Below are positions 1 to 64,000 of a stretch of 64,000 nt of DNA, piece by piece. Each line of letters begins with the position of its first letter. Within the stretch, counting starts at the first letter, position 1. A model generated the notes under the pieces. It saw only the letters and a program-made list of their open reading frames with translations. It had not been told where the DNA came from and searched no databases. The DNA is taken from positions 515,921 through 579,920 of the forward strand of contig NZ_RJJW01000001.1 of NCBI RefSeq assembly GCF_003781945.1, written 5' to 3'. The stretch comes from Halorubrum sp. CSM-61. Lineage in GTDB: Archaea > Halobacteriota > Halobacteria > Halobacteriales > Haloferacaceae. Made by a program: the position numbers and the translations under genes.

Positions 1-55
1 CCGAGTGACGCGGCTCGACCATTACCGATTTGTACTCGTCGGTTATATCACTGAT

Positions 56-1417
56 ATGCCCACAGTACGAGGGCCAGCCCCGGTTGAGCTCCCCCAGGTC
101 ATGACGATCGCCGGGAGTGACTCGGGCGGTGGCGCCGGCATCCAAGCGGACCTCAAGACGATGGAGGCACTCGACACCTTTGCGACGAGTGCGATCACGA
201 GCCTCACGGCACAGAACACCGTTGGCGTGGAGTCGATCCATCCCGTCCCGGTCGAGGAAATCGAGGCCCAGGTTGAGGCTATCCGTACCGATTTCGATTT
301 ACAGGCCGTCAAGACAGGCATGTTGGGTGTTGAACCCGTCGTAGAGAGGGTTGCGTCGTACGCTGCTGACATGGACGTGCCCTTCGTCGTCGATCCGGTT
401 ATGGTCGCCGCCTCGGGCGACCAATTGCTCGATCATGACGCTGCAGCCGCCTACGAGGGGTTGATCGCCGAGTCAGCGGTCGTGACGCCAAACACTGACG
501 AAGCCGAAATACTCACAGACATCCCGGTCAAGGATCCGGACTCGATGCAGGCTGCGGGGCAGAGACTCGTGGAGATGGGAGCCGACACAGCACTTGTGAA
601 AGGTGGCCATGTCGGCGATGAGCATGTCGTTCGAGATGTCATCGTGACTCGGGACGACGTAACCACACTTGAGCACTCGAGAGTAGACTCGGACGCGACA
701 CACGGTTCGGGATGTACACTTTCGAGTGCGATCGCGGCACGACTGGCTCACGGCGATGACATCCCGGAGGCGATCGAATCCGGCGTGGCATTCATGACCC
801 GCGCCATCAGATACCCGCTCGACGTCGGCGAGGGACCAGGACCGGTCCACCACCTCGCGAATATCCGGGATCGGTCAGCCAGACAGCCCACTCAGGAAGC
901 TGTCGAGTCCGTCGTGGAGCAGCTGGTCTCTACTGGCGTGTCGTCGATCGTTCCGGAGGTTGGGATGAACGTGGTCGGGGCCACGCCCTACGCAGAACGG
1001 CCGGATGAGACCGTCGCCGTCGAGGGACGGATCGCCCGGACGATGACCGGAATCCGCGTGACGCGGGGAACACGCTTCGGCGCCTCGAGCCACGTCGCCC
1101 GCTTCCTGCTGTCGGCGCGGGAGCACGACCCCGACATCCGGTTCGCCGCGAACCTCCGGTTCGACGATTCCATCGAGGCAGCCCTGGAGAAGATTGATGC
1201 CCCAGTTGTCGAGATCGACCGCTCAAACGAACCGGAACCTGACGAGGAAGGCTCGACCATGGGCTGGGCGGCCGAGCGAGCCTTCGAGCAGGTCGAAACC
1301 ACGCCGGCGGTCGTCTTCGACCGAGGTGACGTTGGCAAGGAACCGATCACGCGCATGCTTGCAAGCGACGCCGCCGATCTTGCGGCCCGTGCACTCTCGA
1401 TAGCTGAGGAGTTATGA
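56..1417 (+). CDS. thiD: ThiD-ThiN fusion: hydroxymethylpyrimidine (phosphate) kinase / thiamine-phosphate synthase
   Basis: This 453-residue protein makes thiamine phosphate. The N-terminal ribokinase-fold half (about residues 14-265) has the ThiD start TIAGSDSGGGAGIQADLK and the anion-hole motif HGSGCT near residue 228. It should phosphorylate hydroxymethylpyrimidine phosphate. The C-terminal half (about 275-450) matches ThiN, the archaeal thiamine-phosphate synthase domain that replaces ThiE. The ThiD-ThiN fusion is standard in haloarchaea. I chose the ATG at 56 because the frame upstream (from 5) encodes an unconserved leader, and family members begin close to PAPVELPxVMTIAGSD. It is the only clearly housekeeping gene at this end of the window. 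Confidence 0.93.
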   Translation: MPTVRGPAPVELPQVMTIAGSDSGGGAGIQADLKTMEALDTFATSAITSLTAQNTVGVESIHPVPVEEIEAQVEAIRTDFDLQAVKTGMLGVEPVVERVASYAADMDVPFVVDPVMVAASGDQLLDHDAAAAYEGLIAESAVVTPNTDEAEILTDIPVKDPDSMQAAGQRLVEMGADTALVKGGHVGDEHVVRDVIVTRDDVTTLEHSRVDSDATHGSGCTLSSAIAARLAHGDDIPEAIESGVAFMTRAIRYPLDVGEGPGPVHHLANIRDRSARQPTQEAVESVVEQLVSTGVSSIVPEVGMNVVGATPYAERPDETVAVEGRIARTMTGIRVTRGTRFGASSHVARFLLSAREHDPDIRFAANLRFDDSIEAALEKIDAPVVEIDRSNEPEPDEEGSTMGWAAERAFEQVETTPAVVFDRGDVGKEPITRMLASDAADLAARALSIAEEL

Positions 1418-1508
1418 ACCGTCCGAGGGCAACTGGATTGCACAAAACTACCGACACTCGGACGACGATACCGCCAGCGTCCTCCGTGAGCTTGAGCAGC
1501 TGAAGCAG

Positions 1509-1937
1509 TTGCTCGATGAGACGCGAACAGAGCGCGGGTCTGCGTACGCTGCTGTCCCGTTCCTGTTCCTCGACACGCTCTCGACGATGACCCTCTACGT
1601 GGACGAAGGGCGTAACCGGAGCATCCACGCCGACCAACCCTCGGATCTCCTCGAGCCGGACAATATGGAGCATCTTGATCAGCCGATGTTCCTGCTCGGT
1701 CACGGCGTCGAGAACCCAGCCGACGGCATTCACGGCGACGAAGAGTACCTCTACGTCGTTGAACTTCCGACCCGGAACCCGTTCGAGGAGCCATCCGAGT
1801 GGACGGTCAAGGTGAGTGGTCACTCCGCATTCCCGCGCTGGGATGGTCCGACCGAGGAAGCCTTCGAGCGGGCCAGCTGGCAGTTCCACGGCCCGCTTGA
1901 GCAGGCGCTCGAAGAGCTGGTCGCTGAGCCTGCGTGA
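1509..1937 (+). CDS. hypothetical acidic protein, possibly missing its start
   Basis: I do not recognise the family. The 142-residue product from TTG 1509 is acidic and typically haloarchaeal, with a central hydrophobic stretch AVPFLFLDTLSTMTLYVDEG. The same frame stays open upstream to a stop at 1401 and reads like real protein (NWIAQNYRHSDDDTASVLRELEQLKQLLDE). However, there is no ATG or GTG in that extension, and the ATG at 1414 is in another frame. Either the rare TTG is used or the gene lost its 5' end where it abuts thiD. It converges with the Mrr-like gene on the other strand. Confidence 0.6.
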   Translation: MLDETRTERGSAYAAVPFLFLDTLSTMTLYVDEGRNRSIHADQPSDLLEPDNMEHLDQPMFLLGHGVENPADGIHGDEEYLYVVELPTRNPFEEPSEWTVKVSGHSAFPRWDGPTEEAFERASWQFHGPLEQALEELVAEPA

Positions 1938-1950
1938 ACGCGTAGCCCGC

Positions 1951-3315
1951 TCAGATGATGCCGCCGATGACGAGGAGTCCGACGACGAGCAGCACCGTCG
2001 CGACAACGCTTCCCCCGGCCAGTAACTTGTTCTCCATCGCCTTCTTGTGAAGCGGCATATCGGCGTACTCCTCGCGGAACGCCTCGAGATTCTCCTCGTC
2101 GTAGAAGTACTTCGTCTTCAATGCGAACCGTTCCGTCACCGCGCAGCCCGTACAGACCGGTTCGCCTTCCAGCCGCTCCGTTTTGGTGTGGCTGGAGCAG
2201 GCGATGGCCCCGCAGTTCGGACAGTAGGTGTACGTCTCGGTGACGCCACTCGTGTCACAGTGGACGCACTGATGGATGCCGTCCTCGGCGGTCACTCTCG
2301 ACGGGCCTGCCACGTAGTACTCGTAGGGGTAGGTGTACTCCTGGACGTCGGTAGTGTGCCGAACTTCCGGGAGGTACACTGGTTCGATCGACTGGACAGA
2401 GATGTCCGAGCGGTTCGGCTCACAGGTCTTGTTGTACGTGACGTTGTTGTCGCCCGTGTAGGTCACCGTCGTTGTGTGGTGCTGCTGGAGCCGCTCGACG
2501 GCCCAGTCCTTGTACTCCGTTTGCGTCTGGCCGAACCGGCGCTCTTCGACGTCATCGAACACCTCTCCGAACTGCTCGGCGTCGAGATCGACCGTCGCGT
2601 GGAGGTTCTCGGTGACCAGCGTCGCGACGTCCTCGTCGACGACCTGCGGCTGTCCGCGTTCGGCGTGGGCAACGAATCGCGTCCGGTCGTTGATCCGATG
2701 GATGACGCCCACCGACGTCTCGAAGACGGCGTTCGTGTCCGCGGTGACCGCGACCACCGGACGGAACGTCACCGCTGAATGCGGGTCTGGGAGGTCGGCG
2801 GCCTCGATGTTCTCGACGTCGCGGAACGCCTCCGCGACGGGCGCGTCGACGTCGGCGGCCGGGTCGTAGGGACGTAGGGTCTTGTCGCAGAGAATCTCGA
2901 TGCGACCGTTGTAGAGGTCGAGGCCGATCTCGTCGGCGATCTCCCGGAGGTCCTCGCCGTCGAGCAGCTCGATTGGATGTGGGTCGTCGTTCTGCTGGAG
3001 GCGGTCGGCGTACTCCTGAGCAGGGTTCGTAAACCGACCCGTGGTGACGACCATCCCGCGCTTCGGGCCGTCGAAGTCGAACGTCGCGATCGCCGAGTGA
3101 AGCTTCTGGACGACCGGCCGCCCGACTGTCCCCGTGTGCTTGCACTCGACGATGATCGCGCGCCGCGTGCCGTCGACGACCTCCTCCATGATGACGTCGC
3201 GACCCTCGTCAGCCGTGCGGTCGGCCTTGCGGACGTTCTCGTAGCCGAGGTTCCGGAACACGTCCTCCATCACGTCCTCGAACTCGAACCCCGAGAGATC
3301 GTCCAGTACAGCCAT
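1951..3315 (-). CDS. Mrr-like restriction endonuclease with zinc ribbons and C-terminal membrane anchor
   Basis: The first ~110 residues are an Mrr_cat/PD-(D/E)xK nuclease domain: a helical start FEFEDVMEDVFRNLGYE, then DEGRDVIM and VECKH carrying the predicted catalytic Asp and Glu-x-Lys. Mrr-type enzymes cut modified or foreign DNA (type IV restriction). The middle region (about 110-340) is unrecognised. Near residues 350-400 there are zinc-ribbon pairs CVHC, CPNC and CTGC, and the C-terminus carries one hydrophobic segment (LLAGGSVVATVLLVVGLLVIGG) predicted to span the membrane. ATG 3315 was preferred to TTG 3321. A membrane-tethered Mrr protein is unusual. The substrate cannot be read from sequence. 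Confidence 0.75.
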   Translation of the reverse strand: MAVLDDLSGFEFEDVMEDVFRNLGYENVRKADRTADEGRDVIMEEVVDGTRRAIIVECKHTGTVGRPVVQKLHSAIATFDFDGPKRGMVVTTGRFTNPAQEYADRLQQNDDPHPIELLDGEDLREIADEIGLDLYNGRIEILCDKTLRPYDPAADVDAPVAEAFRDVENIEAADLPDPHSAVTFRPVVAVTADTNAVFETSVGVIHRINDRTRFVAHAERGQPQVVDEDVATLVTENLHATVDLDAEQFGEVFDDVEERRFGQTQTEYKDWAVERLQQHHTTTVTYTGDNNVTYNKTCEPNRSDISVQSIEPVYLPEVRHTTDVQEYTYPYEYYVAGPSRVTAEDGIHQCVHCDTSGVTETYTYCPNCGAIACSSHTKTERLEGEPVCTGCAVTERFALKTKYFYDEENLEAFREEYADMPLHKKAMENKLLAGGSVVATVLLVVGLLVIGGII

Positions 3316-3379
3316 CCTCAATTATGTGGACAATACGTTGCAACTGCCAAATACGTTGCCGAACGCTACGCCATCCTGT

Positions 3380-3411
3380 TTGTTGAACCCCTGAGAGGGG
3401 TGCGGGGGTAA
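3380..3411 (+). promoter_or_regulatory. leader hairpin H1 (GAGGGGTG class)
   Basis: Just upstream of the gene at 3434 lies ACCCC, then a TGAGAGGGGTGCG-type loop, then GGGGT. It can pair as a short stem exposing GAGGGGTG. It matches six better copies elsewhere in the window (8546, 9804, 10128, 11199, 11620, 38324). The role is unknown. Confidence 0.5.
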
Positions 3412-3433
3412 CCGAACCGCCTGCGAGCAACGA

Positions 3434-4120
3434 ATGAACGGGAATGTACCTATGGCCAGTTCGGAATCGGTTCCAGTCGCATCGCCAGGTCAGGCTCACC
3501 GAGACGCAGTCGAATACGTCGGCTTCCGCGTCGACGGCCAAGCCGTCGTCCTGAACCTCTCGGAGCATCGGCGACTCTCCCTCAAGCGCAGTCTGGACCT
3601 CGTCAACCACAGTCCGAGCGGGTTTGAGTGGGGGTACAGTGGTAGCGGGCCCGCCCAGCTCGCGTGCGCGCTCCTCCTCGACTACTACGACGATGAGCAG
3701 TTCGCCCGTGAGCACTACATCGCGTTCCGGAATCAGGTGGTCTCACAGCTGGAGTGCGACGGTGCAGCGGCGTGCTGGCACCTCACTGGCGAGGAGATCG
3801 ACGCCGCGATGACGACCCTTACCGACGACGTCGTCGCCCTCGCCGACGGTGGACGGCCGTCACCGACGCTCCCCGAGAACTGGCGAACCGTCTCCCGCCC
3901 TGATCGAAGAGTGTTCCAGCGCGCTGATCGCGACCACTACATCGTGCTCGGGGATGGAAGCGACGAGTGGCTGGTCGTGCTCTGCAGCCAGGGTGACCGG
4001 GCATATCCTGCCCCGCTCGCACATCGGACAGTTGTCGAGGAGGCTGACGTGGAACGGGTAATCCAAGAACTCGCCGAAGAGAGCAACGACCTCATCGAAC
4101 CCCCGGAGGGGGAGCACTGA
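3434..4120 (+). CDS. DUF6166-like haloarchaeal protein
   Basis: This is a 228-residue protein. Residues about 20-130 (YVGFRVDGQAVVLNLSEHRR, then LDLVNHSPSGFEWGYSGSGPAQLACALLLDYY) resemble the DUF6166 domain found in plasmid and virus genes of many prokaryotes. That domain has no proven function. The C-terminal half is acidic and less conserved. A second ATG at 3452 (MASSESVP) is an alternative start. The stop overlaps the next ATG by one base (TGATG), so this and the following small genes are probably co-transcribed as an accessory operon. Confidence 0.65.
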   Translation: MNGNVPMASSESVPVASPGQAHRDAVEYVGFRVDGQAVVLNLSEHRRLSLKRSLDLVNHSPSGFEWGYSGSGPAQLACALLLDYYDDEQFAREHYIAFRNQVVSQLECDGAAACWHLTGEEIDAAMTTLTDDVVALADGGRPSPTLPENWRTVSRPDRRVFQRADRDHYIVLGDGSDEWLVVLCSQGDRAYPAPLAHRTVVEEADVERVIQELAEESNDLIEPPEGEH

Positions 4121-4251
4121 TGGAGACGCTTCGACTGGCGCGAGCCACCCATCAGCTCCTCGAACGTGGTGTCGAGGCGCTCGAGAAAATCGGGCGTGAA
4201 CTGGAGCGATACAACGACCGACAGGAGCGCACCGACGACACCGACTCGTGA
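4120..4251 (+). CDS. small helical protein, 43 aa
   Basis: This short ORF starts METLRLARATHQLLERGVEA and ends DDTDS. It overlaps its upstream neighbour (TGATG) and its downstream neighbour (GTGA at 4248-4251), and that two-sided coupling is the main reason to call it. It is predicted to be one amphipathic helix with an acidic tail. I assign no function; it may be a coupling peptide or a partner of the adjacent proteins. Confidence 0.5.
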   Translation: METLRLARATHQLLERGVEALEKIGRELERYNDRQERTDDTDS

Positions 4252-4913
4252 CCGAAACTCACTCTCTAGACCAAATACGGAGTACCGGCTTCCAGTATAC
4301 GCCTACCCCCGAGGGGTGCTCGTGTCCCATCCATCGGGAGGGGCAGCCGGTCACGGCGCCGCTCGGTTTGCGGTTCGCAGAACGCGTCCATATCGAATCG
4401 ATCCCGCGCCATGTCGCCGGCGCGATCTACGAAGCACATCACTCCTATATGGACGATGTCCCCCGGACGAATCTCGTCCATCACGGACTCTGTTACCAGG
4501 ACCAGCTACTAGGTGCGATTACGTGGCGCTATCCGCTGATTCGCTCGCTGGAGTACGACGGAACGCGATTCGAGGGTGACGAAATCGTCGAGGCAGCACG
4601 GATTTGCATCGGCGTCGATTTCCCCAATCTCGCCTCTGCCGCCCTCGCCCGGTCGATGGAACGATTCGTGCGTCGGCACGGTCGGCGACGAGGCGTTCGG
4701 CTCCTGCTGACGTTCGTGCGAGCCGACTTCGACGGCTCGATGATCAAAGCGCTCAGAGACAAGGGCTGGCACTGTGCCGGTAAAACGGACCCCAGCCAAG
4801 CGGGAAATCGCCCCGATAAGCAGATCCGAGAGCAGCCAAAGTGGCGGTTTCTCTGCGAAGTTCCAGCTGAGTCCGACCGGGAACAGGCCTCACTCGGGAG
4901 GTGGTCCCCGTGA
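4248..4913 (+). CDS. GNAT-like protein resembling Mom-family DNA modifiers
   Basis: This 221-residue protein starts at a GTG overlapping the previous stop. The conserved-looking block is IVEAARICIGVDFPNLASAA, followed by ARSMERFVRRHG and LLTFVRADFDGSMIKALRDKGW. This order (Arg after a hydrophobic strand, Asn/Ser before a long helix, an Asp-containing strand, then GSMIKALRDKGW) resembles Mu Mom and related GNAT-fold proteins that hypermodify adenine in phage DNA. An early cluster EGCSCPIHREG may bind a metal. The match is by eye and remote. A plain GNAT-fold accessory protein is the main alternative. Confidence 0.4.
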   Translation: MTETHSLDQIRSTGFQYTPTPEGCSCPIHREGQPVTAPLGLRFAERVHIESIPRHVAGAIYEAHHSYMDDVPRTNLVHHGLCYQDQLLGAITWRYPLIRSLEYDGTRFEGDEIVEAARICIGVDFPNLASAALARSMERFVRRHGRRRGVRLLLTFVRADFDGSMIKALRDKGWHCAGKTDPSQAGNRPDKQIREQPKWRFLCEVPAESDREQASLGRWSP

Positions 4914-5191
4914 CCACGAATGCCAGTCTCGATGAATTCGTAGCGGAGGCTGATTCGGACAGCCAGACAGATGACGGCCCATCGGTCGTCGACCAGCTTT
5001 TGAAACCGGTATCGCCGTCGCTCGGACTACGGCTCGTCCCCGGCAGGGGTGACCCAATATACCTCCAAAACAGGGGGACCGAACGCTACCTGTTCCGAGA
5101 TGACCACGAGCGATGGTTCATCCTCCAGCCCTCAGCCAAGAAATCGGTCGACGTGAAATATTACGCCGGGTTCTTTGCCGTACACATATAG
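4910..5191 (+). CDS. hypothetical protein, 93 aa
   Basis: I do not recognise it. GTG 4910 overlaps the stop of the upstream gene (GTGA), which decides the start over GTG 4901. The product is acidic at the N-terminus (VAEADSDSQTDDGPSVVDQL). It ends with a compact beta-rich stretch, RYLFRDDHERWFILQPSAKK then SVDVKYYAGFFAVHI. It is the last member of the coupled run 3434-5191, followed closely by the DUF7522-like pseudogene. Confidence 0.5.
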   Translation: MTTNASLDEFVAEADSDSQTDDGPSVVDQLLKPVSPSLGLRLVPGRGDPIYLQNRGTERYLFRDDHERWFILQPSAKKSVDVKYYAGFFAVHI

Positions 5192-5531
5192 TGAAAGAGA
5201 CGAGAGATGGTAATATGGCGACAAGGATGGCCACCCGTCTCGAGAACTTTTTCGAGCAACGAACAGATGGACACCTTCGTAGTATCGTGAAATACGAGGA
5301 GAATTCCTACGAGATCGTCTATCTCAGGGATGATGTCGCTGAGCAATATACTACCGAGGAGATTGAATCCGCGATCGACGATTCTCGGATGGAATCATTA
5401 ACTGCTCCAATCTATGAAGACACCTATTCGGGAGACCACGGAAATCTCACCTGCTTGGTGCAGTGCTTCGAGAACGTTATTGAGATGAACTTCGTCCTTG
5501 AGGACGGTGTTGGGGCCGCCGTCGCTCTTGA

Positions 5532-5555
5532 TGCTAAAGGGCTGTGTTGAATCGC
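5532..5555 (+). repeat. left end of IS: target duplication plus inverted repeat
   Basis: TGCTAAAG (5532-5539) is the target-site duplication. GGCTGTGTTGAATCGC (5540-5555) is the left terminal inverted repeat. Confidence 0.9.
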
Positions 5556-6479
5556 CATACAGCAGCGAGGTAGGCCGCTAAATCAAAGGAGTTGAAGCGG
5601 GAGAATGCGGTTGTCTATGACGCAGATCTCCCGCTTCATCGAGGAAGTTGTGCCGGTTGCTCAAAGAGTTACTGGCGATGGAGGCGAATCCGCCGCCCCG
5701 GACGGTGGCGGCGGATTCGCCGACTATGCACTCGTTTCCCTTCACTGTCTGCGGATTTACCTCGATTCATCGTATCGCATGACGATCGACCTGCTCAAAG
5801 AGATGCCACAAATAACCGGGGAGATCGGCCTCAGCGCGGCCGATCTCCCCGCGCCCTCCACGTTGTGTAAGGCGTTCGACCGGATCAGTATGAGCGTCTG
5901 TCGAGTGCTGCTGCGCCAGTCGGCGCAGCTGCACGATCTCTCTGAACACGCCGCGATTGACGCCACGTTCTACGACCGCTCACCAGCAAGCCGCCACTAC
6001 TGCCAGCGAATCAGCTACCGCGTTCAAAAACTAAAAGTCACGAAGCTCGTCGATACAGCGTCTCAAGCCGTCCTTGACGTTCACTGCTCAACGAACCGAG
6101 ACGGAAGCGACGCAGACCTTGCTGAGCAGATAGCCCGCCGGAACGCGGGCGATCTGCGGTCTCTCGCGGCCGATAAAGGCTATGACAAGCAATCGCTTCG
6201 TGAAGGATTACGTGAGCTCGCGATCAGACCGCTGATCAAGCATCGTATCTTCGCTCCGTACGACCACGCACACAACGCCAGAATTGACGATAACAGCTAC
6301 AATCAGCGCTCAATGACTGAAACCGTGAACTCAGCTGTGAAGCGCTCGCTCGGCTTCGCCGTGCGAGCGCGCTCGTGGTTCCGTGAGTTCCGCGAAATCG
6401 CGCTGATGTGTGTCGTCTATAACATCAAACGCTTCGTCAAACAGTGAATCTCTCCGCCTTACAGCGATTCAACACAGCC
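5540..6479 (+). mobile_element. IS5-family (ISH1 group) insertion sequence, 940 bp
   Basis: The element has perfect 16-bp terminal inverted repeats (GGCTGTGTTGAATCGC and its complement), an 8-bp direct target duplication TGCTAAAG, and one transposase ORF filling the interior. The 8-bp duplication and the small single-ORF layout fit the ISH1 group of IS5 as known in haloarchaea. Both ends and the transposase look intact, so it may still be active. It interrupts a DUF7522-like gene. Confidence 0.92.
5605..6447 (+). CDS. IS5-family transposase (ISH1 group)
   Basis: This 280-residue DDE transposase has a first catalytic region HAAIDATFYDR (Asp), a second LAADKGYDKQSLREGL (Asp), and a late TETVNSAVKRSLG (Glu), the usual DDE layout of IS5 proteins. 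The region MTIDLLKEMPQITGEIGL matches the DNA-binding part of haloarchaeal ISH1-like transposases. It starts at ATG 5605; ATG 5617 is an alternative. It ends 32 bp before the right inverted repeat, and no frameshift is visible. Confidence 0.9.
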   Translation: MRLSMTQISRFIEEVVPVAQRVTGDGGESAAPDGGGGFADYALVSLHCLRIYLDSSYRMTIDLLKEMPQITGEIGLSAADLPAPSTLCKAFDRISMSVCRVLLRQSAQLHDLSEHAAIDATFYDRSPASRHYCQRISYRVQKLKVTKLVDTASQAVLDVHCSTNRDGSDADLAEQIARRNAGDLRSLAADKGYDKQSLREGLRELAIRPLIKHRIFAPYDHAHNARIDDNSYNQRSMTETVNSAVKRSLGFAVRARSWFREFREIALMCVVYNIKRFVKQ

Positions 6480-6487
6480 TGCTAAAG
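6464..6487 (+). repeat. right end of IS: inverted repeat plus target duplication
   Basis: GCGATTCAACACAGCC (6464-6479) is the exact inverted complement of the left end. TGCTAAAG (6480-6487) is the second copy of the target duplication. Confidence 0.9.
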
Positions 6488-6552
6488 CAATGGCTGATGC
6501 CCACGGGCTGGTAGCTGAGGCAAGGCGAATCGTCCTCGAAGAACGAGAGTAG

Positions 6553-6834
6553 TCGCTGACAACAGGCCATCCAGCTGCCTTTTGTGAAGTTCGTCGCGCC
6601 TTTCAGCGAAAAAATTCGATTAACCACCTATTCGCGGAGCCGAGACGATGCAATCGCGAATTGGTGGGCGTTGCTGCTTCAGGCGACCGGAACGACAGAT
6701 CAAAAACCATACATTCAGCTTCCGAGCCGTAGACCTCTACAAAGGACTGAATCACGGCGGTGTAGGACGATTCTATCTGGTGACTTCCCTTATGTTTATG
6801 AGATTCGCATTAAGTGGTTATCATAGATTCACGA
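6553..6834. other. intergenic region, no supported gene
   Basis: The only forward ORF here (6584-6826) has atypical composition and no recognisable domain. The distal part, around TTATGTTTATGAGATTCGC, is A+T-rich and may hold the promoter of the DUF262 gene. Confidence 0.5.
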
Positions 6835-8535
6835 ATGGACGCCGAAGATCAATTTCTCCAGAACGTATTTGCGGGCGAGAAGCAGTTTGTCATACCAGTA
6901 TTCCAACGGAACTATTCGTGGGGACAAGAGGAATTAGAAGCCCTCTGGTCAGATATACAGAATCTCTTAGAAGCCGACTCAATCTCAGAAGAACACTTCA
7001 TCGGCACCTTCGTCGTTATGCCCGGCAACCACCGACCCGGGACCGTTCCCGAATATCTCGTGATTGACGGGCAGCAGCGCCTCATTTCGCTCACACTGTT
7101 TTTGAGCGCTATTCGTGACTACGCAGCCGAAATCGAGGGCGAACAGTACACGAACTTCGCTGAGGAGATCAACAAGAAGTATCTTATCGACGAGTTCAAA
7201 GACGGGGTTGAGAAGTTCAAGGTCGTCTCCCGCGCTGAGGACCGAGACGCCCTCTTCGCAATCGTTGAGCAGGAGTCTGTGGACGGGGATTTGGCGGATA
7301 CTTCGATCTATAACAGCTACGAGTTCCTCTATGAACGAATTGACGACCTCAACGGCGACGACGAACTACAAACCTTAGATCGGCTCAAGCAAATCATCAT
7401 CCAGCAGCTTCCACTGGTGATGATTACGACATCTGAAGATGAGAACCCCTATGCGATTTTTGAGACGTTAAACGAGCGTGGACTCCAGCTCGAGGAATCG
7501 GATCTTATCCGGAATCACGTCTTTATGCAGCTATCTCTGACCGAACAGGACCAGTTCAACGACGATCACTGGATGCCATTCGAGCAAAAATTCGAAGAAA
7601 CAGACCGTCATGCCGGGGTCGATCTCACCGAGTTCTATCGGGATTATATGATGCGAAACGGTGAGTACGTCCAGAAGAACGAAATCTATCACCAGTTCAA
7701 GCGACGAACCGCAGACCTGACTCCCCACGAATTGGTTGACAAACTATCGTACTATGCCGATCTGTACCTCTGGATTCATCGGCCTGAGACAGCGCCCCGT
7801 GAGGAGCTGACGGATGCGCTAGAACGCATCCAATATCTGGAGATTGGGACTGCGCACCAATTGATCCTGAATTTGCTTGACCGCTGGAACTCCGATGAGC
7901 TCAGCCTCGATGAGCTCCTCGACATCCTACATGGACTAGAAAGCTTCGTGCTCCGGCGATTCATCTGCGGTCGTAGTACTCGAGGGTACTATCGGACGTT
8001 CCCAATTGCGGCCCGCTCAATCGAAGATGGCAACGAGAAAGAATCGCTGTTCTCCTATCTCGAGAGTCAAGGGTGGCCTGATGACGCAGAACTCTTCGAT
8101 AATATCAATCGTTTCGATATGTACAACCGGGATAAGAAGAAAACGTGGCTAATTCTCTGGACGCTCGAAGAGCAGTTCGGTCACCAAGAGCCAGTACAGT
8201 ACGATGAATTAACGATAGAGCATGTGATGCCCCAGACAATCGATGACAACGAGTGGGGTGACGAATGGAAGGATATGCTCGGCGAAGAGTGGGAGCGTAT
8301 TCATGACCAGTGGTTACACGCACTCGGTAATTTGACTCTCAGCGGGTACAACCCCGAACTCTCGAATCGGCCCTTCGCAGAGAAGCGAGAACTGCTGATG
8401 GAAAGCCACGTCGAACTAAACAGCTACTTCGACGATTTGGAACGCTGGACTGAGGACAATATCAGGGAACGTAATCAGGACCTCGCCGAGCGCGTCGCCT
8501 CAATCTGGAGAACTCCACATATCGACGATACGTAG
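6835..8535 (+). CDS. DUF262-DUF1524 protein (GmrSD/SspE-like modification-dependent nuclease)
   Basis: This 566-residue protein joins both halves of GmrSD. The N-terminal DUF262 domain has IPVFQRNYSWGQEEL and YLVIDGQQRLISLTLFL. In this family these residues bind and hydrolyse nucleotide, and the DGQQR motif is diagnostic. Near residues 465-530 the DUF1524 nuclease domain has LTIEHVMPQT then HALGNLTLSGYNPELSN, a His-Me/HNH-type core. Related enzymes restrict glucosylated, otherwise modified or phosphorothioated DNA (GmrSD, BrxU, SspE). ATG 6835 (MDAEDQF) is preferred to GTG 6814. It stands alone between the IS-split gene and a leader hairpin. The substrate is inferred only by family. Confidence 0.82.
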   Translation: MDAEDQFLQNVFAGEKQFVIPVFQRNYSWGQEELEALWSDIQNLLEADSISEEHFIGTFVVMPGNHRPGTVPEYLVIDGQQRLISLTLFLSAIRDYAAEIEGEQYTNFAEEINKKYLIDEFKDGVEKFKVVSRAEDRDALFAIVEQESVDGDLADTSIYNSYEFLYERIDDLNGDDELQTLDRLKQIIIQQLPLVMITTSEDENPYAIFETLNERGLQLEESDLIRNHVFMQLSLTEQDQFNDDHWMPFEQKFEETDRHAGVDLTEFYRDYMMRNGEYVQKNEIYHQFKRRTADLTPHELVDKLSYYADLYLWIHRPETAPREELTDALERIQYLEIGTAHQLILNLLDRWNSDELSLDELLDILHGLESFVLRRFICGRSTRGYYRTFPIAARSIEDGNEKESLFSYLESQGWPDDAELFDNINRFDMYNRDKKKTWLILWTLEEQFGHQEPVQYDELTIEHVMPQTIDDNEWGDEWKDMLGEEWERIHDQWLHALGNLTLSGYNPELSNRPFAEKRELLMESHVELNSYFDDLERWTEDNIRERNQDLAERVASIWRTPHIDDT

Positions 8536-8540
8536 CGTCT

Positions 8541-8568
8541 GTTTTGCGCCTGCGATGGGTGCAGGCGC
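8541..8568 (+). promoter_or_regulatory. leader hairpin H2
   Basis: GTTTT is followed by a perfect 8-bp stem, GCGCCTGC (8546-8553) with GCAGGCGC (8561-8568), enclosing the loop GATGGGT. It lies about 27-50 bases upstream of the next start. It is the cleanest member of the recurring leader family. Confidence 0.65.
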
Positions 8569-8594
8569 GGTTCGGAACGCATTGCGCCTGTGGG

Positions 8595-9764
8595 ATGGAA
8601 TCCATGAAAGACCCAGAGACAGCTACGGTTTTCGCAGGACTCGATGGGCGAACCAACACCGAACTACCCGAGTGGTACGCCGAGCAACACGGTGGTCCCG
8701 AACCGATCAGCTTCAGTGCGGCGATTCGAGAGCTTCCACAGGCAATCGACACAGCAGTCGCGTATCGCAATCCACACTCCGACGAGTGGGTCGAAACGGA
8801 GCGGTTCAACGCGCTCGTCGAACCGAGTCGTGCCCGCTCACAGGGCCGTGACGCGGACGCGGAGACAGACCCGTTATTCCATATCCCGACTGACTCGTAC
8901 TCGATCATCAACCCGGTCGACGTCTACGGGCCCCTAGAGGAGGTCCTCCGGGAGGAGACCATCGACGGGACGCCGCTGGGCGACGTGATATTCGGCGAGA
9001 TCCGACGCTACCGGGGCGGCGGCGAGGTCCACATGGACATCATGTTCGACGGCCTCGAGGTGCACCTTCCTGGCCGGTCGGACCCGATCACGATGGGCGT
9101 CACGTCGGGCTACGACTTCTTCGGCGAGCACGCCGTCTACGTCGAGGGTTTCGCTCAGGATGGCTACTGCTCGAACACGATGCGCTCGCTCACCGACAAG
9201 GAGGTCATCAAACACGTCGGCGACGTGCGGAACTTCCGGAGCTGGTGGGAGGAACTCCTCGCACAGGTCGAACTCGTCGCCGACGATCTCTTCGAGTTCA
9301 TCCGGGACGCCCAGGACATCGAACTCGACTTCTCTGAGCTCCCGTTCACCGTCACGGAGTTCTACACCCTGCTGGGGTTCCCAGACTACCTGGCCGAGCG
9401 TGCCACCGGCGATGCAGAAGCCAATGCGGCGTCGCCCTTCGAGATCGATATGTGGACGCTGCATTCCGGTGCGACGTACGCGCTTACCCACTTCTTCCAG
9501 GGGAAAGAGGGGGCGTCCCTCGATCAGTACGTCCGCATCGCCAACGACATCCTGTTCAACCCGGAAGGCACGATCGAGCGCGTCGAGCAGGCCTACGAGC
9601 AGCAGCTAGAGGCGGACGGTGACGACGGGTCACAGGCGTCGCTGGCCGGCGAACGAGCGCTGGCGAGCATCGAGCGCGTCAGCGACGACCTGCAGGAGAA
9701 AGTCGAGCAGTTCGAAGAACGCGAGGACGCGTTGCGTGAGCGGTTCCAAGAGGCGATGGCCTGA
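8595..9764 (+). CDS. hypothetical plasmid-type protein, possibly DUF932-like
   Basis: This is a 389-residue acidic protein. Starts are possible at ATG 8595 or 8604; the frame upstream runs through the leader hairpin, so it is not counted. The middle (IFGEIRRYRGGGEVHMDIMF, then TMGVTSGYDFFGEHAVYVEG) faintly resembles the DUF932 phage/plasmid proteins. The C-terminal 60 residues are coiled-coil-like (LAGERALASIERVSDDLQEK). Haloarchaeal plasmids often carry this kind of gene beside ArdC-like genes, as here (11686). I assign no function. Confidence 0.6.
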   Translation: MESMKDPETATVFAGLDGRTNTELPEWYAEQHGGPEPISFSAAIRELPQAIDTAVAYRNPHSDEWVETERFNALVEPSRARSQGRDADAETDPLFHIPTDSYSIINPVDVYGPLEEVLREETIDGTPLGDVIFGEIRRYRGGGEVHMDIMFDGLEVHLPGRSDPITMGVTSGYDFFGEHAVYVEGFAQDGYCSNTMRSLTDKEVIKHVGDVRNFRSWWEELLAQVELVADDLFEFIRDAQDIELDFSELPFTVTEFYTLLGFPDYLAERATGDAEANAASPFEIDMWTLHSGATYALTHFFQGKEGASLDQYVRIANDILFNPEGTIERVEQAYEQQLEADGDDGSQASLAGERALASIERVSDDLQEKVEQFEEREDALRERFQEAMA

Positions 9765-9792
9765 CGCCGCGGCGGTGATGTAGTCGTCTGTT

Positions 9793-9823
9793 CTGTTTTT
9801 CTCGCCCTCGAGGGGTGGAGGGC
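9793..9823 (+). promoter_or_regulatory. leader hairpin H3
   Basis: A T-tract (GTTTTTCTC) precedes stem GCCCTC (9804-9809) / GAGGGC (9818-9823), with loop GAGGGGTG. It ends eight bases before the start of the next gene. Confidence 0.65.
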
Positions 9824-9830
9824 TACCGAG

Positions 9831-10052
9831 ATGGAACAGTCCACGATTAGCGACGGGAGTGACGACGAATTCCCACCTGAGAAGCGTCTTGAAGCACCGA
9901 ATTACCGATTGGTCAAGGCCGGTATCGCGACGATCCCGGATATGGAAATCCTCCAAGAGTGTGTTGCCTACGAGAACGCCCACCAGAATCGGACGCAGAT
10001 CCTGCGCCGGCTCAAGTGGAAGGCTGAAGAGCTCCGTGAGGGCGAAGAGTAA
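9831..10052 (+). CDS. small hypothetical protein, 73 aa
   Basis: The product, MEQSTISDGSDDEFPPEKRL and onward, contains PNYRLVKAGIATIPDMEIL and ends in a helix rich in Arg/Lys and Glu (RTQILRRLKWKAEELREGEE). It has ordinary haloarchaeal composition, an ATG, and the leader hairpin directly upstream. I do not recognise the family. Confidence 0.6.
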   Translation: MEQSTISDGSDDEFPPEKRLEAPNYRLVKAGIATIPDMEILQECVAYENAHQNRTQILRRLKWKAEELREGEE

Positions 10053-10061
10053 GCTCTGTTC

Positions 10062-10104
10062 TTAACCAACAGGTTCCGCGTGAGTTCCCCCTATTGTTGG
10101 TTAA
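10062..10104. promoter_or_regulatory. dyad operator O1 (TTAACCAACA / TGTTGGTTAA)
   Basis: TTAACCAACA (10062-10071) and its exact inverted copy (10095-10104) are separated by 23 bases. The same pair occurs at 38275, 42988 and 51520, each time upstream of an accessory gene. Here leader hairpin H4 follows directly. It is probably a binding site for a dimeric regulator or a promoter element. Confidence 0.75.
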
Positions 10105-10118
10105 CCCGCTGTGTCTCG

Positions 10119-10148
10119 GTTTTTCGGGCCCCTGAATGGGTGCGGGGC
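10119..10148 (+). promoter_or_regulatory. leader hairpin H4
   Basis: GGTTTTTCGG precedes stem GCCCC (10128-10132) / GGGGC (10144-10148), with loop TGAATGGGTGC. It follows dyad O1 and precedes the gene at 10177. Confidence 0.6.
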
Positions 10149-10176
10149 AGCCAGCAGCGACCTCGCGATCCCAATC

Positions 10177-11178
10177 ATGTCCCTCGATTTGAGTACAGAC
10201 TCCAGCACGGCTAGCGACATTGCTGCCGCCAGACAAGCAGACCATATAGCGTTCCTTCATCGAGCTCCATTCGCGGCTGATGCTCTAGCTCTCGGATTTC
10301 TCCCCGGGTTTCGGGAAGACTGTGGGTATCAAGCAGAACAGTACATGAACCTCGAAATTCCTGTCGGGATGCTCGACAACGACTTCCGGAATCCCGACCT
10401 GGAACGGTTCGTCGAGCGATTCTTCGAGCACGAGCCTCGGGTCGGTGTCATCGGCGACATCTACGAACCAGCTGACGTCGACGCCCACGTCGCTGCGGCT
10501 CGTGAGATCCGAGCGAGCTATCCCAAGGCCGAGCTCATCGTCGTTCCGAAGTCGCGGGCGGTGATCGACGCGATACCCGAGAACCTCGTCCTCGGGTATT
10601 CACGGGGATACGCCGACCGGCTGGCCCACGAGTTCTCCGATCCAGCTGATTGGAGAGGGCGGCGCGTCCATATCCTCGGTGGGAGTCCGCCCAAGCAGCT
10701 CGACGCCATTCGACAGCTGACCAGACCGACACTCACCGACGAGCCACCGGCCGACATCGTCGGCATCGACTGGAACGGCCTGCATCGCGGCGCACAGTTC
10801 GGTGAGTTCTGGACGGCCGACGGCTGGGACGACAGCGGTCGCGACGCCGACCACGTCACCGTCCGAAAGACGGTGCGCCACAGCCTCGCTCGCGTCCGTG
10901 AGTTTTGGAGGACCCACGGAATCTGGCCCGAAACGACACCGCGAGACGAGGGGCTCGACGTCGAGTACAAGGGACCGAGTCCTGCCGATCTCGAGGACGC
11001 TGCCTGTACCGAGTGCGGGACGAACGTCTGGCGAACTCGCCGCGGCCCGTACGTCGCCGAATACGATACCGGCGCAATCTGTGGATACTGCAGCTACGAG
11101 TGCTACTTCAGCCACCGTCACCGAAACAACCTGGAGGAGATCGCTGGCGAGCAGAGCATCTACCTCCCGCCGGCGTGA
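10177..11178 (+). CDS. DUF6610-like haloarchaeal protein with C-terminal zinc site
   Basis: This 333-residue protein starts at ATG 10177 (MSLDLSTDS), because the frame upstream crosses the leader. The body (EPRVGVIGDIYEPADVDAHV, then AELIVVPKSRAVIDAIPENL and RRVHILGGSPPKQLDAI) reads like an alpha/beta barrel and fits the DUF6610 family of haloarchaeal plasmid and virus genes. The strand order recalls tRNA-guanine transglycosylase-like barrels, but this is only a fold guess. The C-terminus has CTECG and CGYCSYECYFSHRH, a likely zinc site. Function is unknown. Confidence 0.65.
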   Translation: MSLDLSTDSSTASDIAAARQADHIAFLHRAPFAADALALGFLPGFREDCGYQAEQYMNLEIPVGMLDNDFRNPDLERFVERFFEHEPRVGVIGDIYEPADVDAHVAAAREIRASYPKAELIVVPKSRAVIDAIPENLVLGYSRGYADRLAHEFSDPADWRGRRVHILGGSPPKQLDAIRQLTRPTLTDEPPADIVGIDWNGLHRGAQFGEFWTADGWDDSGRDADHVTVRKTVRHSLARVREFWRTHGIWPETTPRDEGLDVEYKGPSPADLEDAACTECGTNVWRTRRGPYVAEYDTGAICGYCSYECYFSHRHRNNLEEIAGEQSIYLPPA

Positions 11179-11190
11179 CTTCGCGACCTG

Positions 11191-11220
11191 TTTTTCGTGC
11201 CCCCAGAGAGGGCGAGGGCT
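11191..11220 (+). promoter_or_regulatory. leader hairpin H5
   Basis: TTTTTCGT precedes stem GCCC (11199-11202) / GGGC (11216-11219) around CCAGAGAGGGCGA. It is a weaker version of the leader family, lying upstream of the GTG start at 11250. Confidence 0.5.
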
Positions 11221-11249
11221 CCTTCGAGAGTCCTCAGAGGTGACTTCCA

Positions 11250-11597
11250 GTGAGTCAACAACAGCGTCCTGACAACGTCTCGATCGACGAGATCCCGGTC
11301 GATATCGACAACACGCAATCAGCGGAGGTCGATTCCGCCGACGTCCCCGACGAAATCGAATCCATCACCCGTGGGCTCGCCGGTGAGCAGCCGCCGACGA
11401 ATCCCATTGTGGTTCTCAAGGCGGCCCGGTGGTGGTACATTCACGGCAAGGGCGGCACGGATCCCGCCTTCCAGTGGGCAATCGAGTGGGCACGTCACCT
11501 TGCGACCGACATGCCTAGCGACGTCGAGCGGTTCGACGAGTTCCTCGAGTACCTCGTCTCGGTTGGTTTTGCGGACGAACGTCACGAGCTCCGCTAA
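11250..11597 (+). CDS. hypothetical protein, 115 aa
   Basis: The GTG start gives MSQQQRPDNVSIDEIPVDID, an acidic disordered N-terminus. A helical domain follows: NPIVVLKAARWWYIHGKGG, then AIEWARHLATDMPSDVERFDEFLEYL. It is not recognised. It sits between two leader hairpins, so it is a separate leader-gene unit like its neighbours. Confidence 0.6.
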   Translation: MSQQQRPDNVSIDEIPVDIDNTQSAEVDSADVPDEIESITRGLAGEQPPTNPIVVLKAARWWYIHGKGGTDPAFQWAIEWARHLATDMPSDVERFDEFLEYLVSVGFADERHELR

Positions 11598-11610
11598 CCG
11601 ACAGACTCGG

Positions 11611-11641
11611 TTTTTTGTGCGCCCCAGAGGGGTGCGGCGCG
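11611..11641 (+). promoter_or_regulatory. leader hairpin H6
   Basis: GTTTTTTGT precedes stem GCGCC (11620-11624) / GGCGC (11637-11641), with loop CCAGAGGGGTGC. It lies upstream of the ArdC/ImmA-like gene. Confidence 0.65.
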
Positions 11642-11685
11642 GTCTGAACAGACGCAGTCGCCGTGAACTCGATTTGGTGAACACA

Positions 11686-12627
11686 ATGGCTACGACTAGT
11701 GACTCGTCGGTCTCCTTCGACCAGACCGACACGCGAGACGACGAGATGAACAGTACCATCGAACAGTGGATCGACGAGCTTGTCGCCGGCGTCGACGACG
11801 CGCAAGCCAGCGCGGAGTTCCAGGAGTGGCTGGACCTCCAGAGTCGTTTCCACGACTACTCCTACCGGAACACGCTCCTCATCAAGCGGCAGTGTCCCGA
11901 GGCGAGCCGGGTGGCGGGCTACCGGACGTGGCAGGAGGAGTTCGACCGCCACGTCACGGAGGGCGAGTCAGCCATCTGGATCTGGGCGCCAATCATCACG
12001 AAGCAGTGCCCGGAGTGCGAGAACTCGCCGAGCTACCACGAGGACAGCGACTGTGACTACGATGAGACGCCGCCCGAGGAGTGGTCCGAGGGGCTGGTCG
12101 GGTTCAAGCCCGCGCCGGTGTTCGACGTCTCCCAGACCGAGGGCGAACCGCTTCCCGACCTGGACACGGAAACGACTGGGGACGCCGGCGACCTCGTCGA
12201 GCAGTTGACTGCCGCCGCTGACGACCTCGGCGTGACGGTGCGGATCGTTCCCGAAGAGGAGTGGACCCACGGCAAGGCGAAGGGCATCTGCGAGCAGCTG
12301 AGCCTCGTCGACGTTCAGCCGCTCGTCGAGGTGCGCGATCGGGAGAACGAGGCCGACCTCGCGCGGACGCTGATTCACGAGTACGCCCACGCCCTGCTCC
12401 ACTTCGACGTCGACGACGACACCGAACGGGCGAAACGCGAGGTTGAGGCCGAAGCCGTCGCGTACGTCGTCGGGCGCTACTGCGGGCTCGACACGAGCGG
12501 GTCGGCATTCTACCTCGCTGCGTGGGAGTCGGACGATCCCGAGGTCATTCGCGAGCGGCTCGGACGGATTAGTCGAACGGCAGAAGAACTCATCGACGTT
12601 CTCGAAGCCCACTCGTCGAACCATTAG
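11686..12627 (+). CDS. ArdC-like N-domain with ImmA/IrrE-type zinc metallopeptidase motif
   Basis: This 313-residue protein starts at ATG 11686 (MATTSDSSVS). Residues about 20-110 (IEQWIDELVAGVDDAQASAE, then FHDYSYRNTLLIKRQCPEA and GYRTWQEEF) match the ArdC N-terminal ssDNA-binding domain. Residues about 220-245 carry LARTLIHEYAHALLHF, an HExxH zinc protease motif of the ImmA/IrrE type, with the downstream Glu in VEAEAVAYVVG. ArdC proteins of conjugative plasmids protect incoming DNA from restriction. A Cys-rich insert (CPECENSPSYHEDSDC) interrupts the N-domain. This protein suggests a transferable element. Confidence 0.8.
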   Translation: MATTSDSSVSFDQTDTRDDEMNSTIEQWIDELVAGVDDAQASAEFQEWLDLQSRFHDYSYRNTLLIKRQCPEASRVAGYRTWQEEFDRHVTEGESAIWIWAPIITKQCPECENSPSYHEDSDCDYDETPPEEWSEGLVGFKPAPVFDVSQTEGEPLPDLDTETTGDAGDLVEQLTAAADDLGVTVRIVPEEEWTHGKAKGICEQLSLVDVQPLVEVRDRENEADLARTLIHEYAHALLHFDVDDDTERAKREVEAEAVAYVVGRYCGLDTSGSAFYLAAWESDDPEVIRERLGRISRTAEELIDVLEAHSSNH

Positions 12628-12682
12628 GCCCAGTAATCGGAGTCAAATGAAGTGACAGCGCTGTTGACGAACTGCCTACCAG

Positions 12683-13018
12683 TTACTCTTCGAGTCGGCG
12701 ACGGCGCTCTTCGAACTCTTCTTCCGAGATTTCTCCACGAGCATACCGAGAGCGAAGCGTCGATAGGGCCGTATCCGCCTGTGATTGCTCAGTAGCCGGG
12801 GGCCTCCCATGTGTATGAATCGCATAGCCGACGATGAGCACCACACTCAGTAGGACAAGCGTCCATAGGACAGGCCACCAGCCGTAACCAGCCATTCCAC
12901 CACCCATCCCACCGGAATGGCCACTACCCATTTGAGCAGTGGCTGTTCCGGTGACTGCGAATAAGAGGGCGGACCCAGCGGTACTACGAACGAGTACCGT
13001 GGAAAACTTGGAAATCAT
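12683..13018 (-). CDS. SHOCT-domain membrane protein
   Basis: This 111-residue protein has a cleavable signal or first membrane segment (STAGSALLFAVTGTATAQ), a Gly/Met/His-rich loop (MGSGHSGGMGGGMAGYGWW), one clear membrane helix (VLWTLVLLSVVLIVGYAI), and a C-terminal SHOCT motif, LRSRYARGEISEEEFEERRR. SHOCT tails are oligomerisation elements of many small membrane proteins. The ATG overlaps the trxB stop (ATGA), so it is in the trxA-trxB operon. The Met/His-rich loop could bind copper or another soft metal; this is inference. Confidence 0.75.
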   Translation of the reverse strand: MISKFSTVLVRSTAGSALLFAVTGTATAQMGSGHSGGMGGGMAGYGWWPVLWTLVLLSVVLIVGYAIHTHGRPPATEQSQADTALSTLRSRYARGEISEEEFEERRRRLEE

Positions 13019-14061
13019 GGTGCAGTTTGTTCCGGACGTGGGTGTGCAGTAGCGGACGATCCGTCTGAATTCTGTCGCGTCTCGAGGAACTCCTCGGCGT
13101 CGAGGGCAGCCATGCTTCCTGTGCCGGCGGACGTGATCGCCTGCCGGTAGCGGGGGTCAGCAACGTCGCCAGCAGCGAACACCCCATCGACAGCCGTCTG
13201 GGCTGTGGGCCGCCCAGCGTCGTCGGTCTCCGTGAAGATGTAGCCGTCCTCGTCCCGTTCAACGCCGGTCCCCTCGAGGAACTGCGTGTTCGGCGTGTGA
13301 CCCACAGCGTAGAATACGCCGCCCACGTCGACCGTCTCTCGCTCGACGTCGACACCGGACTCCGCCTTCTTTCGGGGGTATCCGTCGGGATGGGAGACGA
13401 GCGTGGCGCCGGTAACGCCGTCCGCTTGGGAACCGTGGATGGCTTCGAGCTCCGTGTTCCAGCGGAACTGGACGTCCGCGTGCTCGCGAGCACGGTCGGC
13501 CATGATCTCCGAGGCGCGCAGCTCCTCACGCCGGTGGACGATTGTCACGGAGTCGGCGAACTTCGCGAGGAACAAGGCCTCCTCCATGGCGCTGTCGCCG
13601 CCACCGACGACGAGGACATCGTCGCCGCGGTGGAACGCACCGTCACAGGTCGCACACGTCGAGAGCCCGGCCCCCATCAGCTCGTCTTCGTTCTCGGCAC
13701 CGACCCAGCGCGCGCTCGCGCCGGTGGCGACGATCAACGACCGCGTGTAGAGCGTGTCGCCGGTCGACAGCGATAGCTCCAGCGGCTGGCCGTCCAGGTC
13801 CGCATCCTCGATGCGACCGTGTTCGAACTGCGCACCGAACTGCTCGGCCTGCTCTTTGCCGCGCTGGACGAGCTCCATCCCGCCGACGCCGTCGGGGAAG
13901 CCGAGGTAGTTTTCGACGTCGGTCGTCAGCGTGAGCTGGCCGCCGGGCTCGTCGCCCTCGAGGATGAGTGGGTCGAGGTCGGCCCGCGCAGCGTAGACGG
14001 CTGCCGAGAGGCCTGCGATTCCCGATCCGGCGATGACGAGGTCGTGGATATCCTGAGTCAT
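13015..14061 (-). CDS. trxB: thioredoxin reductase
   Basis: This 348-residue flavoprotein moves electrons from NAD(P)H to thioredoxin. It has an FAD motif GSGIAGLSAAVYAARADLDP, the redox pair CATC in STCATCDGAFH, an NAD(P)-binding motif VVGGGDSAMEEALFL and a C-terminal FAD motif VFAAGDVADPRYRQ. The C-terminus has an extra polar tail (QNSDGSSATAHPRPEQTAP). It follows trxA directly and precedes the SHOCT protein with a 4-base overlap. A dedicated Trx/TrxB pair beside sulfur genes suggests reduction of persulfides or disulfides formed there. Confidence 0.93.
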   Translation of the reverse strand: MTQDIHDLVIAGSGIAGLSAAVYAARADLDPLILEGDEPGGQLTLTTDVENYLGFPDGVGGMELVQRGKEQAEQFGAQFEHGRIEDADLDGQPLELSLSTGDTLYTRSLIVATGASARWVGAENEDELMGAGLSTCATCDGAFHRGDDVLVVGGGDSAMEEALFLAKFADSVTIVHRREELRASEIMADRAREHADVQFRWNTELEAIHGSQADGVTGATLVSHPDGYPRKKAESGVDVERETVDVGGVFYAVGHTPNTQFLEGTGVERDEDGYIFTETDDAGRPTAQTAVDGVFAAGDVADPRYRQAITSAGTGSMAALDAEEFLETRQNSDGSSATAHPRPEQTAP

Positions 14062-14424
14062 TTACTCAGTGTAGCTCTCGATGAGCGTTCGGAGTTGGTC
14101 TTCGCCCTGGAGACCGACAATTTCCTCGACCTGTTCACCGTCGGCGAACAGGACAAGGGTGGGAACCCCCCGGACGCCGTACGCGGAGGCGAGTTGCTGG
14201 TTCGCGTCGACGTCGACTTTCGCCACAGTCGCGTCGGTCTCGGCGGCGAGCGTCTCGACGATCGGTTCGAGCATTTGGCACGGCCCACACCAGTCGGCGT
14301 AGAAGTCCGTAAGGACGACATCGTTCTCTGCGACGATGTCGTCGAGCTGGGACTGCCCGTCGACGTACATTGGTTCATTCGTGGACGCGGTGCCAGCGTC
14401 GGATGCAGTATCAGTTGCCATCAC
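14062..14424 (-). CDS. trxA: thioredoxin
   Basis: This 120-residue thioredoxin has the active site WCGPCQ, the cis-Pro loop GVRGVPTLVLF and the usual DFYADWCGPC strand. A short N-terminal extension (MMATDTASDAGTASTNEPMY) precedes the fold. It shows strong similarity to the second thioredoxin at 30536 (YADWCGPCQMLEPIVETxAA, then YGVRGVPTLxLFADG). The two thioredoxins each lie beside one of the two paralogous regulators. It leads the operon trxA-trxB-SHOCT, with an ACAATACT motif about 46 bases upstream. Confidence 0.92.
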   Translation of the reverse strand: MMATDTASDAGTASTNEPMYVDGQSQLDDIVAENDVVLTDFYADWCGPCQMLEPIVETLAAETDATVAKVDVDANQQLASAYGVRGVPTLVLFADGEQVEEIVGLQGEDQLRTLIESYTE

Positions 14425-14469
14425 CAGTACGTATGCACCAGCGCTAATTAAGGGTTTTGGGGAATATAT

Positions 14470-14481
14470 ACAATACTACCC
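14470..14481. promoter_or_regulatory. AGTATTGT box, trxA promoter
   Basis: ACAATACTACCC on the plus strand reads GGGTAGTATTGT towards trxA and runs directly into TATATATT, a TATA-like box. It is one of about nine copies in promoters of the sulfur island. Confidence 0.6.
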
Positions 14482-14580
14482 AATACAGATGGTCGACCGA
14501 AATACTGATGCGAACTCGAGATCGCGCTAAATTCTGCTCCCGAGGGGATCTTAGAACCAGAGATAGAGAGAAGTAGAGCG

Positions 14581-14985
14581 TTAGCTTTCGGCTGCAGGAG
14601 CCGCAGTTTCGGACTGCTCGTACTTGGTTTCGAACTCCTGGATGAGCTGGCCCATCTTCGCGTACCAGTCGTTGAGCAACCGCTGCATGTCGTCGGCGAT
14701 CTTGGATGGGTCAGTCGGCGAGTAGACGTGGTAGTAGCCGCCCTGGTCGTAGTTGATCTGGTCTTTCTCGATGAAACCGGTCTGCAGCAGCCGTTGGACA
14801 GCACGGTAGGCTGTCGAGCGTTCTCGGTCGACTGCATCGGCGATCTCGTCGACGGTCAGCGGTTCTTGGGACTCGACGAGCGCCTGGAAGCACTCCTTAT
14901 CGAGTTCTTTGAGACCGTGGAAACACTCCAACAGTCCCTCGCACTCCATGTCCCGACGGAGCTGTTCAGACATCGAATCTGGCAT
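14581..14985 (-). CDS. TrmB/ArsR-like winged-helix regulator, copy 1
   Basis: This is a 134-residue protein. Helix-turn-helix residues are LTVDEIADAVDRERSTAYRA then VQRLLQTGFIEKDQI, followed by a wing YDQGGYYHVYSP and a C-terminal helix (ADDMQRLLNDWYAKMGQLIQ) that should dimerise. The N-terminus has CEGLLEC. The paralogue at 31034 has CLDLLGC at the same place, so the Cys-x5-Cys spacing is kept. ATG 14985 was chosen because the longer frame is not conserved; MSEQ at 14973 is an alternative. An ACAATACT-type box lies six bases upstream, suggesting autoregulation. It is likely a redox or persulfide-responsive regulator of the sulfur genes. Confidence 0.78.
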   Translation of the reverse strand: MPDSMSEQLRRDMECEGLLECFHGLKELDKECFQALVESQEPLTVDEIADAVDRERSTAYRAVQRLLQTGFIEKDQINYDQGGYYHVYSPTDPSKIADDMQRLLNDWYAKMGQLIQEFETKYEQSETAAPAAES

Positions 14986-14990
14986 TGTTA

Positions 14991-15000
14991 TCAATACTAC
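14991..15000. promoter_or_regulatory. AGTATTGT-type box before regulator copy 1
   Basis: TCAATACTAC lies six bases upstream of the regulator start, close enough to cover its transcription or translation start. Confidence 0.45.
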
Positions 15001-15167
15001 GTAGGTCCTAGCCCAATAAAAGACTTTTGCACAGTACGCACAATTTCGCGGTGAACCAAGAGAAGTAAACAGGAAAAGGCGTGAACAGCTACTTCTTACT
15101 CTGGTGAAATTCAGGGAGTAAACAATCAATTAACCCGACCGGATAGCGGGTTGGCGCGAAAAACCGA

Positions 15168-16226
15168 TTAGTCGGTAACTGTGGTTCCCTGATGACGCTT
15201 CTGCCGGAGCGACGAAATCGTCGTGTACAGAATCGCGAAGGCGACGACGACCGCCGCGCCGATAACCAGTACCAGCCCGATCAGCTCGAGCGTCGGGCTT
15301 CCAACGTAGGAGCCGATCTCGCCGATACCCACGGCGATGGCACCGATCAGGAGCATCCCGCCGAAGTAGATCTTGATGCCGTCAGCGTCGACGACGGCGG
15401 TCGCAGCAGAGCCGATACGCGCACCGAGTGCGCTCCCGAACAGCAGCGGCGCGACGATACCGAGATTCACGCCGCCGCCCTGTCCGTAGAGATAACTTCC
15501 GAGACCGCCAGAGAAGACGATCTCGAACAGGTCGGTTCCGACGGCGACGGGTACCGGGACGCCGATCGCGTAGATCATCGCCGGCATCCGGATGAAGCCC
15601 CCACCGACGCCGAGGAAGCCGGACAGCAGGCCGGTCGCGAAGGCGACGGCGGTGATGACCCACGCGGAGACGCGGACGTCGCCGCGGAGCGTCACCATCG
15701 GCGGAATCCGAACGGTCTGCTGAATCGTTTTGGCGATTTCTGGGATCTCGTACTCGTCGAGGTCCTTGTCAGCAGCCTCATGATCGATTCCACCGCCGCC
15801 GTCGCTGTTGAGGGCGTCACGGGTCACCATCGCGCCGACACCGCCGAGCAAGACCACGTAGGCGATGCTGATGATGCCGCCCGCGAGCCCCATCGACTCG
15901 AGGTAGTAGACGCTAGCACGGCCGGCCTCAATTCCGATCGTCGTCCCGGTGATCATTATCGCGCCGAGTTTGTAGTCGACCTGCCCGAGGTCGTGGTGTT
16001 TCAGGGTCGCGATGACGGCCGTCCCGAACACGAACGCCATCCCGCTCCCGACGGCGACCGACGGTTCGTAGTCCAGCATCAGCAGGGCCGGGGTGACGAG
16101 GAACGACCCGCCCATGCCGAAGAAGCCGAACAGAACCCCGACGACGAGGCCGAAGCCGACGAACAGCGCCAGCATCTCAGGGCTCGTCCCCAAGCCGCCG
16201 AGCGCGTTGAGGAGACTATCGAGCAT
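15168..16226 (-). CDS. TauE/SafE-family sulfite/organosulfonate exporter-like permease
   Basis: This is a 352-residue polytopic membrane protein. It has two TauE/SafE repeats, each with the Gly-rich signature: GFFGMGGSFLVTPALLMLDY near the start and GFLGVGGGFIRMPAMIYAIG in the second half. There are about eight membrane helices with a charged cytoplasmic loop (HEAADKDLDEYEIPEIAKTI) between them. The family moves sulfite, sulfonates or related anions. ATG 16226 has a good Shine-Dalgarno GGAGGTGA just upstream, which decides it over GTG 16235. It overlaps the 3' end of the small membrane gene at 16216. Confidence 0.85.
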   Translation of the reverse strand: MLDSLLNALGGLGTSPEMLALFVGFGLVVGVLFGFFGMGGSFLVTPALLMLDYEPSVAVGSGMAFVFGTAVIATLKHHDLGQVDYKLGAIMITGTTIGIEAGRASVYYLESMGLAGGIISIAYVVLLGGVGAMVTRDALNSDGGGGIDHEAADKDLDEYEIPEIAKTIQQTVRIPPMVTLRGDVRVSAWVITAVAFATGLLSGFLGVGGGFIRMPAMIYAIGVPVPVAVGTDLFEIVFSGGLGSYLYGQGGGVNLGIVAPLLFGSALGARIGSAATAVVDADGIKIYFGGMLLIGAIAVGIGEIGSYVGSPTLELIGLVLVIGAAVVVAFAILYTTISSLRQKRHQGTTVTD

Positions 16227-16380
16227 TGGCTTCACCTCCCACCAAGAGCTTCATCAGATAGGGCCCGAAGAGCCGTTCGAGGCCACCGTAGCCCACGTAC
16301 AGCACGATCGCTTCCAGTAGTATCGTGCCGATAAGCAAGGCTGTCTCCGGATCCCATGTGGGAATCTCTAATCCTGCCAT
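16216..16380 (-). CDS. small membrane protein, DUF7512-like
   Basis: This 54-residue protein has one membrane helix (ALLIGTILLEAIVLYVGYGG) and a basic end. It overlaps the TauE start by 11 bases, and its 3' end contains the TauE Shine-Dalgarno, so the two are translationally coupled. Small proteins of this type accompany TauE/SafE permeases in haloarchaea and may be a subunit. The ATG at 16380 (MAGLEIPTW) is preferred to the longer frame. Confidence 0.7.
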   Translation of the reverse strand: MAGLEIPTWDPETALLIGTILLEAIVLYVGYGGLERLFGPYLMKLLVGGEANAR

Positions 16381-16482
16381 CGGTTCTCCCTCTGAGTTTC
16401 GAACACGGAAATTCGCTGTTTGCACATTTCTGCTCAGTAGCCTCTACCCGCCTCGTGCCTATAACGGTTTTGGGATTACTAT

Positions 16483-16490
16483 ACAATACT
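16483..16490. promoter_or_regulatory. AGTATTGT box between TauE operon and Usp gene
   Basis: ACAATACT lies in the divergent region between 16380 and 16613, flanked by TATA-like stretches (TTACTATACAATACTATATT). It could serve either direction. Confidence 0.55.
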
Positions 16491-16612
16491 ATATTCCGGT
16501 AACCTCGGCCAGACTATCGATAACTTATAGAAAACATATAGATGCTGGCAGCTCACGAAACTGCTCAGCGAAGATACCGTTGTCGACTATTTCTACAAAA
16601 TCGAACAAAACC

Positions 16613-17488
16613 ATGTTGTGGACACTCGACAAAAGTGTCGCTATGAGGGCCCTGTGCGCGACCGACCTGTCGGCTGCAAGTGAGGCCGCAATAGAGAACG
16701 AAACCTGCCTCGAGTGCTTGGGCCGTATCGGCGTCGATACGATCCACCTAGTGACGGTCGTTCCGGCGAACGTCCACTCCGGGATGCCCGGCGTGAATTT
16801 CGAAGAGCAACGTCGACGAGCGCTCGATCAGTATCGGACGGTCATCGAGGCCGCCGGATTCGACGTCGAGACTCACGTCGTCCGTGGGACCCCCTATCGA
16901 CGTATCAACGGCATTGCTGAGACCGTCCACGCCAATCTATCGGTCGTCAGCTCACGGGGACAAAGCCCGTTAGAGAACCGAATCATCGGCTCGACAGCCC
17001 GCAACCTCGCGCGGACGACTGTCGTTCCGTTGTTGGTCAACCGCGTCGAGCGGGGGACCGACGACCCCGAGGTTCTTCGAGAATACCTCTTTCAGCGTGT
17101 TCTCTTCGCGACGGACTTCTCTGAGAACGCCAACCGAGCGTTCGACGCCTTCTCGTACCTCCGTCACGCGACCGAGGAGGTGACGCTCGTTCACGTTCGG
17201 TCGCCGAAAGACGATGACGTCGACGCCGATGCCAGCCCACAGGAACAGTTGGCCGAGCATGCGAGCACGCTGGAAAACTGGGGCATCGAGACACAGGTCG
17301 AGGTCCGGCACGGTGATCCCGCCAACGAAATCCTCGCCGTCGAATCTGAGGTAACACCGTCAACGGTCCTTGTCGGGTCGAAAGGGAGAAGCCGTATCCG
17401 ACGGCTCCTGTTGGGGAGTGTCTCCGAGGAGATCGTCGCACAGGCAGCTGGAAACGTCTTTCTCGTCCCGCCACCCCGGGCAGTCTGA
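16613..17488 (+). CDS. universal stress protein with two UspA domains
   Basis: This 291-residue protein has two tandem Usp domains. Domain 1 (about 11-145) starts MRALCATDLSAASEAAIENE and ends with the nucleotide-loop region SSRGQSPLENRIIGSTARNL. Domain 2 (about 155-291) starts RVLFATDFSENANRAF and ends VGSKGRSRIRRLLLGSVSEE. The G-2x-G-9x-G(S/T) loops are present, so ATP binding is likely. An unusual CLECLG pair lies in domain 1. ATG 16613 or ATG 16643 could be the start. It is divergent from the TauE operon and shares its AGTATTGT region, so it probably responds to the same signal. Confidence 0.85.
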   Translation: MLWTLDKSVAMRALCATDLSAASEAAIENETCLECLGRIGVDTIHLVTVVPANVHSGMPGVNFEEQRRRALDQYRTVIEAAGFDVETHVVRGTPYRRINGIAETVHANLSVVSSRGQSPLENRIIGSTARNLARTTVVPLLVNRVERGTDDPEVLREYLFQRVLFATDFSENANRAFDAFSYLRHATEEVTLVHVRSPKDDDVDADASPQEQLAEHASTLENWGIETQVEVRHGDPANEILAVESEVTPSTVLVGSKGRSRIRRLLLGSVSEEIVAQAAGNVFLVPPPRAV

Positions 17489-17586
17489 GAGAAGCAACAC
17501 CAGGGCTGCGATATCGTTGGGCGTCGGCAGCCCTTGACAGCTCTCAGGACGTGTGGAGGTCCACGAGACGGCCCCCCACGGAGCAT

Positions 17587-18873
17587 TCAGTCTTCAGTGA
17601 CGCTTCCCCTTCCGGCCCTCACAGGCGCGGGTGGCTCGTGAGTACCGAACTCGGGATGGGTCTCCTCCATCCAGAGAGACACCACAGCGCCGGAAACGAA
17701 CATCAGACCAGCGGTCAAGTAAAACGCAGCTTCAACGTTCACGAACTCCATCGAGAGTCCAATCAGGACCGCGCCGACAGCGTACCCGGAGTCGCGCCAC
17801 ATCCGGTAGACGCCCATCCCCGCCGACCGCCACGTCGGGTGGGCGGCGTCGCTCGGCACCGTCATCAGGTTCGGGTACAGCAGCGCCATGCCGAGCCCGG
17901 AGATACCGGCCAAGACTGCCCACGGGATGTAGCTATCGACGAGCACCATCCCGAGGACGCCCGCGCCAGCGAGGAACATCCCCGCGATGACTGGCGGACG
18001 GCGACCAATGCGGTCCGCAAGCCCACCGGTCGCAATCTGGAGGAAGTACATCGCGCTGTGAACACCGACGACAACCCCGACCGCTGCGATGCCGAGACCC
18101 TGGCCCGTCAGGTACAGCGGGACGGCGATCCAGAACAGCGTGTCGACGAAGTTCTCGATGTGACCGGCCTGCGCCGCGGCGAACAGCGTCCGGTCGCCGT
18201 ACGTCGCGCGCTTTATCACTTCGTTGAACGGCAGGTTTGCATCGTGGTGGTCGTCGTCACCCTCGGCTTGGGCGTACTGGACGGTCTCCCTAATCAGGAA
18301 GATTGAGATGAGGAACGCCAGCACGACAACGACGCCGAGGAAGTAGAACGGCTCAGGCCGCAGACTCCACTGGCCAGCGATGACGCCCGTGACCCAGGCG
18401 CCGACCGCGACGCCGGTATAGCCGAACGCTTCGTCGATGCCGACCGCGAGACCACGCTGGTCTGGGCCCGCGAGGTCGATCTTCGCGTTGATCGCCATAC
18501 TCCAGGTCAACGCCTGGTTGACACCCAGCAGGATGTTCCCGACGGTGATCCAGCCCCAACTTGGGGCGAAGATGAGGATGACCGGCAGTGGGAGCGCGGT
18601 CGCCCACCCGGCGATGAGGACGGGCTTGCGGCCGTACTCCTCGCCCCACTTGCCGGCGTAGAGATTGAGGAGCGACTTCACGATGCCGAACGACACGACG
18701 AATGAGCCGATCACCAGGAACGACTCGACGCCGAGGACGTCCTCCCCCAGCACGGGGACGACGGTTCGTTCGGAGCCGATGGTCAGCCCGGTCGCGAAGA
18801 CGAGCAGGACGTGCAGCGAGAACTGCCCGAGGTGCTCGCGGATTCCTTGTTCGAGTTCAGTTGTCGTAGGCAT
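17587..18873 (-). CDS. MFS transporter
   Basis: This 428-residue permease has about 12 membrane helices. The MFS signature loop appears as AGKWGEEYGRKPVLIAGWAT after helix 2 and again as GGLADRIGRRPPVIAGMFLA after helix 8. Other MFS landmarks are LAVGIDEAFGYTGVAVGAWV in helix 5 and a long charged central loop (QAEGDDDHHDANLPFNEVIK). The substrate is not evident. Its place among sulfur-anion transporters suggests a sulfur compound or its by-product. It is the last gene of a probable minus-strand run starting at 22305. Confidence 0.85.
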   Translation of the reverse strand: MPTTTELEQGIREHLGQFSLHVLLVFATGLTIGSERTVVPVLGEDVLGVESFLVIGSFVVSFGIVKSLLNLYAGKWGEEYGRKPVLIAGWATALPLPVILIFAPSWGWITVGNILLGVNQALTWSMAINAKIDLAGPDQRGLAVGIDEAFGYTGVAVGAWVTGVIAGQWSLRPEPFYFLGVVVVLAFLISIFLIRETVQYAQAEGDDDHHDANLPFNEVIKRATYGDRTLFAAAQAGHIENFVDTLFWIAVPLYLTGQGLGIAAVGVVVGVHSAMYFLQIATGGLADRIGRRPPVIAGMFLAGAGVLGMVLVDSYIPWAVLAGISGLGMALLYPNLMTVPSDAAHPTWRSAGMGVYRMWRDSGYAVGAVLIGLSMEFVNVEAAFYLTAGLMFVSGAVVSLWMEETHPEFGTHEPPAPVRAGRGSVTED

Positions 18874-18905
18874 TAGTTCGTGAGTTTAGTAGGTTCATTT
18901 GTGGG

Positions 18906-20081
18906 TTACAGTAGGAGGAACGCGGTACCGTACGCGAGGCCGAACGACAGGACAAATGACCCTGCCCACGCCCCGACTGTCAGGAGAATCTTTCTGGCAT
19001 CCACAGCTTCCCAACCGCCGACCGCGGCGCCGCTCCCGATAATGGCGCTGACGACAATCTCGTTGAACGAGACCGGGACGCCCAGCAGCACTGCCAGCTG
19101 TGCGATCAGGAACGACGGCACAAGCGCCGAGATCGAACGCCGCGGCCCGAGCGACGAGTAGTCCTGCGCCAGCGACTTGATCATCCGCGGCGCGCCCGTC
19201 CACGAACCGACGAGCATTCCAAGGCCACCGCCGACGAGCACGGCGAACGTCGAAACCATCCCCACCTCGTCAAGCAGTGGCAGCAGTGGTCCGACGGCGA
19301 GCCCGACTTGGCTCCCGCCCGCGGAGAACGCGACGAGCGAGCCGAGCGCGAGCAGCACCCGCCGTAGGCCGCCGTGTTTGTCACGACTGACGTCCCACCA
19401 GACGACGACCCCCACAGCCAGCGCCGCAAGGCCCGTAATGCCGACCGCCGAGACGAGCCCGTCGGCTGCCAGCACCCGCTGACCGAGCCCACGGACAGTC
19501 CCTGACGGGCTCCCCTCACCGAGAAAGCTGAACTGAACGTTCACGAGGACAGCTCCCACAAGGCCGGCTAGGATGGGAATGCTGTACCGTTCGGGGACAT
19601 CGGAACGCGGAAGGAGGCTCGCGATCGTGAACGCAATCCCGCCGCCGACGAACGGCGTTAGCATCCAGACGGCGGCGATCTGCTGGTACTTCGGCCAGAC
19701 CGGCGAGCCACCGAGCGCGAGCCCGACGCCGATAACAGCGCCGGTCACGGTGAACGCCGTCGCGATCGGATAGCCGGTCGTAATACCGACTGCCATCAGC
19801 CCCGCGCCCAATACGAGCACGAGAATGACGCCGGCGATCGGCAGGCTGATGCCGCCGACGAGGCCGCTCCCGATGGCTTCCGAGACGTTCCCTCCCTGCG
19901 TGACGGCGCCGGCGAAGCCGAACATGCCGACGAGGAACGCAGCCCGCATCGTCCCGATGGCGTTCGCGCCGACCGCGGGGGCGTACGGCGTCGCGCCGCT
20001 CGACCCGGCGCCGATGACCCACGCCATGAACAGGCTGGCGAGCGCTGCACCGATGAAGAGGGCGATGAGAGCGGGGTCCAT
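18906..20081 (-). CDS. PiT-family anion permease (phosphate or sulfate/thiosulfate)
   Basis: This 391-residue permease has the PiT-family inverted repeats, with signatures GANAIGTMRAAFLVGMFGFA near the start and SFNEIVVSAIIGSGAAVGGW near the end, and about ten membrane helices. The family includes phosphate transporters and CysP sulfate/thiosulfate permeases. Neighbouring YeeE halves, PRF and TusA favour a sulfur oxyanion here, but sequence alone cannot exclude phosphate. It is nine bases from the YeeE gene at 20091 and appears to belong to the same operon. Confidence 0.75.
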   Translation of the reverse strand: MDPALIALFIGAALASLFMAWVIGAGSSGATPYAPAVGANAIGTMRAAFLVGMFGFAGAVTQGGNVSEAIGSGLVGGISLPIAGVILVLVLGAGLMAVGITTGYPIATAFTVTGAVIGVGLALGGSPVWPKYQQIAAVWMLTPFVGGGIAFTIASLLPRSDVPERYSIPILAGLVGAVLVNVQFSFLGEGSPSGTVRGLGQRVLAADGLVSAVGITGLAALAVGVVVWWDVSRDKHGGLRRVLLALGSLVAFSAGGSQVGLAVGPLLPLLDEVGMVSTFAVLVGGGLGMLVGSWTGAPRMIKSLAQDYSSLGPRRSISALVPSFLIAQLAVLLGVPVSFNEIVVSAIIGSGAAVGGWEAVDARKILLTVGAWAGSFVLSFGLAYGTAFLLL

Positions 20082-20090
20082 AGAAGTGAG

Positions 20091-20549
20091 TTAGTCTGCG
20101 CCCGTCGCAGCGGTGTCACGCGCCTGGCTGCGGCTCCGCCAGTAGCCCTGCGCGTACGCGCCGAGGAACATCCCGGCGAGCGCCCAGAGAATCGTGATGT
20201 TGCCGACACCGAGGCTTGCGTACGCGGCGCCCGGACAGATGCCGGAGAGCCCCCAGCCGACGCCGAAGACGGCGCCGCCGACCAGAACGTTCCGGTCGAA
20301 CGGTTTCAGACGCCGCTCGTAGGGGTCGCCCGTGAGGGGTGCCGCGTCCCGAATTCGTGGCAACAGGGCGAACGCGATTCCGGAGACGATGGCGGCCCCG
20401 AACATCACGAACGGGAGGCCGAGGTCGTCGAACTGGAGGAAGTTCAGCACAACCTCCGGTCGCGCCATGTGGCTGAACCCGAGCCCGAACCCGAACACGA
20501 TGCCGCCGACGAAAATCAGCGGCTTGAACAGCGGGTGGCGGTCGCTCAT
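20091..20549 (-). CDS. YeeE/YedE-family half-transporter (DUF6691-like)
   Basis: This 152-residue membrane protein has about four helices. Conserved landmarks are FGFGLGFSHMARPEVVLNFL and FGVGWGLSGICPGAAYASLG, whose Cys sits where YeeE/TsuA proteins place thiosulfate-handling cysteines. It is the second half of a split YeeE; the first half is the overlapping upstream gene (ATGA overlap at 20546-20549). The pair should import thiosulfate or a related sulfur species. The long upstream extension of the frame is a shadow of its neighbour. Confidence 0.82.
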   Translation of the reverse strand: MSDRHPLFKPLIFVGGIVFGFGLGFSHMARPEVVLNFLQFDDLGLPFVMFGAAIVSGIAFALLPRIRDAAPLTGDPYERRLKPFDRNVLVGGAVFGVGWGLSGICPGAAYASLGVGNITILWALAGMFLGAYAQGYWRSRSQARDTAATGAD

Positions 20550-21103
20550 GGGCTCACCCCCAGCGCTGCGACGACCTGGGCGGTCCCGATGGCGACGGTC
20601 AGGAACGTCACCACGCCGACCAGCGACGTCTTCGACGCCGAGCCGACGCCGCAGACGCCGTGCCCGGACGTACAGCCCTTGCCGATTCGGGTTCCGATGC
20701 CGACCAGGATGCCACCGAGGAACAGCCGCCACGGCTGCACCTCTGTCATCCAGAGCGTCACTCCGGCGACCTCGTACAGCTGGCCGGTCGTCCCGGGTTC
20801 GTACAGCGAGCTCGTGACCAGCCCAGACTGGAACGTCGCCGCGAACGCCAGCCCGCCGAGGATGATGCCGGCCGTGAACACGAGCCGCCAGTCCCGGGAG
20901 CCGACGTACTGCTGGAAGCGGGACTGGTCGGAGACGTACGACAGCGTCGACTCCAAGAACGTACTCGCCCCGGCTGGGATACCCGTCCCGATGTAAATCA
21001 GAACGGTGCCGAGCCCGACGAGCAGTCCGCCGACGGCGTACCGACTAATCCCGTTCGGGAACAGGTCGGCGGCCGTCTGGAGCAGTACTGGATCAGTGAC
21101 CAT
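20546..21103 (-). CDS. YeeE/YedE-family transporter half (TsuA-like)
   Basis: This is a 185-residue membrane protein with about four to five helices. It has the diagnostic GKGCTSGHGVCGVGSASKTS with two Cys, and ends in AIGTAQVVAALGVSP. In TsuA such Cys carry thiosulfate through the membrane by transient S-S contacts. It starts MVTDPVLLQTAADLFPNG, just after the PRF gene (21112), and overlaps the second half by four bases. Together they form one split transporter in the PRF-YeeE-YeeE-PiT-MFS run. Confidence 0.85.
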   Translation of the reverse strand: MVTDPVLLQTAADLFPNGISRYAVGGLLVGLGTVLIYIGTGIPAGASTFLESTLSYVSDQSRFQQYVGSRDWRLVFTAGIILGGLAFAATFQSGLVTSSLYEPGTTGQLYEVAGVTLWMTEVQPWRLFLGGILVGIGTRIGKGCTSGHGVCGVGSASKTSLVGVVTFLTVAIGTAQVVAALGVSP

Positions 21104-21111
21104 CGGCGTCG

Positions 21112-22305
21112 TTAGTCACCCGCAAGCGAGTCCTGGCTGGCTGCGCAGTTGTTGGGGCCGAGTTCGAGCGTGAACGCTTCCTCGTCGTCGACGGCGTTCT
21201 GGCCGAGGTTCGTCGCGATGATGTCCTCGTAGTTGGCCGGCCGCGGTGGCATGTCCGAGAGGATCACCTCGACGAACTCCTGTTCGTCCATCGTGAGCGC
21301 GTCCATCTCGTCGACGAGCTCGCCGATGGGGGCGGTGTAGGTACCGTCGGCGGCGGGCTCGGCGGCGTCGCTGAAGTGGGCCCCGCCGACGAGCGTGTCG
21401 TCGGGCAGGGAGAGGACGCGCTCCTGCAGTGACTCATAGAGCATGCTCGCGGCCTCGGGGGCGCCGTCGTCACCCTCCTCGAGGTCCGGGCGGGCGACGC
21501 TCTCGACGAACAGCCCGTCGCCGGTCGCGAGCAGGCTGTCGTCGACGAGGTAGGAGGTCATCCCGGTCGTGTGGCCGGGCGTGTAGACCGCCTCGATGGT
21601 CGCGTCGCCGACCGTGAAGGAGTCGCCGTCAGCGGCCGTGGTCAGTTCGTCAGCGTAGGTGACCCCGCGGTCGACCGCGGCCTCGGGGATGACGCCCTCG
21701 ACGCCCTCCGCGTCCAGATTCCGCACGCCCGAGATGTGGTCGGCGTGGACGTGCGTGTCGAGCGCGTACTGCAGGTCGACGCCGAGGTCGTCGGCGTCCG
21801 CGAGGTAGCGGTCGGTGAACGCCCGCAGCGGGTCGATAATCGCGGCTTCCCCGTCGTCGTAGAGGAGGTAACCGAGGCAGCCCGAGGAGGGGCGCTGGTA
21901 CTGTAGCAGCGTGCCGGCGCCGTCGTAGCGCTCGACTTCGACGGCCTCGTAGATGCTCGCCCAGCCGTTCATCCCGTCCTCGAGGTGGTTCACGTCGTAT
22001 CCGCGCTCGGCGAGCGTGCCCGCGACGAACTCGCTGGCGCCGCCCTTCGCACACAGGACAGTCACCTCGCGGTCGTCGGGGATCTGCTCGAGGACGTCCG
22101 CGTCGATGTCGTCCTCGAGGAACTCAAAGTACGGCACGTTGATCGACGTGACGTTCTCGCCGTCGATACGCCACTCCTCGTAGTCTGATTGCATGCGCGC
22201 GTCGAGGAGGGTGACGTCCTCGCCGGCGTCGATACGATCCTTCAGCGTCTCCGGGTCGACAGTTTCGACGTCGACGTCCGGAGTCGGGAAGTCATCGGCG
22301 TTCAT
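21112..22305 (-). CDS. rhodanese-persulfide dioxygenase fusion (MBL fold)
   Basis: This is a 397-residue two-domain enzyme. Residues about 10-115 are a rhodanese domain with active-site loop CAKGGAS (Cys near residue 84). Residues about 125-360 are an ETHE1-like metallo-beta-lactamase domain with THVHADHISG, VYTPGHTTG, ATGDGLF and a late GAHF, which hold the metal. ETHE1-type enzymes oxidise glutathione or other persulfides to sulfite, and the rhodanese moves sulfane sulfur between carriers and sulfite/thiosulfate. The rhodanese is N-terminal here. Thiosulfate import, persulfide oxidation and sulfite export (TauE) form a plausible path. Confidence 0.88.
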   Translation of the reverse strand: MNADDFPTPDVDVETVDPETLKDRIDAGEDVTLLDARMQSDYEEWRIDGENVTSINVPYFEFLEDDIDADVLEQIPDDREVTVLCAKGGASEFVAGTLAERGYDVNHLEDGMNGWASIYEAVEVERYDGAGTLLQYQRPSSGCLGYLLYDDGEAAIIDPLRAFTDRYLADADDLGVDLQYALDTHVHADHISGVRNLDAEGVEGVIPEAAVDRGVTYADELTTAADGDSFTVGDATIEAVYTPGHTTGMTSYLVDDSLLATGDGLFVESVARPDLEEGDDGAPEAASMLYESLQERVLSLPDDTLVGGAHFSDAAEPAADGTYTAPIGELVDEMDALTMDEQEFVEVILSDMPPRPANYEDIIATNLGQNAVDDEEAFTLELGPNNCAASQDSLAGD

Positions 22306-22366
22306 GTTGTGCAGTCGTTTCTACTGGGTGGACGTACAAAAGCATTTGCATAGAAGTTCCCTAACT

Positions 22367-22380
22367 GCACAATACTAATC
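22367..22380. promoter_or_regulatory. AGTATTGT box, PRF promoter
   Basis: GCACAATACTAATC reads GATTAGTATTGTGC towards the PRF gene, 62 bases upstream of its start. Confidence 0.55.
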
Positions 22381-22507
22381 CGAGTATAGACGGCTCCGTT
22401 TCCCTCAACCATCCGAAATTAGGTATATAGGTCGGTGTATAGAGGACACACCGTTATTTGGGTTGGTAGAGTATTCCCAAGGACCGACAATCTTTTACTT
22501 GGGTGGT

Positions 22508-22520
22508 GGGTATTGTGCGA
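22508..22520. promoter_or_regulatory. AGTATTGT-type box, tusA promoter
   Basis: GGGTATTGTGCGA lies 35 bases upstream of tusA on its coding strand. Boxes thus face both divergent genes in the 22306-22554 intergenic region. The rest of that region shows no gene. Confidence 0.55.
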
Positions 22521-22554
22521 TAGCTCCAATACAGACAAACGGAGCAGATAACCA

Positions 22555-22800
22555 ATGAGTGCTGAATTCGACATTACGGAGACGCTAGACGTGAAAGGTG
22601 CATCGTGTCCCATGCCAGTGGTGAAAGCGAAGTCGGCCATCGACGAGCTCTCGGAGGGTGAAGTCCTCGAAGTGCTGGCGACCGACCCCGGAAGCATGAG
22701 CGACATCGACGGCTGGGCGTCCGGCACCGAGGGCGTCGAACTCGTCGACCAGGAGGAAGGCGACGACGTGTTCAAACACTACGTCCGCAAGACGGAGTAA
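22555..22800 (+). CDS. tusA: TusA-family sulfur carrier protein, copy 1
   Basis: This 81-residue TusA-fold protein has the signature LDVKGASCPMPVVKAKSAID, whose Cys carries the persulfide, and ends HYVRKTE. TusA proteins relay sulfane sulfur between rhodaneses, DsrE proteins and sulfur-using enzymes. The next gene (DsrE-like) starts three bases later, so this is a TusA-DsrE pair, a known sulfur-relay arrangement. It is divergent from the PRF operon, and both promoters have AGTATTGT boxes. Confidence 0.9.
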   Translation: MSAEFDITETLDVKGASCPMPVVKAKSAIDELSEGEVLEVLATDPGSMSDIDGWASGTEGVELVDQEEGDDVFKHYVRKTE

Positions 22801-22802
22801 CG

Positions 22803-23375
22803 ATGAGTACGGACACACCCGACGCGCCGGCCGACGACGCGCCCTCGCGTGCGGAACTGGCCGCGCGCGTCGACGAACTCGAGGACGCGCTCGCCGAAGC
22901 CACCAGTGACGACGACGGGAAGAAGATGAGCATCATCGCGACGAAGGGCACGCTGGACATGGCGTACCCGCCGCTCATCCTCGCCAGCACCGCGGCCGCG
23001 TTCGGCTACGACGTGACCGTCTTCCACACGTTCTGGGGGCTGGACATCCTCCACGAGGAGCGCTCGAAGAACCTCAAGCTCAGCTCCGTCGGCAACCCCA
23101 ACATGCCCGTCCCGAACGCGGTCGCCGCGCTCCCCGGCATGGACCGCGTCACGACGAAGATGATGGAAAAGAAGATCGCGGACAACGACACCGCCACCAT
23201 CGAGGAACTGCTGGAGACGAGCCTCGACATGGGCGTCGAGTTCCAGGCCTGTCAGATGACCATCGACCTGATGGGCTACGACGAGGCCGACTTCTACGAC
23301 GGCGTCACCACGGGCGTCGGCGCGGCGACCGCCCTCCAAGATATGGCCGACGCCGACATTCAGCTTCTCGTCTGA
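22803..23375 (+). CDS. DsrE/F-family sulfur-relay protein
   Basis: This is a 190-residue protein. A charged coiled N-terminus (SRAELAARVDELEDALAEAT) precedes a DsrE-like domain with MSIIATKGTLDMAYPPLILA, GYDVTVFHTFWGLDIL and a single conserved Cys in VEFQACQMTIDLMG. The family (DsrE2-like) accepts sulfur on this Cys from TusA. It is co-transcribed with tusA. The downstream 225 bases hold no gene. Confidence 0.85.
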   Translation: MSTDTPDAPADDAPSRAELAARVDELEDALAEATSDDDGKKMSIIATKGTLDMAYPPLILASTAAAFGYDVTVFHTFWGLDILHEERSKNLKLSSVGNPNMPVPNAVAALPGMDRVTTKMMEKKIADNDTATIEELLETSLDMGVEFQACQMTIDLMGYDEADFYDGVTTGVGAATALQDMADADIQLLV

Positions 23376-23600
23376 CTCCCGACGACGGACGAACCCGCGG
23401 TCCCGATTCTCGAACCACGGTTGGCATAGCGGGCGCCGTGCTGTCCCACACGGAAGGTATCGCTTCGACCGTCGTGAACCGCCTCGGGGTCAGGCCTCGA
23501 GGCACTCGCTTGTTCATCCGTAGACTGTAAGGAGGTCAGGGCGACGAAACCGGGAGTCGTTCGATCGCGCCACGGAGGAGCGCGAAACGCCGCTCGGCTG

Positions 23601-24227
23601 CTAGTCGGACTCCGCAGTGGTACGGTCGCGGCCGATCGCGCCTGCGAGAGCCAACAGGTAGCCCAGTCCGTACTGGACGTCCGGATCACGTAATCCGCGA
23701 AGCAGGCCGACCGCTCCGACCTGCTCGGGCGATTCACGCTCCGCTTCGCCGACGCTCTCTAGCAGCGTTTCGATGCCGTCGCGAGTATCGTCGTCAGCGG
23801 CCGTCTGCGCGACCTCGCCGACCGCAGCACCGGTGCCGGCCAGCGACGTGACCATCTCGTCGTCGAGCGCCGCGGTCGCCAACGACCCTACCTCCGCGAG
23901 TTCGGCCAGGTCGTCGAGCGTTCCGCTTTGCTGGAGCGCGAGCAACGTATCAAGGGCCTCCCGCAGGTCGTCGCCGTTCTCCCCGACCGTTTCGGCCAGC
24001 GCCACGGTCTCGTCGGTCGCCAGCCCGTCCGCAGACTCTGCCAGTGTCGATCCCGTGGCCGAGAGCTCGCGGACCATCTCGTCGTCGAGCGCGCTCTCGC
24101 CCAGCGAGAGCACGTCCAGTAGCTCGTTGACGGCGTCGAGGTGCTCCACGAACTCGGCGACCGCCTCGGGGTTCTGCTCGATCGCCGCTTCGAGGTCGGT
24201 CGGCGCGTTAGCCTGGTTCTCGGACAT
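23601..24227 (-). CDS. DUF1641-family protein
   Basis: This 208-residue acidic protein begins MSENQANAPTDLEAAIEQNP. Its C-terminal motif LLRGLRDPDVQYGLGYLLAL is the DUF1641 hallmark. Two internal repeats (SALDDEMVRELSATGSTLAE and AALDDEMVTSLAGTGAAVGE) suggest a duplicated helical core. DUF1641 proteins accompany sulfide:quinone reductases or formate dehydrogenases in many archaea, as here. ATG 24227 sits three bases beyond the SQR stop. The much longer upstream frame is a shadow of the SQR gene. The precise role is unknown, perhaps membrane docking of the flavoprotein. Confidence 0.82.
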   Translation of the reverse strand: MSENQANAPTDLEAAIEQNPEAVAEFVEHLDAVNELLDVLSLGESALDDEMVRELSATGSTLAESADGLATDETVALAETVGENGDDLREALDTLLALQQSGTLDDLAELAEVGSLATAALDDEMVTSLAGTGAAVGEVAQTAADDDTRDGIETLLESVGEAERESPEQVGAVGLLRGLRDPDVQYGLGYLLALAGAIGRDRTTAESD

Positions 24228-24229
24228 GG

Positions 24230-25375
24230 TCAGAGCAGTCCCCGCGCGGTGAGCCAGTAGGACTCGTTGTACGCCAGCTTCGACCAGTGGAGCTTCTCCG
24301 AGGGCGGCGCCGGCGACGGCGGATTCTCGTAGTCGAACTCGACGAACGACGCCGCGTCCATCCCCGTCTCGATGAAGCACAGCGTCTTCCCGTCGTAGGT
24401 CGCGGTCGCCGGGCGGCCGCGAATCTCGCTGGCGAGGCGCTGCCCGACGACGCCGGCCTGGTAGTGGGCGACGCTGCCCGCGTTCGGGACGCCGGTGTCG
24501 GCGGTGTCGCCGAGCGCGTAGACGTTGTCGGCAGCTTCTGCTTCGAGCGTGTGCTTGTCGACGTCGACCCAGCCGTCGTCGCCGAGCCCAGCCTCTTCGA
24601 TCAGGTCGATGCCGCCGTGGGGTGGAATCGTCACGAGGAGGTCGTAGTCGAGTTCGGTCCCCTCCATCGACGTGATGGTCTCCGCGTCGGGGTCGACCGA
24701 CTTGGCGTTGAAGAACGTCTCCACCTGGATGTCCCGTTCCTCCATGATGGGGCGGGCCCACTCGGCGATGTGAGGGTTGCCGTGGACGCGTTGGATCGGA
24801 TACGTATACGTGATATCGACATCCTCGCGGAGGCCGCGCTCGCGGAGCCAGTCGTCGGCCATGAAGACGAATTCGAGTGGTGCCGCCGGACACATGTGGG
24901 GCGTCCCGATGACGCTCAACACGAGGTCACCCTCGGTGAACTCCAACAGTTCGTCGCGCAAGTCGGTCGCGCCCGACTCGCTGTAGTAGTTGTGACCGCC
25001 CTCCGTGAGGCCCGGAATCTGGTCGGGCTCCAACGTCGAGCCGGTCGCCAGCACGAGGTAGTCGTAGCTGACTGGTGGGGCACTCCCGTGGAACTGGAGC
25101 CGCTGGGCCTCGGTGTCGATGTCGGACACGCGGTCGATCCGGAGATCGATTGCGTCGTCGACGAGGTCGTCGAGCGGGCGACGGCCGTCGTCAGGTTCGC
25201 GCTGGCCGAACGGCACGTACAGCCAGACCGGCTTATAGACGTGGTCGGGGTCGTCGTTGACGAGCGTGACTCGGACGTCACCGGCGTCGAGTTCGGGTTC
25301 GAGTCGGTCGGCGAGGTCGTTCGCGAGGACGGTGCCGCCGGTCCCGCCGCCGACGATAACGACGTGTTCAGTCAT
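24230..25375 (-). CDS. sqr: sulfide:quinone oxidoreductase-like FAD protein
   Basis: This 381-residue flavoprotein has FAD motif VVIVGGGTGGTVLANDLADR, the conserved YDYLVLATGS and ALGDTADTGVPNAGS. It has two cysteines at SQR-like places: GTPHMCPAAPLEF and GKTLCFIETG. SQR oxidises sulfide to sulfane sulfur and passes electrons to quinone. Only two Cys remain, as in some SQR types and in related persulfide reductases, so the exact reaction is not certain. Its start overlaps the upstream TusA stop (ATGA). The run TusA-SQR-DUF1641 is a coherent sulfide-oxidation operon. Confidence 0.85.
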   Translation of the reverse strand: MTEHVVIVGGGTGGTVLANDLADRLEPELDAGDVRVTLVNDDPDHVYKPVWLYVPFGQREPDDGRRPLDDLVDDAIDLRIDRVSDIDTEAQRLQFHGSAPPVSYDYLVLATGSTLEPDQIPGLTEGGHNYYSESGATDLRDELLEFTEGDLVLSVIGTPHMCPAAPLEFVFMADDWLRERGLREDVDITYTYPIQRVHGNPHIAEWARPIMEERDIQVETFFNAKSVDPDAETITSMEGTELDYDLLVTIPPHGGIDLIEEAGLGDDGWVDVDKHTLEAEAADNVYALGDTADTGVPNAGSVAHYQAGVVGQRLASEIRGRPATATYDGKTLCFIETGMDAASFVEFDYENPPSPAPPSEKLHWSKLAYNESYWLTARGLL

Positions 25376-25608
25376 GCTTTCTCCACGTAGAACTCGTTGT
25401 GGTCGTCGAGCTCTTCGACCGCGAGTAGCTCGTTGCCGGCTTCCTCGGCCCACTCGGGGACGTCGGTGAGCGACTGGTCGTTGTCGCTCAGCAGTCGGAT
25501 CACGTCCCCGGACTCGGCGCTCCGAATCTTTCCGATGAGGTCCATCAACGGGCCGGGGCATGCTGCGCCTCTGGCATCGACGGTGTCGTCAGGCTCGATG
25601 TCAGTCAT
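25372..25608 (-). CDS. tusA: TusA-family sulfur carrier protein, copy 2
   Basis: This 78-residue TusA-fold protein has VDARGAACPGPLMDLIGKIR with the carrier Cys in CPGP. This copy has CPGP where copy 1 (22555) has CPMP, so the two probably serve different partners. It leads the operon tusA-sqr-DUF1641 with a 4-base overlap to sqr, and would be the first acceptor of sulfane sulfur made by that enzyme. An AGTATTGTG box lies 40 bases upstream. Confidence 0.88.
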   Translation of the reverse strand: MTDIEPDDTVDARGAACPGPLMDLIGKIRSAESGDVIRLLSDNDQSLTDVPEWAEEAGNELLAVEELDDHNEFYVEKA

Positions 25609-25647
25609 AGAGAGCTCACAGGCGGCAGTTGGAACTATCCTATATTA

Positions 25648-25656
25648 GTATTGTGT
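25648..25656. promoter_or_regulatory. AGTATTGT box, tusA-sqr promoter
   Basis: TATATTAGTATTGTGTGCG contains the box on the plus strand next to a TATA-like stretch, in inverse orientation relative to the trxA and PRF copies. Confidence 0.5.
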
Positions 25657-25736
25657 GCGAGTTCCAAGATTCTGAAAATCTGTAGGCCTGGAATGAGCGA
25701 CCGAGAGGTAATATTGAAATCGTAGAGGAGGAGCGT

Positions 25737-26330
25737 TCACCGCTCGAACACGAGCGCATAGTGGTACGGCGGCAACTCGACCTGCCGGTCGAGCGTGAAC
25801 GCTGCGGCCGGAAGCACGGCTTCTTCAGTTTCTCCCGGCGTCATCCGAAGTTTCGTCGGAGGTCCGCGGGGTTCGGTTCCGACAGTCGTCGTTTCACGTG
25901 GGCGGTCATGCCAGTTGACGATGATCAGGCTTCCGCCAGGTTCGATCACCCGGAACGCCTGCTCGACCAACCCCGACTGGTCGTCGACGCCGTGGAACGT
26001 GTTTGCCACGACGAGCGTGCTGACTGAGTCGGGGAGGACCCCAGTCAGGTTCCGGGCGTCACCGTGAGTCGGAACGACGTTCTCGATGTCCTGCTGCTCA
26101 GCGAGATCATCGAGTTCACCGAGCAGTGACGCATCAAGGTCGATAGCGTAAACAGGCTCAGGGTCGGCAATTCGGGCAGCTGGAAGGGCAAAGTAGCCGC
26201 TTCCACAGCCGACTTCGGCGACCGACTCGCCGGATTCGACGCCGAGTTCCCGGAGCGTCGCGCCGGGTGTCGGCCAGAGTTTGCTCCACCAGTCCCAGTC
26301 GGGTTGGCCGGTGTTCTGGAAGCGCTCCAT
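25737..26330 (-). CDS. class I SAM-dependent methyltransferase
   Basis: This 197-residue Rossmann-fold methyltransferase has motif I VAEVGCGSGYFALP, motif II YAIDLDAS, a DAR acidic loop and motif IV VVANTFHGVDD. The N-terminal MERFQNTGQPDWDWWSKLWP is a family-specific cap. The target is not evident; small-molecule thiol methylation would suit the surroundings. It starts three bases after the DUF2892 gene ends, so they form a pair. A similar enzyme lies at 32055 on the other flank of the island. Confidence 0.82.
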   Translation of the reverse strand: MERFQNTGQPDWDWWSKLWPTPGATLRELGVESGESVAEVGCGSGYFALPAARIADPEPVYAIDLDASLLGELDDLAEQQDIENVVPTHGDARNLTGVLPDSVSTLVVANTFHGVDDQSGLVEQAFRVIEPGGSLIIVNWHDRPRETTTVGTEPRGPPTKLRMTPGETEEAVLPAAAFTLDRQVELPPYHYALVFER

Positions 26331-26332
26331 CC

Positions 26333-26551
26333 CTAGCGGGACCCCGACGTATCCACTCCCAGCAGGCGATACAGGAGGCAGACTCGAACGAGGCCAGTCC
26401 CGGCGAGAACGAGACCCAGCAGGGCCAGGACTGTGCCAACCACCGTCCCAACTCCAAGCAGCCCTCCGAGTGAGGCCACTCCAACAGCCGCCAAACCCAT
26501 CCCGCCACCGATCCGGATTCGGCTGTCTGCCGCACCAATATTGTTCTTCAT
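26333..26551 (-). CDS. DUF2892-family small membrane protein
   Basis: This is a 72-residue protein. MKNNIGAADSRIRIGGGMGL is the DUF2892 start (NIG-x2-DR-x-R), followed by two membrane helices and one Cys (LVRVCLLYRLLGV). The family includes the membrane part of YgaP, a rhodanese protein, and often sits in sulfur gene clusters. ATG 26551 is chosen over GTG 26557. It is paired with the methyltransferase. Confidence 0.8.
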   Translation of the reverse strand: MKNNIGAADSRIRIGGGMGLAAVGVASLGGLLGVGTVVGTVLALLGLVLAGTGLVRVCLLYRLLGVDTSGSR

Positions 26552-26644
26552 ACCCACAAATACACTATGATATTACCTAAGTGTTTCCCGACGGCTTCCC
26601 CTCACCGCCCAAGCAATCCGGTACAACCGTGCCTGGAGGGGTTA

Positions 26645-27892
26645 CTACCCGAGCTGGGACTGCCACCGTATTGGTAGCTGAGCGTAGACGACGGCGTTGT
26701 CGACGAGGATGTCGACCGGAACGTACTCATCCGGCGCGTGAACAGTGTCGGTTCCGAGCGCGAACTCTACAGTCGGGATGCCCGCATTCCGGAGTTTCTT
26801 GGCGTCACCACCACCCGTAGCGCTCCGCCGGAAGACGTGATCACCTGTGGCCTCCTCCGCAGTCGACGCGACGGCTTCGACGAGTGGGCTGGCGGGTGCT
26901 TCAGCCGTACCGACGCTCCAGGAGACGTCGGCGATTGTGATACCTTCGCAGTCGGCGACGCACTCCCGAATCTCCGCGAGCACATCGGGCGTGTGGACAC
27001 CTGCGGTCAGTCGCACGTCAACTTCGGCGTGCGCAGACTGCGGGACGGTGTTTATCGCGTCCCCGCCCTCGAGGACGCCGAGATTGATCGAGGGGTACCA
27101 GAACAGCTCTCGGGCGGCGGCCTCACCCATCGAGGGGGCGTAGTATTCGACTGACTCCTCGACGATCGGAGCCACGTCAGCGTCGATCTCGAGTCGCTGG
27201 GTGCCAAACCGTTCGCGCATCGTCCCGACGGCGTCGTAGAGCCGGTCGATGGCATTGACGCCGAGTATTGGGCGGGAGCCGTGGGCCCCCTCACCGCTGG
27301 CTTCGAGCGTCAGCCAAATGCTGCCCCGGTCCGCGATTGTGACTGAGTGGCGACCTTCCTCGCAGGTCGGCTCGCCAATCACGCATGCGTCAGCGTCGAG
27401 CTCACCAGCGTTCAGTAACGCTGGCAAGCCGGCGTCACCACCCACTTCCTCGTCACTCACGAACGCGAATTGGAGGTCGACAGGTGGCTCAGTGTCGGTG
27501 GCTGCGAAGGCCTGTATTCCCAACAACATCGACGCCACGGCACCTTTCATGTCGGTTGCACCGCGGCCGTAGACGCGTTCATCGACGCGCTCGCCAAGTG
27601 GATCGTGGGACCAGGCATCTGCGTCGAAGGGCACCGTATCGAGGTGGCCATTATATAGCAGTGTATGGTCAGACTCACCCGGTAGTCGAACGAGCAGATT
27701 CGGCTTTGCTGGATCGACTGCAAAACGCTCTACTTCGACCGGAAGCGGGTCGAGGAATTGTTCGATTCTGGCGACGATTTCGCGCGTGTCGCCGGGCGGG
27801 TTCGACGTCTCAACCGCGAGAAGGTCGAGGGCGAGCGCGACCAGTTCCTCTCGGTGGGCTCGCACGTACTCGGTAGGAGTGTCATTACTCAT
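26645..27892 (-). CDS. M20-family amidohydrolase (ArgE/DapE-like)
   Basis: This 415-residue zinc enzyme has YNGHLDTVPF (metal His and catalytic Asp), YGRGATDMKGAVASML (bridging Asp), FVSDEEVGGDAG (catalytic Glu pair) and ending TDTVHAPDEYV (last metal His). The central dimerisation domain includes GEGAHGSRPILGVNAIDRLY. The family removes acyl groups from amino acids (acetylornithine, succinyl-diaminopimelate) or dipeptides. The substrate is not set by sequence. It is the odd member of the sulfur island; a role in processing thiol conjugates such as N-acyl-cysteine species is possible but is inference. Confidence 0.85.
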   Translation of the reverse strand: MSNDTPTEYVRAHREELVALALDLLAVETSNPPGDTREIVARIEQFLDPLPVEVERFAVDPAKPNLLVRLPGESDHTLLYNGHLDTVPFDADAWSHDPLGERVDERVYGRGATDMKGAVASMLLGIQAFAATDTEPPVDLQFAFVSDEEVGGDAGLPALLNAGELDADACVIGEPTCEEGRHSVTIADRGSIWLTLEASGEGAHGSRPILGVNAIDRLYDAVGTMRERFGTQRLEIDADVAPIVEESVEYYAPSMGEAAARELFWYPSINLGVLEGGDAINTVPQSAHAEVDVRLTAGVHTPDVLAEIRECVADCEGITIADVSWSVGTAEAPASPLVEAVASTAEEATGDHVFRRSATGGGDAKKLRNAGIPTVEFALGTDTVHAPDEYVPVDILVDNAVVYAQLPIRWQSQLG

Positions 27893-28022
27893 TCAGGAGC
27901 GGGTTTGCTGTCGAGCGGTCCCGCCACCGAGAGCGGCGAGAGCCAGTGATGGCCAAGCGTCAGTGCAGAAGCCTGGTTTCCGTCCCGTATCCCGGCCGTT
28001 ACCAAGTTCGCCACAAACGACG

Positions 28023-28286
28023 TCATGTTCGTATCGCGCAGCTTTGGTCGGTATCACCAGAAGAGTAAAGCCAATACAAGGCGCCAATCACGCCAGCTGT
28101 TAGCGCAGTCACGACGATTCTGACGAGCCCACCACCGAGTGCAGCCGCCGTTCCCCCGGCAGCCGCGGCACCAGCCGTCGGCGCCGCGAAGAGACAGCAG
28201 AGACTCAACGCGCCGCCAACACCGAGTAGTCGCCACGGCGGCGTCGACGCATCCTCCGAACTCGCCTCCGTGTCCGAACCAGTCAT
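28023..28286 (-). CDS. small Ala/Gly-rich membrane protein with CC motif
   Basis: This 87-residue protein has two hydrophobic segments. The first carries a Cys pair (GALSLCCLFAAPTAGAAAAG), the second is VTALTAGVIGALYWLYSSG, and it has an acidic N-terminus. Vicinal Cys in a helix recalls thiol or metal carriers such as MerT/MerF-like proteins. It is the last gene of the series DsbA-like - CASC protein - CPIC protein - this protein, all on the minus strand. No family is assigned. Confidence 0.6.
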   Translation of the reverse strand: MTGSDTEASSEDASTPPWRLLGVGGALSLCCLFAAPTAGAAAAGGTAAALGGGLVRIVVTALTAGVIGALYWLYSSGDTDQSCAIRT

Positions 28287-28353
28287 CGATTAGTCCCTTG
28301 TTCGCCTGATTGGCCCAAGTGCGTTTGGGTCGTCACGACCGTCGGTCGCACTG

Positions 28354-28767
28354 TCAGCACACCTCGCAACGCCGGCGCTGGTAGACCAAGAGCGCGGCGA
28401 AGCACGCAACGCTCACGACACCGAGGATTGGGCGGATCGGGTCGAAGTACGTCATGAGCGCCGACGAGCTGAACAGCGCGAGCAACACGGCGTTACAGAT
28501 CGGACAGCCGAACGCCAGGAATCCGCCGATGATTCCACCGGCAGCGAATCGATCGCCAATTGGCTTCTCGGCTAGCGAGCGCTGGTAGACGAACGCGCCG
28601 GCGAAGGCAGCGGTCGCGACGAGGAACAGGTAGTCCGCCGGGGTCCGAGAGACCATCCGCACGTAGACCGGGTTCGGCAGCAGGCCGGTCACCGCCCCGA
28701 ACAGGACAAACACCCCGATGCTCACTCCGACACTCCGGAGCAGACGCGGGCGCGGCAGCGCCGTCAT
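28354..28767 (-). CDS. membrane protein with CPIC motif
   Basis: This 137-residue protein has about four membrane helices. After the third helix region lies FLAFGCPICNAVLLALFSSS, a Cys-x2-Cys at a membrane face, and the C-terminus ends RRRCEVC with another Cys pair. This pattern suggests disulfide exchange or metal binding. The start (MTALPRPRLLRS) overlaps the upstream gene's stop by four bases, so they are co-translated. The family is not recognised. Confidence 0.65.
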   Translation of the reverse strand: MTALPRPRLLRSVGVSIGVFVLFGAVTGLLPNPVYVRMVSRTPADYLFLVATAAFAGAFVYQRSLAEKPIGDRFAAGGIIGGFLAFGCPICNAVLLALFSSSALMTYFDPIRPILGVVSVACFAALLVYQRRRCEVC

Positions 28768-29318
28768 GCACGCCCACCTCCGTCGAGCGAACACGTTTGT
28801 GGGTCGCCGGCGCGACCGAGGAAGAAGAGGAGTAGGGCGATTCCGCCAACTCGAAGGAGGTTGCCGTCGAACGGCAGCGCCGCCATCGCACCGACGAAGC
28901 CCAGCGCGCCGAGCACGCCCGCACCACAGCTCGCACAGCCGGCGGCGAGCAGTCCGGGGAGCACGCCGACAATCGTCGACACACTCCGGCGACGTGCGCG
29001 CTGGACCAGCGCGAGCGCGTTGGTTACCGCGACACCGGCCAGGACGGCGTACGTGGCGACTAGCGCGAGCCCAAGGTAGCCGGTAGTCAGATACACTTCG
29101 CGCGTGAGCGCCGTAACCGCGTAGCCGATGTCGGTCGGGTCGGTCGAGAGCACCTGGACCGAGAACTGGGGGAATGAGCTCAACACCAGGATGACGTACG
29201 TGGCGAGGGCCACGACGGCGGCCGATAGCAACCGGGCGTCCGACGTGAGCGGATAGCCGAGCGCGTCGCGGAGGTCGCGAGTCCAGTCGCGGCTCGCGGT
29301 GGCGGGACCCCCGGTCAT
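28764..29318 (-). CDS. membrane protein with CASC motif
   Basis: This 184-residue protein has about four membrane helices. The conserved-looking site is PGLLAAGCASCGAGVLGALG, again a Cys-x2-Cys in a hydrophobic setting. A further Cys lies near the C-terminus (DPQTCSLDGG). It overlaps the DsbA-like gene by four bases upstream and the CPIC gene downstream. The trio reads like a membrane redox chain delivering or removing electrons for the extracytoplasmic DsbA-like protein; this is inference. Confidence 0.65.
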   Translation of the reverse strand: MTGGPATASRDWTRDLRDALGYPLTSDARLLSAAVVALATYVILVLSSFPQFSVQVLSTDPTDIGYAVTALTREVYLTTGYLGLALVATYAVLAGVAVTNALALVQRARRRSVSTIVGVLPGLLAAGCASCGAGVLGALGFVGAMAALPFDGNLLRVGGIALLLFFLGRAGDPQTCSLDGGGRA

Positions 29319-30052
29319 GCCCGTCTCACCTGGTCGATCGCGTCGGCAAAGTTCTCGTAGGGGTGGGCGCCGACGAGCTTTCCGGCCGCCCCGGAGTCAC
29401 GGTTGTAGAGTACGAACCCGGGCGTCCCCTGGATTCTCGACTCCTGGGCCATGGCGACGTTCGGTTCGATTCGCTCCCGGATCGTCGCGCCGCGTTCCTC
29501 ACGGCAGGTCTCGACCGCGGACAGGCCAACGCCAGCTGTCTGTTCGGTGACCGCCGCGAACATTTCGTCGTCGGCCCAGTCCGTGCCGGACTCTGGCTGT
29601 TCGGCGAAGGCCGCCGCGTGCCAGTTCCAGAACGCATCCGGGTCGCTGTCGGCGACCTGCGACCACACGCAGCGCCCCCAGACCGCCGCTGGCGTGGAGT
29701 ATTCTCCGATGTTCGGGTAGGGCAGCACGGCCAGGCGTGCGTCGCCGGTATCGAGGTGCTCTCGGCCGAGTTCCGGGAGTGTCTCCGTCTCGAACTGCTT
29801 GCAGAACGGACACAGATAGTCCGTCCAGTAGTAGATGTCTATCGGCGCGTCGCGTTCACCGGCAATGGGGCGGCCGTCGAGGTCGACGTCGAATCCGGTC
29901 GTCCCGGAACCAGCGTGCGTGGTGTCGGGGACGTAGTGCTGTCCGCTCGCACCAGATCGTGATCCCATGTAGGCGACACCACTACCGAACGCGAGCACCG
30001 AGCCGCCGGCGATGAGTGCCCTCCGCCGAGTGATATTGCCCTCTTCGTCCAT
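29315..30052 (-). CDS. DsbA-like thioredoxin-fold protein, exported
   Basis: This is a 245-residue protein. The N-terminus ITRRRALIAGGSVLAFGSG looks like a Tat-type signal or anchor. The active site is YWTDYLCPFCKQFETETLPE (CPFC), followed by the helical DsbA insertion and a cis-Pro loop SRIQGTPGFVLYNRDSG. It should form or shuffle disulfides outside the membrane. It is translationally coupled to two Cys-motif membrane proteins, with an ACAATAC box seven bases upstream of the start. Confidence 0.82.
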   Translation of the reverse strand: MDEEGNITRRRALIAGGSVLAFGSGVAYMGSRSGASGQHYVPDTTHAGSGTTGFDVDLDGRPIAGERDAPIDIYYWTDYLCPFCKQFETETLPELGREHLDTGDARLAVLPYPNIGEYSTPAAVWGRCVWSQVADSDPDAFWNWHAAAFAEQPESGTDWADDEMFAAVTEQTAGVGLSAVETCREERGATIRERIEPNVAMAQESRIQGTPGFVLYNRDSGAAGKLVGAHPYENFADAIDQVRRA

Positions 30053-30058
30053 CTATAT

Positions 30059-30068
30059 ACAATACCAC
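30059..30068. promoter_or_regulatory. AGTATTGT-type box before DsbA-like gene
   Basis: ACAATACCAC (GTGGTATTGT on the coding strand) runs into ATATAGAT, close to the start codon. It is a one-mismatch version of the box. Confidence 0.45.
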
Positions 30069-30129
30069 TTCGCATCGGCTGATAGACGTTGTGGTCCTAA
30101 CTGAATTCCAAAATTACTTTCTACGGCGC

Positions 30130-30528
30130 CTATACCGCGTTTTCGACTGTTTCAATTATCGAATACGGATCGTGTTTGTCATCATTCCGTACCACGACAA
30201 CGAGCCCGGTCGTCTCCTCGACTGGTACGGTGATGGTGACCAGTGTATCGTACACGCGAACGGTCGCATGCAGCGACTCTCCGTGGTACTCCTCGTAGAC
30301 TGCAGTGCCGATCGCCTCCAGTTGAATGTGCTCCAGAATCGCCCGGATATCCGACGCAGCGTACTGTGAGGACGCCGCCTCGTCTCGGTACAGGACATCG
30401 TACTCGCCATCCTCGTAGGACGCCAGGCCGACCAGCGTCTCACCGAGATCAGCCATCAGTGTCGATTCGAGGGATTCAGCGATTTCCCCCAGTGAGCGGT
30501 TATCCGCGTCAGTAGGCTCATCGGTCAT
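30130..30528 (-). CDS. DUF7522-like protein (intact paralogue)
   Basis: This 132-residue acidic protein has GLASYEDGEYDVLYRDEAAS then YAASDIRAILEHIQLEAIGT and a beta-rich C-terminal half (HATVRVYDTLVTITVPVEET). It resembles the IS-interrupted gene at 5215. It lies between the DsbA-like gene and thioredoxin 2, about 8 bases from the latter. Such proteins are common and numerous in haloarchaeal genomes, without known function. Confidence 0.65.
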   Translation of the reverse strand: MTDEPTDADNRSLGEIAESLESTLMADLGETLVGLASYEDGEYDVLYRDEAASSQYAASDIRAILEHIQLEAIGTAVYEEYHGESLHATVRVYDTLVTITVPVEETTGLVVVVRNDDKHDPYSIIETVENAV

Positions 30529-30535
30529 CGTTGGT

Positions 30536-30949
30536 TCACGCGTGCGCTTCGATCACGGAGCGAAGCTGCGCTTCGTCCTGCATTCCGACGAGTCGTTCCG
30601 CCGGCTGGCCGTCAGCGAATAGGATGAGCGTGGGTACCCCCCGGACACCGTACTCTGCGGCGAGTTGCTGGTTCGCGTCGATGTCGATCTTCGCTACGGT
30701 CGCATCGGTCTCGGCCGCAATCGTTTCGACGATTGGTTCAAGCATCTGGCACGGACCACACCAATCGGCGTAGAAGTCGGCTAGCACGAGACCGTACTCG
30801 GCGGCAGTTTCTGACAGCTCGGCGCCGCCGTCGATATGGATCGGTTCGGACGGGCTCTTCGAGGGGGACGGCTCAGCACCGCCCGTTTCAGCCTTGTTTC
30901 GAAGCTCCGCCAGTTTCTGTCGACGGATCTCCTCGATATCTTCTGCCAT
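30536..30949 (-). CDS. trxA: thioredoxin, second copy
   Basis: This 137-residue thioredoxin has WCGPCQ, GVRGVPTLILFADG and near identity to the copy at 14062 across the fold. It carries a longer charged N-terminal extension (MAEDIEEIRRQKLAELRNKA) that the first copy lacks. It lies next to regulator copy 2, exactly as copy 1 lies next to regulator copy 1. An ACAATACT box is 48 bases upstream, the same distance as for copy 1. Confidence 0.9.
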   Translation of the reverse strand: MAEDIEEIRRQKLAELRNKAETGGAEPSPSKSPSEPIHIDGGAELSETAAEYGLVLADFYADWCGPCQMLEPIVETIAAETDATVAKIDIDANQQLAAEYGVRGVPTLILFADGQPAERLVGMQDEAQLRSVIEAHA

Positions 30950-30996
30950 TAGGTGTCCGTTTGAACCGCGCCGCCTTATTTGTTTTGTATAACTCG

Positions 30997-31010
30997 CACA
31001 ATACTGCCCC
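30997..31010. promoter_or_regulatory. AGTATTGT box, thioredoxin 2 promoter
   Basis: CACAATACTGCCCC reads GGGGCAGTATTGTG towards the gene, with TTATAC just beyond as a possible TATA box. Confidence 0.6.
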
Positions 31011-31033
31011 AGTGCGGGTTTGAACGATAGGGG

Positions 31034-31453
31034 TCAGAGACAGGACTCAATCGGCTGCTTCTCGCGATCCTCCAAGTCTCGGCTGTACCGGTCTTCGAAC
31101 TCCTGAATGAGTTGTCCGATGGCCGCATACCAATCGTTGAGCAATCGCTGCATGTCGTGTGCAACTTCCTCGGATGTCCGCGAACGATACACGTAGTAGT
31201 ACCCTCCGTGCTCGTAGTTTACTTGCTCCTGAACTACCACGCCGGCCTCAAGGAGTCGAGATATCGAACGATACGCAGTCGAACGTTCACAATCCATTCG
31301 ATCTGCGACGTCGTCGACGGTAAGACCCTCCTCTGCCTGTTGTAGCAGCTGAAAGACCACCTGATCCCGCTCGTTGAGCCCGTGAATGCAGCCCAGGAGG
31401 TCAAGGCACCCCAGGTCGCGCTCGAGGTCCTCACGCACTGACGTGGCCACCAT
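31034..31453 (-). CDS. TrmB/ArsR-like winged-helix regulator, copy 2
   Basis: This 139-residue paralogue of the regulator at 14581 has the same order of parts: CLDLLGCIHGLNERDQVVFQ, helix-turn-helix LTVDDVADRMDCERSTAYRS, wing NYEHGGYYYVYRS and dimer helix AHDMQRLLNDWYAAIGQLIQ. The Cys-x5-Cys pair is kept, and extra Cys occur in the recognition helix (MDCERS) and at the C-terminus. It is divergent from the DUF302 gene. An AGTATTGTAGTATTC double box lies in the shared promoter, so autoregulation and control of both sides is likely. Confidence 0.78.
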   Translation of the reverse strand: MVATSVREDLERDLGCLDLLGCIHGLNERDQVVFQLLQQAEEGLTVDDVADRMDCERSTAYRSISRLLEAGVVVQEQVNYEHGGYYYVYRSRTSEEVAHDMQRLLNDWYAAIGQLIQEFEDRYSRDLEDREKQPIESCL

Positions 31454-31493
31454 ATCTAAAAATAGGGAGACAGAGACGATTAAAGCTGTTCCC

Positions 31494-31510
31494 GAATACT
31501 ACAATACTCC
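31494..31510. promoter_or_regulatory. double AGTATTGT-type box, regulator 2 / DUF302 promoter
   Basis: GAATACTACAATACTCC holds two tandem ATACT units in the divergent region. It lies about 41 bases upstream of regulator 2 and about 100 upstream of the DUF302 gene. Confidence 0.6.
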
Positions 31511-31612
31511 GATAGCCGATCAGATACTGGAGCCACTCTTTCCCATGGAAATCCGCTTTCGCGAAAGAAGACCCGAAGAGACTTTGTCCTGAAGACCCAA
31601 GATAGTACACGA

Positions 31613-32053
31613 ATGGCACTCCCAATCGACCCGAGCCAGATCGACCCTGCGGACATCGGTGAAGAACAGGTAACTCTCGAAATGAGCCACGATGAAGCGA
31701 TCGAACACGTCCGCGACGTGTTCACGGACGCTGGCTTCGGCATCCCCGTCGAATTCTCCCCCTCCGAGATGCTCAACGAGAAGGTCGACGCCGGCCGCGA
31801 CCCCTACTACGTGCTGGGCGCGTGCAACCCCGAAGTCGCCGACCGCGCGCTGGACGCAACCGACAACCAACTCGGTGCACTGATGCCGTGCAACGTCGTC
31901 GTTTGGGAAGAAGAACCGGGCAAGCAGGTCGTCTATCACGTCTCCATCATGCGCATCGCCCGCCTCATCGGGATGGCGTCCGACGACGACGAGATGGCAG
32001 ACATCGTCGCCGACACCGGCGAACTCGTCGACGAGGCGTTCGCGAACCTCTAA
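31613..32053 (+). CDS. DUF302-family protein
   Basis: This is a 146-residue protein. The DUF302 fold is visible as MSHDEAIEHVRDVFTDAGFG, then YYVLGACNPEVADRALDA and GALMPCNVVVWEEEPGKQVV. The family's two Cys positions (ACNP and MPCN) are present. DUF302 proteins are widespread, are often found beside thiol or sulfide genes, and have unknown chemistry. It is followed two bases later by a methyltransferase, with which it forms an operon divergent from regulator 2. Confidence 0.82.
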   Translation: MALPIDPSQIDPADIGEEQVTLEMSHDEAIEHVRDVFTDAGFGIPVEFSPSEMLNEKVDAGRDPYYVLGACNPEVADRALDATDNQLGALMPCNVVVWEEEPGKQVVYHVSIMRIARLIGMASDDDEMADIVADTGELVDEAFANL

Positions 32054-32054
32054 G

Positions 32055-32615
32055 ATGGGACATCACACGTTCGACGCCGACCGCGCTGACAAACTCGAAG
32101 AGGCACAGCGACGGTACCGGTTCCTCTCCGCGGAGGAACTCCTCTGGGCGCTCTCTCCAGATGGAGACGAAACGGTCGCAGATCTGGGCAGCGGGACCGG
32201 GTTCTACACCGACGACGTCGCACCGACTGTCGACCACGTGTACGCCGTCGACATTCAGGATGCGATGCACGACTACTACCGGGAGAAAGGCGTCCCCGAG
32301 AACGTCGACCTCGTGACGAGTGGCGTGGACGACCTCCCACTCGATTCCGACAGTCTCGACGCGGCGTTCTCGACGATGACCTACCACGAGTTCGCGAACG
32401 AACAGGCGTTGAGCGAACTCAGTCGCGTGCTCGCCTCACAGGGGACGCTCGTTATCGTGGACTGGGCAGCTTCCGGAAGTGGGTCTCACGGCCCACCCGT
32501 TGACGAGCGGTATTCCGCCACTGAGACGACGAGTGCGCTCCGCCAGCACGGGTTCACAGTCGAATTCGAAGCGGTACGGCCAGAAACGTTTCTGGTAACG
32601 GCATCAGCCGAATAA
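32055..32615 (+). CDS. class I SAM-dependent methyltransferase
   Basis: This 186-residue methyltransferase has motif I VADLGSGTGFYTDDVA, motif II YAVDIQDA, motif III GVDDLPLDSDSLDAAF and motif IV STMTYHEFAN. The N-terminal MGHHTFDADRADKLEEAQRR is typical of haloarchaeal UbiE-like small enzymes. The start is two bases after the DUF302 stop. It closes the sulfur island on the right. The substrate is unknown. Confidence 0.82.
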   Translation: MGHHTFDADRADKLEEAQRRYRFLSAEELLWALSPDGDETVADLGSGTGFYTDDVAPTVDHVYAVDIQDAMHDYYREKGVPENVDLVTSGVDDLPLDSDSLDAAFSTMTYHEFANEQALSELSRVLASQGTLVIVDWAASGSGSHGPPVDERYSATETTSALRQHGFTVEFEAVRPETFLVTASAE

Positions 32616-32754
32616 GTGAAAGAACACCCGAACGGCACGTGAGCACCAGATTGACCTGTAGCGGCGGAGACGTGGCTGAGAATCATCCTCTCCGGTGTGA
32701 AGGTCCGGTCGCGGACTCGAACGAACTCATAAGACCATTATCAGTTGCATACGA

Positions 32755-34920
32755 ATGGAGAATATGACCGGTGACGTTGGAGTCCATCTGGACTCGACGC
32801 TATTCCTAGATTCACAACCCATCGAGATACTACACATCGAGGACGACCCAAGCTTCGCTGATCTTGTCGCGACCTTCCTCGAGCGCGAGCAAGACGCGTT
32901 TACCGTTCGCACCGAGACCGACCCCCGTGACGCACTTGCGATTCTCGAAGCAGATACCTGTTCAGTGGACTGTATCGTGAGCGATTATGATATGCCGGGT
33001 TTGGACGGTTTGGCCGTCTTAGAACGAGTGAGGGAGACCCACCCTGAAATTCCGTTTATCCTCTTTACCGGGAAAGGAAGCGAGGAGATAGCCAGCGAAG
33101 CCATCACAGCCGGTGTCACCGACTATCTCCAGAAAGCCGGCGGCACGGAACAGTACAGCGTTCTCGCCAACCGCATCCAGAACGCGGTCGGTGGGTATCG
33201 GGCTGAGCGATACATGAACCGTGGTCTTGAAGCCATCGAGACCGCCCAAGACGGGATCAGCATTCTCAACGAAGACGGCTACATCGAGTACGCGAACACC
33301 GCCTGTGCAGAGATACTCGGCTACACCCGTGAGGAGCTCATCGGTCTCCACTGGGAGACGTTCTATCACGACGACGATATCGATGACGTCTACGACGTGC
33401 TCCTCCCGGAAGCACGCGACGGCCGCTGGCACGGGACCACGACGTTCGTCCGGAAGGACGGCGCCAAACTCGACATCGAACACACGCTCTCGTACACCGA
33501 GGACAGCTCACTCATCTGTACACTCAGCCCACAAGGCGCAGCTACCGCCGACGAGTCGAATCTGTCCGCAAAAGAACAAGCGATGGACGAAGCGCCCATC
33601 GGAATCCTCCTGACCGACCCACACCAGGAGGATAATCCAATTATCTATGCGAACGAGGGGTTCACCGACCTCACTGGCTACGAGAAACGAGAAATTGTCG
33701 GTCAGAACTGCCGGCTTCTTCAGGGCGAGGGGACCACGGATGAACCAGTCCAGAAACTCCGGACTGCAATCGACAATCGTGAATCAGTGACCGTCGAGTT
33801 ACGGAACTACCGGAAGGACGGAACAGAGTTCTGGAACCGTGTCCGCGTCGCGCCGCTGTTCGACGATGACGGAGAGCTAGACCTTTTCGTCGGGTTCCAG
33901 GATGACGTTACGGACCGTAAACAGTACGAGCAGCAGTTACAGTCCCACAGTGCACGGTTGGAGGCGCTGTTCGAACACTCCCCGGATATGTTCGCCGTCC
34001 ATGACATCGACGGCGTGATTCGAGACGTCAATCAACGGCTGTGTGACGAACTCGGCTACACGGAAGCAGAACTTCTGGGTCGGACAGTCTGGGATATTGA
34101 CCCGACAGCAGATCCCGCTCGGGCCTCTACGTTCTGGGATACGCTTCCACCAAATACTCCGCATCGATTCGAGGGGGAACTCGAACGAAAGGATGGGGCG
34201 ACGTTCCCTATTGAGGTGCATCTCATCCGTCTGAACTTGGACGGGGAAGACCGATTCGTTGCGATGGACCGCGACATCAGCGACCAGAAGCGCCGCGAAC
34301 GAAAGCTCGTCCAGCAAAACGAGCGACTAGACCGGTTCACGAGCGTCGTCAGCCACGATCTACGAAATCCGCTGCAAGTCACAGAGGGACGCCTCGAGTT
34401 ACTGCGGGAGGACTGCGACAGCGATCAAATTGAGCACATCGACCACGCACTAGGCCGCATGGATGCGCTTATCGAGGATTTGCTAACACTCGCTCAGACC
34501 GGAGAGGAAGCGATGACGCTCGAACCCATCCAGCTATCGGACCTTGTCGAAACCAGCTGGGAGACACTGTCGGCGACAGATGCAATATTAAAGATTGAAA
34601 CCGATCGGGCTGTCAAGGCCGACCGCGATCAGCTCCAGCAACTTCTGACCAACCTCCTTCAAAACGCTGTCGAGCACGGCGGACCAGCCGTAACAGTAAC
34701 AGTTGGAGACACAGCGGACGGATTCTACGTCGCGGACGACGGAGCCGGTCTTCCTGAGTCAGCGAGAGAAGACGTGTTTGACGCCGGGTACACGACAGCT
34801 GATGACGGGACAGGGTTCGGACTCAGTATTGTCGAGGAGGTCGCCAGTAGACACGGCTGGACAGTTTCAGCCGCAAACAGTGCTAGCGGCGGTGCGCGTT
34901 TCGAGTTTGCAATCGAGTAA
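32755..34920 (+). CDS. REC-PAS-LOV-PAS histidine kinase (Bat-like)
   Basis: This is a 721-residue cytoplasmic sensor kinase. Residues about 22-140 form a receiver with phospho-Asp in CIVSDYDMPGLDGLAVL and a late Lys (YLQKAGG). A PAS domain follows (about 148-265). The second PAS (about 285-395) contains GQNCRLLQGEGT, the LOV signature whose Cys (near residue 318) forms a flavin adduct in blue light. The third PAS (about 400-520) has DIDGVIRDVNQRLCDELGYT. The HisKA motif is VVSHDLRNPLQVTEGRLELL, and the ATPase has NLLQNAVEHG, DDGAGLP and GTGFGLSIVEEV, all intact. ATG 32755 or 32764 may start it. No partner output gene is adjacent. Confidence 0.88.
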   Translation: MENMTGDVGVHLDSTLFLDSQPIEILHIEDDPSFADLVATFLEREQDAFTVRTETDPRDALAILEADTCSVDCIVSDYDMPGLDGLAVLERVRETHPEIPFILFTGKGSEEIASEAITAGVTDYLQKAGGTEQYSVLANRIQNAVGGYRAERYMNRGLEAIETAQDGISILNEDGYIEYANTACAEILGYTREELIGLHWETFYHDDDIDDVYDVLLPEARDGRWHGTTTFVRKDGAKLDIEHTLSYTEDSSLICTLSPQGAATADESNLSAKEQAMDEAPIGILLTDPHQEDNPIIYANEGFTDLTGYEKREIVGQNCRLLQGEGTTDEPVQKLRTAIDNRESVTVELRNYRKDGTEFWNRVRVAPLFDDDGELDLFVGFQDDVTDRKQYEQQLQSHSARLEALFEHSPDMFAVHDIDGVIRDVNQRLCDELGYTEAELLGRTVWDIDPTADPARASTFWDTLPPNTPHRFEGELERKDGATFPIEVHLIRLNLDGEDRFVAMDRDISDQKRRERKLVQQNERLDRFTSVVSHDLRNPLQVTEGRLELLREDCDSDQIEHIDHALGRMDALIEDLLTLAQTGEEAMTLEPIQLSDLVETSWETLSATDAILKIETDRAVKADRDQLQQLLTNLLQNAVEHGGPAVTVTVGDTADGFYVADDGAGLPESAREDVFDAGYTTADDGTGFGLSIVEEVASRHGWTVSAANSASGGARFEFAIE

Positions 34921-35078
34921 CGGAACCGTTCTAATCGAAGGGTCTTGAGTGATGGAGAACATTATTTGACGGCTTTCCACCGTTATGCTCTCGTAGCGAA
35001 ATCAGAATATTAGTAGAATCAGGGATATAACTAGTAGCCCGGGCAGAGATAGATATTCTTAGGTTCTCCTGCGAAGAG

Positions 35079-35225
35079 TTACGTTCGTTTTTCCCGGACG
35101 CCATTTCGGTCGCGAGTCTTATCCTCACAGTTCGGACAGACACGTGGGTTATCGACTGCGTCCGGCGTGAACACCCGTACATAGACCTCCGTCACGTGGC
35201 TGCCACAGTTCTGACACTCAGCCAT
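35079..35225 (-). CDS. small zinc-ribbon protein (DUF7563-like)
   Basis: This 48-residue protein begins MAECQNCGSHVTEVYVRVFT. The first CxxC (CQNC) and second CxxC (CPNC) are separated by about 25 residues, a standard zinc ribbon with a basic tail (KTRDRNGVREKRT). Such mini-proteins are common in haloarchaea. The longer upstream frame is unlikely because this Met fits the conserved start. Confidence 0.7.
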   Translation of the reverse strand: MAECQNCGSHVTEVYVRVFTPDAVDNPRVCPNCEDKTRDRNGVREKRT

Positions 35226-35392
35226 GTCCGCAGAACCGCCTTTACCAATCATAGGCTTTCTGTCGTCACAGCACTGCGCCAGTAAACTCTTCATTAGCCC
35301 CCGGACGGTTATCTGGCGTTTAATCTCTGTCTTAGACGGCCACGAAGTAACCCCCGTAATTATATTGTCATTCGATGACACAGGTATTTTAT

Positions 35393-36358
35393 ATGTCGCT
35401 CACACGCCGGCAGTATCTCGGCCAGATCGGTCGCGTCGGCGGCGTGGGCGCTGCCGCAGTCCTGGGTGGCTGCGCCAGCAACCGGCAACCCGACACAGAG
35501 TCGGTATCCGTCCGAATCGGGTCGAAGCCATTCGTCGAGCAGAAGATTCTCGGGTATCTAGCGTACCAGCGACTGCAGTCAGTTGATTGGATTCGAGCAG
35601 TCGACGAAATTGGCTCCGGGAACTCGCTGTCGAACTGGGATGCGACGGCAGCGGGCGAGCAACACCTGTACTGGGAATATACGGGAACGGCGTGGATGCA
35701 GCTCCCGCCGCGTCATGAGACACGAATCACGGACCCCAACTCACTCTATGAGCGCGTGCAGTCGGATGCTCACTCCCAGCAACTCCAGCTGGCGGAACCG
35801 GCCTCGTTTTCGAACGAGTACGTTATCGTCGCCGACGCAACGTGGGCGGAACAGACCGGAATATCGACCATCAGTGAACTGGCAACCCATCTCCGCGACG
35901 TAGATCAAATCCCGGGAATAGCAGTTAACGAGGAGTTCTTTCACCGGCAAGACGGGTGGCCTGGACTTGCGTCGTATTATGATGTCAGGACGGAAGATAG
36001 AGAGCAACTCGAGTCCGAGACGTTCATCGTTACGTCCATCGGACTGACCTACGAGCTACTCGAGCAGGGCCGAGTCCAGATTGCAAGCGGATTCGCAACC
36101 GATCCCCAGCTCGACCGTTCCACGATTACCGTCCTCGAAGACGACCGTGACTACTTCCTTCCTTACCAACCGGCTCCAACTGCATACGCACCTCTCATCG
36201 ACGACCATCCGGAAATTTTCGAGGAGCTCTCGCCGGTGGTTTCAGCGCTCGATAAACCGACGATGCGGAACCTCAACAAACAGGTGCTAATCGATGGAGA
36301 CCATCCGTTTGCAGTCGCAACACGGTTTTTAAACGAGGAGGTAGCCGGCGATGCGTAG
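35393..36358 (+). CDS. OpuAC/ProX-like solute-binding lipoprotein
   Basis: This 321-residue exported protein has a Tat-like signal SLTRRQYLGQIGRVGGVGAA and lipobox LGGC (Cys near residue 29), so it should be lipid-anchored outside the cell. The mature part (VRIGSKPFVEQKILGYLAYQ, then WEYTGTAWMQLPP and a late YQPAPTAYAPLIDDHPEIFE) is the substrate-binding domain of glycine betaine/choline ABC importers. No ABC ATPase or permease is nearby. Its last 8 bases overlap a membrane histidine kinase gene, suggesting it reports a ligand to that kinase instead of feeding a transporter. Confidence 0.8.
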   Translation: MSLTRRQYLGQIGRVGGVGAAAVLGGCASNRQPDTESVSVRIGSKPFVEQKILGYLAYQRLQSVDWIRAVDEIGSGNSLSNWDATAAGEQHLYWEYTGTAWMQLPPRHETRITDPNSLYERVQSDAHSQQLQLAEPASFSNEYVIVADATWAEQTGISTISELATHLRDVDQIPGIAVNEEFFHRQDGWPGLASYYDVRTEDREQLESETFIVTSIGLTYELLEQGRVQIASGFATDPQLDRSTITVLEDDRDYFLPYQPAPTAYAPLIDDHPEIFEELSPVVSALDKPTMRNLNKQVLIDGDHPFAVATRFLNEEVAGDA

Positions 36359-38189
36359 GTCACTGTCGGGCGTTCCAGTTCTCGGTACGCTTGTCGACGT
36401 CGTCCGGTCGTCGTTTCGGCGAAAGCTGGCAACCGCGTTGCTCCTCGTGTTCCTGGTCATCAGTATCGGCACAGTCGGCCTGTATGTGCAGGTCGGCGGA
36501 CTGCTCGAAGAAAACGTCGAGCAGTCGATGACGGCGGCCGCCGAGACCGAAGCAAACGAATTGAGCGAGTGGAGTGAACGGAATCGGCTCGTTGTCCGAC
36601 TCCTCTCCGAGCATCCCATCTACGAGAATGGAGACCGAGCCGACGTTCGAGCGTATCTACAGACCCAGCAAGAAGAACGACCAGACGCAGCGATCATCCG
36701 CGCCTACGTGATTGACCGGCGGAACCAGACCGTCGCGACGAGTACCAATCCCACGATGGAGGGGCGGACGGTCGGAAACCTCAGCTGGAGTGAACGGTTC
36801 TCCTTCCGGGATTTCGACGACGTCCAAGTGACCGAGCCGTACGCGGTGAACGATACGACGGTTATCGGCTTCATCTCACCAATCCGCCGGACACCGGAAC
36901 AGTTGCTCGTCGTGGAGGTAGACACTGCAAGCGTTTTCGAACGGTTCGAACACCCTGTCGACAACGGGTTTACCCGAGTCGTCAACTCGAACGGGACCGT
37001 CGTCTTTAGCGATGATGCGGCGGCGACACTCACGCAATACCGTGATGGGGCTCGTCGCGCCGCCGCTGTCAGCAGCGGCCTTCGTGGGAATTCCGGGTTC
37101 ACTGCGTCTCCAGCGTACGAAAGCCAAGTGGAGACAGAGGGAGAGTACGTTGCGGCGTATGCAGCGGTTCCGAACACCGACTGGGTCGTCATTGAGCATG
37201 CACCGGCCAACGATGCGTACGTCATTACTCGGCAAGCGCTCCGATGGATCGGTGGGATTGCAGTATTCACGTTACTCGCACTCGTCGGTGTCGTCAGCGT
37301 TCTCGGCCGGAACGTGACAGGAGCACTATCCCGACTCACCGACCGAGCGGAACGGATTGAGGATGGTCAGTACGATGTTGAGTTCGATACTGATCGTCCG
37401 GACGAATTCGGCGACCTCAATCGGACGGTAGCGTCGACACGGGACGCCCTGCAACAACGCATCGAGGAGATTCGCGAAACCAAGGCAGAACTCCAAGCCT
37501 CGAACACCGCCCTCGAAGAACGGTCTGAGATGGTGGACGTCCTGAACCGTATCTTACGGCACAATGTTCGAAACGAGGTGAACGTCATCACTGGCCGTGC
37601 AGAATTGGCTGCATCCCGCGTCGACGATGAGGAGGCACAGGCAGATCTGGAAGCCGTACAGAGTGCTGCGTGGGAACTCAGTACGATTTCGACGCGTACA
37701 CAGCGCATCAAGCAGCTGCTCGCCGAAGAGGAAGCAGAACCTGAACCCATTCACCTGAACGAAGCACTAGCATCGAAGCTCACCGACGTCGAGGCTAGTA
37801 CACCATGTGCGAGCGTCGAATTTGACCGGTGTACTAGCGACCCAGTAGTCGAGGCGCCACAGACCTTCCCGACAGCGGTCGCTGACGTCGTCGAACAGAT
37901 CGCGACACACAACGATGGGAATGTAGAGATCACTGTTTCAGTAACCACCGAGAACACTGATTCAGATGGAGAGTCGGTCGTTCTCCGGGTCGACGATGAT
38001 GCCAACGGGCTTCCAGCATTAGATATTGAGGCCGTCAAAGCAGGGGAGGAGACCCCGCTCAATCACGCGGAAGGACTAGCGCTCTGGTGCCTGGAGTGGA
38101 CAGTAACGAAATCTGATGGAGAGCTACTAGTCGCACCCAATAACGCGACTCTCAAAGTCCAAATGACCCCCTCCTCGGCAGCCCCGTAG
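36351..38189 (+). CDS. membrane sensor histidine kinase with Cache and HAMP domains
   Basis: This is a 612-residue protein. The first membrane helix is LATALLLVFLVISIGTVGLY, a dCache-like extracytoplasmic region spans about 60-290 (YVIDRRNQTVATSTNPTMEG, then VFSDDAAATLTQYRDG), and the second helix is WIGGIAVFTLLALVGVVSVL. HAMP follows (about 320-375), then HisKA with ILRHNVRNEVNVITGRAELA (His near residue 403). The ATPase domain looks worn: the usual N-box is replaced by TAVADVVEQIATHNDG and the G-box by DDDANGLP. It overlaps the solute-binding gene by 8 bases. It could be a receptor with weak or no kinase activity. Confidence 0.82.
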   Translation: MRRSLSGVPVLGTLVDVVRSSFRRKLATALLLVFLVISIGTVGLYVQVGGLLEENVEQSMTAAAETEANELSEWSERNRLVVRLLSEHPIYENGDRADVRAYLQTQQEERPDAAIIRAYVIDRRNQTVATSTNPTMEGRTVGNLSWSERFSFRDFDDVQVTEPYAVNDTTVIGFISPIRRTPEQLLVVEVDTASVFERFEHPVDNGFTRVVNSNGTVVFSDDAAATLTQYRDGARRAAAVSSGLRGNSGFTASPAYESQVETEGEYVAAYAAVPNTDWVVIEHAPANDAYVITRQALRWIGGIAVFTLLALVGVVSVLGRNVTGALSRLTDRAERIEDGQYDVEFDTDRPDEFGDLNRTVASTRDALQQRIEEIRETKAELQASNTALEERSEMVDVLNRILRHNVRNEVNVITGRAELAASRVDDEEAQADLEAVQSAAWELSTISTRTQRIKQLLAEEEAEPEPIHLNEALASKLTDVEASTPCASVEFDRCTSDPVVEAPQTFPTAVADVVEQIATHNDGNVEITVSVTTENTDSDGESVVLRVDDDANGLPALDIEAVKAGEETPLNHAEGLALWCLEWTVTKSDGELLVAPNNATLKVQMTPSSAAP

Positions 38190-38274
38190 CCTGGTTTTAG
38201 ACCTGCAAACGTCGTTCCGAGCCACGGCCAACCATCAACAGCGAGCGAAAGTGTGACTGGAAGTTACACACAAG

Positions 38275-38315
38275 TTAACCAACAGCCCACGATTTGGAAG
38301 TGGCTTGTTGGTTAA
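38275..38315. promoter_or_regulatory. dyad operator O2 (TTAACCAACA / TGTTGGTTAA)
   Basis: The arms are 38275-38284 and 38306-38315, with a 21-base spacer. Leader hairpin H7 follows directly, the same order as O1-H4. Confidence 0.75.
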
Positions 38316-38316
38316 G

Positions 38317-38347
38317 TTTTTCAGCGCCCGCCGAGGGGCGGAGGCGC
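38317..38347 (+). promoter_or_regulatory. leader hairpin H7
   Basis: TTTTTCA precedes stem GCGCC (38324-38328) / GGCGC (38343-38347), with loop containing CCGAGGGGCGGA. It lies upstream of the gene at 38365. Confidence 0.65.
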
Positions 38348-38364
38348 GTTCTGACCTCCGTCGA

Positions 38365-38892
38365 ATGATGACTGAACCCTATCTCACGACGGTTCTTGAG
38401 GAAGCCGAGCGCGTTGCCGAGCAGCACGACCAGGTCGCCCGAACGACAGACAACCAAGCCCACGAGTACCTCCGATACGCCGTCCTCCGGGTGCTCGAAG
38501 GCGAGGCGGACCACCTCCCGGCGGACTGGACGCCGATCGACGGCGTGACCGTCGGTTACGGAAGCGACGAGGCGATGTTCGATAGCTGGGGCTCCAGCGA
38601 AGACTGGTGGGAGACCCTCCCGCCGCAAGAAGCGTGTACACGCTTCAGGGTGTTCTTCCCGGACGATCACCAGACGGTTCCCCGCGTCATCGTCGACGTG
38701 ATGGCAGCACTCGGGGCGTGGCGTGTCTGGATCGGGAGCGCTGCCGTGTGCGGCTCCTACGACCATCGCGAGCGCCGCGAAGTCTACCTTTTGACAGCAA
38801 GAGAGTCCCCGCCGTTCGTGGCGGGTGTAAATCGCGTAAGCTCCGATGAGAACCACTGCGTTAATGCTGATCTTGATTCTCGAACGAGATGA
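38365..38892 (+). CDS. hypothetical protein truncated or altered at its 3' end
   Basis: This is a 175-residue protein from ATG 38365 (MMTEPYLTTVLEEAERVAEQ). The conserved-looking body is HDQVARTTDNQAHEYLRYAV, then WETLPPQEACTRFRVFFPDD. The last 40 residues (ARESPPFVAGVNRVSSDENH and on) are less acidic and read less like native sequence, and a TnpB element follows directly. The element may have replaced the true end. Family unknown. It is controlled by dyad O2 plus leader H7. Confidence 0.55.
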   Translation: MMTEPYLTTVLEEAERVAEQHDQVARTTDNQAHEYLRYAVLRVLEGEADHLPADWTPIDGVTVGYGSDEAMFDSWGSSEDWWETLPPQEACTRFRVFFPDDHQTVPRVIVDVMAALGAWRVWIGSAAVCGSYDHRERREVYLLTARESPPFVAGVNRVSSDENHCVNADLDSRTR

Positions 38893-40354
38893 TTAGGTTC
38901 TACTTTCACCGTGGTTGGCTGACGTTCAAGTTCCAAACGAACATATCTGGAAATGGCTGATGAAGCGCACCAACACGTTCGCCGTGCGTCCCCTCTCCGA
39001 TACGGGAGAGCAACTGCTACGGGACCTGTTGGACGCTTCTGCCGCTCTCTGGAACGAGATCAATTATCAGCGCCTCATGCGCTACAACGACGAAGACGGC
39101 TTTGAGGACGAGGACGTGTGGAACGCCGACACCGGCAGTCTCGAAGGCAAGTACAAAGGTGTGCTTGGCGCGTCCACCGCCCAACAGGTAATACGCAAAA
39201 ACAGCGAAGCGTGGCGGGGGTTCTTCGATACAAAGAAGGCGTATCACGACGAGTCGAACACATCCGTTACGGAACACCCGGAACCGCCGGGCTTCCGTGG
39301 TAACAAAGACGATGGGCGTGTCCTCAAAGGCGTCATTCGCAACGACGCATACACGACTGAATGGGGCGAGCGGTCCCGACTTGAGATACTGGTCGGGAGC
39401 GAGTTGAAAGACAGATACGACCATACCGGGCGGCTCCGGCTGGAAATCGTTGGCGACCCGAATTGGCCCAACTACCAGAAGCAGGGCCGGTTGGACCTGT
39501 GGTACGATGAGACTGATTGCACCTTCCGAGCTTCACAACCCGTGACTATTACTGATGCACGGGCGACTCCACTGGCCGCAGAGAAGGCCGCTCTGGATAT
39601 TGGTGCAAACAATCTCGTCGCCTGTACCACCACGACCGGCGACCAATACCTGTACGAAGGTCGGGACCTGTTTAACCGCTTCCGTGAGACAACGCGAGAA
39701 ATCGCCCGGTTACAATCCAAGCTACAGGAAGGCCAATACAGTAGCAAGCGTATCCGGCGGCTGTATCGGAAGCGAACCCGCCGCCGCGACCACGCACAGG
39801 AAGCGTTGTGTCGTGACCTAATCGAACGGCTGTACGAGGACGGCGTCGATACGGTGTATATCGGTGGACTGACCGACGTGCTGGACACGCATTGGTCGGT
39901 CGAAACTAATGCCAAGACCCACAACTTCTGGGCGTTCAAGCAATTTACTGAGCGGCTGGCATGTACTGCTGAGGAATACGGTATCTCGGTGGAAGTCCGG
40001 TCGGAAGCGTGGACGAGTCAGGAGTGCCCGCAGTGCGGTTCAACAGACCAAACGAAACGACATCAGGACACACTAACGTGTCCGTGTGGATTCGAGGGAC
40101 ACGCCGACCTCACAGCGTCAGAGACGTTCTTGAAGCGGCACACAGAGAAGGCAGTCAGGCCGATGGCACGGCCCGTGCGGTTCCAGTGGGACGACCACAA
40201 CTGGTCGGGGACACCACACCCTCACGAAAGTCCCAAAGAACAGCGCACAGACCCGAGTACCGTCCACCATGACGGGAATGTTGCCTCCGGCGAGTCGTAG
40301 ACGGGATGAGACTCCCACGGAGGAAACCCCGGCGTAAACGCGGGGGAGGATGTC
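38893..40354 (+). mobile_element. IS200/IS605-type element with TnpB only, copy 1
   Basis: The right end is at GGGGGAGGATGTCA (ending about 40354), matching the right end of copy 2 (GGGAGGATGTCA, 51353-51364). Just inside, CCCCGGCGTAAACGCGGGG can fold as a hairpin. The left end is placed only roughly, after 38892. There is no TnpA transposase, so this is a non-autonomous or IS1341-like element. The 3' part of tnpB plus the right end should encode the omega RNA guide. Confidence 0.65.
38960..40300 (+). CDS. tnpB: TnpB RNA-guided nuclease-like protein, copy 1
   Basis: This is a 446-residue protein. The start [20 protein letters not shown] is decided by alignment with copy 2. The RuvC-I Asp is in [18 protein letters not shown] bridge-helix-like basic region follows ([20 protein letters not shown]). 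The zinc finger is CPQCG and CPCGFEG, and the last RuvC Asp is in GHADLTAS. At the place of the middle RuvC Glu (usually VxxEDL) it reads [11 protein letters not shown], with Gly instead of Glu. Copy 2 also lacks Glu there. It may be nuclease-dead, or may use a Glu from elsewhere. Confidence 0.88.
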
Positions 40355-40386
40355 ATCTGTGGCCGGAAGGCCATCCGGTCGAGGAA

Positions 40387-40755
40387 GTGCTCCACGAGCG
40401 GCGCAGTAGCCCGGCGGAAGCCGTCGCGCCGGACGGTGGCCGAACGGGCGACGTTCGCGACCGGCTAGTCGTCGACGAGAACGCAGAGTCACAGGACGAT
40501 CTCGAGCCCCGAACGAAGCGTGCTGTCGCCGAAGCGATGGACGTCTCGCTCCTCTCGAAAGGTGGCCGCTACGAGGTGCAGTCCGCGTCCGGCAACAGGT
40601 ACGAAGTCGACGTCATCGACGAATCGTGTACCTGTCCCGACTGGCAGCAGCGCTCACCCGAGGGCGGCTGTAAACACCTGCGTCGCGTCGATCACGAGAT
40701 CAAACGGGGCCGTGTACCCCGACCAGACGGCCGGCTCCCAGCTGACTCGAACTAA
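40387..40755 (+). CDS. SWIM zinc-finger protein
   Basis: The C-terminal half has the SWIM motif: YEVDVIDESCTCPDWQQRSP then GGCKHLRRVDHE, i.e. CxC-xn-CxH. SWIM domains bind DNA or protein. Haloarchaeal relatives begin near LEPRTKRAVAEAMDVSLLSK, so the core domain is complete. The true start is unclear: the frame is open from ATG 40306, but that ATG lies inside the TnpB right end, and GTG 40387 is the first start outside it. The element probably removed the native promoter and start. Confidence 0.65.
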   Translation: MLHERRSSPAEAVAPDGGRTGDVRDRLVVDENAESQDDLEPRTKRAVAEAMDVSLLSKGGRYEVQSASGNRYEVDVIDESCTCPDWQQRSPEGGCKHLRRVDHEIKRGRVPRPDGRLPADSN

Positions 40756-40762
40756 CCCTGAG

Positions 40763-40771
40763 TAACCAACA
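40763..40771. promoter_or_regulatory. half operator TAACCAACA
   Basis: A single arm of the TTAACCAACA dyad occurs here without its inverted partner, between the SWIM gene and a solitary TnpB-type right end. It may be a remnant of a fifth dyad. Confidence 0.4.
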
Positions 40772-40821
40772 GGCCTCTCAGGACCACGCTTGCGTCGGGT
40801 GACTCAGTCAGTATCGGTCGT

Positions 40822-40863
40822 CCCACCGGTGGAATCCCATCCTTCAGGGGTGGGAGGAGGTCA
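40822..40863. mobile_element. solitary IS200/605-type right end
   Basis: CCCACCGGTGGAATCCCATC and TTCAGGGGTGGGAGGAGGTC resemble the right end of TnpB copy 2 (CACCGGAGGAATCCCATT and GGGAGGATGTC at 51325-51363). No tnpB lies next to it. Its last bases supply the stop codon of the neighbouring minus-strand gene at 40861. Confidence 0.6.
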
Positions 40864-41409
40864 AGGCAGCTCGCCAGTCACGTCAACTAGGTCCTCCTCG
40901 GTTTGCCAGCGATAGAGCCGTCCTTCTTGGTCAAATAGTTCGAAGACGCCGTCCTGCATCCACCCAAATGGGTGTTCTTCGTCCTCGTATTCTCGCTTGA
41001 GGACGTGACTTTTCGCGAAGAACTCCGTCGTACCGACGAGCAATCCCTGTTCTACAAGGAAGTCACTCGGCTCTTTCTCGGCGACACCGACGAGGTACGT
41101 CACGATGTCCGCGATGAGGCAGAACTTCTGAATGCTGTTGTCCCACTCGCCACGAATATCGACCATTCGGAACGCGTACGCGTTGGTACGCCGGTTGAGG
41201 CGGTCGACCACCAGATTCAGCCGTTGAATCGGTTCCCGGTCATAGTTTCCGAGGATGAAATACGACCGATCGTTCTCGTAGACTGGGGTTAACTCGCTTA
41301 ATGCGTGGAGGACTTCCTCGTTGTCGGCCAGCGTTATCTCTTCCTCGTCAAGCTGGTCTTTGGCACTTCTGAGAACGTCTTCGGGAACGGGAGGCTCCTC
41401 CTCGGTCAT
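40861..41409 (-). CDS. hypothetical haloarchaeal protein
   Basis: This 182-residue protein starts MTEEEPPVPEDVLRSAKDQL. The core is LSELTPVYENDRSYFILGNY, then LNLVVDRLNRRTNAYAFRMV and CLIADIVTYLVGVAEKEPSD. Family not recognised. The stop TGA lies in the solitary TnpB-type right end, so the native C-terminus may have been clipped. It is divergent from the winged-helix gene at 41538 across a promoter with interleaved palindromes, so the two are probably co-regulated. Confidence 0.6.
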   Translation of the reverse strand: MTEEEPPVPEDVLRSAKDQLDEEEITLADNEEVLHALSELTPVYENDRSYFILGNYDREPIQRLNLVVDRLNRRTNAYAFRMVDIRGEWDNSIQKFCLIADIVTYLVGVAEKEPSDFLVEQGLLVGTTEFFAKSHVLKREYEDEEHPFGWMQDGVFELFDQEGRLYRWQTEEDLVDVTGELP

Positions 41410-41448
41410 TATGTGAGTGTCTCGTGGCGGAGAGATATGGTTTATGGA

Positions 41449-41510
41449 GTAAATCACTTGTTCAAGTAAAGGTAGTTTACTGTGGAGTGATTTACTCAGG
41501 GGTAAACTAC
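41449..41510. promoter_or_regulatory. interleaved palindromic operators
   Basis: GTAAATCACT (41449) pairs with AGTGATTTAC (41486-41495). GTAGTTTAC (41472-41480) pairs with GTAAACTAC (41502-41510). A short ACTTG/CAAGT palindrome is at 41456-41467. The two main dyads interleave in a 128-base divergent promoter. Confidence 0.75.
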
Positions 41511-41537
41511 TTGGCGCCCCATCGTGTACGATACAGT

Positions 41538-41951
41538 ATGAGCACCGAACTGGGGACTGCTGAGGGGATGGAATCCCGCGAACTCGTCCACTTCGTCACC
41601 CAACAGACGCGGTTCGCGCTAATCAACAACATCCTCCAGCATCCCGAGCAGCTGCCCTCGATGTACGAGCTCGAGGAGCTCAACCCCAGCGTGAGCGACG
41701 CGACCGTCTACAAGCACATCCAGAAGCTCATCGACGCCGGCATCGTCAAAGAAGTCGCCCTCGATGATGACCAGCGCCGACAGGGCTACCCCTGGAAGTT
41801 CTACGGGCTCACCGAAAAGGGGCGGGCATTCCTCGACGACCACAACCTGCTTGCCGCAGAGGAAACGCTCCAGCAGATCTACGACACCATCTCAGACAAG
41901 CCTGAGAAGATGGTCAAATACGAGAACGCTCCCCGACCGGAAGAAGCGTAA
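41538..41951 (+). CDS. PadR-like winged-helix regulator
   Basis: This is a 137-residue DNA-binding protein. The winged helix spans about 15-95: LINNILQHPEQLPSMYELEE, then SVSDATVYKHIQKLIDAGIV and a wing ending GYPWKFYGLTEKGRAFLDDH. A C-terminal helix (AEETLQQIYDTISDKPEKMV) may dimerise. ATG 41538 (MSTELGTAEG) is chosen because the frame upstream crosses the operator region. It likely binds the interleaved palindromes 30-90 bases upstream and regulates itself and the divergent gene. Confidence 0.82.
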   Translation: MSTELGTAEGMESRELVHFVTQQTRFALINNILQHPEQLPSMYELEELNPSVSDATVYKHIQKLIDAGIVKEVALDDDQRRQGYPWKFYGLTEKGRAFLDDHNLLAAEETLQQIYDTISDKPEKMVKYENAPRPEEA

Positions 41952-41983
41952 CTGCCGAACGTTCCACCCAAATTAACACTCGA

Positions 41984-42904
41984 TCAGGATTCGATTTTGT
42001 AGTCAGCCGCCAGTTTCTGAAACTCGTCCCACTCCGGGAGCCGGTCGTCGTCGACCTCGCCGTGCGTCTCGAGGTAGCGGAGCAAGGCGTCGATTTCGTC
42101 TTCGAGACCATACTTCGCCGCCTGCTCTCGGAGGTCCGCCTCGTCGACGTCGACGTGGCTGAGCAGGAGGAGACAGTACGAGCGGTGGCGGCTGCCGTCG
42201 TCGATCAGTAGTGTGTGACAGCAAAGTTCCGCCGGCGAGACTGCGTCAAGATCCTCGGAGTAGAAGTAGTAGCGATGGCCGGTGAGCAGGAACTGGAGGT
42301 CATAGGCCGCGAATCGAGCGAGGCCGGTTTCGTGGAACGCCGCCGCGTCGATCTCCGTCTCGGTCTGGGCGAGGAATTCGTCGTAATCCTCCCAGAGAAT
42401 CGTCCCCTTCGGGGCGACGGCTTCGAGGCGCTGGCGATGCAGCTGGTGTGCGAGTTCACGGGCGAACGCGTGGAGGCGGTCGAAGTCGGCGTTGAACTCG
42501 TAGTGGCCGTCGGCCGTCCCGACGAGCCCACGGTCACGAAACCGCTTGAGGACGCGGTTAACCGTGTTGCGGTAGTTGTCGCTCCGGTCAGCGACTTCGG
42601 AGACGGTTCGCGGCTGGTCGAGGTAGTACAGCACCTCGAGTGCCTTGCCCGTCAGCAGTTCGGGGAAGTCGATGTGGGAGTGCTGGCGGACGAGGTCCTG
42701 GTAGAGTTCGACGGCGCGAGCATCCGACGGGACGACTCGTTTTCGCCGGCCATCGCGTTCCGTGTAGACGAGCCCTTTCTCGACGAGGTCGGCGACGGCA
42801 CGAGAGAGGTAACTCTCGCTGTGGTCGAGCTTCGTCGCGAGTTCGGAGATCGTGTCGCCGCGGTCGACCGTGGCGAGGACCTCGAGTTCGATGCGCCGGA
42901 GCAC
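41984..42904 (-). CDS. two-winged-helix transcription regulator (MarR/IclR-like)
   Basis: This is a 306-residue protein. The first winged helix (about 1-65) is EVLATVDRGDTISELATKLD then SYLSRAVADLVEKGLVYTER. The second (about 85-150) is EVLYYLDQPRTVSEVADRSD then TVNRVLKRFRDRGLVGTADG. The C-terminal half (about 160-300) is a nucleotidyltransferase-like or ligand domain seen in haloarchaeal plasmid regulators. The start is GTG 42904, which lies at the edge of an 18-bp-arm dyad around the promoter, so autoregulation is very likely. Confidence 0.78.
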   Translation of the reverse strand: MLRRIELEVLATVDRGDTISELATKLDHSESYLSRAVADLVEKGLVYTERDGRRKRVVPSDARAVELYQDLVRQHSHIDFPELLTGKALEVLYYLDQPRTVSEVADRSDNYRNTVNRVLKRFRDRGLVGTADGHYEFNADFDRLHAFARELAHQLHRQRLEAVAPKGTILWEDYDEFLAQTETEIDAAAFHETGLARFAAYDLQFLLTGHRYYFYSEDLDAVSPAELCCHTLLIDDGSRHRSYCLLLLSHVDVDEADLREQAAKYGLEDEIDALLRYLETHGEVDDDRLPEWDEFQKLAADYKIES

Positions 42905-42906
42905 AG

Positions 42907-42956
42907 TGTAACATAGTACGAAACCTATATATAAATAAGTTTCGAGTAGTGTTACA
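42907..42956. promoter_or_regulatory. large dyad operator around a TATA box
   Basis: TGTAACATAGTACGAAAC (42907-42924) and GTTTCGAGTAGTGTTACA (42939-42956) are near-perfect inverted copies flanking CTATATATAAATAA, a strong TATA box. It directly precedes the GTG start of the regulator at 42904. Confidence 0.8.
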
Positions 42957-42987
42957 GCCAGCGGTCGCGAGAACTGTCTCCATCGAC

Positions 42988-43028
42988 TTAACCAACAAAA
43001 CTATGGATTCGTGGGGCGTGTTGGTTAA
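42988..43028. promoter_or_regulatory. dyad operator O3 (TTAACCAACA / TGTTGGTTAA)
   Basis: The arms are 42988-42997 and 43019-43028, with a 21-base spacer. It ends 14 bases before the gene at 43043, closer than O1 or O2, and without a clear leader hairpin. Confidence 0.75.
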
Positions 43029-43042
43029 CACGAGAAGAGCCG

Positions 43043-43366
43043 ATGTCCTACGAACCCCCGACCCCACCGGCGAACCTTCCGACGGAGATCGTCAACACGC
43101 TCAACGAGTCGGACCCGGAGCAGCTCCGAGACGTTGCGACGTACACTGAAGCGCTCGCCGAGCACAAGGAACGAGAGACCCGTCTCGAGGAGTCGGCAGA
43201 TCAAGAAGAGGTCGAAGAGCGACCGGACGATCTCCCGGACGACGTCCCTGCCAAAGCGACGATCACGATCAAGGAGATCAACGACAACCGCTACTACTAC
43301 TGGCAGTGGCGGGAGGGCGATACGGTGACGTCAAAGTACAAAGGACCGGTCAACCCAAACGAATAG
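43043..43366 (+). CDS. hypothetical protein, 107 aa
   Basis: The N-terminal helical region is LPTEIVNTLNESDPEQLRDV then ATYTEALAEHKERETRLEES. An acidic linker follows, then a conserved-looking beta end, KATITIKEINDNRYYYWQWR, finishing YKGPVNPNE. The end resembles DUF6788-type proteins with a WQWREG core that binds nucleic acid or acts as an antitoxin-like partner; this is a weak match. It is under dyad O3. The last eight codons reappear after the next gene. Confidence 0.6.
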   Translation: MSYEPPTPPANLPTEIVNTLNESDPEQLRDVATYTEALAEHKERETRLEESADQEEVEERPDDLPDDVPAKATITIKEINDNRYYYWQWREGDTVTSKYKGPVNPNE

Positions 43367-43420
43367 CCCCAGACATTCATCAGTGATGCCGGTTGCTAAT
43401 GGGCGGCGAAAGGCCGACCC

Positions 43421-44068
43421 ATGCCCATCGAAGTTGAGTGTGATTTCTGTGGTGAGACAATCTCAAGACCTCCGTCGGTAGTGGAGCGTGCAGAGCACCA
43501 CTTCTGCGATAAGACGTGTCAGGGGAATTGGCGGTCTGAACAAAAGGACAACAGAGTCGTCCTCCAATGCGACTACTGTGGGACGGATTTCAAACGATAC
43601 GAGTGGAATCTCAAAGACGATCAGACAAACCATTTCTGTAGCAACGAGTGTAGAGGACGATGGCAGATAGAAAATCGTCCACAGACAGAATGTACAAACT
43701 GCGGCGAGACAATCGGGCGGATTCAGTACGATATCGAATCAGCTGATCGCCATTTCTGCAGTCGAGACTGTCAGTGGGAATGGCAGCAGGAGACAGCTAC
43801 GTACGATTGGGAATCAACCCCGAACTATGGACCGCTATGGAAAGAGCGGCGTGAACAGGTCTTAGAGCGAGATAATCGAACCTGCCAGGGGTGTGGCCAT
43901 AGCGAGAACGAGCTCGGATATACGCCGCGAGTACATCATATTCGGCCGTTCGCGGAGTTCGATGAGGATGAGGTCGAAGCTGCTCACGATCCATCGAATC
44001 TGGTCTCGCTCTGTGAGCCTTGTCACGCCAGGTGGGAAGGCGTCCCGCTTCGCCCGAAATTGCTCTGA
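43421..44068 (+). CDS. HNH endonuclease with three Cys-rich treble-clef repeats
   Basis: This is a 215-residue protein. Three tandem zinc repeats occupy residues 1-125, each of the form C-x2-CGxx...HxFC-xx-xC (CDFCGETISR with HHFCDKTC; CDYCGTDFKR with HFCSNEC; CTNCGETIGR with HFCSRDC). An HNH domain follows: ERDNRTCQGCGHSENELGYT, RVHHIRPFAEFDE and NLVSLCEPCHARWE, with catalytic HH, Asn and zinc Cys present. This design fits free-standing homing or plasmid endonucleases. Less acidic composition than the neighbours and a repeated flanking tail suggest insertion. Confidence 0.82.
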   Translation: MPIEVECDFCGETISRPPSVVERAEHHFCDKTCQGNWRSEQKDNRVVLQCDYCGTDFKRYEWNLKDDQTNHFCSNECRGRWQIENRPQTECTNCGETIGRIQYDIESADRHFCSRDCQWEWQQETATYDWESTPNYGPLWKERREQVLERDNRTCQGCGHSENELGYTPRVHHIRPFAEFDEDEVEAAHDPSNLVSLCEPCHARWEGVPLRPKLL

Positions 44069-44132
44069 GAACAGGTCCGGAGGAAGGGACCTCACTCAGA
44101 ACAGAACTCGACGAGATGCCGCAGAATTGGAT

Positions 44133-44156
44133 GGCCCGGTCAACCCGGACGAGTAA
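44133..44156 (+). pseudogene. duplicate tail of the 43043 gene (GPVNPDE)
   Basis: GGCCCGGTCAACCCGGACGA plus GTAA encodes GPVNPDE and a stop, like GPVNPNE at 43343-43366. Nothing upstream in frame resembles the rest of that gene. It could mark the far border of an HNH insertion or a decayed paralogue. Confidence 0.45.
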
Positions 44157-44173
44157 AACTCGATGATGGAGGA

Positions 44174-44740
44174 CACCCACCCCACGTTTCCGTCGTAACT
44201 GGATGTTGGTGGAGGGGGTGACGCTGATTTCGAAGGGACCACACCCCCCGTGTTTCCGTCGTTTCTCCACGACGGCGTAGGGAGAGGCTACGGTAGTGCA
44301 ATACAGCCACTAATTCTGTTGAGCTAGAATGAATCTAGAGATGAACTAACTTCTGCAACACATAGATTAAAGTGGTATAGCTGAAAAACGCTCATTAAGT
44401 GTACTTCGACCAAAGAGAGGGGGCGAAGTACTTCGCCCCCTCAGATGAAACGATCCTTTCCAGCTGCTTCTGTAGACGGCCAGTATTGGACGGCTAGGCC
44501 GCTCTCGTCTTTGGTATCTCGTCGTAGATGTCTTCTTCGAGTCCCCTCCCCACCTGTTCGGTGATTACGACGGAAACGTGGGGTGTGTGGGTTCGGGATT
44601 CGACATCGAGGCGACGCTTCCGTCTACGGGTTTCCTCTCTCACGTCGGAAACGGGGCTATATTGTCAGCAATCCAATTCCACCGAATTACGGCATTTTCC
44701 GGCTGATATCGGACAAGGAACGTCGGAAACGTGGGGTGGC
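44174..44740. other. candidate replication origin, left cluster of ORB-like repeats
   Basis: Five copies of a CGTCGGAAACGTGGGGTG-type repeat surround an A+T-rich stretch (44280-44400). Two face left (44174-44196, 44239-44266, read as CCCCACGTTTCCGTCG), and three face right (44568-44589, 44642-44658, 44720-44740). GGAAAC followed by a G-run is the core of haloarchaeal origin recognition boxes. The opposed orientation around an A+T-rich centre next to orc1/cdc6 is the usual origin layout. Confidence 0.78.
44417..44442. repeat. perfect 26-bp palindrome in the origin region
   Basis: GAGGGGGCGAAG (44417-44428), TA, CTTCGCCCCCTC (44431-44442). There is no T-tract after it, so it is not a typical bacterial-style terminator. 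It may extrude as a cruciform or bind a dimer. Confidence 0.75.
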
Positions 44741-44788
44741 GTTCTCCACTAGATTTATACTCCCCCCGCTCACACCGTGTGATATTCA

Positions 44789-46021
44789 ATGACGCCCGAC
44801 TCTTCACCCAGTTCTGTCGACGATCCACTCTTTGAATCCGGGCATCGTATCTTCGCGAACAAGGATCTCCTGAAAATCGGCCACGTGCCGGAGGCTGACC
44901 GGATCGTCGGTCGCGACGAGGAAATCTCGAAGCTCGCGAAACGTCTCAACGGTGCTGTCCACGGGTACTCCCCGGAAAACGTGATGATCTACGGGAAAAC
45001 GGGGACCGGCAAATCTCTCGTTTCAAAACACGTCTGTCAACGAGCTCAAAATGCCGCTCAGGATGGCGTCGAGATTGGAACAGCGTATATCGACTGTGCT
45101 GAAGACAATACTGAAACCCAAGCAATCTCCTCACTTGCCGCGAAGCTGAACGATGAATCTTCGACTGGAATCTCCGTCCCCCATACCGGCCTCAGTACGT
45201 CGAAATACTACAAACTCCTCTGGAAGACGCTCGACGCTCAATTCGATTCTGTGATCATCATCCTCGACGAGATCGATCTGATGAACGACGACAGCGTGTT
45301 GATGAAGCTCTCGCGCGCTGAGGAGGCGGGGAAAATCGACTGTAGCGTCGGCGTCATCGCGATCAGCAACAAGATCCAGTACGTCGACAACGTGAACGAG
45401 CGCGTGAAAAGCAGCTTCCAGCACAAGGAGCTGTTCTTCAAGCCATACGACGCCAACCAGCTCCGGGAGATCATGTTCAACCGCGAGGACGCCTTCCAGG
45501 ATGGCGTCCTTTCCGAGGACGTGATTCCGCTCTCGGCGGCCTTCGCTGCGCAGGAACACGGCGATGCTCGGAAGGCGATCGACATTCTTCGTCACGCCGG
45601 GGAGGTCGCCTACGAGGCCGGAGCAGAGCAAGTGACGGAGGAACACGTCCGCCAGGCACAGCAACACGCCGAAAAGGACCGGTTCAGAGAACTCGTGAAC
45701 GGCGCACCCACGCAGGCGAAGGCGGCGTTGCTGGCACTCACGGAACTGAGTGTCAACAGTAACGACGATGCGTTCCTCACGAGCCGGGTGTACGACCAGT
45801 ACGAACGTATCTGCAACCATCTCGATATGGATATCCTCTCAGTCCGTCGGTTCCGCGACATCCTGAAAGAGCAGGCCTTCCTCGGGGTTGTCGAAATCGA
45901 GAAGATCAACAAGGGGAGTGCGGGCGGCATCCACCTCCAGAACCGACTCATCGAAGATCCCCAGGTTGTCCGCGAAACGATCCTCGAGGACAGCCGGATG
46001 CAGGACTGGACTCGCGAGTAG
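44789..46021 (+). CDS. orc1/cdc6: Orc1/Cdc6 replication initiator, copy 1
   Basis: This is a 410-residue AAA+ initiator. Walker A is MIYGKTGTGKSLVSKHV, Walker B is VIIILDEIDLMND, sensor-1 is VIAISNKIQYV, and sensor-2 is HGDARKAIDILRHAGE. The C-terminal winged helix (about 315-400) contains TSRVYDQYERICNHLDMDIL and KGSAGGIHLQNRL. Origin-box-like repeats lie on both sides of the gene, so it probably initiates replication of this replicon. Confidence 0.93.
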   Translation: MTPDSSPSSVDDPLFESGHRIFANKDLLKIGHVPEADRIVGRDEEISKLAKRLNGAVHGYSPENVMIYGKTGTGKSLVSKHVCQRAQNAAQDGVEIGTAYIDCAEDNTETQAISSLAAKLNDESSTGISVPHTGLSTSKYYKLLWKTLDAQFDSVIIILDEIDLMNDDSVLMKLSRAEEAGKIDCSVGVIAISNKIQYVDNVNERVKSSFQHKELFFKPYDANQLREIMFNREDAFQDGVLSEDVIPLSAAFAAQEHGDARKAIDILRHAGEVAYEAGAEQVTEEHVRQAQQHAEKDRFRELVNGAPTQAKAALLALTELSVNSNDDAFLTSRVYDQYERICNHLDMDILSVRRFRDILKEQAFLGVVEIEKINKGSAGGIHLQNRLIEDPQVVRETILEDSRMQDWTRE

Positions 46022-46047
46022 TGACCCCCTACTACTGAGTGGGTGCG

Positions 46048-46156
46048 GACGACGGAAATCCGGGGTGGGGCGTGAGGAAACGACGGAAACGAGGGGGGTC
46101 GAAAATTACGTCGGAAACGTGGGGTTGGTTCGAAACGACGGAAACCAGGGGTGGGG
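46048..46156. other. candidate origin, right cluster of ORB-like repeats
   Basis: Four same-direction copies are packed into 109 bases: CGACGGAAATCCGGGGTGGG (46049), CGACGGAAACGAGGGGGGTC (46081), CGTCGGAAACGTGGGGTTGG (46109) and CGACGGAAACCAGGGGTGGG (46136). They lie between the orc1/cdc6 stop and the end of polB. Confidence 0.75.
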
Positions 46157-46160
46157 TCTA

Positions 46161-48335
46161 CTACGACAGTTCGTTGGAGGCTCCGAACGAGCTCAAAACG
46201 GCGTCCCTCTCACCGGAGAGCTCTCGATGAATGTCGGACCGATCCCACCCGAGCGGTGAAAGCACGCTCTCGACGGCTCTGACCAGCTGCGTTTCGTAGT
46301 ACGAGGCGTCGTAGGTCTCGATCTCCTCGTGGGCGAGGGCGACACGGTCTCGCGAGGATTTCTCGTCGTCGACGACCACGTACTCGATATCCTGGCCCGG
46401 GTGGACTGCCAGGTCCTGCTCGCGGGCTCGCTTCAAGGCGGCCACGTTCTGGGTATTCTGTGAGTAGCCTTCCAGCGGCTTGGAGACACGGTTCCGCTCG
46501 ACGAGCCGCTCCACTGCTACGGTGCCCGCCTGTAGTTCGCCGATTGCTCGTTCGAGCCGTCCGAGTACCGCGTCCGGTGACCGCGTGGCATCGAGCTGGT
46601 CGAGACAGTCCCGCTGGACGTCCTCGATGAACGGCGGGGTCGAGCGCTGCCGGGCTTCGATGCCTCTGACCTTGAAGTCGTCGTCGCCGGCGACCTTCCC
46701 GAAGTACTTCGTCAACGCCCCGGCGTCGCTCTCGCGCTGCGGGACGAACGCCACCCAGTCGTAGTGAGCCTCGTGTTCGAGCCGAATCTCGACGCGTTCC
46801 GTAATCTCCGTCGCAAGCGTCCCGAGGTCCTCGCGGTCCTCGTCGTCGACGTCAGGGTCCGGCGTCACCCAGATGGAGTCGACGATGCCGTGGACGACCC
46901 GCCAGCCGCCAGCTTCCAGCCGCTGTTTCGCCGTCAGCAGAATCTCGCGAGCGAACGCGTTGATTGCTTCGTGGCACTCGATGCGGCCGAACTTCGCGTT
47001 GCTGAACCCTTGATAGCCGAAGCAGGCGACGAGGATCCACTTCAGCGCACCCGACCGTCCCTCGAGTTCCGCCAGTCGGTCCTCGTCGGGGTTGTCCCGT
47101 TCCTTCTCGTGACGGATGGCCGCCTTGATCTCGTCGCGCGCGTCGATGATCGGCTGCAGCACGTCGACGAGGTAGCCCCGGTCGTCGCAGATCGAGTACC
47201 CGAGGCCGGGGACGTCGTCGCGGTCGCTGTGGCACTCACACCGGATGACGTCCGGCGAGACGTTCCGGGTACAGATGATGTTCGGGTACAACGAAGAGAA
47301 GTCGAGTTCATGGACGTTCTCGTGAAGCCCGACCTTGGGTGCGAAGATGAAGCCGCCACGGTCGGCGTCGTGGAGCGTCCCCATCGGCTTGTAGAACTCG
47401 TGACGCCAGAAGTTCCATGGCACGAGGACGTCGCGGTCGTGGGCCTCGCAGATCTGGATCGCCGTGAGCACGTTCCCGATCGACGCCCACGCAAGTTCCT
47501 GGACGGGCTTCTTTGAGCGCGACACGAGGTCGAGAACGCCGTCGAGGTTCGTCTCTCCGTAGAAGAACGTGTTCGACTCGTCGATAATCGCCCGGCCGGG
47601 CACGTTGTACCGCGCCGGCGAGTGGCCGACGCGGCCGTAGCTCGAGTACGTCGACCGGCTCGCGAGCTGCTGGTAGTCGACGTCCGGCCACCGACTCAGC
47701 GAGAAGCCGTCGACGCCGGCGTCCGTCGCCATCTCGTACAGGGTCGGGACGATCTCGCTGGTTGAGCAGACCAGGACGTCCGGATCGTGCGCTTCGAGTG
47801 CCCCTTGGACGGCGGTCAGGATATCCGTCGGCGAGCCGGTGACGGTGTCGCCGGCGACGGACAGTTCCTCGTAGACGTCGTTGCTCGTTTCGGTCACCGG
47901 AACACTGAGACAGAGCGTCGACAGCTCGCTCGCCGGCGTCGGATCGGCGCCGGTCTCCAGACAGTACCGAAACTCTCGCGAAAAGTCCACGTTGAAACAG
48001 GCGAGATCCCCGACTGGATAGGCCGACAGCTGACGCGCCTGCCGGGCGAGTGGAGTGACGCGATCGATGTGGGCAACGTCGACTGCGAGAACGGCCTCCT
48101 CGTCTCGTCGAAAGCCGGGGCGTCGCGCAACCATCTCGGTCGCGACGACGTCCGGGTGCTGGTCGTACACCGACTGGAGTGTCGTGAGGTCGAGGTCGGC
48201 ATCAGGGTCGCGAGCGGCGACGTAGAAGCGTGGGGTGTAGTCATCGCGCTCGGTCGCGACGGCGCCGTCGGCGGTTGCCTCCCACTCCAGGACGCGGCCG
48301 TGGTCCAGAAAGTCGATACTGAACGGCATCGTCAC
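46161..48335 (-). CDS. polB: B-family DNA polymerase (plasmid PolB2-like)
   Basis: This is a 724-residue protein. Motif A is ELDFSSLYPNIICTRN, and motif B is CFGYQGFSNAKFGRIECHEA with its usual Lys upstream (ALKWILVACF). Motif C reads VVHGIVDSIWVTP, keeping one Asp where most B polymerases have DTDS. No ExoI DxE is visible in the N-terminal part (LSTLCLSVPVTE), so proofreading is probably lost. This combination fits archaeal PolB2-type enzymes thought to have altered activity. The start is GTG 48335 overlapping the upstream stop, or ATG 48329. It forms an operon with 48332 and 48640. Confidence 0.85.
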   Translation of the reverse strand: MTMPFSIDFLDHGRVLEWEATADGAVATERDDYTPRFYVAARDPDADLDLTTLQSVYDQHPDVVATEMVARRPGFRRDEEAVLAVDVAHIDRVTPLARQARQLSAYPVGDLACFNVDFSREFRYCLETGADPTPASELSTLCLSVPVTETSNDVYEELSVAGDTVTGSPTDILTAVQGALEAHDPDVLVCSTSEIVPTLYEMATDAGVDGFSLSRWPDVDYQQLASRSTYSSYGRVGHSPARYNVPGRAIIDESNTFFYGETNLDGVLDLVSRSKKPVQELAWASIGNVLTAIQICEAHDRDVLVPWNFWRHEFYKPMGTLHDADRGGFIFAPKVGLHENVHELDFSSLYPNIICTRNVSPDVIRCECHSDRDDVPGLGYSICDDRGYLVDVLQPIIDARDEIKAAIRHEKERDNPDEDRLAELEGRSGALKWILVACFGYQGFSNAKFGRIECHEAINAFAREILLTAKQRLEAGGWRVVHGIVDSIWVTPDPDVDDEDREDLGTLATEITERVEIRLEHEAHYDWVAFVPQRESDAGALTKYFGKVAGDDDFKVRGIEARQRSTPPFIEDVQRDCLDQLDATRSPDAVLGRLERAIGELQAGTVAVERLVERNRVSKPLEGYSQNTQNVAALKRAREQDLAVHPGQDIEYVVVDDEKSSRDRVALAHEEIETYDASYYETQLVRAVESVLSPLGWDRSDIHRELSGERDAVLSSFGASNELS

Positions 48336-48637
48336 GGGTTCGCGTCCGGTGGGGTACTCTCCTGGTCATCGCGTGCTGCGACCGCGGCTTCGAGCTCCTC
48401 GAGGCGTTCCTCGTGGTCGTCGAGGCGGGCCTCCTGTTCGATATCGATGCTGAACAGCGCCGGCAGCAGCGGATTCTGGTGGTTCAACAGCCCGCTCGCG
48501 TCGGCGTGCTCGCGGGCATACTCGAACAGCCGGTCGAAGCGCGGCTGGTCGCGACGCCGCAGTGCCCGGCGGAACTCCGCCCAGCGCTCTTCGATGGCCC
48601 GGAGCGCATCCCGGTACGTCGGGTTTGTGCGCCCCAT
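48332..48637 (-). CDS. DUF8156-like small helical protein
   Basis: This 101-residue protein starts MGRTNPTYRDALRAIEERWA. The basic helix region EFRRALRRRDQPRFDRLFEY is followed by DASGLLNHQNPLLPALFSID and an acidic coiled tail (ARLDDHEERLEELEAAVAAR). In haloarchaea this kind of gene lies between a RecA-like gene and polB, as here, with end overlaps on one side. It is probably a linker or accessory subunit for the polymerase. Confidence 0.72.
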   Translation of the reverse strand: MGRTNPTYRDALRAIEERWAEFRRALRRRDQPRFDRLFEYAREHADASGLLNHQNPLLPALFSIDIEQEARLDDHEERLEELEAAVAARDDQESTPPDANP

Positions 48638-48639
48638 CG

Positions 48640-49590
48640 CTATCGGCCTCCTGTCCCGGTCGCGGTCCACGCATCGAGCAAGGGGTCCGCAGTGGCCGCC
48701 ACCGTCTCACCGTTAGCTGTGACCCCTGTCCCGACACCCTCCGGGGTCGGCGTCGACGGCGCCGGCGTTGTCGGTTCCACGCCGACCTGCGTGGCGCGTG
48801 CCACGAGCAGCTGCCGCCAGTACGCGAACGTCGTCTGGTAGTACGCGCCGTCGTCGACGGGATAGACGAGCGTCTCGAAGTCCTCGCCGACGACCCGTGG
48901 CCCCATCCGAGTCTGCTCGCACTCCAGATGGTGGTCGGCGACCGTCGCGACTGGCTCGGTGAATTCGTTTCGTTCGTTTCGCGTAACGAGCACCGGGATG
49001 TCGTACCCCTCGGCGTAGGTCGCCAACCGGGCGAGAGTTCGGGCCTGGAGGGTTTTCGCGTGGGTTTCGCCGAGGGTATCGTCGGCGCGGTACTGGGCGT
49101 CGACGGCCGGCGCGATGATGAGGGCGGGCGTGTGGGGCGATGTGTTCTCGTCACGACCTGGCGCCCCTCGACTGGCCGCCCCGGCATCGACGGTGGACAT
49201 CTGGATCGACTTGTTCACTGCCGTAGGGAGATCACAGACGGCGCCGTAGTGCTGGTAGGCGGTGAATCCGCGGGCGACGTGAATTCGGTTGAGCAACCGT
49301 TGACTGGGGGCTATCTGCGTCAGCGTGGCCGTCGTCGCATGGCCGTTTGCGTCAACCCAGAATGCAGGCCCGCCGTGTAGGAGGAGATGGTCGAGTACCA
49401 ATGACTGAAGGATCGGAACACCCCGATCACCTTCGACATCGAGGAGCGTGATACCGTCCTCAAGGGAGGGAAGCAGCATTCCGTCCGTCGCGGGATCGGC
49501 TTGATTAGCCAGATTCTGGTTGCGGTCAGCGCTCCGTGTTGGCTGGTCTACCGCCAATCGGTTCGACGTCGATGTGGAGCGGTTGGGCAT
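48640..49590 (-). CDS. RecA-like protein without a clear Walker A, PolB partner
   Basis: This is a 316-residue protein. The fold order resembles RecA/RadA family ATPases: GITLLDVEGDRGVPILQSLV, LLHGGPAFWVDANGHATTAT, LNRIHVARGFTAYQHYGAVC, and a late YDIPVLVTRNERNEFTEP. The P-loop GxxGxGKT is missing (VEGDRGVP instead). The C-terminus is Pro/Thr-rich. ATG 49590 is preferred to 49608. The set RecA-like / small protein / inactive-looking polymerase parallels bacterial ImuA-ImuB-DnaE2 translesion cassettes; that parallel is inference. Confidence 0.62.
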   Translation of the reverse strand: MPNRSTSTSNRLAVDQPTRSADRNQNLANQADPATDGMLLPSLEDGITLLDVEGDRGVPILQSLVLDHLLLHGGPAFWVDANGHATTATLTQIAPSQRLLNRIHVARGFTAYQHYGAVCDLPTAVNKSIQMSTVDAGAASRGAPGRDENTSPHTPALIIAPAVDAQYRADDTLGETHAKTLQARTLARLATYAEGYDIPVLVTRNERNEFTEPVATVADHHLECEQTRMGPRVVGEDFETLVYPVDDGAYYQTTFAYWRQLLVARATQVGVEPTTPAPSTPTPEGVGTGVTANGETVAATADPLLDAWTATGTGGR

Positions 49591-49816
49591 ACTCCAGTAG
49601 ATGGCCACGTACCAGATAAGCCGCGGCGTGTCGCTTCCGCATTTCCAAGGAATGACTGAGTAATGCGGTAAATCGGACTCAGACGCTGGATTTTGGCGAT
49701 CGTCCGAAGGTTTCCGAGAAGGCTTCCAGAATGACCTTGGTTCGGATGATTCGTAGCGAGTGGGCCCATCCTTTCAGGCTAGGCCTGAGCGACAACACGG
49801 CCCCACAATCCAGGTG

Positions 49817-49960
49817 CTACAGCTTGTCAGGATGTTCTACCGCCTCTAGACCGGCTTCGATAATCTCTTGATAGGCTTCTTCGAGGTCCTTGTCCTCTTG
49901 TTCGGCGTAGTCTTTCACCCGCCCATTCAGTGTGTGCGAAATGTCGATGTTCGGTCGCAT
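49817..49960 (-). CDS. small RHH/CopG-like protein, 47 aa, divergent from tnpB
   Basis: The product is [20 protein letters not shown] then [20 protein letters not shown] and VEHPDKL. One beta strand plus two helices fits a ribbon-helix-helix DNA-binding protein. It starts 38 bases from the tnpB ATG and faces the other way. Such mini-regulators are associated with haloarchaeal TnpB elements and could repress tnpB. It is missing beside TnpB copy 1. Confidence 0.65.
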
Positions 49961-49998
49961 CGTTTGTGTCCAAAAGACATTTAGACATTCAGGAACAA

Positions 49999-51315
49999 AT
50001 GTCTGTTGTCGTGAGGCGAACCAATACGTTCGCGGTGCGACCGCTCTCTGAGCAGGATGAGCAGCTGCTCCGCGAGCTGTTGGACGCCTCCGCCAGCCTG
50101 TGGAACGAACTGAACTACGAGCGCCGCCAGAACTTCTTCGACGGCGACTCCGTATGGGATACTGCCGACTACCGCAAACAGTACGTCGGTGTCCTCGGGT
50201 CCGCTACTGCCCAACAAGTCATCCGTAAGAACAGCGAGGCGTGGCGGTCGTTCTTCGCCGCCTGCGAAGATGGCGAGGACACAGCCCCTCCCGGTTACTG
50301 GGGCAACGAGGAGGCCGGTAGAGAGTTGCGGACGTACATCCGTAATGACTCCTACACCATCGAAACTGGTGAACGGAGTCGCCTCGAAATCCCGGTCGGC
50401 CAAGACCTGAAAGACGAGTACGGCCTTGGCTACTACGACCGGCTGCGGCTCGAAGTCTGCGGCGCTCCCAAGTGGGACGGCGAACAGGGCCGATTGGAAC
50501 TGTACTTCGACGAGATCGACGACACGTTCAGAGCCATTCAGCCTGTCACTGTCCCGGATTCTCGACAGGATTCACCACTAGCCGACGAATCGGCTGCTCT
50601 GGATGTAGGCGCGAACAATCTCGTCGCCTGTACCACCACCACCGGTCAACAGTATCTCTACGAGGGGCGCGACCTGTTCGCCCGCTTCCGTGAAACCACC
50701 GAAGAAATCGCGAGGCTCCAATCGAAACTCCAAGAGGGCCGAAACAGCAGTCAGCGGATTCGATCCCTGTACCGCAAGCGAACGCGCCGCCGCGACCACG
50801 CCCAAGACGCTCTCGTGCGGAATTTGATCGAGCGACTATACGACGAAGGTGTCGATACGGTGTACGTCGGCGACCTTACCGACGTGCTGGTGGACTACTG
50901 GAGCGCGGAAGTGAACGAGAAAACTCACCAGTTCTGGGCGTATCGCTCGTTCATCGATCGTCTCGCCACGACCGCCGAGGAGTACGGTATCACGGTCGAA
51001 GTTCGCTCAGAAGCATACACGACGGCGGAGTGTCCAGTGTGTGGCGAACGAGAGAAGACGGAACGAGACGGTGACGTGTTCCGCTGTTCGTGTGGCTACG
51101 AGGGGCACGCCGACCTCGGTGCGTCACGGACATTCCTCGAACGACAGGCTGGCGTAAATCTGGACGTCGGGTCGATGGCACGGCCCGTGCGCCTCAAGTG
51201 GGACGACCATATCTGGTCGGAGCTATCACGCTCTCCCGAGAGGGCCAGTCCCAACGAGGAGCGCACAAACCGGAGTACCCGCACGGGGAAACTTGCCTCC
51301 GTGGGTGCGGCATAG
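49999..51315 (+). CDS. tnpB: TnpB RNA-guided nuclease-like protein, copy 2
   Basis: This 438-residue protein is closely similar to copy 1. It starts [20 protein letters not shown]. The RuvC-I Asp is in [17 protein letters not shown]. The middle motif reads [11 protein letters not shown], where canonical TnpB has Glu before Asp-Leu. The zinc finger is CPVCG and CSCGYEG, and the last RuvC Asp is in GHADLGAS. The same Glu loss in two divergent copies (many substitutions between them) shows it is a property of the subfamily, not a decay event. Confidence 0.88.
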
Positions 51316-51364
51316 CCAATACCCCCACCGGAGGAATCCCATTCCCCTAAGGATGGGAGGATGT

Positions 51365-51627
51365 CAATGGGCGCGATCTGGGCGAGTGTACTAGTTGTCC
51401 ACAGTCTCGATACGCTTCGCCGTGGCGCTTCCGCGGTTCAGGAAAGCAACGAGATAGATGGCAGCCCGATCTCGGTCGTCGTGTTTTGCGGACGATTGAC
51501 TATCTCCGCTGGCGCTCAGTTAACCAACACACCGAATTTTCCGGGGCTGTTTGTTGGTTAAGGGCGTTGCTGCTGACGAGATTCCTGTGCGACCACGTTG
51601 AAGATGCTTCCCTCCGAACTCCTCGGT
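51365..51627. other. intergenic region before SRAP gene
   Basis: No gene is supported. It holds dyad O4 and the probable SRAP promoter. The ORF at 51361-51561 runs through the dyad and looks random. Confidence 0.5.
51520..51561. promoter_or_regulatory. dyad operator O4 (TTAACCAACA / TGTTGGTTAA)
   Basis: The arms are 51520-51529 and 51552-51561, with a 22-base spacer. It lies 66 bases upstream of the SRAP start. Confidence 0.75.
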
Positions 51628-52314
51628 ATGTGTGGCCGGAACTCGCTCTTCATCGACCAAGCAGACCTCGAGGCCCGCTTCGATGCCGAGGTCGTCGCGG
51701 ACGGCGGGTACACACCCCGATACAACATTGCGCCTGGCGACGACCTCCACATCATCACGAACGAGGCCTCCGACGAAATCGACGCCTATCACTGGGGATT
51801 GATTCCGTTCTGGGCGGACGAACCCGAGGAGGGCATCATCAACGCTCGCTCCGAGACTGCCGACGAGAAACGCGTCTTCGAGCGGGCGTGGGAATCACGT
51901 CCCTGTCTGGTCCTCTCGTCAGGGTTCTACGAATGGAAATCGCCAAATGGCGGGTCGAAACAACCCTACCGGATTTACCGCGAAGACGACCCTGCCTTCG
52001 CGATGGCTGGACTCTGGGACGTCTGGGAGGGCGACGACGAGACGATCCCGTGCGTCACGATTCTCACGACGGAGCCGAACGACCTGATGAACTCAATCCA
52101 CGACCGGATGCCGGTCGTCCTCCCGAGGGACGCCGAATCCGACTGGCTCGCCGCAGATTCGGACACCCGCAAGGAACTGTGCCAGCCGTACCCGAAGGAC
52201 GATCTAGATGCCTACGAAATCTCGACGCGGGTCAACAACCCCGGCAACGACGATCCCCAGGTCATCGAGCCGCTGGACCACGAGCAATCGGGCCTCGGCG
52301 AGTTCAGTTCTTGA
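51628..52314 (+). CDS. SRAP-family abasic-site protein (HMCES/YedK-like)
   Basis: This is a 228-residue protein. MCGRNSLF gives the Cys2 that becomes the N-terminal catalytic residue and crosslinks abasic sites in ssDNA. YNIAPGDDL, YHWGLIPFWA, INARSET and SSGFYEWKS (Glu) and a late NSIHDRMPVVL (His) are all present, so the active site is intact. The start must be ATG 51628, since Met must directly precede Cys2. It sits under dyad O4, next to orc1/cdc6 copy 2, consistent with protection of replication forks. Confidence 0.9.
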   Translation: MCGRNSLFIDQADLEARFDAEVVADGGYTPRYNIAPGDDLHIITNEASDEIDAYHWGLIPFWADEPEEGIINARSETADEKRVFERAWESRPCLVLSSGFYEWKSPNGGSKQPYRIYREDDPAFAMAGLWDVWEGDDETIPCVTILTTEPNDLMNSIHDRMPVVLPRDAESDWLAADSDTRKELCQPYPKDDLDAYEISTRVNNPGNDDPQVIEPLDHEQSGLGEFSS

Positions 52315-52332
52315 TAGCTGACGGGGTCACAG

Positions 52333-53361
52333 TCACTGCATCGGCGACGCCGCTGCCGAATCGACGAGCGAGTACTCTCGGTCTCGACTCGTCCCTTCCG
52401 CCTCGAGGAGGTTGTACTGCTCCATTTTCGAGAGGTACGTGCGGATAGTCCGCTTCGTCCGCGGATCATCGACGTCCTCGGTATAGCGCTCGTGAATCTC
52501 GCTCGGCCCGACCGGGCCGTGCTCGCGAACGACGTCGTAGACGACGCGCTGGTGCGGCGTGAGCGAGTCGAGGCTCTTCTGCTTGATCTGGGCCCGAGCA
52601 TCCTCGGCGGCGTCCAGGAGAATGTCGTCGGTGATGCGCTCGTGGTTCTCGCGATCGGCCTTGCCGGCGGCCGTTCGGAGGATGCCGATTGCGAGACGGG
52701 CGTCGCCGGCGGCCGCGTCGGCGATCCGGTAGAGCTGGTCGTCGGTGATGACGTCCTCGTCGAGTCCCCACTTCGCCCGCGCACTCAGAATGTCGTACAG
52801 CTGCTCGTCGTGGTACTTGTCCATCCGGACGTGTTCGCTGGAGCGCAGGCGGCTCACGAGGCGGTCGTCGACGCGGCTGAACAGTTCCTCTTCCTTGTTC
52901 GCGATGCAGATGATCGCGAACTGCGGGAGGCTGTGGAGGTCGTAGATGACGCTGGGGTCCTCCAGCTGGTCGACCTCGTCGAGGATGACGACGGTTCGTG
53001 GGCCGTCGTGCTGCTGGAGGCGATCGACGAGTTCGTCGTGCGGCGTCGACTGTCGGTGGATGTCGATGGTCGCGCCGAGGTCGTCGAGGATCTGGTAGAG
53101 CGTGCGGAACCGCGTGTAGTTACGCCAGCAGTTGACGTAGGTGGCCTCGACGTCGAGGACCTCTTCACGCAGCCGTTCCGTGACAAATTTCGAGATACAC
53201 GTCTTCCCCGTCCCACTGGGTCCGGTGACGATAGCTGTGTCAGCTGGTTCTCCGTTCGTGATGGGCTCGAGAACGCTGGAAAGGTGGTTGACCTCAGCGT
53301 CGCGATGCTCAACTTCTCGAGGGACGAATCCGGCACGGAGAACGCGAGCATCGCGGATCAT
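52333..53361 (-). CDS. orc1/cdc6: Orc1/Cdc6 replication initiator-like AAA+ protein, copy 2
   Basis: This is a 342-residue protein, shorter than copy 1. Walker A is IVTGPSGTGKTCISKF, Walker B is VVILDEVDQLEDP, sensor-1 is IICIANKEEELF, and sensor-2 is GDARLAIGILRTAAG. The winged helix (about 270-335) has LTPHQRVVYDVVREHGPVGP and TKRTIRTYLSKMEQYNLLEA. Such shorter paralogues are frequent on haloarchaeal plasmids and need not fire an origin. No ORB-like repeats were seen in the 287 bases upstream. Confidence 0.88.
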   Translation of the reverse strand: MIRDARVLRAGFVPREVEHRDAEVNHLSSVLEPITNGEPADTAIVTGPSGTGKTCISKFVTERLREEVLDVEATYVNCWRNYTRFRTLYQILDDLGATIDIHRQSTPHDELVDRLQQHDGPRTVVILDEVDQLEDPSVIYDLHSLPQFAIICIANKEEELFSRVDDRLVSRLRSSEHVRMDKYHDEQLYDILSARAKWGLDEDVITDDQLYRIADAAAGDARLAIGILRTAAGKADRENHERITDDILLDAAEDARAQIKQKSLDSLTPHQRVVYDVVREHGPVGPSEIHERYTEDVDDPRTKRTIRTYLSKMEQYNLLEAEGTSRDREYSLVDSAAASPMQ

Positions 53362-53648
53362 CTGTCTCTGACAGACTGGTTTCTCGGCTAGTAATAAAAA
53401 CGTGACCGGGTCGGTTCCGGAAACGATTCAATTAGTCCCGTTCTATCTGAGTTGATTCCCGCGTTGTAACGCGATTTATTTTGTGGAAAACCAACCTTTC
53501 CGGGATTTTTCGGGATAACGTTTGAACGATACCTTAGAGTAGCCGGGGATCGCGCCACTGGACATCTGCTTTTGCTCTAACCTCCAGTTGAACACGATAG
53601 GTGTCCTCTGTGACAACTGATTTTTACCTCGGTTGTATTGGACAGGGT
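53362..53648. other. intergenic region at the start of lower-G+C DNA
   Basis: It holds the orc1/cdc6 copy 2 promoter (TAATAAAAAC just upstream) and a repeat-like TTTCCGGGATTTTTCGGGAT. No gene is supported. Composition changes to A+T-richer from here on. Confidence 0.5.
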
Positions 53649-54629
53649 ATGGTCAATCCCCGTGCACCCCGGGTTTTCAATCTATACGACATTATCGGCG
53701 TCTTCTTGCCCGGGGCGACTCTGCTGTTCGGGATTCTAGTTCTCTTTCCGGATCCACCTGTTCCCTCTGCTATCTGGGAGTACCTGTTCTACCTGATCGT
53801 AGCGTTTTCGTTGGGCCATATTGCCCAGGCGTATTCTTCTTCGGCCATGGGTGAGCTGAAGGTATTTGAGAACACGATGGATGAGACTAGAAACGTCTTA
53901 GTAGACGATGATGAGGATGATAATGATACTGGGGAAGGAGATGAGGGTAGTGGTGATGGTGAGGGGAACAATAAAGAAGAGTCGCCAGATGATCAGGACG
54001 ACGAAGATACTGGTGGAGAGGATGACGATTCTGGGCTTAGAGAACGTTTTTCGAACTCCTATTGGGGACACCGGATTCTGCTTTTTATTTTGTACCCGTT
54101 AATCGGCCCGGTTGTGTGGTTGTGGTGGTCCCCGAATGATGATGAGGTGGAAGAGCTTCTGCACGCAAATCTTGTCTGGAAAAATCTAAGACAAACCTAT
54201 GATTTAGATGTCGGGATAGACCGATATGAGGATCTGCAGCAGATGATTTCAAGCCGGGTTGACGATCCGAGGTCGCCTGTACGGTCGTATCGTTTTCAGG
54301 CTATCAGAAATTTCCACCGTGGTATGTGGGTTTCTGCTTGGTTTGTCTGGCTATTCATCGTCGCTTATGAAATTGGTGCGTTTATTCCTCTTGACGGGTG
54401 GCCTTACCGTGGTCTATTTTGTTTTGGAAGTGTAGAAATCTGTTCTCCTTTCATAATCGAATCTTATCCCACTGTGGTGATTTTCTCCTTGTTACTGGCT
54501 GTACTGTTTGTATCTTGGAGATTGACTGTTTACTACGAACGAGTCTTTATTCGGTATCTTATCACGGATTATTTCGTGGCTATCCAGAACCAGGATACGG
54601 GTGAAGTTGGGAGCGGTAATGGAGGCTGA
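53649..54629 (+). CDS. multi-span membrane protein with acidic linker
   Basis: This is a 326-residue protein. Membrane helices are at about 12-32 (IIGVFLPGATLLFGILVLF) and 43-63. A highly acidic, low-complexity linker (about 80-135: DDDEDDNDTGEGDEGSGDGE and on) follows, then helices at about 150-170, 225-245 and 275-297. ATG 53649 (MVNPRAPRVFNLYDIIG) is favoured over 53601. Codons are A/T-rich at third positions, unlike the rest of the window. Family unknown. Membrane proteins with this shape often sit beside defence loci, but nothing specific links it to the Dnd genes. Confidence 0.65.
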   Translation: MVNPRAPRVFNLYDIIGVFLPGATLLFGILVLFPDPPVPSAIWEYLFYLIVAFSLGHIAQAYSSSAMGELKVFENTMDETRNVLVDDDEDDNDTGEGDEGSGDGEGNNKEESPDDQDDEDTGGEDDDSGLRERFSNSYWGHRILLFILYPLIGPVVWLWWSPNDDEVEELLHANLVWKNLRQTYDLDVGIDRYEDLQQMISSRVDDPRSPVRSYRFQAIRNFHRGMWVSAWFVWLFIVAYEIGAFIPLDGWPYRGLFCFGSVEICSPFIIESYPTVVIFSLLLAVLFVSWRLTVYYERVFIRYLITDYFVAIQNQDTGEVGSGNGG

Positions 54630-54832
54630 CCTAACTTTTGATGCGGAATAAAATACGGATCGACCTTATGTGTAGCACATTGTTGATGGGAGGCTGTCTT
54701 GCGATTTCTTGGTGAGCCAGGTAAATTGAGAACGTACGAATCTGCAGCTCTGACGTCTACCTACTTAATAAGGTCCAAAGGCACAGTATCAACAACCTCC
54801 TACTGAAGAGCGTACGGATGAAATAGAGAGCC

Positions 54833-55102
54833 TTAGTCGTCAGCAGGCATTGCAGTACGACCGTTTTCCTCCTCTTCTCGCTGAATCTCGACGCACTGCC
54901 AAGCGGTGTTTCGCTCGTTCATACTTTCAAGAGTCGCTGTGATCTTTTCACCCTCGTTCAGGCTTTCCAACTCATCTTGACAGCCATTGTCGAGAGGGAT
55001 CGCGAACTGGAGACCACGCTTTTCACCTTCTCGTAGTTTTAGCCAGACGTATTCATCATCGAACTCCGCCACGGTGAATTTCTTCGTGGCTCTTTGGCTC
55101 AT
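54833..55102 (-). CDS. small hypothetical beta-rich protein
   Basis: This 89-residue protein starts MSQRATKKFTVAEFDDEYVW. The strands KFTVAEFDDEYVWLKLREG and KITATLESMNERNTAWQCVE suggest a small OB- or SH3-like barrel. The tail is acidic. It has lower G+C like its neighbours. Not recognised. Confidence 0.5.
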   Translation of the reverse strand: MSQRATKKFTVAEFDDEYVWLKLREGEKRGLQFAIPLDNGCQDELESLNEGEKITATLESMNERNTAWQCVEIQREEEENGRTAMPADD

Positions 55103-55773
55103 TAGTGTGATGTTCGCCCCCGAACAGGATAAATGTTTTCCATCCCTCAGTTGTCAGCTCTGCGCACAACGGTTTTGGATTTATGTACTCTGGGATCCAG
55201 AACTACCAGCTTCCTGGGGTTTTTTCAGGCGTTGCGAGAAACATGATTATTGACTGCTTCGAGATGTATATGATTACTTATAGTAATTCTGAAGGCAGAT
55301 ACGCCGACAGATATAAATGACTTGACTAGTTTAGGAAGTGCTACAACGGCTTTGAAAGGGCTTCAGACGGGCGCGGACAATATTGTCAAAGTATCAGAAA
55401 TGTAAAATTTAACGGAAAGTTATCTTTTTGTCTTTTAACTAAAGAGTGGTCCGGTATACGTGTCAAAGTTAATTTACATCTTTGAATATGATGTGGAATA
55501 AACTCGTCGTATCTATTTTCTTATTATTATCGATCTTTTATCCCATGTCGAAAAGTGCTGAGGTGCTGGCCACCAGACTAAGGAACGGGAGGACGTCCGA
55601 AGGGGAAGCTCCCTCTAGCACAAGAGAAACTCAGAATTTTTTGCCTGACTTCCCTAATGATCAGACGGCAGCCGTCCCGCGGTTCCACTTTCACTCCCCT
55701 TGGCGGAGGTATTAGACAGTAGAGTTTCAACTAGAAAGGAGAGCCCACCCGCGCTGGAAGGAGGGAAAAACCA
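55103..55773. other. 671-base A+T-rich stretch with no supported gene
   Basis: Many stops occur in all frames. One ORF (55482-55715) begins with a signal-like MNMMWNKLVVSIFLLLSIFY but continues as random-looking sequence. Hairpin-capable segments occur at 55590-55620 (GGACGTCC and GGGAAGCTCCC) and 55664-55676 (GACGGCAGCCGTC), so a structured RNA is possible but unproven. Confidence 0.4.
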
Positions 55774-56199
55774 ATGCCCATCTTCAACGTCGACACGGAG
55801 GAGATAACAGCATTCGACTTCGGGAACACATACCTGTTCACAGCGTACTTCGACGAAGAACAGCTCTTCAACCAGCTCAAAAAGTACTACAATAGGGACA
55901 AATACCGTTTCAAAGTCCCAGAGGAAGACCTGGAAGAGGTACAACAAACACTGGACAACTACTTCTACGAACTGGTGCTAGAGGACTCCCCTGAGGAGTA
56001 CTGTGTCGTCGCAGACGAAGAAACAGATTCAAACGCGATACTAAGTAACTCAGTAATGAGAAAGCAACGCCGGAACCACGATATCTACTTAATGAAAGAC
56101 AAACTATCACTCGAGCAAGCCGTTGAACAGGGCGCTATTCGGGTAGAAAAATCGGAGGTCAACGCAGGGAATCTAGAATGGAAAACCAACGGATCATAG
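55774..56199 (+). CDS. hypothetical protein upstream of dnd genes
   Basis: This is a 141-residue protein. It begins MPIFNVDTEEITAFDFGNTY, then EEQLFNQLKKYYNRDKYRFK and EEDLEEVQQTLDNYFYELVL. A Shine-Dalgarno-like GGAGGG lies just upstream. Not recognised; it does not resemble DndB or PbeABCD as I know them. It lies 82 bases before dndC on the same strand and may be part of the defence island. Confidence 0.6.
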   Translation: MPIFNVDTEEITAFDFGNTYLFTAYFDEEQLFNQLKKYYNRDKYRFKVPEEDLEEVQQTLDNYFYELVLEDSPEEYCVVADEETDSNAILSNSVMRKQRRNHDIYLMKDKLSLEQAVEQGAIRVEKSEVNAGNLEWKTNGS

Positions 56200-56281
56200 C
56201 GGGGCCACTCGTCAATCCACCGGTAGGTACGGGTAGATACAAGTATCTCCCGAACAGCAATCTTACCAAGAGGATATCATC

Positions 56282-57763
56282 ATGAGTACAGATAATTTAG
56301 AGGTTGCGAAGACTGGCCAGGAAAAAGGCGAGTCCGTTTTCGACAACCGCTCTCTTGAAGACATCTACGGAGAGATACAGGAAACCTATCTGGCGGACGA
56401 CCGCCCCTGGGTCATCGGCTACAGTGGCGGCAAGGACTCCACCACCGCCCTCCAGCTAATTTGGTACGCCATCGAAGACCTTCCAGAAGAGAAGAGGCAG
56501 AAACCGATCCATGTCATCTCAAGTGACACATTAGTAGAGACGCCGAAAATCGTCAACCACATCATCTCTACTCTGGAAAATATCAACGAGTACGCAGAAA
56601 AGAAAAATCTGCCCTTCACCGCCCACAAAGTCACACCCAAGGTTGACGACTCCTTCTGGGTCAACCTCATCGGACGGGGCTACCCAGCACCCAACCAGAA
56701 CTTCCGCTGGTGTACCGAACGCCTGAAAATCGATCCTGCAGATCGGTTCATCGAGAACCAGGTATCCGAACACGGCGAAGTTGTCGTAATCCTCGGAGCA
56801 CGGAAAGCAGAATCCGCCACCCGAGAACAGGTAATGGAGATGCACAGCATCGACGGAACCGTCCTCTCACGTCACAACAAGTTCGCTAACGCCTTCGTCT
56901 ACACACCTATCGAGGACTGGATCGTCGACGACGTCTGGACCTACCTCATCCAAGCCGTCGACAACCCCTGGGGTAAGAACAACCGGGACCTCGCCGCACT
57001 CTACCAGGAAGCGGACGACGAGTGCCCGATGGTGATCGACACGAAGACACCCTCCTGTGGTAACAGCCGATTCGGTTGCTGGACCTGCACCGTCGTCTCC
57101 GAAGACAAGGCGATGGAGAACATGATCGACGAGGGCGACGAATGGATGGAACCCCTCCTCGAGTTCCGTGACTTCCTCAAAGAAACGCAGGATCCCGAGA
57201 AGAAGCCGAACTACCGGATGGTCAAAGGCCGCCAACACGGCTACGTCAAAGAGAAGACCAACGGCAGTGACGGCATCATCCCCCGCGCCCACAAGTTCGA
57301 GTTCTGCAAAGACCTGCTCCGGAAACTCCTGGAGACCCAGAAAGAGGTCAACGAGAAGATCCCCGAAGATGAGGAAATGGATCTCATCCGGGAGGAAGAA
57401 CTCAGAGAGATCCGTCGTCTCTGGCGCGAAGAACGTGCTGACTGGGAAGACTCCGTACCCCAGATCTACAACGAGGTCATGGACGACGACCTGGACTGGG
57501 TCCACGACGACCTCGGCTCCTTCGGCGAGATGGAGGCAGAAGTCCTCAACGAGGTCTGTGAAGAACACGACGTCCCTGCCGAACTCGTCAAACGCCTGCT
57601 CGACACCGAGTTCCAGCACTACGGCATGAAACGCCGCGCATCCATCTACAGCGAGCTGGACAAAGTCATGCGGGAGGACTGGCGGGACATGGAAGAGATC
57701 GTCGCAGAACTCGAAGGTGAAGACCGTATAGAAGCGTGGGAATACGACGGAGTAGACGTCTAA
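56282..57763 (+). CDS. dndC: DndC, DNA phosphorothioation sulfurtransferase
   Basis: This 493-residue PP-loop protein related to PAPS reductases has VIGYSGGKDSTTALQLIWYA as the ATP pyrophosphatase loop, FRWCTERLK, and a Cys cluster TPSCGNSRFGCWTCTVVSED for the Fe-S centre, all features of DndC. It transfers sulfur from DndA into the DNA backbone, replacing a non-bridging oxygen, with DndD and DndE. The C-terminal 200 residues are acidic helices. It starts a C-D-E-A operon; dndD begins 13 bases after its stop. Confidence 0.93.
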   Translation: MSTDNLEVAKTGQEKGESVFDNRSLEDIYGEIQETYLADDRPWVIGYSGGKDSTTALQLIWYAIEDLPEEKRQKPIHVISSDTLVETPKIVNHIISTLENINEYAEKKNLPFTAHKVTPKVDDSFWVNLIGRGYPAPNQNFRWCTERLKIDPADRFIENQVSEHGEVVVILGARKAESATREQVMEMHSIDGTVLSRHNKFANAFVYTPIEDWIVDDVWTYLIQAVDNPWGKNNRDLAALYQEADDECPMVIDTKTPSCGNSRFGCWTCTVVSEDKAMENMIDEGDEWMEPLLEFRDFLKETQDPEKKPNYRMVKGRQHGYVKEKTNGSDGIIPRAHKFEFCKDLLRKLLETQKEVNEKIPEDEEMDLIREEELREIRRLWREERADWEDSVPQIYNEVMDDDLDWVHDDLGSFGEMEAEVLNEVCEEHDVPAELVKRLLDTEFQHYGMKRRASIYSELDKVMREDWRDMEEIVAELEGEDRIEAWEYDGVDV

Positions 57764-57776
57764 CGGACAAGGCTAC

Positions 57777-59804
57777 ATGAGAATCAACAAGCTAATCATC
57801 ACAGACTTCGGCCCCTACAGAGGACGTAACGAAATCGAGCTTAGCTCAACTGAAGACGCCCCCATCGTACTGTTTGGCGGGAAAAACGGGGCAGGGAAAA
57901 CCACGCTATTCGAAGCAATCGGGTTCTGCCTCCACGGCAAATCCTCTCTCGGCCGGCGCACCGCTAGGAAAGACTACGAACAAGCAATCCGCAGCAAGCT
58001 CCACGAATACCCTGACGGCAAAGCGGATACAGCAGCCGTCCGACTCGAGTTCGAGTACTCCCACATGGGCGAAGTGGACCACTACTCCGTGGAGCGTTCC
58101 TGGCGCGACCGTGGCAAAAGCATCGTCGAGGACCTGAAAGTCCGGAGGAACGGTGAGATCCCCTCCGAACTCAACGAGGACCAGTGGCAGGACTTCCTGA
58201 AAGAACTGGTTCCACCAGGAGTCTCCCAACTGTTCTTCTTCGACGGGGAGAAAATCCAGGAGCTTGCGTCAGCAGTCGAATCTGACGCCGACTTCGAGGA
58301 CTCGATGTACTCACTCCTCGGCCTCGACCTAATTGAACGCCTGGACACCGACCTATCCATCTACATCTCCCAGAAGCTCGAAGAAAGCGGTGTAGAAGGG
58401 ATCAACGACGAAATCCAGGAACTTCAGAACCAGCGAGACGAAATCGAACAGGAGTTTGAGGACCTGAAACAGGAGAGAGAACAGAAGGAGCAGAGACTGG
58501 CAGAGCTGGAAGACGAGATCGACAGCAAGGAATCGAAGATCGCCCAAGAGGGCGGCTCCTACGCCGACAAGCGGGAGGAACTCAAGGAACGCCGAGCTGA
58601 ACTGAACGCCAGTATCGAGCAACTCGAAGACCAGATCCGGGATCTTGCAGAAGGCGCGTACCCGTTCACCCTGGCACCGGATCTCTGTGAATCCGTAGTT
58701 GACCGGTTGAAGACTGAGACCGAACGCCAGAACCGGGCGACCGCCAGGAACGAGCTGACCGACGAACTCGACGACGTACTCGGTGACGAGGATGTCTGGG
58801 AAGAGATGGATATGCCGGAGGATCAGGTCGGACAGCTCTCTGACCGCATCCAAGATAAACTCAAAAGCCGGCTGGAAATCGAAGACGAGGAGCCGGAACT
58901 CGCCCACCAGTTCTCGGAGGCACAGCGACAGGAGATCTACTCGCTTACCGACCAAGCCCTAAACGACGTCCCGGACCAGCTTGCCGACCTCACAGAGAGC
59001 CTGGAAGACAAAACCCGGGAACTCCAAGAGGTCGAATCCGGTCTCAACAAGGCTCCTGACCAGGAAGTCATCTCACCCCTGATCGATGACCTGAACGAGC
59101 TTACCGAGGAGAAGGGAGCCATCAAATCGCGGCTGGAAGAACTGGAGGAAGAAATCAGTACAGCGCAGACCCGGTTAGAGCGGAAAGAGAACGAGGTCGA
59201 AAACAAGCTGGAGCAGAAGTCCCGTGTCGAAGATGTCTCCGAACGGGCAGACCTCGCCTCTGACGTCCGGAACGCTGTGAAGGACTTCCGCGAGGAACTC
59301 GCCAAAAAGAAGCTGCGGAAACTGGAGTCGAAACTCAGCGAACGCTACATCACTCTCTCCAACAAGGGCGACTTCTACGAGAAAATCGAGATCGACGAAG
59401 AAAATCTTGACATCACGATCAAGACCATCCACGGCAACAGCAAGCCGCATACAGAGCTCTCAGCCGGGGAACGGCAGATCTTCGCAACATCCCTTCTCTG
59501 GGCACTGGCAGAGATCTCCGACCGGCCACTACCCTTCATCGTCGACACACCGCTCGGCCGCCTCGACAACGATCACCGGGACAACCTGATCACCCACTTC
59601 TTCCCTGAAGCAGCACACCAGGTAATCATCTTCTCCACCGACACGGAGATCGATGACCACCAGTACAAGAAACTGGAAGGCTACATCTCCCAGGCATACC
59701 GTCTGGAGTACGACGAAGAGGAAGGGAAAACCGTTCCCTCGGAAGGCTACTTCTGGACCGAAGACGACGAAGATCAGCGATCACTCGGTGAGATTACATC
59801 ATGA
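57777..59804 (+). CDS. dndD: DndD, SMC-like ATPase of DNA phosphorothioation
   Basis: This is a 675-residue ATPase. The N-terminal P-loop is FGGKNGAGKTTLFEAIGFCL. A long coiled coil spans about 205-300 and 395-525 (NDEIQELQNQRDEIEQEFED and similar). The C-terminal head has signature LSAGERQIFATSLLWALAEI, Walker B PFIVDTPLGRLDNDHRD and IIFSTDTEID. DndD is thought to use ATP to open or nick DNA for sulfur insertion. It is coupled to dndE by a 4-base overlap. Confidence 0.93.
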   Translation: MRINKLIITDFGPYRGRNEIELSSTEDAPIVLFGGKNGAGKTTLFEAIGFCLHGKSSLGRRTARKDYEQAIRSKLHEYPDGKADTAAVRLEFEYSHMGEVDHYSVERSWRDRGKSIVEDLKVRRNGEIPSELNEDQWQDFLKELVPPGVSQLFFFDGEKIQELASAVESDADFEDSMYSLLGLDLIERLDTDLSIYISQKLEESGVEGINDEIQELQNQRDEIEQEFEDLKQEREQKEQRLAELEDEIDSKESKIAQEGGSYADKREELKERRAELNASIEQLEDQIRDLAEGAYPFTLAPDLCESVVDRLKTETERQNRATARNELTDELDDVLGDEDVWEEMDMPEDQVGQLSDRIQDKLKSRLEIEDEEPELAHQFSEAQRQEIYSLTDQALNDVPDQLADLTESLEDKTRELQEVESGLNKAPDQEVISPLIDDLNELTEEKGAIKSRLEELEEEISTAQTRLERKENEVENKLEQKSRVEDVSERADLASDVRNAVKDFREELAKKKLRKLESKLSERYITLSNKGDFYEKIEIDEENLDITIKTIHGNSKPHTELSAGERQIFATSLLWALAEISDRPLPFIVDTPLGRLDNDHRDNLITHFFPEAAHQVIIFSTDTEIDDHQYKKLEGYISQAYRLEYDEEEGKTVPSEGYFWTEDDEDQRSLGEITS

Positions 59805-60202
59805 GCCAGAAATTCAACCGGATCACTATCGACAGCGACGCCACCAACCAGTTGAAAATGCTGAAAGCCAACACTGGGATGACACCCAACTACCTCGGCA
59901 GGATTGGCTTCTGCTACTCCCTCAATGAGCCACGACCTCCAAACCCGCAGCAGTACGACACTGACGGGCAAACCTTCAACCGGTACACCCTGCTCGGGGA
60001 GCACGACACCCTCTACATGGCTCTCCTGAAAGAACGACTGATCCAGGAAGGGAAAGACCCTGAAGAGGACCTGTACGAAGAGTTCGTCGCACACCTCAAC
60101 CGAGGCGTCGAACGAGTGGCAGGTAACGTAAGCGACCTAAGCGACTTCTACGACCTCGTTCCCGGAGAGATAAAAGGACTGGAAGCCAAACAGGAAGGAT
60201 AA
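59801..60202 (+). CDS. dndE: DndE
   Basis: This 133-residue protein matches DndE: NRITIDSDATNQLKMLKANT, TPNYLGRIGFCYSLNE, TFNRYTLLGEHDTLYMALLK and a closing FVAHLNRGVERV. DndE binds nicked dsDNA and is needed for modification. It starts inside the dndD stop (ATGA) and ends four bases before dndA. Confidence 0.9.
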   Translation: MSQKFNRITIDSDATNQLKMLKANTGMTPNYLGRIGFCYSLNEPRPPNPQQYDTDGQTFNRYTLLGEHDTLYMALLKERLIQEGKDPEEDLYEEFVAHLNRGVERVAGNVSDLSDFYDLVPGEIKGLEAKQEG

Positions 60203-60205
60203 CGA

Positions 60206-61384
60206 ATGACTTCTGACGTGGACACACCCATCTACCTCGACCACCACGCCACCACACCTGTCGACGAAAAGGTCGTCGAGGAGATGACCCCCTACTTCAC
60301 TGAAAGCTACGGCAACCCTGCCAGCGAAGACCACATATTCGGGGCAAAAGCGAAGCAAGCCGTAAACCAGGCCCGAGAACGAGTCTCTGAAGCTGTGAAC
60401 TGCCGTGAAGAAGAAATCATCTTCACCAGCGGAGCAACCGAGTCCGACAACCTGGCTATCAGAGGAGCAGCAGACTACGCAGCTGACCACGACAAAGGCA
60501 GCCATATCATAACCGCCGTCACCGAACACGAAGCAGTACTCGAAGTCTGTGAAGACCTGGAAACCGACGGCTTCGACGTTACCTACCTGCCCGTTGATAA
60601 AAACGGAAAAGTGGATCCTGCGGACATCGAGGCCGCAATCCGAGACGAAACCATCCTGATCTCCATCATGGCCGCCAACAACGAAATTGGCACCATCGCA
60701 CCCATAAAGGAAATCGGAGAAATCGCCAAAGAGAACGAGGTCTTCTTCCACACCGACGCCGTCCAAGCACTCGGATACCTCCCCATCGACGTCGAGGAAA
60801 TGGGTATCGACCTGATGTCTATCTCCGCACACAAGATCTACGGGCCGAAAGGCGTCGGAGCACTCTACGTCAGAAGACGGAACCCGAAAGTCAAACTCAA
60901 CCCGTTACTCCATGGCGGAGGCCACGAACGAGGCTGGCGCAGCGGGACACTCAACGTCCCTGCAATCGTCGGGTTCGGAAAAGCCGTACAAATGGCGGAT
61001 CGAAACCTGGAGGAACGGACTGAACACGTCGACGAACTCACCTCATATATGTGGGACCGGCTCGACGACGAACTGGACGATGTCGTACTCAACGGTCACC
61101 CTGAAGACCGGATCCCTAACAACCTCAACATCAGCTTCACTGGAGTAGAGAACAAAGCCCTGGTGAAAAACCTGCAGCCAGATATCGCCGTCTCCGCAGG
61201 ATCCGCCTGTACGACTGGGACCGTCGAAGCCTCTCACGTTCTCCAAGCAATCACCGACGAGGAGGAAATCTGGCACCACGCAATCCGGTTCGGACTTGGG
61301 AAAGACAACACCCGAGAGGAAATCGAGTACGCCACTGACGAAGTGATCAATATCGTGAACCGCCTCCGCAACCTCACCTTCTGA
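60206..61384 (+). CDS. dndA: DndA-type cysteine desulfurase
   Basis: This is a 392-residue PLP enzyme. It has YLDHHATTPVDEKVVEEM, FTSGATESDNLAIRGAA, the PLP lysine in LMSISAHKIYGPKGVGALYV, and the sulfur-accepting Cys in SAGSACTTGTVEASHV. It supplies sulfur to DndC. In bacteria dndA usually leads the operon or is replaced by IscS; here it is last (C-D-E-A), the order reported for archaeal phosphorothioation systems. Confidence 0.92.
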   Translation: MTSDVDTPIYLDHHATTPVDEKVVEEMTPYFTESYGNPASEDHIFGAKAKQAVNQARERVSEAVNCREEEIIFTSGATESDNLAIRGAADYAADHDKGSHIITAVTEHEAVLEVCEDLETDGFDVTYLPVDKNGKVDPADIEAAIRDETILISIMAANNEIGTIAPIKEIGEIAKENEVFFHTDAVQALGYLPIDVEEMGIDLMSISAHKIYGPKGVGALYVRRRNPKVKLNPLLHGGGHERGWRSGTLNVPAIVGFGKAVQMADRNLEERTEHVDELTSYMWDRLDDELDDVVLNGHPEDRIPNNLNISFTGVENKALVKNLQPDIAVSAGSACTTGTVEASHVLQAITDEEEIWHHAIRFGLGKDNTREEIEYATDEVINIVNRLRNLTF

Positions 61385-61532
61385 ACGAGGCACCGACCAA
61401 CCCCGCTTGTAACCTAGTCAACTGGTTGATTCAGCTAATCACTACACTATCTTTTCTGGTGTATCAGTAACCGTCTGCGAAACCGATGGGCGGCAAAGGA
61501 TTCAAATGGTCAGTGAGTGACCTACATCATAG

Positions 61533-63500
61533 ATGTCAAACCCTCCCAAAGGGTTGAGGGACCTAGATCTCCCGCTGCTAATAGAAACATCCGACGTGGA
61601 CTTCGCGGAGGATTTCTACAACCCCGCTCTGAGCGTAGCAGAAGAGTACAAACGAGGCGTCGGATACTTCACCAGCTCTTGGTTCCAGTTCGCAGCAAGA
61701 GGCCTGAAAGGACTCGCAGAAAACGGTGGAACAGCCAAATGGATCATCAGTCCCATCCTGGAAGAAGGCGACTGGGAAGCACTTCAAAAAGGGGAAGAAG
61801 CGAAACGAGATCAAGAGCTGTACGACCGGCTGAACCACATGGTCTCCGACATCGAGGAAGGCCTCGAGCAGGAAACCCAGAACACAATCGCCTGGATGAT
61901 TGCCGACGGACTCCTCGACATCCGGATCGCAATAACCGGAGAAAACCTATCCGGCGACTTCCACGACAAATGGGGGATTGTCAGAGACGCCAAAGACGAC
62001 AAAATCGCCTTCCACGGCTCACAGAACGACAGTAGACAAGGATTCTCCAACTACGAATCTTACTCCGTCTTCGCCTCCTGGATGTCCGACAGAGAAGAAC
62101 AAAGAATCGACCAACACGAAAAACGGTTCGACGAAATCTGGGATAACGCCAAACAAGGCGTACACAGCATCTCTCTCCCCGACAGCATCTCCCTCGACAT
62201 CGCGGAGCTTCGTGACGATGACCGCCCATACCAGAATCCATCGGAATCCAAGAAAATGACCAGCGCCTACCGATGGCGACATCAAGAGGAAGCAGTCAAC
62301 GAGTTCCTCGAAGAAGGCCACGGAATCCTGAAAATGGCGACAGGGACCGGGAAAACACGCACCTCACTCAAAATCCTGAACCGGCTCCTACGTGAGGACA
62401 AAGTCGACAATGTCGTGGTCGCCACCTACGGGAACGACCTGCTGGACCAATGGTACAACACACTACTGGAAAACTTCAGCGCCGACGAAATGTGGATCTA
62501 CAAGGAGTACGGTGGAAACCACGACCTCGGATCCTTCCTAACCAAGAATCGGGACAAACTGGAGGGCCTGATAATCTCTTACGACAACCTCCACGAATGC
62601 ATAGACGCCGATATCAACAACAAACTGCAGAGAACACTGCTGATCTGCGACGAAGTACACAACATGGGCTCCAAGACGCGGAAACAAGCCCTGAAAGGCG
62701 AACTTGACGTATTCCGTCACCGCCTCGGCCTCAGCGCAACCCCCTTCGACCCATACGATCCGGACCGGAACGACTTCCTCCGAGATGAAGTCGGCCCCGT
62801 AGTCTACGAGTTCGGATTAGCCGACGCCATCCGCAGGGGAATCCTCTGCGAACTCGACTACACACCCCTGTTCTACGAACTCTCACCCAAGGACAAAGAG
62901 AAGCAACAAGACGCCTTCGGCCGGTTCCAAGGGATGAAAGCCGAAAATCCCACCCTCCCAAAAAGCCGTCTCTACATGATGCTGGCCCGGGTCAGGAAAG
63001 AGTCAGAAGAAAAACTGCCAGTATTCGAGCGATACCTGGAGAAGAACACCGATGTCCTCGAAGACTGCCTCATATTCGTTGAAACCAAGGAATACGGGAA
63101 AAAGGTCCAAGAGATAATCCACGAACACACTAAACGATACAGGACCTACTACGGTGAAGACGACGAGAAAAACCTAGTAGACTTCTCAAATGGAGAGATC
63201 TCCACACTCGTCACAAGTAAAGCGATTTCCGAAGGAATAGACATTAAATCAGTGAAGAACATCGTCCTATTCACTTCAAACCGGTCCAAGGGAACTACCA
63301 TCCAGAGAATCGGTCGGGCGATGAGAACTAATCCCGATAACCCAGGCAAAACAGCTAACATAGTTGACTTTGTTGTCAGAAGCGACATCGAAGAAGACTC
63401 CGAGGAAGACGAAGGCGAGGATGAAGTCGAAACACCACCGGACAAAGAGCGATACGAATGGCTACTGGACCTCAGTGAAGTAACCAAGCAAGAATACTAA
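61533..63500 (+). CDS. PLD-nuclease/superfamily 2 helicase, PbeA-like
   Basis: This is a 655-residue protein. An N-terminal phospholipase D-type nuclease domain (about 30-190) has KWIISPILEEGDWEAL and SGDFHDKWGIVRDAKDDKIA with the HxK pair (HDK). A helicase core follows: Q-like YRWRHQEEAVNEFLEEG, Walker A LKMATGTGKTRTS, DEVHN, SATPFDP, and motif VI TIQRIGRAMRTNP. It lies 148 bases after dndA with its own promoter region. In the archaeal Dnd-Pbe system a Pbe operon follows dndCDEA and blocks viral DNA replication; this gene is in the first position. Confidence 0.85.
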   Translation: MSNPPKGLRDLDLPLLIETSDVDFAEDFYNPALSVAEEYKRGVGYFTSSWFQFAARGLKGLAENGGTAKWIISPILEEGDWEALQKGEEAKRDQELYDRLNHMVSDIEEGLEQETQNTIAWMIADGLLDIRIAITGENLSGDFHDKWGIVRDAKDDKIAFHGSQNDSRQGFSNYESYSVFASWMSDREEQRIDQHEKRFDEIWDNAKQGVHSISLPDSISLDIAELRDDDRPYQNPSESKKMTSAYRWRHQEEAVNEFLEEGHGILKMATGTGKTRTSLKILNRLLREDKVDNVVVATYGNDLLDQWYNTLLENFSADEMWIYKEYGGNHDLGSFLTKNRDKLEGLIISYDNLHECIDADINNKLQRTLLICDEVHNMGSKTRKQALKGELDVFRHRLGLSATPFDPYDPDRNDFLRDEVGPVVYEFGLADAIRRGILCELDYTPLFYELSPKDKEKQQDAFGRFQGMKAENPTLPKSRLYMMLARVRKESEEKLPVFERYLEKNTDVLEDCLIFVETKEYGKKVQEIIHEHTKRYRTYYGEDDEKNLVDFSNGEISTLVTSKAISEGIDIKSVKNIVLFTSNRSKGTTIQRIGRAMRTNPDNPGKTANIVDFVVRSDIEEDSEEDEGEDEVETPPDKERYEWLLDLSEVTKQEY

Positions 63501-63504
63501 CCTA

Positions 63505-63696
63505 ATGACAGATCAACGCGATATCGAAGAAATAGCGGACGACGTACTCGACGAGTACGACCAGTCAGAGGATTTCAAAGACCGGTTCATGAACTTCTAC
63601 GAGAACACGGTTGAGAACAATTTGGGAGGCACCTCGCTGGAACGACTCATCGACAACGTGGAGCTATCCGAGGAGGAGGAACTCGATGGATCTTAA
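63505..63696 (+). CDS. small acidic protein, PbeB-like position
   Basis: This 63-residue protein begins MTDQRDIEEIADDVLDEYDQ and ends in SLERLIDNVELSEEEELDGS. It is acidic and helical. It starts five bases after the helicase stop and overlaps the next gene by 11 bases, so all three are co-translated. It is not recognised by sequence; position suggests PbeB. Confidence 0.7.
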   Translation: MTDQRDIEEIADDVLDEYDQSEDFKDRFMNFYENTVENNLGGTSLERLIDNVELSEEEELDGS

Positions 63697-64000
63697 AATC
63701 ACAGGCATACGGTACGAGAACATTCGGGAGTTCGAAAATGTAGAACTCGACTTCGCTAATGGGTCAAACGACAACCCGCATCATATCTCTCTCGTCCAGA
63801 TGCCGAACGGTACAGGGAAAACAACCACCATGAACCTGATCCGGACAACCCTCCTCGGCAAAGAGATGGATCAGGACGAGGTCAGATCCTACCAGCCAAG
63901 CGACTTCGACGCCATCGAAGGAGCATTCGAAATAGATCTCGTATCCTCCGGTGAACCATTCACACTCCGTCTCGAACTTGACTACGAGGTCGGAGATCAC
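63686..64000 (+). CDS. P-loop (SMC/RecN-like) ATPase, PbeC-like, 3' truncated by window
   Basis: Only the first 105 residues are present. MDLKITGIRYENIREFENVE is the first strand of SMC/RecN-type ATPases. LVQMPNGTGKTTTMNLIRTT is Walker A, and LLGKEMDQDEVRSYQPSDFD follows. The start is ATG 63686, overlapping the previous gene. A P-loop ATPase in third position fits PbeC of the archaeal phosphorothioation-based defence operon. The rest, and any PbeD, lie beyond the window. Confidence 0.8.
   Translation, partial: MDLKITGIRYENIREFENVELDFANGSNDNPHHISLVQMPNGTGKTTTMNLIRTTLLGKEMDQDEVRSYQPSDFDAIEGAFEIDLVSSGEPFTLRLELDYEVGDH

Follow-up and report, generated by a model that had tools for sequence, protein, structure and literature searches.

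The closest described parallels to the locus studied here come from the pLS20 plasmid family, where the establishment genes, ardC among them, have upstream either the operators of an autoregulated repressor (EGeRS2/Reg) or a structured element that stops read-through (EGeRS1) (PMC8708921). In the recipient cell, ArdC of R388 counteracts restriction (PMC7213743), and the intergenic repeats of the halovirus HF2 have been shown to carry promoters (PMC8707807). Little is known, in turn, about how genes of archaeal plasmids and proviruses are coordinated. A sequence-only reading of a 64,000-nt stretch of Halorubrum sp. CSM-61 (the window, hereafter) had noted a compound control region, and we confirmed the order dyad, T-tract, GC hairpin and gene at positions 10062–10177 (site A) and 38275–38368 (site B).

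At site A, the dyad (10062–10104, no strand assigned; TTAACCAACA-N23-TGTTGGTTAA) starts 9 bp past the stop of ORF 9831–10052 and is followed on the plus strand by a T-tract of five thymines (10120–10124) and a GC hairpin (10127–10152; RNA fold of −11.2 kcal/mol), which are conserved in homologs. Downstream lies gene A (10177–11178, plus strand), for a 333-aa protein of the DUF6610 family (Pfam PF20314, E = 1.3e-78). At site B, the dyad (38275–38315, no strand assigned; TTAACCAACA-N21-TGTTGGTTAA) precedes a T-tract, also of five thymines (38317–38321), and a GC hairpin (38324–38347; −17.0 kcal/mol), on the plus strand and conserved in homologs of gene B with and without the dyad. Gene B (38365–38892, plus strand), starting at ATG 38365 or 38368, belongs to no known family and represents the N-terminal part of a product of 271–276 aa when full-length in relatives; it is interrupted by an IS1341/TnpB-type insertion at about 38960–40300 (TnpB ORF 38960–40300), and its C-terminal part, at about 40332–40752, corresponds to residues 135–274 of the relatives. 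The spacing of the two copies, described as similar, is only roughly alike: 15 nt separate dyad and T-tract at site A vs. 1 nt at site B, and the T-tract is about 53 nt from the ATG at site A vs. 43–46 nt at site B. Within the window, the compound does occur twice, but its modules are more frequent, because dyads are also found at 42988 and 51520, and the T-tract with hairpin at about 8542, 9796, 11191, 11611 and probably 3378.

The search for the combined pattern that had been proposed as a check, done as GTTGGTTAA-N0-22-GTTTTT-N0-6-GCCC on 243 Halobacteriales genomes together with a list of the genes behind it, was positive in 63 of them, and in none when the pattern was read backwards. In the fetched loci, these genes were from the families of DUF6610 (25), gene B (15), phrog_13083 (10), ORF 11250–11597 (3), ArdC-like proteins (2) and a 240-aa protein (2), plus single cases, the counts being unique sequences and not independent events. 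The same element order thus recurs in many genomes, and the gene families behind it, at least six in number, are unrelated, so the elements were correctly described as reusable and the genes as unrelated, and their reuse on accessory genes, including ArdC-like genes of anti-restriction type, also holds. Conversely, the idea of one expression cassette was not supported as stated: most dyads lack a hairpin, most hairpins lack a dyad, and some homologs of genes A and B are headed by the hairpin alone, which indicates two independent modules. Our preferred reading, to which we give even chances from these sequence comparisons, is that the compound would consist of two control modules of haloarchaeal megaplasmids and viruses, independent of one another and placed side by side, with the dyad as an operator for a 107-aa protein encoded in the window.

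The dyad conforms to TTAACCAAC[A/G]-N20-23-[T/C]GTTGGTTAA, a strict inverted repeat of 9–10 bp. The window contains four dyads with 8-bp arms vs. 0.00 expected from dinucleotide shuffles of the window, and 10 single arms with up to one mismatch vs. 1.09 expected. In addition to sites A and B, site C (42988–43028) is 14 bp upstream of the start codon of the gene for the 107-aa protein and site D (51520–51561) lies upstream of an SRAP (YedK/HMCES-like) gene (51604–52314), without a T-tract hairpin; no strand is assigned to either. SRAP was rejected as a consistent dyad gene, since a 95% identical homolog in another locus (L047) has no dyad. The source genome holds 10 dyads on three contigs, and the dyad was present in 140 of the 243 genomes, with up to 30 per genome, and in 50 IMG/VR stretches from viral contigs, while the pattern read backwards had no match in the same 243 genomes. 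Among the 230 unique sites of the fetched loci, 222 had a spacer of 20–23 nt, and the spacers share no sequence; the arms are invariant in these loci, which were selected by exact arms, and a search allowing up to three mismatches found nearly all deviations at arm position 10, which is A or G. Fixed arms around a free spacer of narrow length favor a protein-bound DNA site over an RNA fold, and the dyad is very probably bound by a specific factor. No Rfam 15 family of structured RNA matched the window at the gathering score, and a literature text search with the arm sequences returned no relevant match. One locus (L207; G152:C2:325248) has a dyad with a spacer of 13 bp, 8–9 bp below the usual, before a 62% identical homolog; we make no claim of helical phasing from it, because 13 bp is only roughly one helical turn below 21–22.

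Clustering of dyad-adjacent genes singled out the 107-aa orphan ORF (43043–43366, plus strand) as encoding a candidate dyad-binding regulator. Close homologs (E ≤ 1e-30) occurred in 111 of the 140 genomes with dyads vs. 2 of the 103 dyad-free genomes; 29 genomes had only the dyad and 101 had neither (odds ratio of 193, uncorrected for phylogeny), and in 14 of the 140 no homolog was found even at E = 1e-5. In all of 19 close homologs picked blind to dyads, the dyad was 13–17 bp before the ATG; a twentieth (L206) has its start codon mutated to ATA and a decayed left dyad arm. Across all fetched loci, 51 of 56 homologs had an upstream dyad, with a conserved AAACTATG box. At site C and in these loci, the spacer contains AAACTATGG, which adjoins the left arm about 40 nt before the ATG and is a plausible promoter box for the 107-aa gene. 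Additionally, halovirus ChaoS9 encodes a 50% identical homolog, and the dyad there stops 1 bp short of the ATG. In plasmid pNRC200 of the model strain Halobacterium salinarum NRC-1 (L256, 5900–6003), a copy of the 107-aa gene lacks the left dyad arm and keeps the right arm and the AAACTATGG box, and is in effect a natural half-site mutant.

The protein itself had no match in Pfam, NCBIfam or the PDB, and no DNA-binding domain was recognizable in it. Its structure model is of moderate quality (pLDDT 77, pTM 0.40), with two helices followed by three strands predicted, and fold searches with this model gave nothing significant (best Foldseek hit to the PDB, E = 0.5; best VIA-align Z = 3.7).

Genomes having only a divergent homolog of the 107-aa protein contained dyads with both arms altered alike, genome-wide. 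Thus, all six dyads of one genome (G144), whose homolog is 38–45% identical over the aligned part, were of the CTAACCAAC/GTTGGTTAG type, as were 11 of the 12 inspected in a second one (G020), and both dyads of a third (G206) were CTAACCAAG/CTTGGTTA[A/G]. In this dialect check, the eight genomes without a detected homolog of the 107-aa protein had no dyads. When all copies change together, a trans-acting factor of altered specificity is the expected cause, and these dialects are the strongest evidence, at the level of sequence, for a cognate protein, although they do not by themselves prove that it is the 107-aa protein. Together with co-occurrence and the dyad upstream of its gene, they suggest that the binding factor probably is the 107-aa family. 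A second candidate is the product of the divergent gene at site C (41984–42904, minus strand), a MarR-type protein of the HVO_2833 family with two winged-helix domains. Its domains and position would suit a dyad-binding protein; however, close orthologs occur in only 67 of the 140 genomes with dyads, plus nine without, and the 107-aa gene keeps its dyad where the MarR-type gene is absent (e.g., G052 and G210), which leaves it scarcely probable that this protein, and not the 107-aa one, binds the dyad. With the 107-aa protein as the preferred factor, its autoregulation through its own dyad is fairly probable, judging from the position of the latter.

The location of dyads with respect to genes is less simple. 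They are intergenic in 97% of cases, and 50% are within 150 bp of a gene start vs. 47% for random intergenic places, by which a general role as upstream operators was rejected. They are as frequent as expected in convergent gaps, with two such cases in the RefSeq annotation of pCBA1229, and about one third have a stop codon at 25 bp or less, vs. 12% at random. These tests are based on crude gene calls, although convergence is insensitive to errors in start positions. For lack of a preference for starts, and given this proximity to stops, a controlling effect on the gene downstream is putative except at the 107-aa gene, and so are the two layers of control that had been suggested for the compound. 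That the dyad controls genes A and B is a proposition that could go either way. In some relatives, a dyad is found 156–189 bp upstream of the homolog of a 322-aa ORF, or at the stop of a DNA polymerase gene; both have counterparts in the window, where a family B DNA polymerase is preceded on the same strand by ORFs of 101 and 322 aa, in a mutasome-operon-like arrangement (46161–49608).

Proximity to stops and presence in convergent gaps make possible a role as insulator or 3′ end, or in recombination. In the first case, the dyad would belong to the gene upstream of it and lie at its 3′ end, as a protein-bound insulator, road-block or terminator, and the compound would join the tail of one gene to the head of the next instead of placing two layers on one gene. 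Dyads are indeed concentrated near upstream stops, with 34% within 10 bp in tandem gaps vs. 9% for positions drawn at random from those gaps, and 36% vs. 21% in convergent gaps; a TAA stop is inside the dyad arm in 24 cases, and the dyad is 9 bp after genes like ORF 9831–10052 even where no DUF6610 gene follows (L065). This does not account, however, for the dyads found 13–17 bp upstream of the 107-aa gene, in many cases between divergent genes, nor for site B, where the upstream gene differs from that of relatives and the dyad stays with gene B, and we consider a 3′-end role unlikely.

Stop codons beside or inside the arm also resemble integron cassettes, and the dyad could be an att-like recombination or cassette junction at which accessory genes were inserted, with the 107-aa protein as an accessory factor. 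One locus (L261) contains a two-gene insert between two dyads, the ChaoS9 homolog adjoins int2, and in the window an insert of 25.6 kb reaches up to the left edge of the dyad of site B; the left end of this insert, however, has no dyad. This segment (12628–38274), with sulfur-trafficking and transport-like genes among others, parts the ArdC-like gene from the dyad and gene B; relatives L258, L260 and L262 have them side by side. Gene adjacency across dyad gaps was 0.147 vs. 0.236 for other gaps, and not significantly lower (p = 0.16). To our knowledge, arms with a 20–23 bp spacer fit neither the core sites of tyrosine recombinases nor the attC core, and a junction is quite improbable. Very improbable, likewise, is a segregation or architectural (centromere-like) site bound by the 107-aa protein, for which the overlap with a promoter would only serve autoregulation. 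The many intergenic copies scattered over replicons, indifferent to gene direction, agree with such a site, but the copies are also on viruses, are thinly spread and unclustered, and many have fixed positions before particular genes. A separate low-GC block at the end of the window (55774–64000) contains large ORFs and a gene resembling those for cysteine desulfurases, and by reading only it is suggestive of a phosphorothioation (Dnd/Ssp) system.

The second module, a conserved T-tract and hairpin element spanning about 25–40 bp, has six clear copies in the window and precedes at least eight gene families overall, mostly without a dyad. Its consensus is about G-TTTTT-C-n-GCGCC..GAGGGGTGCG..GGCGC, 31–90 nt before the ATG. 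Copies without a dyad, all on the plus strand, occur at 8542–8572, before a phrog_13083 gene (8595–9764) that has only the hairpin here and both dyad and hairpin in relatives; at 9796–9826, before ORF 9831–10052 (73 aa); at 11191–11227, before ORF 11250–11597 (115 aa); and at 11611–11648, before the ArdC-like gene (11686–12627). A weaker one on the same strand (3378–3415) precedes a DUF6166 gene (3452–4120), in a gap divergent from an Mrr gene. These five families, DUF6610, gene B and others make up those headed by the hairpin. In relatives, hairpin-headed genes form co-directional blocks of tens of kilobases. Hairpin orientation over a whole replicon, examined as a sign of an ssDNA promoter, is uniform within blocks, but pCBA1229 has blocks in both directions.

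The hairpin arms differ between gene families and yet pair, although pairing was partly used to find them. Covariation within families was weak, with one compensated pair in gene B and none in DUF6610 for the alignment used. RNAalifold found no structure in a mixed MAFFT alignment of 42 hairpins, because the arms misalign, and our search model for the hairpin (R1) is consequently one of primary sequence. In many cases, the C-run has two alternative G-run partners (CCCC-GAGA-GGGG-TGC-GGGG; e.g., at 11611 and 3378), by which two mutually exclusive hairpins are possible. The T-tract varies as TTTTT, TTTAT and TCTAT, a loose fit to the haloarchaeal TATA box. Transcription from the haloarchaeal core promoter starts 24–28 nt past this box. 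We also considered a separate TATA box, 27 nt to the 5′ side of the T-tract, and rejected it, as there was no AT-rich peak in 54 dyad-less elements. From the T-tract variants and the lack of this upstream box, we lean toward the T-tract being itself a TATA-like box, with the hairpin before the start site and transcription starting near the end of the hairpin.

From the modules, their conservation and co-occurrence, the covariation of the arms and the spread of the compound, all present in the sequences, we infer binding, repression, timing and hairpin action as follows. The dyad would be a sequence-specific DNA site, most likely recognized by the 107-aa family protein. At its own gene, the AAACTATGG box is inside the dyad, whose end is about 14 bp upstream of the ATG; a bound protein would therefore exclude TBP/TFB and lead to self-repression. 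The T-tract and hairpin, heading many genes of the co-directional accessory block, including the ArdC-like gene, could act as a core promoter with a TATA-like T-tract, or as a leader preventing read-through and shaping the 5′ end of the mRNA. Where the modules are stacked, an occupied dyad would silence the gene behind the hairpin after the regulator has built up, and the result would be a burst of expression on entry into a new cell, as in the establishment regulons of bacterial plasmids. Such an establishment role, which we propose by analogy, is possible, with the balance somewhat against it. The widest form of this proposal is more doubtful: an order-wide haloarchaeal regulon of plasmids and tailed viruses, consisting of a new DNA-binding family, a split dyad with dialects and a hairpin element that times the entry expression of anti-restriction and accessory genes, as an archaeal establishment program.

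Because more than half of the sampled genomes share a strict split site, for which there are a matched orphan protein and natural arm variants, the existence of a plasmid-wide regulon can be tested directly. If true, it would provide haloarchaeal genetics with a tight, orthogonal repressor-operator pair, and the control elements would mark accessory genes, probably including anti-defense genes.

Several known systems resemble these modules in part. The class I and II intergenic repeats of halovirus HF2 (PMC8707807) are also repeated intergenic elements of a haloarchaeal mobile element, but they have CTTTAAGT and CCCTTTAC cores, are limited to one virus genus and contain no dyad or hairpin of the present form. 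The Frpo ssDNA promoters from the leading regions of F and ColIb-P9 are likewise hairpins before leading-region anti-restriction genes; those, however, are bacterial sigma-70 promoters formed by folding, and here no folded promoter could be drawn and there is no known transfer origin. Concerning transfer, the source genome had no match to the VirB4-type PF12846, and plasmids of relatives are typed as MPF_T by PLSDB.

The likeness to the pLS20 family (PMC8708921) is wider. As in EGeRS2/Reg of p576, a small plasmid-encoded regulator, here a candidate and putatively autoregulated, is accompanied by repeated operators, here putative, before accessory genes including ardC, which we found as a sequence arrangement before DUF6610, gene B, phrog_13083, genes like ORF 11250–11597 and, in two loci, ArdC-like genes. 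Nevertheless, the present system is archaeal, its candidate operator is an inverted repeat of 9–10 bp with the arms 20–23 bp apart and not the TTATCCCnnTTATCCC of p576, and the 107-aa protein, unlike the ribbon-helix-helix Reg, was not assigned to that fold by any search (no Pfam or NCBIfam match). As in EGeRS1 of pLS20, a conserved inverted-repeat element directly precedes each gene, including ardC, although EGeRS1 spans 400–600 bp with complex folding and the element described here is a single hairpin of 20–26 nt after a T-tract. Since the fold of the regulator and the sizes of the elements set it apart from the family, we propose that the locus works like an establishment regulon, and not that it is one. 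In contrast to the pLS20 family, both types of element coexist here, stacked on the same genes.
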